Source: Cliona cf. orientalis
Taxonomy: Eukaryota > Porifera > Demospongiae > Clionaida > Clionaidae
Direction of reading: 5' to 3'
Length of the DNA stretch: 64,000 bases
Assembly: GCA_963930775.1 (NCBI GenBank)
Contig: OZ005695.1
Coordinates: 7,688,001-7,752,000, forward strand
Shown piece after piece: positions 1 through 64,000 of the stretch (its first letter is position 1; every line of letters starts with the position of its first letter). Below the pieces are notes generated by a model. The model was not told the origin of the DNA and did no database searches. It saw nothing but the letters and a program-made list of their open reading frames with translations. The position numbers and the translations under genes were made by a program.

Positions 1-157
1 CATCGGCTAAACTAGCAATATTGAAAAATCGGGAGTGGCCTGGGGACAAAGCTAGTTCAAACTAAGAGGAAGGGAGGATATTCTTTTTATAGGTAAGAAC
101 AATGCTAAGGCTGGACCATACACAATGCATGTGTAGAATGGACGTAGCTCTCCTTAC

Positions 158-2787
<2,630 letters not shown>

Positions 2788-2987
2788 ATCCGAAGAAAAT
2801 GAATTACAGGTCTCGATCTGCGATTCTGAACCTGGTTACTTTGTGTGTGCCCCGCCCAAATCATCTGATTTTATTTTGTACAGTGTGAATCCTGACGTCA
2901 AATTTAATAACTAACCAGTGACGTTGCGTTGGTTGCATGACGTAATAAATAGAGGCATCGTGCACTTACTGAGCATGCGTGAACAAG
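2788..2987. promoter_or_regulatory. Shared bidirectional promoter of PCYT2 and BTAF1
   Basis: Only 200 bp separate the two divergent start codons. The interval holds a perfect CRE/ATF palindrome TGACGTCA at 2893-2900 and two related sites, TGACGTTG at 2919 and TGACGTAA at 2938. The BTAF1 start codon sits in CAAGATGGCGACC, which matches the YY1-type initiator element known from many TATA-less animal promoters. No convincing TATA box for either gene. Co-regulation by a CREB/ATF-type factor is inference. Confidence 0.6.
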
Positions 2988-5900
2988 ATGGCGACCAGGT
3001 GAGTGAGTGGGTGGTAGAGAAAAAATGGCGGAGGAAAGCATGTGTAAAGTGCCCTCTGTCCATGCATGGCCATTTCTACCTTTTCTAGCTCATTTTATAC
3101 CATCTTTATACCGTAATCAATCGTAGAATAATCTCTAGATTGCGTATTTTCGTGAATTTTTAGGCTTGAGCGGCTCTGGGTGCTTCTAGACAGCGGTTCT
3201 ACCCCTGTCACGAGGAAAGCTGCTGCCGAGCAGATCGGAGAGGTCCAGAAACTGCATCCCCACGAGCTAAACAACCTCCTCAGAAAAGTTAATAGTGTAC
3301 TATAAATGAATTATTAATAATATCTACCTTATAAATAAAATTAGTATTAGATCTATCGACAAAGAGCCCTGATTTTGTTTGTAACTGAATATCCTCCATT
3401 CTCAAGGTCATAATATCGAGAATGTGTGTGGTTACATATTAATAGATAGATATTGTTAAGTCGAAGATGAGGGAAACGTTTTTGGCGTACTTGTAATTTC
3501 GAGAATTTTTCATTGAAAAAAGTTCGTCTATGGCATAAGTTTTACTTTGCTTGTATAGTGAATATGTGGCACACATTAAATTTTGATATGGATAAAATTA
3601 TTGCTGTATAAAAATTTCTAGCACAAAAAGTTTATGAACAAAGTTAATGTGCATTGCAGGGAATCCGTGTGTATAAATTCAGGAGAGGTACATGTATCAG
3701 AAGTGCTTAGCATTCTTGAGTACCAGTCTCTTGACCGTATTAGTAATTATCACTTGCATGACTCCAGATCGCTATTCTCCTACTTCATGACTACTATAAT
3801 ATACTTGTCTATAATAATATGGTTTGAATTGGGGGACAATCAATTCCAGTGCTTTGAGGTATATTGGTGATTCCTGGATGTGTGTGTGTGTGTGTGTAGT
3901 TGGTTGGAGTTAGCAGAACATTGCATGCATCCTTTAGTGACTTCTTACTAAGCACTTCTCTTAGGTGTGTACGTACCTGACGAGCAAGTCTTGGGAGACG
4001 AGAATAGCGGCTGGACAAGCAGTGGAGGCCATTGCTAAGAATGTCAAGAAATGGCAGCCCGCTAGTATCAGCAGCAGTAATAGCAGACAACCGTCTCCAG
4101 GGGGTGTGGCTGGATCAGCCACTGAGACCGAGGCAGCTGCAACATCAAAGGAACCATCTCCAACCTCTGACAAGGATGCTGACCTTTTGACCTTTGAAAC
4201 ATTTGATCTTAATCAGGTATTAAATATCTGCTTATGAAATACCACATAGCTGAAAATTTTCACTGGATAAAGATTTCACCAAGCCCTGCTACCTTTGCAA
4301 TATTGAAATTTGGTGGAATTCGTTTTGCCAATGTAGTATGTATCCTGTAATCATTAATTTAGGACAAAAAATCTGCGGATAAAAAATTTCCCAGGTGGCA
4401 AATGTGGCGAACGTTCTGGCTATATTCGGTTTCAAGTGTTGTTCATGTGTGTGTCACTGTGGGTGTGCACAGTTATTAATTTTGGTTGATCATTATAAAT
4501 AAACACTCTACAGGTCCTCACCTATGGCACTCCCCTTCTCTCTTCAACGGTGGACGAGTTCCAAGCTCTCGAGAATGACCCAGAGTACCAAAAGATGACT
4601 CAACAGGTACACATTATTCAATGTATACATACATACATGGTGTATCTACACACTATGCTGATGGTCACCCATCGTGATTATTAATGTCATGAATCCCCTC
4701 GGTATATACCGTATAGCCGGAAATATTGGCGGGAATTAAATTTGGCGGTTGAGCCCAAAATCGCTATTGCAAGAATATTGGCGGATATAAATTTGGTGGT
4801 TCCGTACGGGATCACCATACGTATATATGCAAGTAGGAAATTTTTGCGGATTTTAATTTGGCAGTTGTAATATAGACCGCCAAACCGCCAAATTTAATTC
4901 CCTGCCAAATTTTCCAGCTATACGGTAATCCCCCTCCCCACACATACACATACCTACATGCACTCATGTATCCGCACGCACACACACATACACCTGTTAT
5001 TATCTTCACTTCTAAGCAGCAGCACTGGATCTGTTCACTGTTGTCGTTGTTGTTGTTATTGTTGTGTAGGAGCGTATATCATTTCACCGTCAGCAGTTGA
5101 AGCAGCGTCTTGGTCTGAGTGCTCAGGGGAAGGTCTTCTCTACCGGGGTGGACCAGCTCTTTGACGACAGCGACCTACTCATTCAGTCCACTTACTCACC
5201 TTCTGGCCCTGACACCGCAGCTAAGACAAAGGTATGTGCATGTGGACTACAATGTCATGTATTTTGATCAAAATTTAATTGGGAGTTTCAGCTTCCACAG
5301 CCAATCCTGCAACTGGAAAGACAGAACCACTTGCATGTACATGCATATGTGCATATTACACTAGGTGGGCATGGTCTTGAGAATACATGCCCTGAAATAC
5401 TTGGTGCTATACCATAATATTATTATATTATGTGCACCTTAATTACTTCCTCATCATAAAGAACTGCCCGCTACTACTCATACCTAATTCTTTTGCATTC
5501 ACAATCTAGCTATATACCACCCCTGCTTTAGATTTACTCTATTTCTATAGGCATCTGAGGTTCATGAGTTGAGTGCCCTTCAGCTGTCTGGCCTGAGTGC
5601 ACGGGAGAGGAACAGAGCCAAGAGGAAGGCTAAGCAGATGGCCAGGAGAACATCCAAGGACACAGAAAGAAGGTATGTATAATACTGTATTGTCCCAGGT
5701 AAGCGCCCATGACGCTTAAGCATACATGTACATGTAACTCGCGATTTTGGGCCACATGGGAGCTCACCCAGGATCAAAATTCCATACGTGTGTATAGAAG
5801 CTGCTTCAGTGGCCCCTTGAAATGCAGTACATGGGCGCTTACCCGGGAGTGGGCGCTTGCCCAGGACACTACGGTATTATAATATTGTTATGTACATGTA

Positions 5901-8900
5901 CATGTTCATGTACGTATATTGTATATAATTATACAGGTGTACATAAAATGATGTATTTAGGAACTGATGTATACTTATACGATATATGTGTATGTGTACA
6001 TTTGAGCAATAGTGTACGTACATGTACGTGTAGCATATCAGTGGGTATCCATAATTATAATATTCTAAACATAATTATGTGTTTGCCACGGCAATAAAAC
6101 ATGTGTACCACGCTCATTAACTTTAGTGAGTCCGATGCTCCTCCCACTAAGAAGGTGAAGACGTCTAGCGTTGTTGTGGAGCAGGCGGGTCAGAGTGACA
6201 GACTGCTCATCGACCAGGTCACAGACGTTGACTCCATATTTGACGAGGTGAGTGGTAACCAACCAGTAAGATAGAATTAATAGCGAGTACCATATTTATT
6301 CGAATAGTAGCCGCGGCTACTATTAATTTCAGCCTTGCTGGAGTGCAGCTACTAATCGAGGGCGGCTCTTATTCGAGGAAGGCTTTTATTTATTTTGGAG
6401 AGATACCTTTGCGCCGATCCAGTGGTATCTTGTTGTAATAGACTAGTTTTTCAGGACTACTTTTCGAATAGTCGAGATATTATTATGATCGAAAAAAAGC
6501 AGCAGAACCAAGCCAGGGACGTCTTCTGTCATGCTTTTGCCTCGAGCTGACGATCGTTCATGGCATGCGGACGTGGCCACACCCACTTAATTGTTCACGC
6601 ATGCGTGCGGCTACTATTTCTTTGGCGAAACTCCAGGTGTGGCTACTATTCAAGGGCGGCTACTATTCGGGGTGCGGCTTCTATTCGAATAAATATGGTA
6701 TTTGAAGTGAATGAGACAATCTCACTATATTTATGGGTATTATTATGATAATATTCTGTGGATTGGCCCAAACTGTGTTCTGTGCTTTAATAGAAGTTGC
6801 CAATCCAGTACCATTAATTTTAGAGTTGGTATAACCGAAGATGCTATATGTATATCCCCAGAGTATTATTGTTATTGGATCATTAAATTAAAATTTAATA
6901 CGAAGAGTCACATGCATGCACACGGATACACAAACTAAAATAGGGCATTAGTATACAAAACTTATAATCCAAATTATTGAGAATTAAACAATGAAACTTG
7001 TGACAAGAAGCAAGGTCAAAATTTTTGAATTAGATTCATAGCCGATCGTAGCGCTTGTCACAGAGATCATGGTAGATATTAAAACATCCATTATAGAATA
7101 CACAGCAACAAAGACTGGCTAGCGATAACAGCAGGACTGCGCCCGATGCAAACGGGGGCACATAGGCCAACCAGTACGGAGAGAGACAATCCGTATTGTG
7201 CAGCGTACCGTTAATGCCAGGAGATGCATCCACTGTCAATCCAACTGCTGAAGCGTTGTAACTAAAAGCAATGATGAACAAGAAGCCGGTAATGATGCCA
7301 CAGCCGGTCACTACTCCGATGCACAGGTCTTTTCTTTCTCGGCAGCAGATGAAGTAGGCACCACACGAGAGCCATACGCAGAGAGAGAAGGACACCATGA
7401 TGGCACCAGTAACAAAGCTAGAGGTCCAGAGTTCAAATATTCCTACTAAGTCTTTGGATTCTTTTTTCTGACACTTACGGGTCATCACTACGAGTGAAAA
7501 AGAACAATAATTTTATAGAGTGAAGAGCAATGCCCTACATGTACAGTGTATATTCTGCCATGGTGGTATTATACCGAGGGCACACAGTAACCTATACGTA
7601 GTGTCCTTCACCCAATCCACACAAACTACATGACATTGTAATATAATATGTACCTCCAAGTCCAATATATCCCATACCCACCAATGCAAGACACATCAGG
7701 ATGAACATCCCTGTAATTAAAACAGCCAAGAACGTAAAATTATTGTTACACTGTATTTGTACATGTACACGTATGCCGAATACACTAACATAGCTTGACA
7801 AAATACTCTCTTTGAACACCACCGCCACCACCAGTGGTGTTCTTAAGCCTTCCCTGAGCTGGGCGGGACTGTTGTGTTCGTATCCTGTGCTGGTCCGCGG
7901 GGATTGTGTTGATGGAAGTGGCTGCAGCTGGTCTCCTAGTTGTAGCTGCAGCTGTAGCCGGAGGAGGTGGAGCTGTGGTGGGTGTGGTCGTGGTGGTGGG
8001 GCGGGCTCTTCTTGGGTTGTCTGGGATCCTCTGTGTTGCAGGAAGATCTACATATACAGTATAGATACACACATAATACACACGGTACAACAATGCAGCT
8101 GACATATAATTACATCCTGAGTCCCAATCAACAAAAAACAATTCGGCCAACTGATGAGGTAATTATTATGAAATGATCATGAAATTGGTGTGAAGACTGT
8201 AAAATGTTTACCTCGCATGACAGGGTGTTGGGACCCAGAATTCGAACCTAGTGTAGAAGAGCTAAATCATGGACTATCGATGATATATTATGGTGATTCT
8301 CTCAGTTCACTTTCTTTGGCGAGCACGCACTCTGGGGGGATTTCCCTATTCAGTCGAACACATGGAGGTCATGTCCGGGTCAACCGGCTCAAGCCACGTG
8401 TCCCAATATACACATATACATAGCATGCGCAGTTTGTCGATGTGTCCAAGGTCGATAATGACGGCGTACAGTAGGCCTTTTCATGATGGACGAGGGATGT
8501 AGTCTAAGTTTTTCATTACATCCCCAGTAGCAATTTACTTTTCTGTGGTTATGAGGTAATTATGATGAAACCTATGGTGTAATCTATGAGGTAATTATGA
8601 GAAAATTCAGGGCCTCAATGGAGCCTTTCTGAGACTTGGATTGGTAAGTATATGTATGTAGAGTATCTGATGCCTGTATCCAGCAAATACATTGAAAGCT
8701 GAGTGCTACTCTCTCCGATAAGTACTGCTGGCCGAAGTTCATGCGTTGTATTAGCTGACATAATCCCGTGGATAAATAAAGCTAGCCTTGTACTATATGA
8801 AGTACGCATGCTGCGTGCCATGCTGCGACCAACCTGATGTTCGGAAACTGTATGGCGCTGTCAAGTTCATCTCCTGTGATTGAAGCATTGAAACTTGTCA

Positions 8901-11900
8901 CTATCGAGATTGAGAGTTGGTCTCAGATTCCATCTCTGAGATTTAGGTGCCAGCATCGATGTGGCTTGCATGCACTATATTGACGACCTTTACCGCATTA
9001 TACACCATGAGCGAATGGGGGACACTACAGTAATGCTTTCATGTGAGTAAAGTGCAGGTTCCTTATTGCACTATGCAAAAAGTACTGGTGCATTAAATTT
9101 TAGTCAAGTCACCTGACCAGATGTGTTATCTGCTCTGTTATACTGACGAGATACCATTTATGACCAAGGTTGTGATACAGGGATAATGTGGTCAGGCAAA
9201 GCGATTATTAAAGGTGGAGGTTGTGGTGGTGAACTCCCCTATGGCCTGTTTGGATTGGAGATGTGTTTGTGTGAAAGGCACGTGAATGTACATGTAGGCT
9301 ATGACCACAGTCGAGGGTTTGTAAGCCACCAAAAGTTGTTTATAACGGAGCTCGTGTTTGAGAAATATTTTGGTTGATGCACACAAAAACGCATGTAACT
9401 GTTTAGTAGCCTCGTACATAGGCATTCCCACATTGTATCGTCACGCAAGCAAGACCTGTCCTGGGTAGTATGATGCCTCATCCCCAAGCCACCTCCTTAC
9501 TTTCAATGATACGTGCAGAAAACTGGGAGGGGACTAAGGGCAGGGAACATACTAAATTATATTTGACCCGCCCCCCCCCCCCCTTCCTCACCTCCAAGAG
9601 TGTACCCTCATAATTTCATGTTACCATTAGCTCTCAGCTCAGCTCACCTAGCTCTTGCTCTATTTGTTGGTCGCCGGTGGCTCTCACTGTGCGCTGTACA
9701 TTAGCCAGCACTGCGGTGGTGCCATCTTCCTGAGGTACCTCGGCAATGGTAGTCCTATCCTCCACAAGGGCGACGTTTCCGTCTTCTTCCACTAACATCA
9801 GGTCCGTTTGCTCTTTGAGAGTCACATCTCCGATCTGGGTGACCTCCACTTGAGTGCCTACTGCAACGGATGCCATGTTAAATGGCTATGCCCCGCTGTC
9901 AATATGGGGTTTAATTACAATGCGCATGCGCGAAATGGTACGGGGTCGCTTTATTTGTGGGTGTATACTACCGTATAGCGGGAAATTTTCGAGGGTATTA
10001 ATTTTCGCTGTTTTCGCGGATCAGGGTGAATCCGCGAAATTTTATACCTCGAAAATTTCCCGCTATACGGTATGACTTGACGACCCGTTCCTACACTGAC
10101 TTAGCTAGCTACCACCAGCACACGATATGCGATATCAGTAGAATGGGTGTGGTCGATATAAACCACAAGGCATGCTGAACAGAAAATGCACTATTTGTAG
10201 CGTTAGCAAGCCATTTTCGAAGAAAGAGCGAACATATAGCTGATATTTTGGTTAGACTGACTTTTAGGATCTACCTGCAAAGTTCAGACATAGACAAGCC
10301 CTCGAAACCAACCCTGGAGACTAACCCTTGTGACTAACCCTGCCATACAGACTCTAGAGACTAACCCTGACAAACAATCTTACCCGAAACCCAACCCCTG
10401 ACCCCTCACGTCCAGGATTACTTTTCGGTAGATCCTAAAAGTCAGTCTAGCCGATATTTTTCTTGGGACGTGTCCAACTATTGTTGAAGACTCTAGTTTT
10501 GTGACAGCTACAGAATAAGGGTCACGGACGTTGCCGGGCTCTAGTCTCGTGCCCAGCCCCCTTCATGCACGCGCGAGAAAGTGTCTGGTCAAAAGCAGCA
10601 GAGGAGGTTCGACAGGAAAAACGAGCATTCTTGTACTTTGACCCCGAATTTAGACAGTCCTGATTTATCGTGGTGACAGGCGCTGCTTTCTCCAAGGCGG
10701 ATGATAGACATTTTAGAAGTAATCGGCGGCTTTTCTATGCCATCATTCTCGCTACAGCAGCTTGCCTTGCTGTTCAAGGTCACAAAGGTCAGCCATATGG
10801 TAGCCTAGAAAATCGTTCACGAAGGGTACAGGGCTCGAACTAGTATTAGACACGACGAAAAACATGATAGAGATACTTTCGTAGCAAGATAGCTGGGGTA
10901 CAGCGGAGAAATTAATACTCCCATACAAACATATGGGAGCACGTGATTAGCTAATTGTGACCTTTTGACCCTGTCGAACCTCCTCTGGGTCAAAAGTGTC
11001 GCACTTCCTTGTCCTCGAGGTACGTATATTGTGGCCCAATCAGGTTGCAGAACCACGGTCACATGACATTAGTGGAATGTAATTAATTATGCATGATCCG
11101 TACGTATGCGCGTGCGCTCGGTCGATGCACACAGTACGGAAGTGGCGATTAGTTTCTATTGTACGCACACCTGAATTGCCAATTACCGTATAGCCGGAAA
11201 TATTGGCGGGAATTAAATTTGGCGGTTGAGTCCAAAATCGCCATTGCAAGAATATTGGCGGATGTAAATTTGGCGGTTCGGTACGGGATCGCCATACGTA
11301 TATATGCGAGTAAGAAATTTTGGCGGATTTTAATTTGGCGGTTGTAATCTAGACCGCCAAACCGCCAAATTTAATTCCCCGCCAAATTTTCCGGCTATAC
11401 GGTATTGCATTCCAGCCGGACGCGTAAGTGACCCTTTTGACCAGACCCTTTCTCGCGCGTGCATGAAGGGGGCTGGGCACGAGACTAGCCGGGCTCTCGG
11501 ATACACGTCAGATTTTCTCCAACTTCAGCCTCCCAAATGCTTTGATACTCGTGGTAGCCACGGATCATCGCCTCCACAACACAGCTTCGTAGTTCAGACA
11601 TAGTTAGCTCGTGTTTAACACTATCTGCTATGATTTCCACGCACGTGTACGTGTGAAAGAGGAGGGGCGTGGTTTTTATTGCATCCATGCCAATTTTGGG
11701 GTGTGGCTTTGTCTCAGGGCTGATCCTCGAAAATTAAAACACGAAAAAGTTCAAAATCCCACATCCGCGAAAATTGCTACCCTCGAAATTTTCCCGCTAT
11801 ACGGTATAATATCACTAGCACTACTGTGTAGGTGAACAGTTACTGAGCAATAAAAGCTGACCTCACTTGATACTGTAACATAGCTATAGTTCACTAACAT

Positions 11901-14900
11901 TTTCACTGTAGCCTTCTATGTATTTAATTCATGGTGCAAATAGTTAGACATGCTGACTTTTAATCCTTCAATACAAGGATAACAGATATATACAACAGCA
12001 TAACATTTCCTACTGCAGTAATAGCGTAAGAGATACTATTCCATGTAGACAGTCTTGTTACTATCTATGGCAGTGGAGTAAAACGAGTACACTTCTGGGC
12101 CACCGTAATTTGCTGGTTTGTACACCTAGTAGCTACGTGGATATTATTGTTATAGCTATACAGCTGTATTCGATGCATAGGTGAACTGTGTGACTGGATA
12201 TTGTCAATTAATTCAAGTAAAGGCGAGAGCATTTAGCTCATGTGCACCATTATGCCTTCTTCTATGACCAGGGGTGATGATGATTAGTATCCACTCGCAT
12301 ACATGGCATTGACAGTCCACAAGAAAGGGGGTATTAGGGATATTTTGGCCAAATTATACCAGGTGACATGTACTAAATATAGAAAACCAGTTTTAAAAGC
12401 ATGCATGCCCTCAGTGGTGGAGTAATTAGCAAAATTGTAATTTCCGATCCACTTCCTCATGTACAGGATGTAGTAAAAAGAATCAACATTAGCACGATTC
12501 TATAGGCACAAACATTCAACTACTTGTTAGAACATGTTCTTTGGTATGTTCAAACATGGTTCAACAGCATCGCGCATACGAGATGCAGTTGTACATTTCC
12601 ATTTTCCTGCTATCGTAGCTCAGAGCTACTGTTGGCACTTAAACTGGCCGTAGTCGGATTGAAGGGAGCTTGGGATGTGTTGTTTTTAAATTATTGAGGG
12701 CTTAGGCTGGGGGTTGGGGGCAAGTGATGTCAGCAGCAAGAGTAGACTTGTAGTGTACTTTAATGCTGTTACGCAAGGACCACGTACCGCCGGATAAGAT
12801 TGACTAGTGGTCTTCCCCTTGGTGGGACGTGACGGGTAGGTTGGTTATCTACACTACAAACTGCTCACTATATTATTTATGGGTAAAATAATAATATTAT
12901 GATATTATTTCTATGGATTGGCCCCAAAGTGTGTCCTGTGCTATAATAGTAGAAGTTGTTGACCCAGTGCCATTAATTTTTTAGAGTTGGTATAACTGAA
13001 AGATGCTACATGTATATCCCCAGAGTATTATTTGTTATTGGATCATACAGTTAAAATTAATAATTATGAAAAGTCACATGCATGCACACGGATACACAAA
13101 CTATTATGGCATTATTACAGTATAATAATATTATTATTATGATTACTTGCACACAAACACAATATAAAAAGTATACACAACTTAAAGTCCAAATTAACAA
13201 TGAAACTTGTGACAAGAAGCAAAGTCAAAGTTTTTTGAATTAGTTTAATAGCCGATCGTACTGATTGTCACTGAGATCACAGAAGATGTAAAAGCACCCA
13301 TTACAGAACACATAGCAACAAACACTAGCTAGCAACACCAGCAGGACTGTGCCCGATGCAAATGGGGGCAAATAAGCCACCCAGTAGTAGTATGGAGTGA
13401 AACAATCCGTATCGTGCAGTGTACCGTTAATGCCAGGAGATGCGTCCACTGTCGTTCCAACTGCTGAGGCGTTGTAGCTAAAAGCGATGATGAACAAGAA
13501 GCCGGCAATGATCCCACAGCCGGTGACTACTCCAATGCACAGGGCTTTTCTTTCTCGGCAGCAGATGAAGTAGGCACCGCACGAGAGCCAGACGCAGAGA
13601 GTGAAGGATACCATGATGGCACCAGTAGCAAAGCTAGAGGTCCAGAGTTCAAATAGTCCTACTTCAGATTCTTTTTCCTGACACCTGTGGGTCCACACTG
13701 TATGAGTGAAAGAGCAATCTTCCATAAATCTATTTTTTTCGTAATGCCCTATATTCTACCATGGTGGTATATATCACACTGATCAAAATATTTGACACTA
13801 TAACATTATAATACATGTATTGTACCTCCAAGTCCAACATATCCCAGACCTACCAGTCCAAACAGCGTCAGGAAGACCATCCCTGTAATTAAACACAGTC
13901 TAGATAATGTTAATTTGCTGCACACATTAGCACAATGTCATATGCAGAGCTAGCCCCGTCCCCAGGCCTTCTGAAGGCTGGGGACGAGGCTAATGCAGAG
14001 CACACTAAAACTAACATAGAATGTAGAAGCAGTGCTGACACCTGCGCCATGGATTGCCCCGCCTGACAAAATACTCTCTTTGAACACCACCACCACCACC
14101 ACCACCATTGATGTTATAATTACGTCTTCTCTGAGCTGGGCGGGGCTGCTGTTGTCGTGTCCTGTGCTGGTCCGTGTGGGTTGCATTGATGGGAGCAGCT
14201 GCAGCTGGTCTCCTAGTCGCAGCTGTAGCCGGAGCTGTAGCTGGAGGAGGTGGAGCCGGAGCTGGAGGTGGAGCTGTAGTGGGTGTGGTTGTGGGTGTGG
14301 TCGTGGTGGTGGGCTTGGCTCTTCTTGGGTTGTCTGGGATCCTCCGTGTTGCAGGAAGATCTATAATGCACATAGTACAACAATGCTATATGATGACAGA
14401 TAATAATAATAATGATACCGTAGTGTCCAGGATAAATTAGCTGAGCAGATGTGTTATATATCAGCTGTATTCTCTGTTATACCGTAAAAGTTCTAATTAC
14501 ACAGTGGCGGATTTAGGGGGTTTCGGAGGTTTCGACAGAACCCCCCTTTGGGCTGCACCTAGTTGTAAGAAGTACTGATGATAGGCTAATTGGAATCCCC
14601 CTCTTTGGCTACAGAACTAAGAAAACTGCTGCTATGGCTCACCTTAGCATGCTTTAGCAGGAAGTTCGTTCAAAATCCATCGATTGGACTGGTAGGGGCT
14701 GGTAGTTGTTCTGAAAACGATCGAAAATGGGCGTGGTTTTAGCCGAAAGTGGGCGTGGCTTCTAAAATTTCGCGCGCGCTTTGCGCGCAAGAGTGGAACA
14801 GAAACCCCTTTCAACAAATCCTAGATCCGCCACTGTTACAGCACCAAAAAAATAATAATAATTCAGAATCGTGCTTGGCACTCCATTAGAACATTTAAAA

Positions 14901-17900
14901 AATTACTTAAGGCGCCAGTTTTCATATCTCTGACTGTACTTTGTGCTATAATTAGAACGAAAATAATGTTATCCAATGCCAAGTGGCACTTACATTAGAG
15001 CAGTGCTGTAATTAGAACATTTACGGTACTGAAGAGATACCATTTATGGCCAAGGAGATAATGTGGTCAGGTGGCAAAGCAATAATATTATTAAAGGTGG
15101 GGGTGAACTCCCCTATGTCCTGTTTATGTGAAAGGCAGGTACCATGTGTCGGCTAGAACCACAGTTGAGGGTTTGTAAGCCACCAAAGACTTGTTAATAA
15201 CAGGTAGTGTTTCTGGGGACGCCGGACGAGACTAGCGATTGACAATGCGCATGCGCAAAACGGTACGGGGTCGCCTTATTTTCGGGTGTATTCGCTAGCA
15301 CTACTGTGTAGGTGAACAGTTACTAGACCTCACTTGATACTGTAACATAGCTATAGTTTATTAACATTTTCGCTGTAGCCTTTTATGTAAATAGCCATAG
15401 TTTATTAACGTTTTAATTCATGGTGCAAATAGTTACTACCATAATTGAAGGGCTGAGAGCCATAGTGGGCTAACCCACAAATGTTGACTTAGCCCCCTGA
15501 ATCCTGAAACTATGTTTAAAATTCATTTCATGAGCTGTAGAAAATTCACTTTTTTGAAAATTTAGACAACTTGGTAGAGTGCAATGTATGATTTTTAGTC
15601 CATTTTTGAGCTTTTTAGACAATTCCCCACATTCAATTCGGGGTTAGCCCACTATGGCTCTCGGCCCTTCAATTATTATTATGACTGCTGACTTTTAATC
15701 CCCCCCCCCTCCCCCCAGTCTGAGGAGTGGCCCTTCACCTGGTTCTGTGAAGAAATGTTCAAGAATCTGTTCAACCCTTGCTGGGAGGTACGTGCTTGAT
15801 TAAATTTTTTAATGCAGCTATAATAATACTAATATTTATCTGCGGAGTGCTCCCCTTCATTTTGTTTAGAGTAACTCTTTAGCTGCATGAACCTTGTGTA
15901 GATGAGCTAAGACTTTTATGATCTATACTATTTTGCGTTGCTTGTGTTTTTCATTGCCCAGATTCGTCACGGAGCAGCTACTGCCCTGAGGGAGGTGGTT
16001 AAACACCATGGAGACACTGCTGGAATATCAGCATACACACCTGAGCCCAATGTGAGATACAATGTCATACATCTATGCATGTACCAATTCACAATTACAT
16101 ACAGTAACATTAATATCAACAGATATCACTGATTGATATTAGATTTGTTTTCTTCCCCATATTCTTGCAGTATCACAGTGAGAACCAGAAGTGGCTGGTG
16201 GATGCTGCCATCAGAATGGTTTGTGTCTTTGCTTTGGACAGATTTGCTGACTTTGTTTCTGATCAGGTGCAGTGATGAACTATGAACTCAGTAGGGCTCA
16301 CACATTCGCAGACCCATTACCTTCTTTTGTATGCCCATGGTGCTAGAGCATGTCCTCCATTCCTAGTACCTAATACTTCAATTCGCAATTTGCTGGGCTG
16401 GGAGTGGGATCTAGGATGGATCTATAGACCTAATAATAATATTATTGGTACCCCATCCTCCATTCATTGCCAGAGCAATGCATAATTATGTCCTTATCCA
16501 TTCCTAATGCTACAACGCTGAATTTGCTAGGCTGGGAGTGATCCTTAGAGAGATCTTAATGCTTACTGAGCTATTTGGATTAGACTTGATAGATAGAGCT
16601 AGGCAATAATTACTTTACCATAATTGATATTGATATTCCATCCTCCATACTGGTGCATAGGTTGTGACTCCAGTGCGTGCGACATGCGCCCAGGCATTGG
16701 GCATGGTGGTGAGGCAGATGGAACAGCAGTATGTGGAGATGGTGGTGGCTACTCTGCTCAAACTGGCCGCCCAGGAGCAGTGGGAGGTCAGACACGCCAG
16801 CCTCATGGGAATACAGCATCTACTCGCTGCAAGAACTGTAAGTGCAGTGGATAATAATATTATTATATTAATAATAATTTATGGCACGACAATGTGTTCT
16901 TATGATAGCTTCATAGCTGTTATCAAGGAACTACTATGTTTATTGGGGGCTGAATAATATTATTGTTAAACACAAAAACTAGAGCATTGCTTTATGTCAA
17001 TGTCTTAGATAAGTTTCTCTTATGAAACACCCCTGGGTGACGATGCTGTCACCTGTGGCACTCGACTTGATGCTCTAGCCATCATCAAAGATTCATAATC
17101 TTTGGACTTGTATATATATACAAGTGCTACTGCTTATGTTTAATGGGTTCATCCATTCTTATAGGATCTCTCTCAAGTATTCCTTCCTCTGCTGTCCTCT
17201 GCAATCCTGCGGGGTCTGCAGGATGTTGATGATGATGTTAGAGCAGTGGCAGCCAGCGCTCTCCTGCCAGTGGCCCAGCAACTCCACCTCATCATTCCTC
17301 ACCAGGTATATACTCGATTCAGGTAGTATCCTTGGGGATATTTCTGCAATTTTGCTATAATATATTCATCAGTACAACTGTAGCTAATTAGTATAATAAT
17401 ATGAAAAGTTTACATTTTAGTAAAATTAATCATTATCAGCTGTTATATTATAATTAATTTTGTGCTTGTATGTGTAACTCTATATCACGTCTATCTGTTG
17501 TGTCTAGTACGCCTCCTCAATCTTCTTCCACAGGTTGTTGATCTGTCCCAGATCTTGTGGGACTCCCTCCTCGAACTTGACGACCTCTCGGCATCCACCA
17601 CGTGCATCATGGATCTCCTCTGTACCCTCCTCTCTCATAACCCCGCCCTATTCTCCACCCACCAACACCAACCACTGCCACCACAGCAGCAATACCAGCT
17701 GCAGTCAGCGGGGGGAGGAGGTGGTAAGCCTATGGTGACGATGCTGACCGTACTTGTACCCAGGCTTTGGCCGTTTCTCTCTCACACGATCACCTCTGTG
17801 CGTCAGAGCTGCCTCAAGGCTCTCCTTACTCTGCTTCACACCGGTTAGTTACACATGTATACAGTGGAATTGCTCTATTATGGAGCTCTGAACTAAGGAT

Positions 17901-20900
17901 GCTCTCTAAATGAGCACACTTTGTTGCAGTCCCAATGGCGTCCATAATAGAAAATGTTTCACTGTACTACAAAACTGTAGTAATTTATGTACTTGTTTTT
18001 ATATTCTAATATAACCGTAGTATCCCGGGCAAGTGCCCACTCCCGGGTAAGTGCCCATGTGCCACATTTCAAGGGGTCAACGTAGCAGCTTCTATACAAA
18101 CGTATGGAATTTATATCCCAGGTAAGCGTCCATGCAGGCCAAAACAGTGAGTAATGCTTAAGTGCCCATGGGTGCTTACCCGGGACACTACGGTATTATA
18201 GTTGAGCACCTATTGTTTGGTATTGCTTGAAACTAGAAATTTCTTAAGAGGTCCATTTTGACTTGTGCACTCATGGAACCTGTGGTCATGCATGTACATA
18301 ATACTGTGGACTTCTCTTAAGCAACTATAGTTGCTAACTGACATAGTTAATTTTCATACTGGCACAGGTGAGAATGTCAGTGCTGGGGGCTCTGGTCTAA
18401 GTGGCAGTGGTGTACCTCCACCTGTTCAGTTGGACTGGTTGAAGGGACCGTTTCTGCAGAATGCTCTGTGTCAGGTATTTCAGCGGTTTGCCCTGGAGGG
18501 AGATGAAATGAACAGAACTCTTGTGCACAAGGTATATACAGGGTCTGGCTATATTAATTTTTTTATGTTTTGGTGGCCATTGGATAGATACAAAGTGAGC
18601 AAATTTCACTAAGAAGGTAATAGTTACATATAGCCTCATTCCTAGACCCTCTTCATACGAAAATATTGGGAAGTGGGAGGGGGAGCAAGACTATAGAAGT
18701 ACCATATAGCCGGAAATACTGGCGGGAATTAAATTTGGCGGTTGAGCCCAAAATTGCTATTGCAAGAATATATTAGCGGATTTAAATTTGGCAGTTCGGT
18801 ACAGGATCGCTATACGTATACATGCGAATAGGAAATTTTGGCAGATTTTAATTTGGAGGTTGTGTAATATAGACCGCCAAACCGCCAACTTTTCTGGCTG
18901 TACGGTATTTAATATCTTTATCATACATTCATAATAGCTAGCAAATGTACATGTATCTGTATATCTCATGATACGTGCAATGTCATATAACTTTGAACCA
19001 TTTAGGTTTGGAAGAGTATCCTTGAGCGTAGCACTAGTGATGAGATAGGAGCTGCTGTTTCCCCTCTCTTCCAGAGCATGGCTTGGCTCTGGCTCCTGGT
19101 GGCTCCATTCTCCTCACCAATTGAACTCAATCTACTAGTGCCACCATCCCAGGGAGCAACAGTATGTAATGTAGACACGTACACGTACATGTGTTATAAT
19201 GGAAGAGATCTTTGCAAAGCATAGGTTTATATTTGATTTGTGATGTAGATGTCATCGAGTCTGTACCTTGGTGGTTGTCTTGGAGTAGAGTCTTTGACAG
19301 TGAGGGAGCAAGCTGCCCTGGCCGCCAGAGTAGCTGGAGCAAAGTAAGTAGTCAGCATCATAATAATATTATATAATAATTCTGTAAGGTAGTGAATTAA
19401 TAACAATCCTACATTATTATGTTTCTCATTAAATTATTGAGTGGAGCATCTTAGCCTTATTCCCAGGATACTTTCCTGTGTGCAAGTGAAAAAGCCTGAG
19501 AGGTGCCTTGGGACGAGGCTAGGGTGCCTAATGTATATTGAATGTGGAATCTACGCTATCACATTCTGAGTGCATGCACATGTATAATTTGAGGGACATG
19601 GACAACCGTAAACATAATAATTATTTTACAGAGCTCTTGGTGAGCTTGCAGTGAAGCTCAGCAGTTCACCTGTGGACCATCAAGCATCGGCTACCAACTC
19701 ACTGAATCAAACCATGCTCCACTTTGTGAACGGACTACAGCAGTTTCTTTCGAGAAACTTTGCCATGCACAAGATGGTGGTCGGACTGGTGCTGACGTTC
19801 TGGAAGGGGTGTGGCTTTAAGGACCAGCTCGTCCCTCAACTCATGACTGCTCTGACAGAGGACGGGGGGTACGAAGACCTGATGCCATTTCTACTAGCCA
19901 TGCAAAAAGACTGCCATGTGAGAAAACAATGTACCGTAGTTAATCAAATACAACGCATGATCCAATTTAACGCAAGAAATTAGCTTTTTGCGAATTCTCA
20001 TAACATTTATATATGAGCGATTGACGACCTTTACCAGGAAAACGCCTTTTTCAAAATTGAAGTTATTTTTTCCATGCATTGTATTAGATTAAGTAACAGA
20101 GAGTGGGGTAAAAGAGAGGGGAAGGGTAAGAGAGAGACTCGGGGGAGGAGGAGAGAGAAAAGAGAGAAGGAGAGGGGGGACAGAGGAAGACTCAGAGAGG
20201 GAGGAAAGATTCTTTTAATTGCTGGGTGGTGCATTATTTAAGTATGAAAGTTAGATATTATGGTGTTGTATTTTTTGTAGTCATTAGTTGTTGCTTTGGA
20301 GAAAAAAGGTGTTAAGGTTGGGAAGGACCTCACTCCAAGGTGAGCAAGAGAGTCAAATGTATTCATTATGCATAAAAATATTCCATTGCAATTGTTTTTA
20401 TATGCATAACCTCATCCCCAGTTTGTTTGTTTTCTTAGCTCAAATGGTGGTACATGTAGTAATGCCTGAAAGTGAGGCTGTGTGCATGCATGCACGTAAT
20501 GACATTGTATGTTTTTTCCAGTGCATACACCACGGAGTTTGCTGCAAATTTGGCCACCACTGCTTTTGAGAGACTCAAAAACATTCCACTCCAGAATCAG
20601 GATAAAATGGTATAATTATTTGTTAGCCAGTAAGTAACCCCTCTCGTCATTGTCCTACCCATTCGCAATCATCCATGGACACTACCTTGATAGCCACCAT
20701 TAATTTTTATATTACATACATTGTCCCTATAAAATTTCAGTTGCAAGGTGATGACCAACCAGCTTTATGCATTGCAGAGATCTAACCAGCTCAGTAAAAA
20801 AAGTCAACATAAAAATTAAATATTCTTGTGATTTTAGTTAAAAAAGTTTTCATGGAGTGGTGCAATACTACTCTTACTATACTCTTAGCTATACAGAACC

Positions 20901-21164
20901 CTACATTGCCATTAACATCTCTCTCTCTCTCTCATTGTTTCATGTATTGTGTGCTGACTGACATGACAGGACATAGACTCACTGTGTCGCTGTCTCCTGA
21001 CTAGCCTGGGTCAGCTCCAGGAGGAGCAGCAGCAGCTGAGTATGAGGATCCGTAGCTGTATTGCAGGGGCTCTCATCTCCCTCTCCTCCCTGCCCAGCAA
21101 GTTCAACCCCATCATCAGGCCTCTGATGGACTGCATCAAGACGGATGGTGACCCGTTAATGAAG
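2988..21164 (+). CDS. BTAF1: TATA-binding protein-associated factor 172 (Mot1/BTAF1), exons 1-20
   Basis: Nuclear SNF2-family ATPase that dissociates TBP from DNA; this part encodes the HEAT-repeat half that binds TBP. Twenty exons with consistent phases: 2988-2998, 3164-3287, 3965-4216, 4514-4606, 5070-5231, 5551-5672, 6127-6247, 15719-15787, 15962-16051, 16171-16266, 16661-16837, 17165-17305, 17534-17843, 18368-18531, 19006-19161, 19249-19343, 19632-19917, 20281-20339, 20522-20609, 20970-21164. Landmarks: [13 protein letters not shown] (exon 2), [18 protein letters not shown] (exon 3), the lysine/arginine-rich [16 protein letters not shown] (exon 6), [19 protein letters not shown] (exons 8-9), [16 protein letters not shown] (exon 10), [14 protein letters not shown] (exon 12) and [20 protein letters not shown] (exon 13). 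A Gly-rich insert lies in exon 13. Intron 7 is about 9.5 kb and holds antisense genes. The reading frame leaves exon 20 in phase 0 and resumes at 62180. The ATPase half is outside the window. Confidence 0.92.
3288..3964 (+). other. BTAF1 intron 2
   Basis: About 680 bp of AT-rich intron ending in a short TG run (3881-3896) and the acceptor before exon 3. I see no gene or recognisable repeat element in it. Confidence 0.6.
4709..4925. mobile_element. Palindromic MITE, family 2 (CCGTATAGCCGGAAAT ends), copy 1
   Basis: About 217 bp in BTAF1 intron 4. It starts CCGTATAGCCGGAAATATT, ends AATTTTCCAGCTATACGG, and is flanked by TA on both sides. The inside repeats a TTGGCGGTT-like motif in both orientations, so a transcript would fold into a long hairpin. 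Sister copies are at 11186-11402 and 18702-18905, with a decayed one near 63712-63830. Confidence 0.78.
5684..5875. mobile_element. Palindromic MITE, family 1, copy 2
   Basis: In BTAF1 intron 6. Left end TACTGTATTGTCCCAGGTAA, right end TTGCCCAGGACACTACGGTA, with GCGCTTACCCGGGAGTGGG inside. Same layout as the copy at 299-479, somewhat more diverged at its left tip. Confidence 0.7.
6290..6698. mobile_element. Palindromic MITE, family 4 (CCATATTTATTCGAATA ends)
   Basis: About 410 bp at the start of BTAF1 intron 7. Ends are CCATATTTATTCGAATAGTA and its near-inverse TATTCGAATAAATATGG, flanked by TA. Subterminal GGCGGCTACTATTC-like repeats occur at both sides in opposite orientation. No open frame of note. 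Confidence 0.72.
7036..9876 (-). CDS. Predicted four-helix membrane protein with Thr/Pro-rich region (copy 1)
   Basis: I do not recognise the family. Proposed exons on the minus strand: 9876-9648 ([20 protein letters not shown], acidic, 76 codons, donor GGTGAGC), 8047 to about 7832 (Thr/Pro/Ala-rich linker starting [16 protein letters not shown]), 7710-7654 (first membrane helix, [18 protein letters not shown]) and 7487-7036 (three helices around [40 protein letters not shown] and [20 protein letters not shown], with an NGT glycosylation site between the last two). Phases match at the first and last junctions; the end of the Pro-rich exon is uncertain, a phase-compatible GGTGGTG donor at 7831 being the best candidate. 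The gene lies antisense inside BTAF1 intron 7 and has a partial tandem copy at 13240-14360. Conservation of the last two exons between copies supports real coding sequence. Confidence 0.55.
9571..9585. repeat. Poly(C) tract
   Basis: Homopolymer run of about 15 C just downstream (antisense) of the donor of the membrane-protein first exon. Length is likely unreliable in an assembly. Confidence 0.6.
9877..9940 (-). promoter_or_regulatory. Promoter of membrane-protein gene with NRF1-like palindrome
   Basis: GCGCATGCGC at 9922-9931, about 50 bp upstream of the ATG at 9876, matches the NRF1 consensus of animal promoters. The same palindrome survives at 15247-15256 in the duplicated unit, where the first exon is gone. 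Factor identity is inference. Confidence 0.45.
9971..10070. mobile_element. Short palindromic MITE, family 3 (CCGTATAGCGGGAAATTTTC ends)
   Basis: A 100-bp near-perfect hairpin, CCGTATAGCGGGAAATTTTC to GAAAATTTCCCGCTATACGG, flanked by TA. A half-copy ends near 11806; related forms lie near 33940-34030 and inside the FLYWCH-like transposon (48932-49074, 56168-56310). Confidence 0.78.
10250..10452. mobile_element. 203-bp MITE with 8-bp target duplication
   Basis: Ends GGTTAGACTGACTTTTAGGA and its inverse (outer bases GGCTAGACTGAC on the right) make inverted repeats of about 25 bp. Flanks carry the same 8 bases, GATATTTT (10242-10249 and 10453-10460). The interior has several ACTAACCCT repeats, superficially telomere-like. 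The 8-bp duplication fits hAT or Mutator-type insertion. Confidence 0.75.
10542..11487. mobile_element. Mutator-like non-autonomous transposon, 9-bp target duplication
   Basis: 946 bp with terminal inverted repeats of about 50 bp starting TAGTCTCGTGCCCAGCCCCC. Both sides carry GCCGGGCTC (10533-10541 and 11488-11496). A family 2 MITE (11186-11402) is nested within it. Long inverted repeats plus a 9-bp duplication are typical of Mutator-like elements; no transposase is seen. Confidence 0.75.
11186..11402. mobile_element. Palindromic MITE, family 2, copy 2
   Basis: Starts CCGTATAGCCGGAAATATTG, ends TTTTCCGGCTATACGG, flanked by TA. It is the best-preserved copy of its family here and is nested within the Mutator-like element, so it arrived later. 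Confidence 0.78.
11951..12863. other. Unassigned part of BTAF1 intron 7
   Basis: About 900 bp between the duplicated units. I see no coding exon, palindromic element or tandem array here. Confidence 0.5.
13240..14360 (-). pseudogene. Four-helix membrane protein, tandem copy 2 lacking exon 1
   Basis: Exons matching copy 1: Thr/Pro/Ala-rich exon from 14360 down to about 14100 (starts [16 protein letters not shown]), first helix 13882-13826 ([18 protein letters not shown]) and final exon 13697-13240 ([60 protein letters not shown]). Reading frames are open and splice signals kept, but nothing equivalent to the first exon with its ATG is found: the corresponding block is missing between 15200 and 15240. 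Either a different first exon is used or the copy is dead. Copies differ mostly by conservative residues, and this one is about 3 residues longer in the loop ([15 protein letters not shown] against [13 protein letters not shown]). Confidence 0.5.
14482..15026. mobile_element. Palindromic MITE, family 6, split by a hAT-type MITE
   Basis: Ends CCGTAAAAGTTCTAATTACA and, inverted, CCGTAAATGTTCTAATTACA, flanked by TA. It is interrupted just inside its left end by the element at 14502-14835. Confidence 0.65.
14502..14835. mobile_element. hAT-like MITE (CAGTGGCGGAT ends)
   Basis: 334 bp with terminal repeats CAGTGGCGGATTTAGG and the inverse of CCTAGATCCGCCACTG. CAGTGGCGGAT termini are known from many animal hAT-type non-autonomous elements. 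Inserted into an older family 6 MITE with a visible TTACA repeat on both sides. Confidence 0.75.
15441..15676. mobile_element. Palindromic MITE ending in ATAATTGAAGGGC
   Basis: 236 bp with inverted repeats of about 38 bp: ATAATTGAAGGGCTGAGAGC at the left and its near-inverse at the right, continuing through CCATAGTGGGCTAACCC. It ends about 40 bp before the acceptor of BTAF1 exon 8. Confidence 0.75.
18013..18195. mobile_element. Palindromic MITE, family 1, copy 3
   Basis: In BTAF1 intron 13. CCGTAGTATCCCGGGCAAG at the left, TTACCCGGGACACTACGG at the right, flanked by TA. Confidence 0.75.
18702..18905. mobile_element. Palindromic MITE, family 2, copy 3
   Basis: In BTAF1 intron 14. CCATATAGCCGGAAATACTG at the left, CCAACTTTTCTGGCTGTACGG at the right; a short internal deletion near the right end makes it smaller than the other two. 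Confidence 0.7.
20095..20215. repeat. Polypurine tract in BTAF1 intron 17
   Basis: About 120 bp almost entirely A and G on the plus strand (units such as GAGAGAAAAGAGAGAAGG), with few interruptions. Such mirror-like purine tracts can form triplex structures; here it is probably simple sequence. Confidence 0.7.
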
Positions 21165-22056
21165 GTAATCTGTCATGATTTATCGTCATGTTAAATAGCT
21201 TAGGCAGAAGACGATAAAGAATCAGTGACAATCGTGCATGCACCACTGATTCTGTTAATAGTAAGTGTACCATATGCAGGCAGATCAGTACAAGAAAATC
21301 CTAGAGTGGTAATTGTTGTGGTAGTTCAAATGACATTTGTGGTTTTAAAGCCACCTCAAATTTAAAAGGGCCTTTTAAGAGCAGTGTCACTGCTTTTGAG
21401 TATGTATCATGTCTGTATACACCAGTGTGCTGGAGCTTTCTGTAATCAACTGTGGCAGTGTTGAAATGTCATGGCTTCGAGTCTTGGTCAAAGCTCCGGT
21501 CCAATTATAATTTTTGTTTGTGTTTGAATAACTATTGTATAGTGTAGATTATTTATGTGTATGCATGTTTTAAGTTGGACATGGATAATACCGGTAGCTA
21601 ACATACATGCATGTATATCCCATCTGGTCAAAGTTATGATTTCACACTTATCGGTAAGTTCGAATTTTATCTAGGAAGAAAAGGTTCTTGTGAATAAAGG
21701 TATAAATTTCAGTAATGACAAACTGGTAGCCACGTGAGATCTTATCAGTACATACCCCACTGAGTGAGACCAAGGATTCAGCCGACATAGGCTCTCCTGA
21801 TGACAGGGTGGATGGTGAAGATTAGACTGATGTGGATTTTTAAGAGCGTAGAAAACGTTCAGCTTCTGCTAAACTCAGTGATGAAGGATAATAATTATGC
21901 AGCTATCGAAAAAAAATTGGTAGAGCTGCTATTTAACTGCGCATGCTCGAACTCATGTAGGTAGGGGTCGTCAAGTTTGTATCCCACCCTCGCGCTATGA
22001 ATGTTGTTTACAGTTCATTAAAATTTCTTCACACCTTGATCGCCCTCAAAGAAATT

Positions 22057-23616
22057 ATGGTCAATACCTTCGGTCTGTTGTTCGTATCGTTGCTGTTATC
22101 CGCTCCAGCGATCGTCTATGCCGCCGATAATCAGACGTGCTCAGAGTCGAACCTCGACGCGGACGTGTTGATTCTTGGAGGTGGGATCGCGGGTCTTGCA
22201 GCCGCCAGAGCGCTACACAATAGAGATGTCACTGATTTCCTGATAATCGAGGCTCAGTCACAGCTTGGCGGTCGCGTTCGCACGGTGGAATTGCGTCCAG
22301 GGTCCGGAATAATGATAAATTCTGGCGCAAATTGGTTTCATGGATACGATCCAGATCAGCCGAACTTGCATCCTCTCGCGCAGATTATAAATACCCCCAG
22401 CTGTGGAGGAATTCAAGGAGTTATTACCACTTTTAACGGGCTAGGCGTGCGCAATTCCCAAGGAGTGGACATCACTAATAGCCCTCGTCTGCGATACAGT
22501 GACTATGAAGCCGCAGCTGCTGGCATAGATAATCTTGGCAGAGCACGTCAGAACGCTGGTATGCCAGATATCTCTGTGCGTGAGGCACTCTCTCAGAGTG
22601 GATGGGTAGTTAGAACCGCTGAAGACCAATGGTTGGACTGGATCGAGTACACGTACTGCTTTGCCGAGCCACCGGACGATTCGTCCCTATTCAACACTGT
22701 CTCCCTGGGAGATTTCAGCGCGTTTGGTGACGCTGATAGAGCGGGAGATTTCCTGATCACTGACAATGAGGGTTATGCCAAGGTGGTGCGCTGTTTGGCA
22801 GACGAGTTTCTCATGGACAACGATCCTCGCGTGCACTTGAATACACGAGTGACACGGATTGAGTGGAGCAATGATTGTGTCTGTGCTACAACCACTGTAG
22901 ACGGCAATTCAAATCGCACATTCTGTGGAAGATATGCAATCGTGACATTCAGTATTGGTGTTTTGCAGCAGCTTCAAGCGGCCGGTTTAGAATTTGATCC
23001 GCCACTTCCATCAGAAAAGGTAAATGCAATCAATAGTATTCGCATGACACACTATCTGAATATCGTTGTGGAGTTTAACACCAGATTTTGGGAGCAGGAT
23101 ATCGTGTATATCGGTTACGTAAATGAAAGTGACGGTCGCTATTTCCCCATTGTACAAGAATTGACGCACATACAAGGTGCCACAGTCGTGTATATGACTG
23201 TTACAGACAGGCTAGCAGATCGCATCATTCGCCAAACCGAGGAACAGAACAGGCAAGAAATCATTGCCGTTTTCAACAACGCTTATAATATGGCCCTTCA
23301 GCCATCCGACATTCGCACTCTTTTCTTGCCTGATTGGGATATTAATCCACTGTTTTTCGGTTCATACTCAAACAGACCTGTTGGAGTTACCAGTGAGACA
23401 TTTACAACCCTTCGTTCACCTCTTGGAGGTAGGCTCTTCTTGAGTGGTGAAGCTACTAGCGAAAGGTATTCATCATCAGTGCACGGGGGTTATTTTAGTG
23501 GAATCGATACCGCTAATGATGTTCTTACTGAAATACAAGGCAGTGGAGTGCTTGCTAAGACAGTCAACTGGCTTTTGATTGCTAGTGCTGTTATCATCTG
23601 GACTCTTGTGGTTTAA
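22057..23616 (+). CDS. Secreted flavin amine/polyamine oxidase-like protein, type A (A1, intact)
   Basis: Intronless, 519 residues. The ATG at 22057 is preferred over an in-frame ATG at 21997 because it starts a clean signal peptide (MVNTFGLLFVSLLLSAPA, cut near VYA-AD) and is the start shared with the other type A copies. FAD-binding Rossmann motif GGGIAG at 41-46, acidic residue E65 at the end of the second strand, then GGR at 71-73. C-terminal FAD motif LFLSGEATSERYSSSVHGG. Flavin amine oxidases deaminate amines or polyamines and give H2O2. Unusual: N335 (YLNIVVEF) replaces the flavin-site lysine of the family, and S474 sits where plant PAO has an aromatic-cage tyrosine; H95 in NWFHG is kept. 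The hydrophobic tail VNWLLIASAVIIWTLVV ends the protein, so a GPI anchor or C-terminal helix is likely. It is the only intact type A gene. Substrate unknown. Confidence 0.88.
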   Translation: MVNTFGLLFVSLLLSAPAIVYAADNQTCSESNLDADVLILGGGIAGLAAARALHNRDVTDFLIIEAQSQLGGRVRTVELRPGSGIMINSGANWFHGYDPDQPNLHPLAQIINTPSCGGIQGVITTFNGLGVRNSQGVDITNSPRLRYSDYEAAAAGIDNLGRARQNAGMPDISVREALSQSGWVVRTAEDQWLDWIEYTYCFAEPPDDSSLFNTVSLGDFSAFGDADRAGDFLITDNEGYAKVVRCLADEFLMDNDPRVHLNTRVTRIEWSNDCVCATTTVDGNSNRTFCGRYAIVTFSIGVLQQLQAAGLEFDPPLPSEKVNAINSIRMTHYLNIVVEFNTRFWEQDIVYIGYVNESDGRYFPIVQELTHIQGATVVYMTVTDRLADRIIRQTEEQNRQEIIAVFNNAYNMALQPSDIRTLFLPDWDINPLFFGSYSNRPVGVTSETFTTLRSPLGGRLFLSGEATSERYSSSVHGGYFSGIDTANDVLTEIQGSGVLAKTVNWLLIASAVIIWTLVV

Positions 23617-24984
23617 TGATCAAACTATGTATATAGCTTGCATACTGCAACTTAGTGGTATTTTTGTTAATTATAATATCAGGTTTTCCAAGGATAGTAT
23701 TAAGATAATACTATTATGAGCTCTTGTTACCACTGGTATGCATATATGGACTGTTCATGAATGTCACATGATTGTGAAACTTGATCAGTATAGCTAATAC
23801 ATGGTGTGGGCTTGCCATGAAATCTTATTCTGATTCATTGTTATGAATAATGTATATTATAGCTACATATTTTTGGATAGAGTATATTATAATTCTGTCC
23901 AATGCACATTCTGGGAGACTGAAAATGGCATGCAACCAATGATACATGTACAGCAGTCTGCAGCTATGTAAACGTATCCCCTCGCAATAATCAACCACCG
24001 GAAGAAACTATAAAAAAACATATGCACACATCCACTGTCATAATTATTTATTATTCGAATGAGAACAGTCATACCAAGACCAACTAGACTTTATCAAATT
24101 TCATGGTATCTATAAATAATAATCTGATGGTGAATATACGGTCAAAATGTTTATCTGCATGTCCGTAACTCCTATACTCCACAAGTTGTGTATGTATTTG
24201 TGCCATTAATTCAAAAGTGGTGTCCCTATAGCAGGGTTGCATGCATATTTGGTGACTCGGTAACATTATTGAGGGATCACCATACTATTATAATAATAGT
24301 ATGGTGATCCCTCAATAATGTTAATAATAATTATTATTACATTATGTGCATGAGTAAGAAATATTGTCAGACGGAGAAAATGGCACTTCCAGAGAGAGAC
24401 TATGATTAAAACAAGTGGAATTAGTGGGAAAAGTGATAGGTACATTCAGGAGCGCACAGAAAACACAGATTGCCCACTGTTTAGGAGAGGCTTCTCCTCT
24501 TCCTGAGTCCAACTGTAGTCATACCTTGTAGGATTTGGCGTTCTACCATTTAGTGTATTATATCTTTGTAGTAAACTTTTGTATGGATTCACGTTTTTTT
24601 TGTCTGCCATACTCCAGGAGAGGAGAAATCAGATTAATACAACATACTGTGCCTTCAGGGTACTCAATTATTGTGAGTTTTTAAACTTACCCAAATCCTA
24701 TAGCTATATAGTTAGCATAGCTACCAGCCTGTTTCAGCAGCAAGCCTTTGATGTGATGGCCTGAGGACCAACTCAGGTTTAAAGTAATCAAGATACCAAG
24801 ATGCCTCAGAGTTTCCATACTTTTCTCCTAGGGATGACCCTCTGCTATTAAAAGAGCACTGTATTTCAACTTGATAGACTGAGTTGGATGCCACACAAAC
24901 CAATGTCATAGAATCTAAATAAGATAGGTCCCAGGAGTGCCACAAGGTTCAGTCCTTGCAGGACTGCCACTTCGGTGTTAAATT
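23617..24984. other. A-to-B spacer of unit 1
   Basis: About 1.4 kb repeated, with small changes, after each type A gene (33361-34999, 39294-40440, 58028-59490 and inverted 45740-47215). It contains a 61-bp perfect palindrome unique to this copy and, on the minus strand, a conserved open frame of 60-80 residues around 24721-24945 (WHSWDLSYLDSMTLVCVASN). I do not recognise that frame; its conservation may only reflect recent duplication. Confidence 0.6.
24262..24322. repeat. Perfect 61-bp palindrome
   Basis: Two 30-bp arms, starting AACATTATTGAGGGATCACC, separated by one base. The other copies of the spacer have only one arm here (for example 34327-34360 and 58797-58820), so the palindrome was created in this unit. 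Confidence 0.85.
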
Positions 24985-25123
24985 TGTAATTTGTAATTTG
25001 TAATTGAACACTCCAACAGGAGGAGCAGGTGACAGACAACAGAACAGCATAAGTAATTATAATAATATTGTAATAGTATAGATTAGATTGAGGAATAAAA
25101 ATAATATTATGAGAGAAAGAAAG

Positions 25124-28117
25124 TTAGAGAGTAGCGATACAGTATATGTCATCTTGGAGATGTTGATTAGCTGTCGGATTACTTCTGGCGTCCCTAATAA
25201 ATGCAGCACACAGCTGATCTTCGACGGAGTAGACCTTACGATGCTTCGCGCCAAAGAGGTTGTTATAACCTACTGCAGAGAATGCATAGGTAGCAGACTC
25301 AGAAAAAATATCTCTGACCACAGCAGATGGTGAATTCTTAGCAGCGGTAACAAGTGCTCTGGAACGTGATATCACAACATTATAGAGGCTTTGGAGCCTA
25401 GCCACAGAATGAACAATGCCAGTATGGCTATGTCGTGGAAGAGACCATATCTTTCGGAGAATATTGTTGAAGGACACTTCAATCGATTTAAGTTGAGAGG
25501 ATGAGGATCTCCAAAGGGCAGCTCCGTAGAGGGAAAGGCAATAGCTAGAAAGGAGACGTGTCTTAACGAAAGGGTCACAACAAGAGAAAATATGGAGAAG
25601 ATAGTTGGCTTTGCAACACATGTCATTAGCAATGTTTCTGATATCTTCATCATCACACAGATTGAAGGTCAAGATGTGGCCAAGATGTTTAATGGAGTTA
25701 CTAAGGGTTAACTTTTTACCCAGAAAGGCAATGTTGGGAGAAGCAGATACTGGATAAGGAGACTTGTAAAATTTGATAAGCTGAGTTTTATCAGCATTGA
25801 AGGAGAGGCAGTGAAGATCAGAGAACTCGATACATGTATTGAGCATGATTCTGAGGGCTGATGGAGATGGGGCAAGAAGGGCAATGTCATCAGCGTAACA
25901 AACCGCGCCTACAAAGTGATGTTTCCAATAACAGCCGACACCATTGTCATCTAAGGCATTCAAGAGATCGTCAATGTAAATAGTAAATAGAATAGGAGAA
26001 AGAACACCACCTTGCCGCACTCCATTGGATATGTTAAATGGCGTAGAAAAGCTACTGGACCATCTAACTTTTAACTCTTGATGTGTGTACCATGACAGCA
26101 GGAGCCTAGCAACAGGTAGAGGAAGATCTCTACGTAGAAGTTTTTCAAATAATGTCGTATGGTTGACACGATCAAAAGCCTTGCTGGCATCTAGAAAACA
26201 TCCAAAAACATGAGTATCATTCTCAATATAATTTTGAACAACATTCTTAATAAGGCCAGTGCATAAGTCAGCAGAGAAGCCAGGCTTGAAGCCAAATTGA
26301 AGGGAGGAAGTTACAAAGCAAGATTGGAAACTAAATAGGAGACACCATTCAAACACTTTACTCAGCGATGGGGCAAGAGCAATTGGGCGATAACTGTCAG
26401 AGCAGGATGGGTTCTTTCCAGGTTTAGGAATTGGAACCAGAATACAGTCACGAAGTGAGTCCGGAATTACACCATGGCGAAGCATAGCTGTGAACAATTT
26501 AGAGAGAGGGTCACTCAAAACCTCTTTCGCGTGGATAAAATGATTAGACATGAAACAGGAGCCATCATGCTTGCCAGCCTTAAGTTGTGAGATGGCATCA
26601 TGAACAGTCTCCGAGGAAATTAATATGGATGACAAATCAGTGGAGGAGATGGATTTATTCATTTGGTTGTGTAGGTTACTACGTGATTGTGGATCCTGGC
26701 TCGAGTTCAAAATGGATTCAAGTTTGGACGAGAACATGTTAGCAATCTCGCCATGATCGCAACTACCATCAACGGTGTCAGAAAGGGAGGATGAACAAAC
26801 ACCTTTGGAGGACTTGAAGATCTTCTTAACGTGTTTCCAGAATTCCTGTGGAGTAGAGTGAATGAGTGCATCAGCAAGGTTTTCTCGTCTGATGTGGCAC
26901 TGACGACGGCGTAGACGACGAACTTCATACTTAAACCTTCTCTTGCTGGCCTTTTTAATCTGAAACAGGACTCCAGAGGAAGGACAACCACACTCACTCC
27001 AAACTTTATGCCAAAAGTTAGCAGATTTTTTAAGAGAATGCGTCCCACTATTCCAGCCAGAGAGAGAGCGAGAGGTGCGACCACTGACACGGTACTTAGG
27101 CAGGCAGAGATCAGCAGCAGTAGAGACCGAATTGAAGAGTTGTTCACAGTAAGAGTTCAGCATCGATTGATGAGCGGTGCAGTCAGTATCACAGCAGTTG
27201 AAGATATCAGAAGAAAATTCAGGTAGAGTGGAAACGATGTGATCACAGTAAAATAAGATATCATTCGGAGTAACTTTATACCAGTTGATAGACTGTGACT
27301 GGTGACTAGGAGAATGAGGGTTGCCAGGTGTACGTGGTGTGCATACACTGATAGGTATTGACAGTGTACCAGCAAACTTGAAAGTAAAATGTAAAGAAAG
27401 ATGGTCGGAAAAATTTTCGGCTGAATCGTGAACAGAAACATTATCAATGAGATAAGAATAGTTAGATGTAGTGAGAATATGATCTGGTGAAGAAAAACAG
27501 GAGAAATCATCTTTATGGTAGGTATAGTTGATGTTAAACATTTGATCAACAGAAACTAGATTATTTGATGACATGAAATCAGATAGATTAGAGCAGTTGG
27601 GCCCTGAACGTGCAAAATCAACATTAAAATCCCCAGCAATGATAATATCATCGAAGTGCTCAGCAGAAATTAGACCATTAAGTTCACAAAGACTCTCAGA
27701 GAAAGCTAATTGAGAGGCAGCATTAGAGTAGTCAGTGGGAAGGTAAACACAGACAAGAAGAATGACAAAGGAAGATTTGACACCTATGCTATTGAAAGTG
27801 ATAGAAATAGCACAGAAACGCTTGGAGTGCGTAAAGATTCTACGCACTGCCGTAGACAGAGTCTTACGGTACAGAATACAGCAGCCACCGAAGGGACGAC
27901 CAGCAAGAAGCTGGGAAGAATCCATTCCACTGACACCAACAGAAAGGAAGTCATTAGAGATAAGTAAAGAGTCAAGATTCTCTTGAAATAACCAATGTTC
28001 TTGAATCAAGCAGATGTCACAAGATTGTAGTAAAGATTTCACATAATCAGAACCAGAATTCCAACCCCTGCAATTATAAGTAATTATCTGTAGGCAATCT
28101 GAAGTGCGAGAAGTCAT
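25124..28117 (-). CDS. Retrotransposon ORF2: APE endonuclease and reverse transcriptase
   Basis: 997 residues, uninterrupted. Endonuclease in the first ~240 residues: ITYNCRGWNSG, LIQEHWL, IIAGDFNVDF, SPDHILT and FSDHLSLHF carry the family's catalytic Asn, Glu, Asp and His residues. Reverse transcriptase from about 540: YRPIALAPSLSKVFEW, FLDASKAFDRVNH, NGVRQGGVLSPILFTIYIDD and the catalytic CYADDIALL. An intact frame and clean insertion suggest a recent, possibly still active copy. The start ATG overlaps the ORF1 stop, suggesting termination-reinitiation. Confidence 0.9.
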   Translation of the reverse strand: MTSRTSDCLQIITYNCRGWNSGSDYVKSLLQSCDICLIQEHWLFQENLDSLLISNDFLSVGVSGMDSSQLLAGRPFGGCCILYRKTLSTAVRRIFTHSKRFCAISITFNSIGVKSSFVILLVCVYLPTDYSNAASQLAFSESLCELNGLISAEHFDDIIIAGDFNVDFARSGPNCSNLSDFMSSNNLVSVDQMFNINYTYHKDDFSCFSSPDHILTTSNYSYLIDNVSVHDSAENFSDHLSLHFTFKFAGTLSIPISVCTPRTPGNPHSPSHQSQSINWYKVTPNDILFYCDHIVSTLPEFSSDIFNCCDTDCTAHQSMLNSYCEQLFNSVSTAADLCLPKYRVSGRTSRSLSGWNSGTHSLKKSANFWHKVWSECGCPSSGVLFQIKKASKRRFKYEVRRLRRRQCHIRRENLADALIHSTPQEFWKHVKKIFKSSKGVCSSSLSDTVDGSCDHGEIANMFSSKLESILNSSQDPQSRSNLHNQMNKSISSTDLSSILISSETVHDAISQLKAGKHDGSCFMSNHFIHAKEVLSDPLSKLFTAMLRHGVIPDSLRDCILVPIPKPGKNPSCSDSYRPIALAPSLSKVFEWCLLFSFQSCFVTSSLQFGFKPGFSADLCTGLIKNVVQNYIENDTHVFGCFLDASKAFDRVNHTTLFEKLLRRDLPLPVARLLLSWYTHQELKVRWSSSFSTPFNISNGVRQGGVLSPILFTIYIDDLLNALDDNGVGCYWKHHFVGAVCYADDIALLAPSPSALRIMLNTCIEFSDLHCLSFNADKTQLIKFYKSPYPVSASPNIAFLGKKLTLSNSIKHLGHILTFNLCDDEDIRNIANDMCCKANYLLHIFSCCDPFVKTRLLSSYCLSLYGAALWRSSSSQLKSIEVSFNNILRKIWSLPRHSHTGIVHSVARLQSLYNVVISRSRALVTAAKNSPSAVVRDIFSESATYAFSAVGYNNLFGAKHRKVYSVEDQLCAAFIRDARSNPTANQHLQDDIYCIATL

Positions 28118-29497
28118 TGCGGCAGACCATCACCATTAGAATCATTAGAGGATACATTAGGCTTGGAATTATCCTGTAAATTAGCAGAGGGTTTAGGATT
28201 GGATTGTGATTGACGAGCATGTGGGGGAAGGTCTTCACGTATAAACAATCTACTCTTCTCAAAAGATTTGAGGCTACGACGAGAATTAAGAAGCAACCTC
28301 CTGTCCCAACAATTAACAAGTTTTATTAACAGTGGACGTGGACGGGGGGGTTTACCAGAATCATCATTTGTTTTCTTACGACCAAGGCGGAAAGCATCCC
28401 GAAAACTGACAGATTTACCGACCATGTGATGAGTGACCTCATCAAGAAAAGACTTGGTGTCATTCAGTGGCATTTCAGGCACACCAAAGAGGATTACATT
28501 GGCCGAACGATCAATGGTTATCTTTTGAGCCGTAACCTGTACCCTCCCAGGGGGTATCGACACAGGTTGTTGACTAGTCAGAGGTTCGATAACCTTCTTG
28601 GATAATGAATTGGAAAGTGAGGAGACCGAAGAGGAGAAGTTAGCTAACTCAGATTTCAAAGAAGAAACAAGTTGTTCCATAACTTTCACAGTATTATCAT
28701 AAGGAGCAGAGAAGGCATCAACCTTCTTGGCAAGGAGAGTTATGGCTTCACTGTTTGTATCCAATCTCTTTGAGATTGGATCCGGTTCAAGAGATGGGAG
28801 ATTGATCAGATGCAAAGCTTCACAATAGATAGCTGGAAGTTTATCATCATCGTCTAATTTGCTAAAAGCCAAAAGAATGTCTGAGAGAATGGCTTCAAAA
28901 GCATCACGTTTGTCAGTACTACGTCTGGAGTGATATGTTAGACCAAGTTGTTTAAGTGTATCACCACAGTGATCCCACAGACACTTGTGTGCATCAACAA
29001 GGGAGGAGATATCAAAGTGAGCAGAAATTAATTGCTTTATGCTAGTTGTGTTGCCTCTAAGTCGGAAAGCTTTGACAAACGCAAGAAGAGGGTTAACAAA
29101 AAATGGTTGGCTTGAGGTTTGACCAACCGTTTCATCTACAGGCAAAACAGTAGCAGAATGAGAGGGGGAGAGAGAGCGAGATCTGCTAGCAGAAACAGCT
29201 TGTGTAGAGAGATGCGCTCCAATAGCAACATTACTATCAGTTTTAATAGATTGCTTCCATTTACCAGATTTAGCTTTCCCTCCAAGACCTTCAAATTCAA
29301 TAGGAGAGATCCACTTACTCTTTGTTGGACAGTATATGCATTTAGTACTGCCTTCCCTTCCGGAAGGACCAAAACTAAGTTTATCAAGGTGAAGAACCAT
29401 GACCTTCAATAGAACCACACGTGACATTAATCTCATTCTGGCTATTTGCTGACTGGCTAGGAGTATCAGTAGGTTGAGAGAGAGACTCAGATGCCAT
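28114..29497 (-). CDS. Retrotransposon ORF1 with SAND-like and RRM-like domains (one frameshift)
   Basis: The open frame from 29436 encodes CIYCPTKSKWISPIEFEGLG followed by GKAKSGKWKQSI, the core of a SAND-type DNA-binding domain (the K-W-K segment is diagnostic). The upstream frame from an ATG at 29497 encodes SQNEINVTCGSIEGHG, which looks like the start of the same domain, and stops at 29384; a single indel near 29385-29400 appears to split it. Downstream come a Ser-rich linker, a short heptad-like stretch (LVSSLKSELANFSSSVSSLS) and an L1-ORF1-like RRM region (NVILFGVPEMPLNDTKSF ... FRLGRKK ... LFIREDLPPHAR). ORF1 proteins coat the RNA; a SAND module could add DNA targeting, which is inference. 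Confidence 0.65.
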
Positions 29498-29883
29498 GAG
29501 ACAACTTAAGCAGGAGATAGGCAACTGCGAGCCTGGGGGACCAGTCTCCTTAAATATTACTGATTTATTCTAATTAGATAACACCAACAGTTCTTGAGAC
29601 TCACCATGAAATGATTATGGCCCTGTCTGTGGTACTCTCAGTCAAGTTAGTGGTCACCTAAGGTAGTTCAGTAGTGCGGTTGATGCAGTAGAGACGGCGG
29701 TCCACGAAAATAGTGAGAAGCGATGCAGGCCGTTGCGCCGCACCAAAGGCAGCCTCCTGAACTCTATCCCTTCGCCAACCGAGGGCTTACGGGCTTCTGG
29801 GCCGACTGCCTTGCTGCACTGTAGGCCACTCCAAAGTCGCTGGGTCTCCAGGGGAGAATGTCTTACACGGTCGAGAGTACATG

Positions 29884-30035
29884 GACCTACGGCGGAAGAG
29901 ACCTACGTACGTATTAAACGTCGCGCCATACTGCGCATGCGCATGGCGCTGTCCTTTCCGCGGCTTTGCTAACACCTAATAAAACTTGGAATTCTACTTG
30001 CGACGTACAATCTAGCGACTATTGAGCTGCATAAC
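29884..30035 (+). promoter_or_regulatory. Type B PAO promoter, unit 1
   Basis: About 150 bp nearly identical before every type B gene (also 35009-35161, 40448-40600 and 59495-59646). It contains the NRF1-like palindrome GCGCATGCGC (29933-29942), about 95 bp before the ATG, and a CCTAATAAAACTTGGAATTC stretch. Type A genes have the related but imperfect TGCGCATGCTCG in the same relative place. Confidence 0.55.
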
Positions 30036-31548
30036 ATGGATAAGCTACTGATCTTCGCTGTGTTGTTTGTGCTATTAGCTCCAGCGATCGTTCACGCCGC
30101 CGACAGTCAAACTTGCTCCGGGGCGGAATTTGACGCAGACGTGCTGATTCTCGGAGGTGGAATCGCTGGCGTTGCGGCCGCCAAGACACTGCACGATAGA
30201 GGAGTCACTAATTTGCGTATCCTCGATGCTGAGGCCAAACTCGGCGGTCATCTTCGCGCCGTGCAGGTGCCTCTAGCAGGATCCGACCCAATAACGGTAA
30301 ATTCTGGCGCGAATTTTATTCAGGGATATGACCCGCTTCAACCAGAACTTCATCCGCTCATGCAGATCCTAAATGCACCAGCATGTGGTGGCATTGAAGG
30401 CTCTTTTGTGGATTACGATTCAATAGTCGTGCGAAATTCCCAAGGAATGGACATATCTAATAGCTCCATGCTGCGATACGATGACTATGAGGCTGCAGCA
30501 GCTGCTTTGGAGACTCTCAGAGAGATGCGCCAGAATGCCGGTCTACTGGACATCTCTGTGCATCAGGCACTCTCTGAAAGTGGATGGACACCAGGAAATT
30601 CTACAGATGAATGGGTAGAGTGGCTAGAGTTTGATTATTGCTTTGCCGAGCCAACAGATAATTCATCCCTAGTCTATGGTCCTCCATTGCCAACCTACAG
30701 CGATTTTGGCAATCCCGATAACACGGGAGATTTTCTGGTGACAGACAGTGAGGGCTTTGTCAAGGTTGTGCGCTGCCTTACAGATGAGTTTCTGGTGGAA
30801 AACGATCCTCGCATGCACTTAAACACACGAGTGACACGGATTGAGTGGAGCAACGATTGTGTCTGTGCTACAGCCACAGTGGGGGGCAGTTCAACTCGCA
30901 CATTCTGTGGAAGATATGCAATCGTGACATTCAGTATTGGCGTTTTGCAGCAGCTTCAAGCGGCCGGTTTAGAATTCAGTCCTCCTCTACCAGAGGAAAC
31001 AGTGAACGCAATCAATACTATTCGCATGGCACACTATCTGAATATCGTCATGGAGTTGGACACCAGATTTTGCACGAATTGGTGCACGTAGAGAATGCTA
31101 CTGTTGTATACATGGTTATCACAGACACTCTAGCCGATCGCATCCTTCGCCAAACTGAGGAACAAAACAAGCAAGAAATCGTTACCGTTTTCAACAATGC
31201 ATACAATCTTACACTTCAGCCATCCAATATTCTCTCTCTCTTCTTGCCCGATTGGGACATCAATCCACTGTATTTCGGTTCATACTCTAATAATCCTGTT
31301 GGAGTGACCAATGAGACATTTGCAACCCTCCTCAAACCTCTCAGAGGTAGACTTTTCTTTAGTGGCGAGGCTCTCAGCCTAAACTATTCTGGATTCGTTC
31401 ATGGAGGATATCTCAGTGGAATTGAGATACTGCTAATTATATTGTCGCTGAAATACAAAGTAGTGGCGAAAAGGGAATTACCAAGGCATTTAATTTGTGC
31501 CTCTTGATGATCACTACTGTTATCGTTACATGGACTCTTGTGCTTTAA
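30036..31548 (+). pseudogene. PAO-like type B pseudogene (B1)
   Basis: N-terminal 340 residues are open (signal peptide MDKLLIFAVLFVLLAPAIVHA, then GGGIAG). Two lesions versus B3: a 64-bp deletion after DTRF (near 31073, with TTTTG microhomology) shifts the frame, and a 2-bp insertion near 31428 disrupts the GIDTAN segment. GGR of the FAD site is also changed to GGH. The downstream frame still shows LFFSGEALSLNYSGFVHGGY. Both lesions remove essential C-terminal FAD contacts, so no active enzyme is expected. Confidence 0.88.
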
Positions 31549-32520
31549 TGAATTTTTGATCGTAATTTGCATATATCAGCATTTTTTTTATTCATAGTTA
31601 TGACTTAGTGTTATTTAGCTATGACTTTTACCAAATCACACTGATTTTAGATCCTACTTGTAACAAATATATACTGTGATCTGATTGGTTAAACCATCTA
31701 TGGTTAAACTGAAGTATCTATCCTTCATAGAAAACATGCAACCTCTGCATCATGTAAAATTTCTTGCCTATGGTTAGGGTTGTTGCTAGGCAGCAGTTTG
31801 TATCTTAGTCTAGCTTTCGGGAATTGTTGCTAGGATCTAAACATGTTAGATACTGTTTAGTCGGTTTCTATGTGATTTAGAAGACCTCAGGGCTCAGTAG
31901 AATCCTCGCTTCACTCAGGATTTTACACAAGCCTTTCGATCTTCTAAATCACATAGAAACCTCCTAAAAAATGTCTAACTATAAAATTTTAATATTGTGA
32001 TTACTACAATGAATGAGTATAAAGCGTACAATGCATGCACTTGCTTGCTTCAAAATCCAGCCCTCTCCTGATGACAGGGTGGATAGTGAAGATTAGATTG
32101 ACGTGGATAATTGTTATTATTTCAAAAGCATAGAAACATTCTAGACTCAATTTCATCTTCTCGCCATCTCCCATAGGGTGATCCCCAACTTTTCATTATT
32201 ATAGTACACCACCCAAGAGATATTTATAACAAGGCTAGTGGTTCTGCCCTTTCTGGATCCAGACCTGGTGTCACAGTAAGTATAGTATGCCAGACTGCCT
32301 GCTCCCTCTGCAGCATTAATTTTTAGAGCTACTGTTTAACTGCGCATGCTCGAACTCATGTAGGTAGGGGTCGTCAAGTTTGTATCCCTTGCGCACGCGC
32401 AGTGTATATAGTCTCATCCCCGTGGCAGACCCCACCCTCCGCGGGGGTGGGGTCTGGGGAATGTTGTTTATATATAGCTCATTAAATTTTCTTCACACCT
32501 CGATCGCTATCAATAGAAAT
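31549..32520. other. B-to-A spacer of unit 1
   Basis: About 1 kb; 31615-32140 is repeated after B3 (43974-44467). It includes a 22-bp arm hairpin (GGTTTCTATGTGATTTAGAAGA at 31863-31884, inverse at 31940-31961), matched at 44198-44296. The last ~180 bp (32338-32520) are the type A promoter region, also found at 21930-22056. Confidence 0.65.
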
Positions 32521-32521
32521 T

Positions 32522-33359
32522 ATGATCAAGCTCCTCACCTGTTCGTATCGTTGCTGTTATCCGCTCCAGCGATTGTCTATGCCGCCGACAATCAGACGTA
32601 ATCCGAGAGTCGAGGTGGGATCACGGGTCTTGCAGCCGCCAGAGCGCTACACAATAGAGATGTCACTGATTTTCTGATAATCGAGGCTCAATCACAGCTT
32701 GCCAAGGTTGTGGGCTGCCTTGCAGATGAGTTTCTCAGGGACAACGATCCTCACGTGCACTTGAACACACGAGTGACACGGATTGAGTGGAGCAATGATT
32801 GTGTCTGTGCTACAACCACTGTAGACGGCAATTCAAATCGCACATTCTGTGGAAGATATGCAATCGTGACATTCAGTATTGGTGTTTTGCAGCAGCTTCA
32901 AGCGGCCGGTTTAGAATTTGATCCTCCACTTCCATCAGAAAAGGTAAATGCAATCAATAGTATTCGCATGGCACACTATCTGAATATCGTTGTGGAGTTT
33001 TAACACCATGCAGATTTTGGGAGCAGGATATCGTGTATATCGGTTACATCAATGAAAGTGACAGTCGCTATTTCCCCATCGTACAAGAATTGACGCACAT
33101 ACAAGGTGCCACAGTCGTATAATATATGACTGTTACAGACAGGCTAGCAGATCGCATCATTCGCCAAACCGAGGAACAGAACAGGCAAGAAATCATTGCC
33201 GTTTTCAACAATGCTTATAATATGGCTCTTCAGCCATCTGACATTCGTACTCTGTTCTTGACCGATTGGGATATCAATCCACTGTTTTTCGGTTCATACT
33301 CAAACAGACCTGTTGGAGTTACCAGTGAGACATTTACAACCCTTCGTTCACCTCTTGGA
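32522..33359 (+). pseudogene. PAO-like type A pseudogene (A2)
   Basis: Clearly derived from an A1-like gene. Lesions: a net 4-bp loss in the signal-peptide region, an early stop after NQT, loss of about 500 bp between GGCTCAATCACAGCTTG and CCAAGGTTGTG (removing GGR through the middle of the protein), a stop after VVEF, further small indels, and loss of the 3' end after the SPLG segment. The large internal deletion is shared with the unit 4 copy. Confidence 0.85.
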
Positions 33360-35008
33360 TATTCATTGTTGTTATGAATAATGTAATTTTTTGGACAGAG
33401 TATATAATTTTGTCCACTGCACATTCTGGGAGATTGAAAATGGCATGCAATTACATGTACAGCAGTCTGCAGCTATGTTAACGTCTCCCCTCGCAATAAT
33501 CAACCGCCAGAAGATAGTACTATAAAAAACATATGCACACACCCACTGTCATAATTATTTATTACCATGTTTATGCTAATAGAACGCATGATCTAACTAA
33601 TGCAAAAAAATTGGCATTCTAGGATTTTTCATAATGTAGAATGTGACGACCTTTACCAGAAAATCGCGCGAACATTAAAATCGTAATTTTTTTTAGCTTG
33701 CGTTCAATTAGCATAAACACGGTATTCGAATAAGAGCATACAAAGGCCAACTATTAGTAATAGATAGTGTGGGCTTGCCATGAAATCTTATTGAATTTTC
33801 ATTGTTGTTATGAATAATGTATATTATAGCTTATAGATATATAGCTATCAGCTGGATGACAGTGGCTACTGTTGCTTGCTAATACTGGAAAGTGTTGGCC
33901 ACGCCCATTATCATGGACTCACATAGTATCATATCACCAATTTTCGTGGGTGGGAAAATTTCGTGACTGCCAAGTCATCCACGAAAATAACGAAAATTAG
34001 CACCCCACGAAAATTACCCGCCATACGGTATGTTATCGTATCCCCTCGCAATAATCAACCACCAGAAGATACTATAAAAAAACATATGCACACACCCACT
34101 GTCATAATTATTTATTATTCGAATGAGAACATACCAAGACCAACTTGACTTTATCAAATTTCATGGTATCTATAAATAATAATCTGATGATGAATATACA
34201 GTCAAAATGTTTATCTGCATGTCCGTAACTCCTATACTGCACAATTTGTGCGTGTATTTGTGCCATTAGCTAATTCAGAAGTGGTGTCCCTAGCAGGGTT
34301 GCATGCATATTTGATGACTCGGTATATAACATATTGAGGGATCACCATAGCTATTATTATTACATTATGTGAGTAAGAAATATTGTAAGACGGAGAATGT
34401 GACACTTCCAGAGAGAGACTATGATTAGTGGGAAAAGTGATAGGTACATTCAGGAGCGCACAAAAAACACAGATTGCCCTTGTAGAAGGGACACTGTTTA
34501 GGAGAGGCTTCTCCTCTTCCTGAGTCCAACTGTAGTCATACCTCGTAGGATTTGGCGTTCTACCATTTAGTGTATTATATCTTTGTAGTAAACTTTTATA
34601 TGGATTCAAGACGATTAACGTTTTTTTTTTCTGCCATACTCCAGGAGAGGAGAAATCAGATTAATACAACATACTGTGCCTTCAGGGTACTCAATTATTG
34701 TGAGTTTTTAAACTTACCCAAATCTTATATATAGTTAGCATAGCTATACCAGCCTGTTTCAGCAGCAAGCCTTTTATGTGATGGCCTGAGGACCAACTCA
34801 GGTTTAAAGTAATCAAGATACCAAGATGCCTCAGAGTTTCCATACTTTTCTCCTAGGGATGACCCTCTGCTATTAAAAGAGTACTGTATTTCAACTTGAT
34901 AGACTGAGTTGGATGCCACACAAACCAATATCATAGAATCTAAATAAGATAGGTCCCAGGAGTGCCACAAGGTTCAGTCCTTGCAGGACTGCCACTTCGG
35001 TGTTAAAT
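33360..35008. other. A-to-B spacer of unit 2, partly duplicated
   Basis: Two partial copies of the start of the spacer follow each other (33360-33560 and about 33765-34090), separated by a TA-flanked MITE (33564-33722). The minus-strand frames at 34232-34609 and 34725-34970 correspond to those of unit 4. Confidence 0.6.
33564..33722. mobile_element. Palindromic MITE ending in CCRTGTTTATGCTAAT
   Basis: 159 bp, flanked by TA. Ends CCATGTTTATGCTAATAGAA and the inverse of TTCAATTAGCATAAACACGG. Contains the motif GACGACCTTTACC, which recurs in several unrelated elements of the window. Confidence 0.72.
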
Positions 35009-35161
35009 AGACCTACGGCGGAAGAGACCTACGTACGTATTAAACGTCGCGCCATACTGCGCATGCGCATGGCGCTGTCCTTTCCGCGGCTTTGCTAATA
35101 CCTAATAAAACTTGGAATTCTACTTGCGACGTACAATCTAGCGACTATTGAGCTGCATAAC

Positions 35162-36785
35162 ATGGATAAGCTACTGATCTTCGCTGTGTTGTTTGTGCTA
35201 TTAGCTCCAGCGATCGTTCACGCCGCCGACAGTCAAACTTGCTCCGGAGCGGAACTTGACGCAGACGTGCTGATTCTCGGAGGTGGAATCGCTGGCGTTG
35301 CGGCCGCCAAGACACTGCACGATAGAGGAGTCACTGATTTGCGTATCCTCGATGCTGAGGCCCAACTCGGCGGTCGTCTTCGCGCTGTGCAGGTGCCTCT
35401 AGCAGGATCCGACCCAATAACGGTAAATTCCGGCGCGACTTTTATTCAGGGATATGACCCGCTTTAACCAGAACTTCATCCGCTCGTGCAGATCATAAAT
35501 GCACCAGCATGTGGTGGCATTGAAGGCTCTTTTGTGGAATTAATATGATTCGATAGTCGTGCGAAATTCCCAAGGAGTGGACACATCCGATAGCCCCATT
35601 CTGCGATATGATGACTATGAGGCTGCAGCAGCTGCTTTGGAGACTCTCAGAGAGATGCGCCAGAATGCCGGCCTACCAGACATCTCTGTACGTCAGGCAC
35701 TCTATGAAGGTGGATGGACACCAGGAAATTCTGCAGATGAATGGGTGGAGTGGCTAGAGTTTGACTATTGCTTTTCCAAACCACCAGATAATTCATCCCT
35801 ACTCAACGGACCTCCACTGCCAACCTACAGTGATTTTGGCAATCCTGATAACACGGGAGATTTTCTGGTGACGGACAGTGATGGCTTTGTCAAGGTTGTG
35901 CGCTGCCTTGCAGATGAATTTCTGATGGAAAACGATCCTCGCGTGCACTTGAACACACGAGTGACAAGGATTGAGTGGGGCAACGATTGTGTCTGTGCTA
36001 CAGCCACAGTGGGGGGCAGTTCGACTCGCACATTCTGTGGAAGATATGCAATCGTGACATTCAGTATTGGCGTTTTGCAGCAGCTTCAAGAGGCCGGTTT
36101 AGAATTCAGTCCTTCTCTACCAGAGGATTGAAACATGGGAGTGGCCTGGGAACGAGGCTAGAGGAAACAGTGAACGCAGTCAGTAGCATTCGCATGGCAC
36201 ACTTTCTAAATATTGTTGTGGAGTGGGACACCAGGTTTTGGGAGCAGGATATTGTGTTTATCGGTTATGTGAATGAGACAGATGGTCGATATTTCCCCAT
36301 AATGCAGGAGTTGACGCACGTAGAGAATGCTACCGTCGTATATGTGACTATCACAGACACTCTAGCCGATCGCATCCTTCGCCAAACCGAGGAGCAGAAC
36401 AAGCAAGAGATCGTTGCTGTTTTCAACAATGCATATAATCTTGCACTCCAGCCATCCAATATCCTTTCTCTCTTCTTGCCAGATTGGGATACCAATCCGC
36501 TAGCTGTATTTCGGTGCATTCACGAATATTCCCATTGGAGTGTCAAATGAGACATTTGCAGCCCTTCGTAAACCTCTGGGAGACAGACTTTTCATCAGTG
36601 GCGAGGGCACTAGCCGAAACTATTCTGGATTCGTTCATGGTGGATATTTTAGTGGAATCGATACTGCTAATGATGTCCTTGCCAAAATACGAAGTAGTGG
36701 CGAGAAAGGAATTCTTACTGAGGCAATCAATTTGTGCCTCTTGATGGTCACTACTGTTATCGTTACATTGACTCTTGTGCTTTAA
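35162..36785 (+). pseudogene. PAO-like type B pseudogene (B2)
   Basis: Lesions versus B3/B4: CAA to TAA at 35465 (after QGYDPL), a frameshift in the DYD segment near 35537, a 38-bp insertion at 36127-36164, and a 4-bp insertion near 36500 in the NPLYF segment. The four open pieces together still cover almost the whole protein, including the signal peptide and LFISGEGTSRNYSGFVHGG. At least four independent lesions mean a fairly old inactivation relative to B3 and B4. Confidence 0.88.
36127..36164. repeat. 38-bp insertion of a dispersed short sequence
   Basis: The insert contains GGGAGTGGCCTGGGAACGAG followed by GCTAG. The same ~35-bp sequence, slightly diverged, opens the window at 21-55, and pieces recur near 13951-13995 and 19500-19520. 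AGAGG is repeated at both edges. Confidence 0.6.
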
Positions 36786-37677
36786 TGAACTTTCGATCGT
36801 AATTTGCATGTATGACTTAGTGTGATTTATGACTTTTGCCACAAAATTGATGATTTTAGATCCTACTTGTAACAAATACTGTGATCTGATTGGTTAAACT
36901 GAAGTATCTATCCTTCATAGAAAACAAGAAGGAACTCAGGTTCAGTGAGAATTGGTGCACCCTCACTCTAAAATTAGTAATACTCATTACTGTGGCCTAT
37001 GATTATAGTCAAGCTGGCTATAAGCTGTAGGCCCTGATAGACTCATGCATAATAAGTTCTGCATGAAATGCCAGTGTACCCACCCATGCAAGAGTATATA
37101 AATAATATTATTATCAGTGATTCTAATCTTGTTCCACCCCATCCCTTGAGAGTATTCCTCCCCTTAATTGCAAAGATTATTTAGTCTCAGGCACATGACT
37201 GTGAATTTCACTGAGAATTTCAATTGGAATGCCACATCAATGATTAATAATAATACTCTTGATAATATGAATTCTTCCATAACTAGAGCTCTGTAGAGCA
37301 CATACCCCGCGCGCACATTGTGCAATCTATATAGCGAGTTACTTTTGTGTGCATGGCTATAATTTTGTGAATTTCAGAAAATTAATGGAAGTGCTGCTTA
37401 ATTGTATTGTAGCTATCAGGGGTCCCTACATCAGATCTAGACTACTAGGAGATATGAACTAATATTTTATTGTAATAGTATAGCCGTGTTACATTATGAT
37501 TTGGTTCCATAGGGCTACAGATTTGAGCTTCCTCAGCGGATGCAGATAGACTATAGATTTCATGAGCATTATCAATTTCGACAATCTTTACCAGTCATAA
37601 TATTATTCTTGGCTACTTAGTTGTGCGCATGACATGATGAGCAGAAAACACATTGGCATGCATTATGCATTGAGTAG

Positions 37678-38265
37678 CATAGGCGTAGGAACCGGGGGGG
37701 GGGGGGGGGGGGGGTGGCTAGGTGTGCTATAGCACCCCCACTTTTTCTGGAGGTAGCCAGGTAGCCTGAGGGCTGGGCAAGGCTGAGGTTTATCTCCATT
37801 ACTGAAAACTAAGTTACCTTAGTGTCACCAAAGTTAACTGCACTTTAATTTAGCGATTTTCAGGAGAGAGGATTTAGCTGCACTTTAATTTAGCAATTTT
37901 GCATGTACCACAATACAATGTCATGATAATACATCTCGAAAAATATTTGGCCTCATTTTAATTTAGCGAATTGGGTAAAGGTCGCCAAATTCACTAAATT
38001 AAGGTGTAATTAACTTTAGTGACACTAAGGTAGTTCATGCTTCCCAACCTATTATACCACCGATCATATGCTCACTTTATTATGTCTGCAAGATTTCTCT
38101 TAGAACATAGCCGATTTCTTCCCACTTCAGCTAGTTTAACCCGTGGAGTTCACGAAGTCCTCTCGGATTTAATTAGGGGGCGGGGCTAAAAATTTTGCGC
38201 GCGCTTTGCACACGTACTATAACACAATTAGCACCTCCACCTTCATAATGTTTGCTACGCCTATG
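37678..38265. mobile_element. MITE with CATAGGCGTAG ends and poly(G) run, containing a nested MITE
   Basis: Inverted ends CATAGGCGTAGGAAC and GTTTGCTACGCCTATGG. A run of about 18 G lies at 37697-37714. A second TA-flanked element is nested at 37816-38032. Confidence 0.6.
37816..38032. mobile_element. Nested palindromic MITE (ACCTTAGTGTCACCAAAGTT ends)
   Basis: 217 bp; ends ACCTTAGTGTCACCAAAGTT and the inverse of AACTTTAGTGACACTAAGGT, with CTTTAATTTAGCGA repeats inside and GGTAAAGGTCGCC near the right end. Confidence 0.72.
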
Positions 38266-39156
38266 GATTAGGCACTGTCGATAGGCGTGGCTATGTTAGC
38301 CAACAAAAAGGCACTATTTGTGACGCCTTGTGGACCGTGTCCATCGATTTGACGCACATTAAAGCTAGTTTTTCGCCGAATTTGATTGATTCGTTGTGCT
38401 TACGAGTCACTTAGAAGCCTATATCTCGAGATATGGCGATTTTTGTGCTCACGACGACAATGACAACGACAACGACAACGATAACGACACGACCGATTAC
38501 TTTACCCCTTGTGCATGTGCGCGGGGTAAATATCGTCAGTATATAATGAAACGATTACCACATCCCTAGTACGTAGCTTCATTATCTTATGGTAAAGGGT
38601 CACTATGTATGTAAGTGGCATATTTAAGTTATGCAATGTTATGTAATCGTCAAAATTTATGCTTGAAAGTGGCTGAACTTGAAACTGAAAACAGATGGCA
38701 AGCTTTAAAGTATTTACAGAACCATTTCCCATATTCACCTATGTCTGTGCCAAATTTCATGATTCGATACCCTTACTGGCCAAACATTGCTTGTTTCAGA
38801 AAAGTAAAGTGCTATTTAATAGGGATGTATAATTATTATTTAAAACATAAGTATGTTTGATATCATAATCATGGAATAATGTGGCTGATATGCATGAGTT
38901 ACTCATAGTATTAAAGCTCACATACTTAGAGAAAGTCTAAATAGCATCATCTCCCTAGCTGTACTGTACACATGTCAATCGTTAGTACAGTGCGAATGCC
39001 AGCTGCAACAGCACGAACTTTGACCCTATTAATACCATAGTATTTAATACTTCGCGTTTGTAGATCACACCCTTCAATGCAGGCTACTCAAACTCGCCAC
39101 TACAATGGCGACGTTCTCGCTGATCGTGGTGAAAAATATGTAAAATGGAAGAAAAT

Positions 39157-39251
39157 CCCATGAGTGACTCATGGGAAGGATTCACGTTACCAAACCCATG
39201 AGTGACTCATGGGATTGATTTATATCACTTTTCCCATGAGTCACTCATGGG
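39157..39251. promoter_or_regulatory. Three 19-bp palindromes with AP-1-type cores
   Basis: CCCATGAGTGACTCATGGG occurs at 39157-39175 and 39195-39213, and inverted (central base C) at 39233-39251. Each contains TGACTCA, the AP-1/bZIP site. They lie about 1.4 kb upstream of B3, just before the A-to-B spacer. Regulatory role is inference; a repeat fragment is the alternative. Confidence 0.45.
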
Positions 39252-39293
39252 AAGGATTTACGTCTCTCTTGAATGGCGTAAATTCCCCGAAAT

Positions 39294-40447
39294 GGTGTGG
39301 GCTCGCCATGAAATCCTATTCATTGTTGTTATGAATAATGTAATTTTTGGACAGAGTATATAATTTTATCAAATGCACATTCTGGGAGATTGAAAATGGC
39401 ATGCAACCAATGGTTACATGTATAGCAGTCTGCGGCTATGTTATTAACGTGTCCCCTCGCAATAATCAACCACTGCCATGGAAGATACTATAAAAAACAC
39501 ATGCACACACCCACTGTCATAATTATTTATTATTCGAATGAGAATGTACCAAGACCAACTAGACTTTATCAAATTTCACGGTATCTATAAATAATCATGA
39601 TGAATATACAGTCAAAAATGTTTGTCTGTCCGTAACTCCTGTACTGCACAATTTATGCATGCACATTGACAATGTGCTTTTGTGCCATTAATTCAGAAGT
39701 GGTGCATAATTTATTTGGTGACTTGGTAACGTAAAAAGGGATCACCATAATTATTATTATTACATTATGTGAGTAAGAAATATTGTCAGATGGAGAAAAT
39801 GGCACTTCCAGAGAGAGACTATGATTAAAACATTGTCAAGTGGAATTAGTGGAGAAAGTGATATGTACATTCAGGAGCGCACAGAAAACACTGATTGCCC
39901 TTGTATAAGTGACACTGTTTAGGAGAGGCTTCTCTGTCCTCTTCCCGAGTTCAGCTTCAATGAGTGTAGTCGTACCTCATAGGATTTAGTGTTCCACCAT
40001 TTAGTGTATTATATCTTTGTAGTGAACTTATATATATATTCAAGATGATTAATGTTTTTGTCTGCCATATACTCCAGCCTGGAGAAGAGAAATTGGATTA
40101 ATATAATTATACTACTGTGCCTTCAGGGTATACTCATGTCAATTATTGTGAATTTTAGTAAAATTACCCAAACCCTATATATAGCATAGCTACCAGCCTG
40201 TTTCAGCAGCAAGCCTTTGATGTGATGGCCTGAGGATCAGCTCAGGTCTGAAGGAATCAAGATATATACCAAGATGCCTTTCCATATTTTTCTCCTATAG
40301 GGATGACCCTCTGCTATTAAAAGAGCACTATGTTTCAACTTGATAGTTGATGCCACACAAACCAATGTCATAGACTCTAAATAAGATAGGTCCCAGGTCC
40401 AGGAGTGCCACAAGGTTCAGTCCTTGCAGGACTCCCACTTCGGTAAT
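39294..40447. other. A-to-B spacer of unit 3
   Basis: Diverged copy of the spacer also present in units 1, 2 and 4 (GGAGATTGAAAATGGCATGC, CCCTCGCAATAATCAACCAC and other shared blocks). The antisense open frame found in the other copies is eroded here. Confidence 0.6.
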
Positions 40448-40600
40448 AGACCTACGGCGGAAGAGACCTACGTATGTATTAAAGGTCGCGCCATACTGCG
40501 CATGCGCATGGCGCTGTCCTTTCCGCGGCTTTGCTAACACCTAATAAAACTTGGAATTCTACTTGCGACGTCCAATCTAGCAACTATTGAGCTGCATAAA

Positions 40601-42181
40601 ATGGATAAGCTACTGATCTTCGCTGTGTTGTTTGTGCTATTAGCTCCAGCGATCGTTCACGCCGCCGACAGTCAAACTTGCTCCGGGGCGGAACTTGACG
40701 CAGACGTGCTGATTCTCGGAGGTGGAATCGCTGGCGTTGCGGCCGCCAAGACACTGCACGATAGAGGAGTCACTGATTTGCGTATCCTCGATGCTGAGGC
40801 CCAACTCGGCGGTCGTCTTCGCGCCGTGCAGGTGCCTCTAGCGGGATCCGACCCAATAACGGTAAATTCTGGCGCGAATTTTATTCAGGGATATGACCCG
40901 CTTCAACCAGAACTTCATCCGCTCGTGCAGATCCTAAATGCACCAGCATGTGGTGGCATTGAAGGCTCTTTTGTGGATTACGATTCGATAGTCGTGCGAA
41001 ATTCCCAAGGAGTGGACATATCTGATAGCCCCATTCTGCGATACGATGACTATGAGGCTGCAGCAACTGCTTCGGAGACTCTCAGAGAGATGCACCAGAA
41101 TGCCGGCCTACCAGACATCTCTGTGCGTCAGGCACTCTATGAAGGTGGATGGACACCAGGAAATTCTACAGATGAATGGGTAGAGTGGCTAGAGTTTGAT
41201 TATTGCTTTGCCGAGCCAACAGATAATTCATCCCTAGTCTATGGACCTCCATTGCCAACCTACAGTGATTTTGGCAATCCCAATAACACGGGAGATTTTC
41301 TGGTGACGGACAGGGAGGGCTTTGTCAAGGTTGTGCGCTGCCTTGCAGATGAGTTTCTGGTGGAAAACGATCCTCGCATGCACTTAAACACACGAGTGAC
41401 ACGGATTGAGTGGAGCAACGATTGTGTCTGTGCTACAACCACAGTGGGGGGCAGTTCAACTCGCACATTCTGTGGAAGATATGCAATCGTGACATTCAGT
41501 ATTGGCGTTTTGCAGCAGCTTCAAGAGGCCGGTTTAGAATTCAGTCCTCCTCTACCAGAGGAAACAGTGAATGCAATCAATACTATTCGCATGGCACACT
41601 ATCTAAATATTATTGTGGAGTGGGACACCAGATTTTGGGAGCAGGATATTGTGTTTGTTGGTTATGTGAATGAGACAGATGGTCGATATTTCCCCCTTTT
41701 GCACGAATTGGTGCACGTAGAGAATGCTACTGTTGTATACCTGGTTATCACAGACACTCTAGCCGATCGCATCCTTCGCCAAACCGAGGAACAGAACAAG
41801 CAAGAAATCGTTACCGTTTTCAACAATGCATACAATCTTACACTTCAGCCATCCAATATTCTCTCTCTCTTCTTGCCCGATTGGGACATCAATCCACTGT
41901 ATTTCGGTTCATACTCTAATAATCCTGTTGGAGTGACCAATGAGACATTTGCAACCCTCCTCAAACCTCTCAGAGGTAGACTTTTCTTTAGTGGCGAGGC
42001 TCTCAGCCTAAACTATTCTGGATTCGTTCATGGAGGATATCTCAGTGGAATTGATACTGCTAATTATATTGTCACTGAAATACAAAGTAGTGGCGAAAAG
42101 GGAATTACTAAGGCATTTATATTTAATTTGTGTCTCTTGATGATCACTACTGTTATCGTTACATGGACTCTTGTACTTTAA
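40601..42181 (+). CDS. Secreted flavin amine/polyamine oxidase-like protein, type B (B3, intact)
   Basis: Intronless, 526 residues, same architecture as A1. Signal peptide MDKLLIFAVLFVLLAPAIVHA, Rossmann GGGIAG, GGRLRAV, and C-terminal FAD motif RLFFSGEALSLNYSGFVHGG. Differences from type A at key places: NFIQG instead of NWFHG (Q96 where type A and animal PAOs have His), Asp-type RILDAEA instead of IIEA at the end of strand 2, and F475 retaining the aromatic-cage position. N336 replaces the flavin-site lysine, as in A1. C-terminal tail FNLCLLMITTVIVTWTLVL suggests GPI anchoring or a membrane helix. The expected reaction is oxidation of an amine with H2O2 release, unproven. The promoter holds GCGCATGCGC at 40498-40507. 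A 1.7 kb transposon lies 57 bp after the stop. Confidence 0.88.
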   Translation: MDKLLIFAVLFVLLAPAIVHAADSQTCSGAELDADVLILGGGIAGVAAAKTLHDRGVTDLRILDAEAQLGGRLRAVQVPLAGSDPITVNSGANFIQGYDPLQPELHPLVQILNAPACGGIEGSFVDYDSIVVRNSQGVDISDSPILRYDDYEAAATASETLREMHQNAGLPDISVRQALYEGGWTPGNSTDEWVEWLEFDYCFAEPTDNSSLVYGPPLPTYSDFGNPNNTGDFLVTDREGFVKVVRCLADEFLVENDPRMHLNTRVTRIEWSNDCVCATTTVGGSSTRTFCGRYAIVTFSIGVLQQLQEAGLEFSPPLPEETVNAINTIRMAHYLNIIVEWDTRFWEQDIVFVGYVNETDGRYFPLLHELVHVENATVVYLVITDTLADRILRQTEEQNKQEIVTVFNNAYNLTLQPSNILSLFLPDWDINPLYFGSYSNNPVGVTNETFATLLKPLRGRLFFSGEALSLNYSGFVHGGYLSGIDTANYIVTEIQSSGEKGITKAFIFNLCLLMITTVIVTWTLVL

Positions 42182-42863
42182 TGAATTTTTGATCGCATAT
42201 ATCAGCATTTTTTTGTGATTTAGCTATAACTTTTACCAAGAGTATATAAGAGGAGGGAGAGAGAGTATCCTACTTCCTATTGCTACCGTGGCCCTGAAGG
42301 GTCTAATTCGTACCGCCTATGAATGACATCCACTATGCGATTTCTTCTAAGCGATTATCTCTAAGTGATTTTCTCTAAGCAATTTCTTCTAAGCGATTTT
42401 CTCTAAGCGATTATCTCTAAGCATTTTGTCCATAAGCAATTTCTTCTAAGCATTTTCTTAGTAAGTGATTTCTTCTAAGCGATTATAGTATCCCTATAAG
42501 TGTTTTCTCTATGTGTGTGTGTGTCACAGTGTGTAAGGTTTCAACCGCTCAGTTACTTCATTCCATGCCAATCAAATCCTGGACCAGTTGACTTGCCGAA
42601 TTGCTCGATAATCTCAATAGCATTGGTACTCCCCCAAATAATTACCCACCCTCCCCCCCCCCCCCCCCCATGCCCAATATTTAGTTAACCTCTTTTGGAG
42701 AAGAATCGATAATCGCTTAGGCTTAATAAAATAGCTTAGAGAGAATCGCTTACACATAATCGCTTAGGTTTATTAAAATAGCTTAGAGTATCGCTTAGGC
42801 CTACTATGATAGACATGTCATAATCGCTTAGGCCCAGAGATCAGAATCGCTTAGATATCATTG

Positions 42864-43149
42864 CAGTGGTGTTCCCAGGAGGTGTATTCGCTCGCAAAAT
42901 GCTTAGCCACGCCCCCCAAAAGTGTTGACCACGCCCCTAATTAAACGCGTCTTGATGGTAACTGACAAAGAAGGCTATTTTAGGAACGAGAAACTGCTGT
43001 TTAGATCGAATTTTATTAACCAGTAAATTTATTAGCCGCCAGTCATCGATTATCTGCAACAATAATTTATCGAGGTACGGAGCTGACTGTTGTGCCAGAG
43101 CTGATCGGGGTACTCCAGTACCCTGAGCACCCCTCTGGGTATGCCACTG
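42864..43149. mobile_element. Nested CAGTGG-ended MITE
   Basis: Left end CAGTGGTGTTCCCAGGAGG, right end CCTCTGGGTATGCCACTG. Resembles hAT-type non-autonomous elements; no clear target duplication. Confidence 0.5.
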
Positions 43150-43681
43150 TGCCGCCGATCGAGATTGTTTGACCGTCCAAAAATAGCCTTGACCGCTTGA
43201 CCACGGCGAATTGACCCATTGACTATCGACTAATTGCACATGCGCAAAATCTCGGCCACGCCTCCCACAGCTTGATCGTGAACTTCCCCAAGAAGTGCCT
43301 TGACCGTTTGACTATTAATTTTCTTCACTGCGGTAGCAGCTCTGGATACAGCACCTATGGGAGTGACCCCCTTGGACATAATTGCTCAGTCCAGTAAAAT
43401 CGCTTAGAGATAATTGCTTCATAGACATAATCGCTTAGCCCAGTAAAAATCGCTTAGAGATAATTGCTTCATAGACATAATCGCTTAGCCCAGTAAAAAT
43501 CGCTTAGAGATAATCGCTTATCCCAGTAAAATCGCTTAGAGATAATCCCTTAGACATAATCGCTTAGCCCAGTAAAATCGCTTAGAGAAAAATCGCTTAG
43601 AAATAATCGCTTAGAAGAAATCGCATAGGGGATATCATTCACTGTAGGCAGTACAAATTAGACCCTTCAGGGCCACCGTAT

Positions 43682-43924
43682 ATTGCTGTGTGCAAACACC
43701 CTTTGCCAAGTACAGAGGTCAAGTTACACTATCTTACACACAAACTTACCACAAACGTCTGGCATATAACCACACGCTTGTACTTGCATGCACGATAGTG
43801 GTCTAGTGAGCAATGATAAGCACTAAAATACTATGGGTCGTCATGCACCTGTACTGGTTTGTGGTAACCTTTATGTAGTGCTGACCACATTGACCTCTGT
43901 ACTTGGCAAAGGCACACAGCAATA
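43682..43924. mobile_element. Nested MITE within the right inverted repeat of the foldback-like element
   Basis: Palindromic ends ATTGCTGTGTGC ... CTTTGCCAAGTACAGAGGTCA and the inverse at 43890-43924. It interrupts the right terminal repeat, which otherwise matches the left one (CCTATTGCT then CCGTGGCCCTGAAGGG). Confidence 0.65.
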
Positions 43925-44467
43925 GGAAGTAGGACACTCTCTCCCTCCTTTTATATACTCTTGCTTTTACCAAATCACACTGATTTTAGATCCTACTTGT
44001 AACAAATACTGTGATCTGATTGGTTAAACCATCTATGGTTAAACTGAAGTATCTATTCTTCATAGAAAACATGCAACCTCTGCATCATGTAAAATTTCTT
44101 GCCTATGGTTAGGGTTGTTGCTAGGCAGCAGTTTGTATCTTAGTCTAGCTTTTGGGAATTGTTGCTAGGATCTAAACATGTTAGACAGTGTTTAGTCGGT
44201 TTCTATGTGATTCAGAAGACCTCAGGGCTCAGTAGAATCCTCGCTTCACTCAGGATTTTACACAAGCCCTTCGGTCTTCTAAATCACTTAGAAACCTCCT
44301 AAAAATGTCTAACTATAAAATTTCAATAATATTGTGATTACTACAATGAATGAGTATAAAGCGTGCAATGCATGCACTTGCTTGCTTCAAAATTCAGCCC
44401 TCTCCTGGTGACAGGGTGGATGGTGAAGATTAGACTGACGTGGATAATTATTATTATTTCAAAAGCA

Positions 44468-45671
44468 TAGTTAGAAAGTGAATGGGATAAGGTCTCTTTA
44501 CAGACAAATTGGAAACTTGAGCCTTGCACCAAACCGAGTGATAGTGTATTGCAAACCCCTTCTACCTCCAACAATGCACCCAACTTAACTGCTGCATCCA
44601 CAACCCTTCCCAATCTCGAGTCGAACGATAGTGCTCAAGCTCCAGCAGCAATCGAAGATGTGCAATCCCAGTCTACCACCCCATCTCAACTTGACATAAA
44701 CCATTCTTTTTCAATGGCTCAGTCACCACACCAGGTGACGTAACTGCTCCCCCTCCATCAACCTCCTGCATGCCCTACTTGCCTAAATTTTCTGTTCTGT
44801 ACTTTAATGCTCGCAGCCTATTGCCCAAAATTGACCACCTCCGTGTTGCCTGTGCTCTATACACACCCGACATTATCTGTATCGTAGAAACGTGGACCAA
44901 TGTTGATATTCTAAACAGTGAATTACGTATTCAGGACTATGAAATAATTCGCCTGGATCGAAATAGACATGGTGGTGGAGTGCTAATTTATGTTAATACA
45001 TGCTATAGCCATAACATTTTGTATTCTGGTTCACCTGACCTTGAACTCTTAATTGTTTCTATCTTTACAACAGTAACACCCATAACTATAGCCCTGTTTT
45101 ACAGACCTCCCAGTAGCCCTTATGGTATTTTTGATACTCTTTTAACCACTCTGTTTACCCATGTTGAAACCCTGTTACTTTCTAATTTTGTACTCATGGG
45201 AGACTTTAATGTTAATTTTTTAGACAATACTCACCCTTTGTTTTCTAAATTGCATACGGTTACTTCTAGCTTCTGTCTCACACAAGTTGTTACTTCACCC
45301 ACCCACTGCTCTAATTCTCTCATTGACTTAATTTTTCTGTCGTCACCTGAGGCCTTATCATCATGCGAAACTCTGCCCCCACTAGCCAACTCCGACCACA
45401 ATGGGATCCTGTTCTCGCTACAAAATCTCAAGACTAAGCCGGTCCCTATAAGAAGGGCTAAGAAAATCTGGAGATACGATTATGCGGACTTCAATTTGGC
45501 CCTCGATATGATTGCCGAGATCGACTGGGACTCAGTCTTTCTGAATGCAGACGTGGATGAGTGCTGGTCAACATGGCGCTCCATATTCATGCGTATTATG
45601 GACTTGTGCATACCAAGCTCGACTCTAAAGCCGCGAAAGAATCTACCCTGGTTAACAAAACCCATCATTCA
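44468..45671 (+). mobile_element. Non-LTR retrotransposon 2, 5' piece (end of ORF1, endonuclease)
   Basis: 5'-truncated element inserted in the type A upstream flank. An ORF1 remnant ends at 44743; ORF2 opens at 44770 with YFNARSLLPKID, ICIVETW, GGGVLIY, YRPPSSP, LMGDFNVNF and NSDHNGILFSL, an APE-type endonuclease. Coding stops matching the element after LTKPII at 45671, where the inverted duplication begins. 45188-45671 is repeated exactly at 51857-52340, from which the same ORF2 continues. Confidence 0.85.
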
Positions 45672-47214
45672 TTGGTGTGTGCATATGTTTAGTGCCGCAG
45701 TATGGCGCGACGTTTAATACGTACGTAGGTCTCTTCCGCCGTAGGTCTATTTAACACCGAAGTGGCAGTCCTGCAAGGACTGAACCTTGTGGCACTCCTG
45801 GGACCTATCTTATTTAGATTCTATGACATTGGTTTGTGTGGCATCCAACTATCAAGTTGAAATACAGTGCTCTTTTAATAGCAGAGGGTCATCCCTAGGA
45901 GAAAAGTATGGAAACTCTGAGGCATCTTGGTATCTTGATTACTTTAAACCGGAGTTGGTCCTCAGGCCATCACATCAAAGGCTTGCTGCTGAAACAGGCT
46001 GGTAGCTATGCTAACTATATATAGGATTTGGGTAAGTTTAAAAACTCACAATAATTGAGTACCCTGAAGGCACAGTATGTTATATTAATCTGATTTCTCC
46101 TCTCCTGGAGTATGGCAGACAAAAAAACCCCGTTAATCGTCTTGAATCCATATAAACGTTTACTACAAAGATATAATACAGTGTCACTAAATGGTAGAAC
46201 GCCAAATCCTACGAGGTATGACTACAGTTGGACTCAGGAAGAGGAGAAGCCTCTCCTAAACAGTGTCCCTTCTACAAGGGCAATCTGTGTTTTCTGGGCG
46301 CTCCTGAATGTACCTATCACTTTTCCCACTAATTCCACTTGTTTTAATCATAGTCTCTCTCTGGAAGTGCCATTTTCTCCGTCTGACAATATTTCTTACT
46401 CACATAATGTAATAATAATAACTATGGTGATCCCTCAATAATATTATGTTACCAAGTCATCAAATAATATTATTATGCATGCAACCCTGCTAGGGACACC
46501 ACTTCTGAATTAATGGCACAAATACACGCACAAATTGTGCAGTATAGGAGTTACGGACATGCAGATAAACATTTTGACTGTATATTCACCATCAGATTAT
46601 TATTTATAGATACCATGAAATTTGATAAAGTCTAGTTGGTCTTGGTATGTTCTCATTTGAATAATAAATAATTATGACAGTTGGTGTGTGCATATGTTTT
46701 TTTATAGTATCTTCCGGTGGTTGATTATTGCGAGGGGATACGATAACATACCGTATGGCGGGTAATTTTCGTGGGGTGCTAATTTTCGTTATTTTCGTGG
46801 ATGACTTGGCAGTCACGAAATTTTCCCACCCGCGAAAATTGGTGATATGATACTATGCGAGTCCATGATGATGGGCGTGGCCACAAACATCGTGGCAGCG
46901 CGGCCAACACTTTCCAGTATTAGCAAGCAACAGTAGCCATTGTCATCCAGCTGATAGCTATAGCTATAAGCTATAATATACATTATTCATAACAACAATG
47001 AAAATTCAATAAGATTTCATGGCAAGCCCACACTATCTATTAGCTATACCGATCAAGTTTCACAATCATGTGACATTCATGAGCAGTCCATATATGCATA
47101 CCAGTGGCAACAAGAGCTCATAATAGTATTATCTTAATACTATCCTTGGTAAACCTGATATTATTATAATTAACGAAAATACCACTAAATTTGCAGTACG
47201 CAAGCTATACATAG

Positions 47215-48030
47215 TTTTTTTTTTTTTTTTTTTTTTTCTATAATACTTTATGCAACACATAGGTATGCAGTGGATACATAGATAGTTAAGACAACTAATC
47301 AAGTATGTACCCAGAAACTATGTAAAAGTATAATAAAACGAAAAGAAAAGCAGACACACAAGTTAATTATGAGGCATTGAAATGCTATTTTTGAAAGACG
47401 CGAGAGTCTGCATTGTGACCTGATCTTCGTTCAGCAAATTCCACGCTCGGATTGAGCTTGGAACAAAGGAGTGAAAATAGTAGTTTGTTCGAGCAAACGG
47501 ACATTGTAGAGTGTCTGATCTTGCGAGCCTACTGGAGTGGGAGGGTTGTGTGATGAAGATATCCTCAGGGAAATAGCAGAGGCCATGAACAATCTTGAAG
47601 ACTTGTGCAAGTTTCAGGTGAAGTCGCCGCTCACTAAGTTTTGGTACATCAGTGATGCTTACCAACTGCTCATAACCCAAGTTCCACTGTCGTGAGATCA
47701 ACTTGAGGGCAAACTTCTGTACTGCTTCCAGCCTATCAGTATCGCCTTGTAGGTAGGGGTCCCAGACTTGCGATGCATATTCCAAGTGAGGGCGGACTAG
47801 GCTAATGTACAGCTGCTTAAGGGTGGCTGGATCAACATTCTCATAAAATTGCCTATACAGTAGGCCTAGAATCCTTCTTGCTTTAGTGCAAAGTTCAGAA
47901 ATGTGATCTGACCAAGAAAGATTCCTGCTGAAGAGCACACCAAGGTATTTAAAGATCTCCACCTCTTCTAGCTCTGACCCACACAAGTAAAGAGACACCG
48001 ATCTGGTTGTTAAAGAAAGATTCCTGCGTT
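47215..48030 (-). mobile_element. 5'-truncated non-LTR fragment after A4 (left arm)
   Basis: Mirror of 57212-58027. Encodes the reverse-transcriptase C-terminal region (for example YLGVLFSRNLSWSDHI and RPHLEYASQVWDPYLQG) and ends in poly(T) on this strand. See the right-arm entry for the insertion context. Confidence 0.8.
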
Positions 48031-48036
48031 TGATCA

Positions 48037-50167
48037 TTAAACCACAAGAGTCCAGATGATAACAGCACTAGCAATCAAAATCCAGTTGATTATCTTAGCA
48101 AGCACTCCACTGCCTTGTATTTCAGTAAGAACATCATTAGTGGTATCAATTCCACTGAAATAATCCCCGTGCACTGATGACGAATACCTTTCGCTAGTAG
48201 CTTCACCACTCAAGAAGAGCCTACCTCCAAGAGGTGAACGAAGGGTTGTAAATGTCTCACTGGTAACTCCAACAGGTCTGTTTGAGTATGAACCAGAAAA
48301 CAGTGGATTAATATCCCAATCGGGCAAGAAAAGAGTGCGAATATCGGATGGCTGAAGGGCCATATTATAAGCATTGTTGAAAACGGCAATGATTTCTTGC
48401 CTGTTCTGTTCCTCGGTTTGGCGAATGATGCGATCAGCTAGCCTGTCTGTAACAGTCATATATACGACTGTGGCACCTTGTATGTGCGTCAATTCTTGTA
48501 CGATGGGGAAATAGCGACCGTCACTTTCATTGACGTAACCAATATACATGATATCCTGCTCCCAAAATCTGGTATTAAACTCCACAACGATATTCAGATA
48601 GTGTGCCATGCGAATACTATTGATTGCATGCATTTACCTTTTCTGATGGAAGTGGAGGATCAAATTCTAAACCAGCCACTTGAAGCTGCTGTAAAACCCC
48701 AATGGTGTGTGCACACGAGATCAATTCTTATGTGATCAACTCCCCCGTGATCAATTCTTACAAGAGCAATTTTGTATGATGTCAACTATCAGGACATCAA
48801 CTTTCATAGGATCAACTCTATAAGAATTCAACTCAACTCCTCAAATCAACTAGGTATTGATATGTCGACACACACACCGATATGTCAGTGATCCTATCTT
48901 TGAGTAATTAGTGCTTGCCAAAGTCAACATACCGTATAGCGGGAAACTTTCGAGGGAGAAAACCTTCACGAATTTTGCGATTTTTCCGCCATCCACAAAA
49001 GTTTTCTCCACGAAATTCTAGGCATGCCACACCCATTATGCGACCAGTTTTGCCAATCCGCGAAAGCTATACGGTATACCCTCAGGTATTGAGTAGTGAG
49101 CTTTTCTATTTTGACCTTGTCTTTGAGTAATTAATGTTTGCCAAAGGTCAATATGGATTGACAAGTATTGAGTAGTGATGTTTTCTATTTGACCTTGTCT
49201 TTGAGCAATTAGTGCTTGCCAAAGGTCAATATGTATCGATGGGTATTGAGTAGTGAGCTTTTTCTATATAAGCCAGTGACATCCTGAGTATCATTTTCTG
49301 CAATGGCTCAGTTTCTCGATACCAACCGAGGAGGAAGCTTGACCCTTCATTTTGAGGGGTATATCTATACGAAGGTAAGGGATAGTGCAAATGGCTTCCA
49401 ATTCTGGAGATGCCAAAACCGCAAGGCTGCCATGATGTCTAGCAAGAGCCACTTCAGAGGGACCCACCAAATCCAACTCAGACCACCACTCAACTAGCTA
49501 TGGCATGAATGAGGAAAGGGCCAGAGATGAGAGCACCTCCACCTACGATGACCAATTTGAGGCACTTAGCCAAGAGCAGAACTCTACGGATGTGCTTTAA
49601 GCTATGTGCCTATAGTTATTTCCCTTATTTTTCTGAGATGATTTAAAAGCAGTTAGTTCTATGGAAGTTTATTTCCTGATAGTTGACTTCACGAAAAGTT
49701 CAATGCTCTTATAAGAATTGATCATGTGGGAGTTGATGTCACAAAAGTTGATCTCGTGTGAGTAAATCACCCCAATTATACTGAATATCACGATTGCATA
49801 TCTTCCACAGAATGTGCGATTTGAATTGCCCCCTACAAATTATGGCTGTAACACAGACACAATCGTTGCTCCACTCAATCCGTGTCACTCGTGTATTCAA
49901 GTGCACGCGAGGATCATTGTCCATGAGAAACTCATCTGCAAGGCAGCGCACAACCTTGGCAAGCTGTATTGAGCCTCGATTATCAGAAAATCAGTGACAT
50001 CTCTATTGTGTAGCGCTCTGGCGGCTGCAAGACCCGCGATCCCACCTCTAAGAATCAACACGTCCGCGTCGAGGTTCGACTCACGGAGCACGTCTGATTG
50101 TCGGCGGCATAGACAATCGCTGGAGCGGATAATAGCAACGATACGAACAGGTGAGGAGCTTGATCAT
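48037..50167 (-). pseudogene. PAO-like type A pseudogene (A4), inverted copy
   Basis: Mirror image of 55075-57205: frameshifted signal-peptide region, ~500-bp internal deletion, and a 1065-bp transposon at 48704-49768. The last 198 codons remain open. It is a duplicate made by the inversion, not an independent gene. Confidence 0.85.
48704..49768 (-). mobile_element. FLYWCH-carrying non-autonomous transposon (left arm)
   Basis: Mirror of 55474-56538, flanked by ACCCCAAT (48696-48703, 49769-49776). The FLYWCH-like frame is 49303-49497. One SNP versus the right arm changes HFEGY here to HYEGY there. Confidence 0.75.
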
Positions 50168-50484
50168 AATTTCTATTGATAGCGATCAAGGTGTGAAGAA
50201 AATTTAATGAGCTGTAACAGTGTAAACAACATTCACTCGTCCCCAGACCCCACCCCCGCGGAGGGTGGGGTCTGCCACGGGGATGAGACTACATACACTG
50301 CGCGTGCGCGAGGGATACAAACTCGACGACCCCTACCCACATGAGTTCGAGCATGCGCAGTTAAACAGTAGCTCTATCATAACTAAAATTAATGCTGCAG
50401 AGGGAGCAGGCAGTCTGGCATATTTAATATACTTACTATGACACCAGGTCTGGATCCGGAAAGGGCAGAACCACTAGCCTTGTT

Positions 50485-50868
50485 TTTTTTTTTTTTTTTT
50501 CAAGGCGACCTGAACACTAAGCAGAAAAAAAATTGTCCAAAAACCACCATATAATCGAGCTGGGTGCATAGTGGAACCATACAATGCAAGCAGGCAGCCT
50601 AAATTTCAATTTTATCAAAAAATTGGTAAAGGTCGTCACGTTTATGTGCGCGCGTGGCCCCGCCCCTCACGTAGCGCGTGGGCGGAAACATTGCAAACGC
50701 ATGGCTTCCCTGTACAAACATATGGGGAAACTTTAAAGGGCCGTAACTTTGATTCTAAGGCGTGAATCAAAATTCCTGAAGGTCAAATCTCTGCATTCGA
50801 TCCATTCTGCGCGCCGGTGCAAAAATTATGTCCCCAAGTGCTCCCAGTTCCCCCCTGAATTAATTAAT
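50485..50868 (-). mobile_element. Poly(A)-tailed insertion of unknown type (left arm)
   Basis: Mirror of 54374-54757; see that entry. Confidence 0.4.
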
Positions 50869-51844
50869 TAAAAATCTTTTTTTTTTTTCTACTTAGTGTT
50901 TAATTAGTGTTTAATTTTTGTCTATAATATTTTCTGATGCTTGAAAAATATACATCAGTGGTGTACATGAATAGCTAAAGCTAATACTGGCATGACACCA
51001 TACAAATAACTAGTAAGGTAAATAATATTATATTAATAACATAAATTAATAAGTTTGGGTTATAATAACTGTTTAAATGTGTAAAATGACAGGGCAGTTT
51101 GAGTATTTGTAGATTGAGAATTCCATAAAGAGATGGAGTGAGGAAAGAAAGAGTACAGAAACTGAGAAGTATTTGCTCTGATATTCTCTAATGTGAAGTC
51201 AGTGACCTGCCTAGTGTTGTAGGCAGGTGATTTGACTTGGACAGGAGCTGACTGGCAATCTGTCAAACCATGTACGATTTTGTAGAGATGGCAAAGTTTT
51301 GCTTGTTCACGACGCTCAGCAAGTGATGGGGTTTCTGCTTGAACTAATAGCTCTTGGTAAGGGCAGGACCAATCTCTGAAGCACATGCGCAGAGCAAATT
51401 TTTGTGTTTGTTCGAGAGACTGGATGTCCTTGGCAAGGTATGGGTCCCATACAACAGACGCGTACTCGAGGTGAGGTCGAATAAAAGTCTTGTACAGTCT
51501 GAGTGCAGTTTCAGGCGCACAGAGATGAAACTGGCGATACAAGAGACCTATGAGTCTGCGAGTTTTAGAGCAAATGGTGGTTATATGAGATGACCACGAC
51601 AGATCACATGTTAGTTGGATACCCAGATACTTGACAGACTTAACTTGTGTTAAAGCAGTGTTCGAATCGATATAGAGAGTTGGTGGTGGGATAGAACGAA
51701 AACGCTTACGAGATATTAACATGAAGCAGCATTTGTTGGAGTTAAGTTGGAGGTGGTTGCCAGCCACCCATGTCGAAATGGCAGTAATGTCCGACTGCAG
51801 TACGATGTAGCACTGCAGTAATGTCCGACTGCAGTACGATGTAG
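50869..51844 (-). mobile_element. Non-LTR retrotransposon 2, inverted 3' fragment
   Basis: Reverse-transcriptase C-terminal part and 3' UTR, mirror of 53443-54373. Here the frame through GNHLQLNSNKCCFMLISRKR is intact, showing the undamaged version of the segment that lost 11 bp in the right arm. Confidence 0.8.
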
Positions 51845-51856
51845 TACTGCCCAGTG

Positions 51857-54373
51857 TTGTACTCATGGGAGACTTTAATGTTAATTTTTTAGACAATACT
51901 CACCCTTTGTTTTCTAAATTGCATACGGTTACTTCTAGCTTCTGTCTCACACAAGTTGTTACTTCACCCACCCACTGCTCTAATTCTCTCATTGACTTAA
52001 TTTTTCTGTCGTCACCTGAGGCCTTATCATCATGCGAAACTCTGCCCCCACTAGCCAACTCCGACCACAATGGGATCCTGTTCTCGCTACAAAATCTCAA
52101 GACTAAGCCGGTCCCTATAAGAAGGGCTAAGAAAATCTGGAGATACGATTATGCGGACTTCAATTTGGCCCTCGATATGATTGCCGAGATCGACTGGGAC
52201 TCAGTCTTTCTGAATGCAGACGTGGATGAGTGCTGGTCAACATGGCGCTCCATATTCATGCGTATTATGGACTTGTGCATACCAAGCTCGACTCTAAAGC
52301 CGCGAAAGAATCTACCCTGGTTAACAAAACCCATCATTCAGCTGATGAGGAAAAGGAACACGCTATTTCGTGCCGCCAGCAAGACGAAGACGGAAGCTGC
52401 TGTAGCAAAATACAAATGTGTAAGAAACCGAGTTGTTGCCATGCTACGGACAAGTAAATCTAAATACTTTCGCAATCTAGGTCACTCGTCTCAAAAAGAC
52501 TTTTGGAAAGCAGTCAAGCTAATCCGGAGACAAGAAAGCTCAATTCCGGCCCTGAAGAACGGACCAACTCTTGCGACCTCCAACTCGGACAAAGCGTTAC
52601 TACTTAACTTACAGTTGTTTCAACGACTCCTTCTGTCCTCTGACCGAACCAACCCGCCTCGATCCAAGCAAATGTCCCCCGCACCTCCTCTGCACTGAAG
52701 AAGAGGTCACGGACCTACTGCTGAGCCTCGATCCTGCAAAATCCACCGGACCCGATAAAATATCGGCCATTATGCTGCGGTCAACCGCTGTGCTTATCGC
52801 ACCGAGTCTGACGAAACTATTCAACTTGTCGATCGCGAGCAGGCGCTTTCCGACGGACTGGAAGTGCGCTCGGATCACACCGATCTTCAAGTCTGGTGAC
52901 TCCGCTTTAGCCTCTAACTATCGCCCAATTTCCATATTGCCCATCGTGAGTAAAGTGCTCGAACGCCATATCTATACACTTCTGTTCGATTTCCTGGCTA
53001 CTAACTCTCCAATATCCCTTCACCAATGGGGATTCATGCCCAACCGCTCAACTGTTTCCGCCCTCTGCACACTGATTCACGACTGTCTGAAGTCACTCGA
53101 CGATGGTAATGAAATCTGTTCGGTGTATTTCGACCTCCGCAAAGCGTTTGACACTGTACCCCACGTTCCTCTTCTGAATAAGCTAACAAACCTTCAACTT
53201 GACAAACACGTGCTAACATGGATTCAAAGCTATCTTGCGAACAGATCACAAGTTGTTGCTGTAGGAGGGGATCAATCTTCTAGCGTGCCAGTTATCTCAG
53301 GGGTACCACAGGGGTCTGTCTTGGGACCCCTCCTCTTCCTCGTATATATCAACGATGTCACCTCTCTCATGTCTGCTCCTAGCAAACTAACGCTATTTGC
53401 AGACGACATGACGCTCTACCGCACAATCTCCTCACCGGCAGACTACATCGTACTGCAGTCGGACATTACTGCCATTTCGACATGGGTGGCTGGCAACCAC
53501 CTCCAACAAATGCTGCTTCATGTTAATATCTCGTAAGCGTTTTCGTTCTATCCCACCACCAACTCTCTATATCGATTCGAACACTGCTTTAACACAAGTT
53601 AAGTCTGTCAAGTATCTGGGTATCCAACTAACATGTGATCTGTCGTGGTCATCTCATATAACCACCATTTGCTCTAAAACTCGCAGACTCATAGGTCTCT
53701 TGTATCGCCAGTTTCATCTCTGTGCGCCTGAAACTGCACTCAGACTGTACAAGACTTTTATTCGACCTCACCTCGAGTACGCGTCTGTTGTATGGGACCC
53801 ATACCTTGCCAAGGACATCCAGTCTCTCGAACAAACACAAAAATTTGCTCTGCGCATGTGCTTCAGAGATTGGTCCTGCCCTTACCAAGAGCTATTAGTT
53901 CAAGCAGAAACCCCATCACTTGCTGAGCGTCGTGAACAAGCAAAACTTTGCCATCTCTACAAAATCGTACATGGTTTGACAGATTGCCAGTCAGCTCCTG
54001 TCCAAGTCAAATCACCTGCCTACAACACTAGGCAGGTCACTGACTTCACATTAGAGAATATCAGAGCAAATACTTCTCAGTTTCTGTACTCTTTCTTTCC
54101 TCACTCCATCTCTTTATGGAACTCTCAATCTACAAATACTCAAACTGCCCTGTCATTTTACACATTTAAACAGTTATTATAACCCAAACTTATTAATTTA
54201 TGTTATTAATATAATATTATTTACCTTACTAGTTATTTGTATGGTGTCATGCCAGTATTAGCTTTAGCTATTCATGTACACCACTGATGTATATTTTTCA
54301 AGCATCAGAAAATATTATAGACAAAAATTAAACACTAATTAAACACTAAGTAGAAAAAAAAAAAAGATTTTTA
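51857..54373 (+). mobile_element. Non-LTR retrotransposon 2, remainder of ORF2 and 3' end
   Basis: Endonuclease end (MGDFNVNF, NSDHNGILF) in the first ~580 bp, then reverse transcriptase: KSTGPDKISAIMLRSTAVL, NYRPISILPIVSKVLERHIY, VYFDLRKAFDTVPHVPLLNK, SGVPQGSVLGPLLFLVYIND and the catalytic FADD. Two frame breaks: near 52610 (before SCFNDSFC) and an 11-bp deletion at about 53510, after GNHLQ. The final frame runs 53520-54182, with a 3' UTR and short poly(A) near 54350. Jockey/CR1/L2-like. Not functional as it stands. Confidence 0.85.
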
Positions 54374-54757
54374 ATTAATTAATTCAGGGGGGAACTGGGA
54401 GCACTTGGGGACATAATTTTTGCACCGGCGCGCAGAATGGATCGAATGCAGAGATTTGACCTTCAGGAATTTTGATTCACGCCTTAGAATCAAAGTTACG
54501 GCCCTTTAAAGTTTCCCCATATGTTTGTACAGGGAAGCCATGCGTTTGCAATGTTTCCGCCCACGCGCTACGTGAGGGGCGGGGCCACGCGCGCACATAA
54601 ACGTGACGACCTTTACCAATTTTTTGATAAAATTGAAATTTAGGCTGCCTGCTTGCATTGTATGGTTCCACTATGCACCCAGCTCGATTATATGGTGGTT
54701 TTTGGACAATTTTTTTTCTGCTTAGTGTTCAGGTCGCCTTGAAAAAAAAAAAAAAAA
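54374..54757 (+). mobile_element. Poly(A)-tailed insertion of unknown type (right arm)
   Basis: About 380 bp between the end of LINE 2 and the type A flank (AACAAGGCTAGTGGTTCTGC, also at 32226). Ends in about 18 A, has no open frame, and contains GACGACCTTTACC. A SINE or a retrocopied fragment is possible. Confidence 0.4.
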
Positions 54758-55473
54758 AACAAGGCTAGTGGTTCTGCCCTTTCCGGATCCAGACCTGGTG
54801 TCATAGTAAGTATATTAAATATGCCAGACTGCCTGCTCCCTCTGCAGCATTAATTTTAGTTATGATAGAGCTACTGTTTAACTGCGCATGCTCGAACTCA
54901 TGTGGGTAGGGGTCGTCGAGTTTGTATCCCTCGCGCACGCGCAGTGTATGTAGTCTCATCCCCGTGGCAGACCCCACCCTCCGCGGGGGTGGGGTCTGGG
55001 GACGAGTGAATGTTGTTTACACTGTTACAGCTCATTAAATTTTCTTCACACCTTGATCGCTATCAATAGAAATTATGATCAAGCTCCTCACCTGTTCGTA
55101 TCGTTGCTATTATCCGCTCCAGCGATTGTCTATGCCGCCGACAATCAGACGTGCTCCGTGAGTCGAACCTCGACGCGGACGTGTTGATTCTTAGAGGTGG
55201 GATCGCGGGTCTTGCAGCCGCCAGAGCGCTACACAATAGAGATGTCACTGATTTTCTGATAATCGAGGCTCAATACAGCTTGCCAAGGTTGTGCGCTGCC
55301 TTGCAGATGAGTTTCTCATGGACAATGATCCTCGCGTGCACTTGAATACACGAGTGACACGGATTGAGTGGAGCAACGATTGTGTCTGTGTTACAGCCAT
55401 AATTTGTAGGGGGCAATTCAAATCGCACATTCTGTGGAAGATATGCAATCGTGATATTCAGTATAATTGGGGT

Positions 55474-56538
55474 GATTTACTCACACGAGATCAACTTTTG
55501 TGACATCAACTCCCACATGATCAATTCTTATAAGAGCATTGAACTTTTCGTGAAGTCAACTATCAGGAAATAAACTTCCATAGAACTAACTGCTTTTAAA
55601 TCATCTCAGAAAAATAAGGGAAATAACTATAGGCACATAGCTTAAAGCACATCCGTAGAGTTCTGCTCTTGGCTAAGTGCCTCAAATTGGTCATCGTAGG
55701 TGGAGGTGCTCTCATCTCTGGCCCTTTCCTCATTCATGCCATAGCTAGTTGAGTGGTGGTCTGAGTTGGATTTGGTGGGTCCCTCTGAAGTGGCTCTTGC
55801 TAGACATCATGGCAGCCTTGCGGTTTTGGCATCTCCAGAATTGGAAGCCATTTGCACTATCCCTTACCTTCGTATAGATATACCCCTCATAATGAAGGGT
55901 CAAGCTTCCTCCTCGGTTGGTATCGAGAAACTGAGCCATTGCAGAAAATGATACTCAGGATGTCACTGGCTTATATAGAAAAAGCTCACTACTCAATACC
56001 CATCGATACATATTGACCTTTGGCAAGCACTAATTGCTCAAAGACAAGGTCAAATAGAAAACATCACTACTCAATACTTGTCAATCCATATTGACCTTTG
56101 GCAAACATTAATTACTCAAAGACAAGGTCAAAATAGAAAAGCTCACTACTCAATACCTGAGGGTATACCGTATAGCTTTCGCGGATTGGCAAAACTGGTC
56201 GCATAATGGGTGTGGCATGCCTAGAATTTCGTGGAGAAAACTTTTGTGGATGGCGGAAAAATCGCAAAATTCGTGAAGGTTTTCTCCCTCGAAAGTTTCC
56301 CGCTATACGGTATGTTGACTTTGGCAAGCACTAATTACTCAAAGATAGGATCACTGACATATCGGTGTGTGTGTCGACATATCAATACCTAGTTGATTTG
56401 AGGAGTTGAGTTGAATTCTTATAGAGTTGATCCTATGAAAGTTGATGTCCTGATAGTTGACATCATACAAAATTGCTCTTGTAAGAATTGATCACGGGGG
56501 AGTTGATCACATAAGAATTGATCTCGTGTGCACACACC
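55474..56538 (+). mobile_element. FLYWCH-carrying Mutator-like non-autonomous transposon
   Basis: 1065 bp flanked by ATTGGGGT (55466-55473, 56539-56546). The ends are long, imperfect inverted repeats made of degenerate 15-bp tandem units: ATCAACTTTTGTGAC, ATCAACTCCCACATG, ATCAATTCTTATAAG at the left and the inverse at the right (CACACGAGATCAATTCTTAT). A minus-strand frame at 55939-55745 resembles a FLYWCH zinc finger, a domain known to ride with Mutator-like transposases. A family 3 MITE is nested at 56168-56310. No transposase is present. Confidence 0.75.
55745..55939 (-). CDS. FLYWCH-like domain fragment inside the transposon
   Basis: 64 codons: RGGSLTLHYEGYIYTK, then NGFQFWRCQNRKAAMM and an H-x4-H pair. 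The G-x-x-Y-x-Y ... F-W-R-C core fits FLYWCH fingers, but the second zinc-binding cysteine position is Ala, so a folded finger is doubtful. Mirrored at 49303-49497 with Phe for Tyr. Whether it is translated is unknown. Confidence 0.5.
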   Translation of the reverse strand: MAQFLDTNRGGSLTLHYEGYIYTKVRDSANGFQFWRCQNRKAAMMSSKSHFRGTHQIQLRPPLN

Positions 56539-57211
56539 ATTGGGGTTTTACAGCAGCTTCAAGTGGCTGGTTTAGAATTTGATCCTCCACTTCCATCAGA
56601 AAAGGTAAATGCATGCAATCAATAGTATTCGCATGGCACACTATCTGAATATCGTTGTGGAGTTTAATACCAGATTTTGGGAGCAGGATATCATGTATAT
56701 TGGTTACGTCAATGAAAGTGACGGTCGCTATTTCCCCATCGTACAAGAATTGACGCACATACAAGGTGCCACAGTCGTATATATGACTGTTACAGACAGG
56801 CTAGCTGATCGCATCATTCGCCAAACCGAGGAACAGAACAGGCAAGAAATCATTGCCGTTTTCAACAATGCTTATAATATGGCCCTTCAGCCATCCGATA
56901 TTCGCACTCTTTTCTTGCCCGATTGGGATATTAATCCACTGTTTTCTGGTTCATACTCAAACAGACCTGTTGGAGTTACCAGTGAGACATTTACAACCCT
57001 TCGTTCACCTCTTGGAGGTAGGCTCTTCTTGAGTGGTGAAGCTACTAGCGAAAGGTATTCGTCATCAGTGCACGGGGATTATTTCAGTGGAATTGATACC
57101 ACTAATGATGTTCTTACTGAAATACAAGGCAGTGGAGTGCTTGCTAAGATAATCAACTGGATTTTGATTGCTAGTGCTGTTATCATCTGGACTCTTGTGG
57201 TTTAATGATCA

Positions 57212-58027
57212 AACGCAGGAATCTTTCTTTAACAACCAGATCGGTGTCTCTTTACTTGTGTGGGTCAGAGCTAGAAGAGGTGGAGATCTTTAAATACCTT
57301 GGTGTGCTCTTCAGCAGGAATCTTTCTTGGTCAGATCACATTTCTGAACTTTGCACTAAAGCAAGAAGGATTCTAGGCCTACTGTATAGGCAATTTTATG
57401 AGAATGTTGATCCAGCCACCCTTAAGCAGCTGTACATTAGCCTAGTCCGCCCTCACTTGGAATATGCATCGCAAGTCTGGGACCCCTACCTACAAGGCGA
57501 TACTGATAGGCTGGAAGCAGTACAGAAGTTTGCCCTCAAGTTGATCTCACGACAGTGGAACTTGGGTTATGAGCAGTTGGTAAGCATCACTGATGTACCA
57601 AAACTTAGTGAGCGGCGACTTCACCTGAAACTTGCACAAGTCTTCAAGATTGTTCATGGCCTCTGCTATTTCCCTGAGGATATCTTCATCACACAACCCT
57701 CCCACTCCAGTAGGCTCGCAAGATCAGACACTCTACAATGTCCGTTTGCTCGAACAAACTACTATTTTCACTCCTTTGTTCCAAGCTCAATCCGAGCGTG
57801 GAATTTGCTGAACGAAGATCAGGTCACAATGCAGACTCTCGCGTCTTTCAAAAATAGCATTTCAATGCCTCATAATTAACTTGTGTGTCTGCTTTTCTTT
57901 TCGTTTTATTATACTTTTACATAGTTTCTGGGTACATACTTGATTAGTTGTCTTAACTATCTATGTATCCACTGCATACCTATGTGTTGCATAAAGTATT
58001 ATAGAAAAAAAAAAAAAAAAAAAAAAA
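57212..58027 (+). mobile_element. 5'-truncated non-LTR fragment inserted after A4
   Basis: About 815 bp inserted in the A4 3' flank; A1 shows the uninterrupted order (GATCAAACTATGTATA). Encodes the reverse-transcriptase C-terminal region (KYLGVLFSRNLSWSDHIS, RPHLEYASQVWDPYL) in an open frame to 57879, then a 3' UTR and a poly(A) run of about 23. Related to, but distinct from, the LINE 2 end. Duplicated target sequence is at most AAAC. Confidence 0.82.
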
Positions 58028-59494
58028 CTATGTATAGCTTGCGTACTGCAAATTTAGTGGTATTTTCGTTAATTATAATAATATCAGGTTTACCAAGGAT
58101 AGTATTAAGATAATACTATTATGAGCTCTTGTTGCCACTGGTATGCATATATGGACTGCTCATGAATGTCACATGATTGTGAAACTTGATCGGTATAGCT
58201 AATAGATAGTGTGGGCTTGCCATGAAATCTTATTGAATTTTCATTGTTGTTATGAATAATGTATATTATAGCTTATAGCTATAGCTATCAGCTGGATGAC
58301 AATGGCTACTGTTGCTTGCTAATACTGGAAAGTGTTGGCCGCGCTGCCACGATGTTTGTGGCCACGCCCATCATCATGGACTCGCATAGTATCATATCAC
58401 CAATTTTCGCGGGTGGGAAAATTTCGTGACTGCCAAGTCATCCACGAAAATAACGAAAATTAGCACCCCACGAAAATTACCCGCCATACGGTATGTTATC
58501 GTATCCCCTCGCAATAATCAACCACCGGAAGATACTATAAAAAAACATATGCACACACCAACTGTCATAATTATTTATTATTCAAATGAGAACATACCAA
58601 GACCAACTAGACTTTATCAAATTTCATGGTATCTATAAATAATAATCTGATGGTGAATATACAGTCAAAATGTTTATCTGCATGTCCGTAACTCCTATAC
58701 TGCACAATTTGTGCGTGTATTTGTGCCATTAATTCAGAAGTGGTGTCCCTAGCAGGGTTGCATGCATAATAATATTATTTGATGACTTGGTAACATAATA
58801 TTATTGAGGGATCACCATAGTTATTATTATTACATTATGTGAGTAAGAAATATTGTCAGACGGAGAAAATGGCACTTCCAGAGAGAGACTATGATTAAAA
58901 CAAGTGGAATTAGTGGGAAAAGTGATAGGTACATTCAGGAGCGCCCAGAAAACACAGATTGCCCTTGTAGAAGGGACACTGTTTAGGAGAGGCTTCTCCT
59001 CTTCCTGAGTCCAACTGTAGTCATACCTCGTAGGATTTGGCGTTCTACCATTTAGTGACACTGTATTATATCTTTGTAGTAAACGTTTATATGGATTCAA
59101 GACGATTAACGGGGTTTTTTTGTCTGCCATACTCCAGGAGAGGAGAAATCAGATTAATATAACATACTGTGCCTTCAGGGTACTCAATTATTGTGAGTTT
59201 TTAAACTTACCCAAATCCTATATATAGTTAGCATAGCTACCAGCCTGTTTCAGCAGCAAGCCTTTGATGTGATGGCCTGAGGACCAACTCCGGTTTAAAG
59301 TAATCAAGATACCAAGATGCCTCAGAGTTTCCATACTTTTCTCCTAGGGATGACCCTCTGCTATTAAAAGAGCACTGTATTTCAACTTGATAGTTGGATG
59401 CCACACAAACCAATGTCATAGAATCTAAATAAGATAGGTCCCAGGAGTGCCACAAGGTTCAGTCCTTGCAGGACTGCCACTTCGGTGTTAAATA
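58028..59494. other. A-to-B spacer of unit 4
   Basis: Homologous to the spacers of the other units. Contains a family 3-like half element (58400-58492) and antisense open frames at 59130-58801 and 59455-59237, the best-preserved versions of the conserved antisense frames. Confidence 0.6.
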
Positions 59495-59646
59495 GACCTA
59501 CGGCGGAAGAGACCTACGTACGTATTAAACGTCGCGCCATACTGCGCATGCGCATGGCGCTGTCCTTTCCGCTGCTTTGCTAACACCTAATAAAACTTGG
59601 AATTCTATTTGCGACGTACAATCCAGCGACTATTGAGCTGCATAAA

Positions 59647-61224
59647 ATGGATAAGCTACTGATCTTCGCTGTGTTGTTTGTGCTATTAGCTCCAGCGATC
59701 ATTCACGCCGCCGACAGTCAAACTTGCTCCGGGGCGGAACTTGACGCAGACGTGCTGATTCTCGGAGGTGGAATCGCTGGCGTTGCGGCCGCCAAGACAC
59801 TGCACGATAGAGGAGTCACTAATTTGCGTATCCTCGATGCTGAGGCCCAACTCGGCGGTCGTCTTCGCGCTGTGCAGGTGCCTCTAGCAGGATCCGACCC
59901 AATAACGGTAAATTCTGGCGCGAATTTTATTCAGGGATATGACCCGCTTCAACCAGAACTTCATCCGCTCGTGCAGATCCTAAATGCACCAGCATGTGGT
60001 GGCATTGAAGGCTCATTTGTGGATTACGATTCGATAATCGTGCGAAATTCCCAAGGAGTGGACATATCTGATAGCCCCATTCTGCGATACGATGACTATG
60101 AGGCTGCAGCAACTGCTTCGGAGACTCTCAGAGAGATGCGCCAGAATGCCGGCCTACCAGACATCTCTGTGCGTCAGGCACTCTATGAAGGTGGATGGAC
60201 ACCAGGAAATTCTGCAGATGAATGGGTGGAGTGGCTTGAGTTTGACTACTGTTTTGCCGAGCCACCAGATAATTCATCCCTACTCAATGGACCTCCACTA
60301 CCAACCTACGGTGATTTTGGAAATCCTGATAATACAGGAGATTTTCTGGTGACGGACAGGGAGGGCTTTGTCAAGGTTGTGCGCTGCCTTGCAGATGAGT
60401 TCCTGACAGACAACGATCCTCGTGTGCACTTGAACACACGAGTGACAAGGATTGAGTGGGGCAACGATTGTGTCTGTGCTACAGCCACAGTGGGGGGCAG
60501 TTCAACTCGCACATTCTGTGGAAGATATGCAATCGTGACATTCAGTATTGGCGTTTTCCAGCAGCTTCAAGAGGCCGGTTTAGAATTCAGTCCTCCTCTA
60601 CCAGAGGAAACAGTGAATGCAGTCAATAGCATTCGCATGGCACACTATCTAAATATTGTTGTGGAGTGGGACACCAGATTTTGGGAGCAGGATATTGTGT
60701 TTGTTGGTTATGTGAATGAGACAGATGGTCGATATTTCCCCATAATGCACGAATTGGTGCACGTAGAGAATGCTACTGTTGTATACATGGTTATCACAGA
60801 CACTCTAGCCGATCGCATCCTTCGCCAAACTGAGGAACAAAACAAGCAAGAGATCGTTGCTGTTTTCAATAATGCGTATAATCTTACACTCCAGCCATCC
60901 AACATTCTTTCTCTCTTCTTGCCAGATTGGGATATCAATCCTCTGTATTTCGGTGCATACACGAATATTCCCGTTGGAGTGTCAAATGAGACATTTGCAG
61001 CCCTTCGTAAACCTCTGGGAGACAGACTTTTCATCAGTGGCGAAGGCACTAGCCGAAACTATTCTGGATTCGTTCATGGAGGATATTTTAGTGGAATCGA
61101 TACTGCTAATGATGTCCTTGCCGAAATACGAAGCAGTGGTGCGAAAGGAATTCTTACTAAGGCAATCAATTTGTGCCTCTTGATGGCCACTACTATTGCC
61201 ATCACATGGAATCTTGTGTTTTAA
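59647..61224 (+). CDS. Secreted flavin amine/polyamine oxidase-like protein, type B (B4, intact)
   Basis: Intronless, 525 residues, very close to B3. Signal peptide MDKLLIFAVLFVLLAPAIIHA, GGGIAG, GGRLRAV, NFIQG, YLNIVVEW and RLFISGEGTSRNYSGFVHGG. It shares with B3 the Gln in NFIQG, the Asn at the flavin-site lysine position and the kept aromatic Phe. Its C-terminal half (DGRYFPIMHEL, VSNETFAALRKPLGDRLF) is closer to B2 than to B3, so B genes may have exchanged segments by gene conversion. Hydrophobic tail INLCLLMATTIAITWNLVF. The promoter palindrome GCGCATGCGC is at 59544-59553. It is the last gene of the cluster before BTAF1 exon 21. Confidence 0.88.
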   Translation: MDKLLIFAVLFVLLAPAIIHAADSQTCSGAELDADVLILGGGIAGVAAAKTLHDRGVTNLRILDAEAQLGGRLRAVQVPLAGSDPITVNSGANFIQGYDPLQPELHPLVQILNAPACGGIEGSFVDYDSIIVRNSQGVDISDSPILRYDDYEAAATASETLREMRQNAGLPDISVRQALYEGGWTPGNSADEWVEWLEFDYCFAEPPDNSSLLNGPPLPTYGDFGNPDNTGDFLVTDREGFVKVVRCLADEFLTDNDPRVHLNTRVTRIEWGNDCVCATATVGGSSTRTFCGRYAIVTFSIGVFQQLQEAGLEFSPPLPEETVNAVNSIRMAHYLNIVVEWDTRFWEQDIVFVGYVNETDGRYFPIMHELVHVENATVVYMVITDTLADRILRQTEEQNKQEIVAVFNNAYNLTLQPSNILSLFLPDWDINPLYFGAYTNIPVGVSNETFAALRKPLGDRLFISGEGTSRNYSGFVHGGYFSGIDTANDVLAEIRSSGAKGILTKAINLCLLMATTIAITWNLVF

Positions 61225-62179
61225 TGAATTTCCATTTAACCAAAGAATTATAGTTTGCATGCATCTCATTCAATAGTATTTTTATGATTCATGGTTATTG
61301 CTTAGTATGATTTATGACTTTTACCACAAAGTTTATGATCGTAGTAATATTGTGATATTGCTAAAATGAATGGTATCAAACATGCATGTATTAGTTACTA
61401 TGCGTGGATAGCTCTTGCAATAATATATACTTTTCATGTCTCAACATAGTAAACACAAGAATTATAATTGTACGTATATGAAACACACCACTTTTGTTTC
61501 ATACATACAATAGAGGGAAGGCAACACATCTTTTAAGATTTTCGTCGTAAATCACACTAAGGATAAAGCTACCGTATTTCTTCTAAAAATTTGGCCCTTC
61601 TAATTATTCGGCACCCTTTACCAAATGAATGAATATAGTCTCTAATTTTTCGGCAAAGGTCGTCATGCATATATGTTATAAACGGGAATGGAATGCACAC
61701 GCAGACAGAATGTTGAATATTAACCTCTAAAAATTTGGCAAAGCTAAAGCAATATTATTATTTTCATGCCGAATTTTTAGAAGAAATACGGTATAATAAG
61801 TTTCAATACTCTATCTTATGACGATACATGACAGTGTTTGTGTGGACGTGACCTTGGGTGTGTGTTTGAAACACGTACCAGATTAATAGCTGCTGCAACT
61901 GAGACCGATTCCTAGCTACAAAGTCTTTAATCTTGACATGCATGATTGAATTCCTGCTAATGATGTCATTAATTTTGGTTGCCAGGAATTCATTATAATA
62001 TCACACTCAGCTGGTTATCACTTAGAACTTCAATACCATTAGATTTTGTGAAGCTCGAGATTTCAAAATGCCTAAATAGGCTGTCAAATTTATCGCTTTA
62101 CGGGAATGAATGCCATTTTTGCAGCGAATATCCTTGGATAGGATGATATCATAGTAAGCATTCCTTTGCTTCCATCCAG
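61225..62179 (+). other. End of BTAF1 intron 20
   Basis: Type B 3' flank to about 61330, then unique sequence with a TA-flanked MITE (61572-61791) and the acceptor TTCCATCCAG before exon 21. No gene seen. Confidence 0.6.
61572..61791. mobile_element. Palindromic MITE, family 5 (CCGTATTTCTTCTAAAAATT ends)
   Basis: 220 bp, flanked by TA: CCGTATTTCTTCTAAAAATT at the left, AATTTTTAGAAGAAATACGG at the right. Contains AAAGGTCGTCATG, a variant of the GACGACCTTTACC motif. Confidence 0.78.
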
Positions 62180-62398
62180 AAACTTGCTTCAAAATGGACC
62201 AGCTGGTTGTTGGACATGTGCAAAGATCAAGCCCCATGTCCCAATTCCAAAATCGTTAAGAACTTATGCAACTTTCTCTGCTGTGATCCACAGCATACTC
62301 CAACAATAGTACCAAAGCAAGAGGATACAAGCAGCAGACCAGGGGAGGTATGGGAATGGAATAATGGAATTATCACACTCATCAAGCAGCAACAAAAG
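62180..62398 (+). CDS. BTAF1: BTAF1 exon 21
   Basis: 73 codons, phase 0 at both ends. Reads KLASKWTSWLLDMCKDQA, then PCPNSKIVKNLCNFLCCD and NGIITLIKQQQK. The PCPNSKI-KNLC and GIITL segments are hallmarks of BTAF1 just after the region encoded by exon 20, so the gene continues across the 41-kb intron. The linker between the two segments is shorter than I remember in the human protein. Confidence 0.88.
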
Positions 62399-63866
62399 GT
62401 ACGGAGCTAAGTCAGTTAGCAAATACTATAATAATGTTATAAGCATTATATTATTGTCAGCCTCTCTCTTTCTCTCCCTTTTCCATTGCTTCCACTCCGT
62501 GCAAATCTCTCATATTAAGCATCATAATAACAATTGCAGTTTAAGCATGGTAACCTCAATTTCTCGTATTAACACATGCCTAGTGTTGATGATCTACACA
62601 TTTTAACAGCTCTGGTAAAGCATAATATTATAGCTAAGGGCTTACAGTACATTCCAGATCAAGCGTATGTCACCACTCTTATAGTTAATGAATTCTTTCC
62701 ATGATTGGTCACACACAGTATTCTGTATATTTTGTACCTTCTCCCAAGATACCTATGTACATGTGAGATGATACATCAGCCCGGCCCAACAAGCCGTCTG
62801 AGTGCAGGTATCATTTGAGGTAGTGTGGCCGGGAAGGACCTTTAATGTGACTACTGAAAATATTAATTATTCCCTTCCACCATGCATGCCTTACATTTGG
62901 TGTTGGAAAAACACTGATATACTCCTTACCAATCAAGCCATAGTGTTTTTTTTTACATTGAACTGGCAGTTGTTTGGATCATGGCTTCAGCCATCCATCC
63001 CCATGGCTCAGAAACGGCAGGCTAGATCTAAGGATCTCTTTTCTCATTCTTCAACCAAGATTTTCCTATTTTAGAATTTACAGCATTCTTCCTTTTATAT
63101 TGATGTCAATATCTCGTAAGGAGAAGTATTAACACCAGCTCAGCTCAATAAAGTCTACCACTTTACCCTCTTGATAGGATTGCGTGACTAAAAGCATCGT
63201 TAAGCATCACCAGTTAAGTAGAAATGAGGTGTTCTCTAAGGTACTTGGTACTATGGTATACCAGTGCTCCACCATACAGGCACTGTACACTGATGAAATC
63301 ATTGTGGTCTAGGGTAGCTCTGTTTTGTTAGTTTTTGAACATGACTTGACCGTGGATGCTCTACTGGAAAATGGTCTCAGTGACATTAGATGTTGTTACC
63401 ATAGTAACAAATACCAAAGTACTTTTATCTGAGTATTTCATAGATTATTATTTAATACCCGTAAAATTAATCATTGCATAGTATGAAAGTTTACTCTAGT
63501 ACAGAGCAGATGTTCTTAGTTAATAAAGATTTGTATCACAGAGGAAGATACATGACTATATTTGCTTGCATAGACTACACTACACAATTGGATGTTGGTA
63601 ATGTGTATATTGCCTTTGACCACAATGGCTTCGACACTTCTTATAAGTCTTCTCAGTTAATTAAATAGTTTATTAAGTCTATGTGGCCTCACGATCTCCA
63701 TGGTTACCATGTAGGCAGAAATATAAGCGGGAACTCAATTTGGCCGTTGGCCCCAAATCAACATTGCAAAAAATATTGGTAAATTTATAAATTGGCGGTT
63801 CGGCATGGCATCACCGTACATATTATTATTGTGTTTGTCTATTGTTGAGCTATGTTGTATTTATAG
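62399..63866 (+). other. BTAF1 intron 21
   Basis: About 1.5 kb, AT-rich. Contains a decayed family 2 MITE near 63712-63830 (AGCGGGAACTCAATTTGGCC, AATTGGCGGTTCGGCATGG). Open frames such as 62802-63074 have no splice support or recognisable domain. Confidence 0.6.
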
Positions 63867-63953
63867 AAATTGCCCAGCAAGACAAAGGGAAGGCCATCGG
63901 CAGCAATGAAAGAGGCCATGGCTGCTTATGCTGCCTGTGAAGAACAGAGAAAG
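63867..63953 (+). CDS. BTAF1: BTAF1 exon 22 (probable)
   Basis: 29 codons between ATTTATAG and GTGAAC, phase 0: KLPSKTKGRPSAAMKEAMAA then YAACEEQRK. Position and the basic G-R-P-S-x-A-M-K pattern agree with the BTAF1 segment after GIITL (S-R-R-G-P-T-P-K in human, from memory). It is the last coding sequence in the window. Confidence 0.7.
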
Positions 63954-64000
63954 GTGAACTTTGCGTTCACAAACTCGCTATGGTAGTGAATATTAATGTG

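Follow-up and report, generated by a model that had tools for sequence, protein, structure and literature searches.

Complex rearrangements that arise by template switching are best known from human disease alleles. Two human PLP1 cases, BAB8920 and BAB8934, are described as DUP-NML-INV/DUP rearrangements, with replicative template switching as the origin favoured by the authors; in the same study, junctions of other cases are reported to contain templated insertions that stem from iterative switches (PMC6902434). Breaks in yeast can acquire short foldback templated insertions, most of them given as about 5-34 bp long (PMC11724301). In Drosophila simulans, newly born hairpin-RNA loci are described as young inverted repeats near related genes; some of the new Drosophila loci lie within existing transcription units, and one is reported to have arisen when the region 5' of a gene was partly duplicated (PMC10317233). 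Here we analyse a long palindrome in the sponge Cliona cf. orientalis, contained in a stretch of 64,000 nucleotides (contig OZ005695.1, positions 7,688,001 to 7,752,000), hereafter the window, to which all coordinates refer unless a contig is named.

Self-comparison of the window revealed two segments, 45696-51810 (left arm, minus strand) and 53443-59546 (right arm, plus strand), that are reverse complements of each other from end to end. Their alignment comprises 6,115 columns with 2 mismatches and 1 gap, corresponding to 99.79% identity, and the pair is the top-scoring self-match of the window, identity aside. A 6.1-kb repeat at such identity far exceeds chance. The spacer between the arms, 51811-53442, measures 1,632 bp. 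A preliminary description, which had claimed a near-identical inverted duplication of about 6.1 kb with a spacer of about 1.6 kb, is borne out in this respect. It had counted one SNP and one 11-bp indel; base-by-base alignment recovered the indel, at 51735-51745 and present in the left arm only, together with two SNPs rather than one, which read on the left-arm strand as T at 49352 (left) against A at 55890 (right), and A at 51120 (left) against G at 54122 (right). Outside the single indel the arms are 99.97% identical. The constant coordinate sum of 105242 proposed for the mirrored features applies outside the 11-bp indel, but gives way to 105253 at the inner ends. Three features had gone unnoticed: a 484-bp exact direct repeat, filler sequence at both junctions, and the displacement of only the left arm.

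The direct repeat consists of 45188-45671 and 51857-52340, both on the plus strand, which are identical over all 484 bp; the first copy ends 24 bp outside the left arm, and the second lies inside the spacer. We refer to this repeat as segment a, to the unduplicated stretch 52341-53442 (plus strand) as segment b, to the right arm as segment c, and to the sequence following it as d. The order observed is then a, inverted c, a, b, c, d, in which a and c each occur twice, b occurs once, and the extra c is inverted.

The stretch 45672-52340 forms an insert of 6,669 bp that splits a single LINE retrotransposon (LINE E), and both flanks join as one continuous LINE when the insert is left out. The 5' part of the LINE is in place on the upstream side of the insertion point, at 44469-45671 (plus strand), with endonuclease-domain matches on the ORF 44695-45717 (PF03372, E 2.9e-12; PF14529, E 1.9e-9). 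The second copy of segment a covers the LINE endonuclease region and beyond, segment b carries the reverse-transcriptase region (PF00078, E 3e-29, on the ORF 52556-53536), and the 3' part lies in the right arm at 53443-54348 (plus strand). A genome search for related LINEs listed 33 matches, the best eight of which were given loci; one was the present locus, and the remaining seven siblings, L002-L008, were fetched. All seven cross the join gap-free, and their alignments show 97.1-98.9% identity. L002 and L003 alone match the LINE E copy in length at the 5' end, being continuous with it from 44469, and the other five begin 61 to 1,173 bp further in; at the 3' end, L002 aligns up to 54348 and most other siblings up to 54327. 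The ancestral order a b c is thus uninterrupted, siblings at other loci being continuous over both a-b and b-c (7/7), while a paralogous unit is continuous over c-d. In the unduplicated middle, at 52608, the LINE E copy lacks 8 bp found in all seven aligned siblings, and because of the resulting frameshift it is presumably dead.

The inner border of the right arm falls inside the LINE, which is unbroken across 53442/53443, and its outer border falls inside an amine-oxidase unit, 58200-61235 (plus strand), which is unbroken across 59546. The paralog of this unit, at 33758-36797, is continuous and 92% identical. The left arm is out of its native context at both ends, and 45696 marks the limit of its match to this paralog. 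Since both borders of the right arm are native and both ends of the left arm are broken off, these contexts identify the right arm (segment c) as the source and the left arm as a new inverted copy.

Filler sequence is present at both junctions. At junction 1, the 24 bp at 45672-45695 (plus strand) comprise 19 bp matching segment c at 58561-58543 (minus strand), followed by AGTGC, for which no source was found. At junction 2, the 46 bp at 51811-51856 (plus strand) consist, in order, of CACT, a 31-bp match to 53472-53442 (minus strand), a stretch with an overlapping 7-bp inverse match (TACTGCC), and CAGTG, with about 9 bp lacking a convincing source. The 31 bp represent the inner end of the adjoining arm, copied a second time. 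When each filler was shuffled 1000 times, preserving base composition alone, the longest match to the window was 15 bp for junction 1 and 16 bp for junction 2, and 0/1000 shuffles reached the observed 19 or 31 bp. Full-length matches to each junction occurred at one genome place, the present locus, among the 13 (junction 1) and 25 (junction 2) matches listed for the best candidates. Inspection of the junction contexts by eye revealed no clear microhomology at the join points, and the microhomology part of MMBIR therefore gains no positive support from them.

The whole structure is held within an intron of 41,015 bp, 21165-62179 (plus strand), which begins with GT at 21165 and ends with AG at 62179. 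A profile search with PF12054 (DUF3535) yielded three genome matches, all at the present locus, at consecutive profile positions and above the family cut-off: profile positions 270-332 at 20964-21152, with one TGA inside the matched stretch, 334-402 at 62171-62404, and 419-447 at C7:7752024-7752110, just past the window end. PF12054 had no match in any of 14 control genomes. We take this family to mark BTAF1/Mot1, and the host gene is accordingly read as this transcription-factor gene, which fits the reading of its other exons; we further assume the gene to be essential. Neighbouring PF12054 parts flank the arms, in agreement with the original placement of the palindrome inside an intron. Elsewhere between putative exons of the BTAF1/Mot1-like gene, 6721-7731 and 12864-13904 are diverged (76%) direct copies bearing membrane-protein-like frames on the minus strand.

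The 41-kb intron also appears to contain nested flavin amine-oxidase genes, apparently intronless and in direct orientation, whose translations read as putative secreted proteins. This family comprises three long frames, 21961-23616, 40538-42181 and 59584-61224, plus several fragments. PF01593 was found on the first and third frames and on the fragments 32602-33003 and 56609-57205, and the second frame was assigned to the family by DNA similarity. Taking the first ATG of the last frame, at 59647, as its start, the outer right border lies 101 bp before it, so that the outer end of the copy holds upstream sequence and none of the coding sequence of the last amine-oxidase gene. Within the right arm, an inserted element at 55465-56538, whose terminal inverted repeats measure about 105 bp and are 79% alike, interrupts an amine-oxidase fragment; the counterpart of this fragment at 32228-33359 is unbroken. 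The arm also contains a second LINE-like fragment at 57231-58027 (plus strand), 5'-truncated and with an A run at its end, which is 100% identical to a copy on C4 among the matches listed; its translation reads as a LINE 3' end, and it gave no Pfam match. A repeat of about 430 bp adjoins the 3' end of LINE E at 54325-54762 (and 50480-50917); it has many genome copies at 97-100% identity, some of them in tandem, and also adjoins this LINE at C7:8024947 and C18:2509235. Outside the arms, a separate long LINE at 25124-29505 (minus strand) encodes endonuclease and reverse transcriptase in a single frame of 1001 aa; the frame next to it, of 463 aa, matches the SAND domain (PF01342, E 4.6e-9).

The relative age of the duplication can be judged from the LINE. 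Among 2,906 sites compared with the seven siblings, 4 bear substitutions private to the LINE E copy, within the range of 0 to 11 for the siblings themselves. One of these, at 54041, is common to both arms and therefore predates the duplication, which in turn places the duplication after the LINE insertion. Another, at 54122, occurs in the right arm only and is one of the two arm SNPs, and the remaining two lie in the unduplicated middle. On this evidence, the left arm was made after the LINE had inserted, with few changes since. At all three sites where the arms differ, the derived state is in the right (source) arm, and the left arm agrees with other genomic copies: at 49352 with the one other copy compared (1/1), and at 51120 and the 11-bp site with 12/12 listed loci each, of which ten are independent, L002 and L020 being one place and L005 and L015 another. 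The 11-bp loss is flanked by short direct repeats and looks like slippage. That all three differences fall in one arm is not significant under equal ageing (2 x 0.5^3 = 0.25); this mildly odd bias would likewise agree with a copy templated by the homologous chromosome.

We consider it very probable that the structure resulted from a recent template-switch accident during replication repair. The order a, inverted c, a, b, c, d needs two long-range template switches with inversion. In the proposed pathway, the copying machinery, while passing through the LINE inside the intron, would lose its template at 45671 (equivalent to 52340), make short contact with a segment several kb distant, on its opposite strand, and copy 19 bp there. 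It would then restart at 59546 and copy 6.1 kb backwards to 53443, followed by a slip back, the recopying of 31 bp, and a jump to 51857, where the normal direction would be resumed. The direction of synthesis adopted here is a convention of the model, as sequence cannot give direction, and on the other strand the steps would run in reverse. Both junctions would stem from one event, and the mechanism would be replicative, of the FoSTeS/MMBIR type, with the joints perhaps closed by Pol-theta-like end joining. FoSTeS/MMBIR-type copying is taken as the mechanism because the PLP1 cases have the DUP-NML-INV/DUP order and yeast breaks carry local and inverse fillers of similar size; at the present locus, this segment order accompanies an uninterrupted ancestral order read from the siblings and the paralogous unit, and the fillers include 19 and 31 bp templated from nearby sequence. 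The pattern thus corresponds to DUP-NML-INV/DUP as produced by template switching, a known mechanism of which this is a well-resolved new example.

The preliminary description had offered three origins, namely a recent inverted duplication, arms kept alike by gene conversion, and a fold-back assembly error. The first is retained, in the form of a template switch in which 484 bp of the spacer were duplicated as well. An assembly or library artefact, in which the left arm came from chimeric or fold-back molecules or from an assembly path that took a wrong turn in repeats, is unlikely, despite the repeat-rich region, the near-identity of the arms, and a curation record of the probable source assembly in which 201 misjoins or missing joins were fixed and 81 haplotypic duplications removed (PMC12639293). 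The reason lies in the second, unlike junction, the filler at both and the 484-bp direct repeat: a simple fold-back would have a single apex and would leave no additional direct repeat, whereas here the two junctions differ and each has filler matching nearby sequence. The joined sequences also share no repeat at the joint able to mislead an assembler, the arms carry three real differences with the ancestral state in the copy, and the window is free of N. The probable source assembly, odCliOrie1.1, is reported to have been built with hifiasm from 4.11 million HiFi reads totalling 38.47 Gb, a depth of about 90x, with the alternate haplotype deposited (GCA_963930685.1) and a k-mer completeness of the primary haplotype of only 60.5% (PMC12639293). 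By our own division of these figures the reads average about 9.4 kb, and could span an arm plus both joints. Somewhat less probable than an artefact is a pair of separate events, an end-joining inverted insertion of c into the LINE and an independent small duplication of a. The sequence alone gives the two junctions no separate timing, and breaks closed by end joining are described as also yielding local templated fillers (PMC11724301). However, the junctions look equally young, both fillers match the same segment c, the 31 bp at junction 2 repeat the inner end of the arm next to it, and one event is simpler.

Gene conversion keeps the arms alike in known palindromes, and the identity of 99.97% outside one indel could be read as its effect on an older palindrome. 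We regard this as very doubtful. The structure can be no older than the LINE, because the LINE occurs in each arm and itself contains the left arm as an insertion, and this LINE copy is young, with only its 4 private substitutions. Both arms further contain the second LINE-like fragment that is 100% identical to the C4 copy among the matches listed, and the two copies of the 484-bp direct repeat likewise show no difference. With the same young LINE and one private mutation in both arms, gene conversion is not needed to explain their likeness. There is hardly any prospect, finally, that the locus arose by insertion of a Foldback-like mobile element whose inverted termini are very long. Two 6.1-kb inverted arms do flank a short middle, but the arms are a patchwork of pieces from unrelated repeats together with a gene flank, both ends of the right arm lie in native context, and among the listed matches to the outermost 1,050 bp of the arm the best third one reaches 93% (40 of 1,205 candidates scored). 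A Foldback-type transposon would be expected in multiple copies with discrete ends; each junction was instead matched full-length once among the matches listed, and the outer right border lies inside a longer unit. Because each junction was matched full-length only here, among the matches listed, the structure is not considered a mobile unit.

The structure is most likely without function. It is conceivable, though improbable, that it represents a hairpin-RNA locus at birth, in which the host pre-mRNA would fold into a predicted 6.1-kb near-perfect stem with a 1.6-kb loop and give rise to siRNAs. If such a hairpin were diced before or despite splicing, the siRNAs would be directed against LINE E, the second LINE fragment and, via 56539-57214, the amine-oxidase family, and a silencing locus would then have originated in a single template-switch event. 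In the sponge Amphimedon, endo-siRNAs have been reported, but the unique ones are described as thought to come from antisense pairs and not from hairpins (PMC6211395), which counts against this reading.

No published description of the present structure was found in the open-licence papers searched, which leaves its absence unproven. As a young natural case from a sponge, the locus allows the ancestral order, the source arm, the origins of the fillers and the relative age to be read from one assembly, and it suggests that a long palindrome can arise at one stroke within an intron of a probably essential gene. Like the PLP1 DUP-NML-INV/DUP cases as described, it combines one duplicated segment, a single-copy middle and a second segment duplicated in inverted orientation, with two junctions (PMC6902434). 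It differs from them in being far smaller (484 bp, 1.1 kb and 6.1 kb), in coming from the genome of a wild animal and not from a disease allele, in having no clear microhomology by eye, and in that its order is read from one assembly. The fillers resemble the reported yeast insertions in being local, templated and partly inverse sequence at joints, here of 19, 31 and 7 bp (PMC11724301); the yeast insertions stand alone, whereas these flank a kb-scale inverted copy. In common with the D. simulans hairpin-RNA loci, as far as these are described, the structure is a young, intronic inverted repeat whose outer end duplicates sequence 5' of a gene (PMC10317233), but its arms are mostly transposon sequence with no whole gene, and it is known here from DNA alone. 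Set beside these systems, the locus appears to be a genuine and well-preserved scar of a known rearrangement type, in a new setting and more complex than was first thought.
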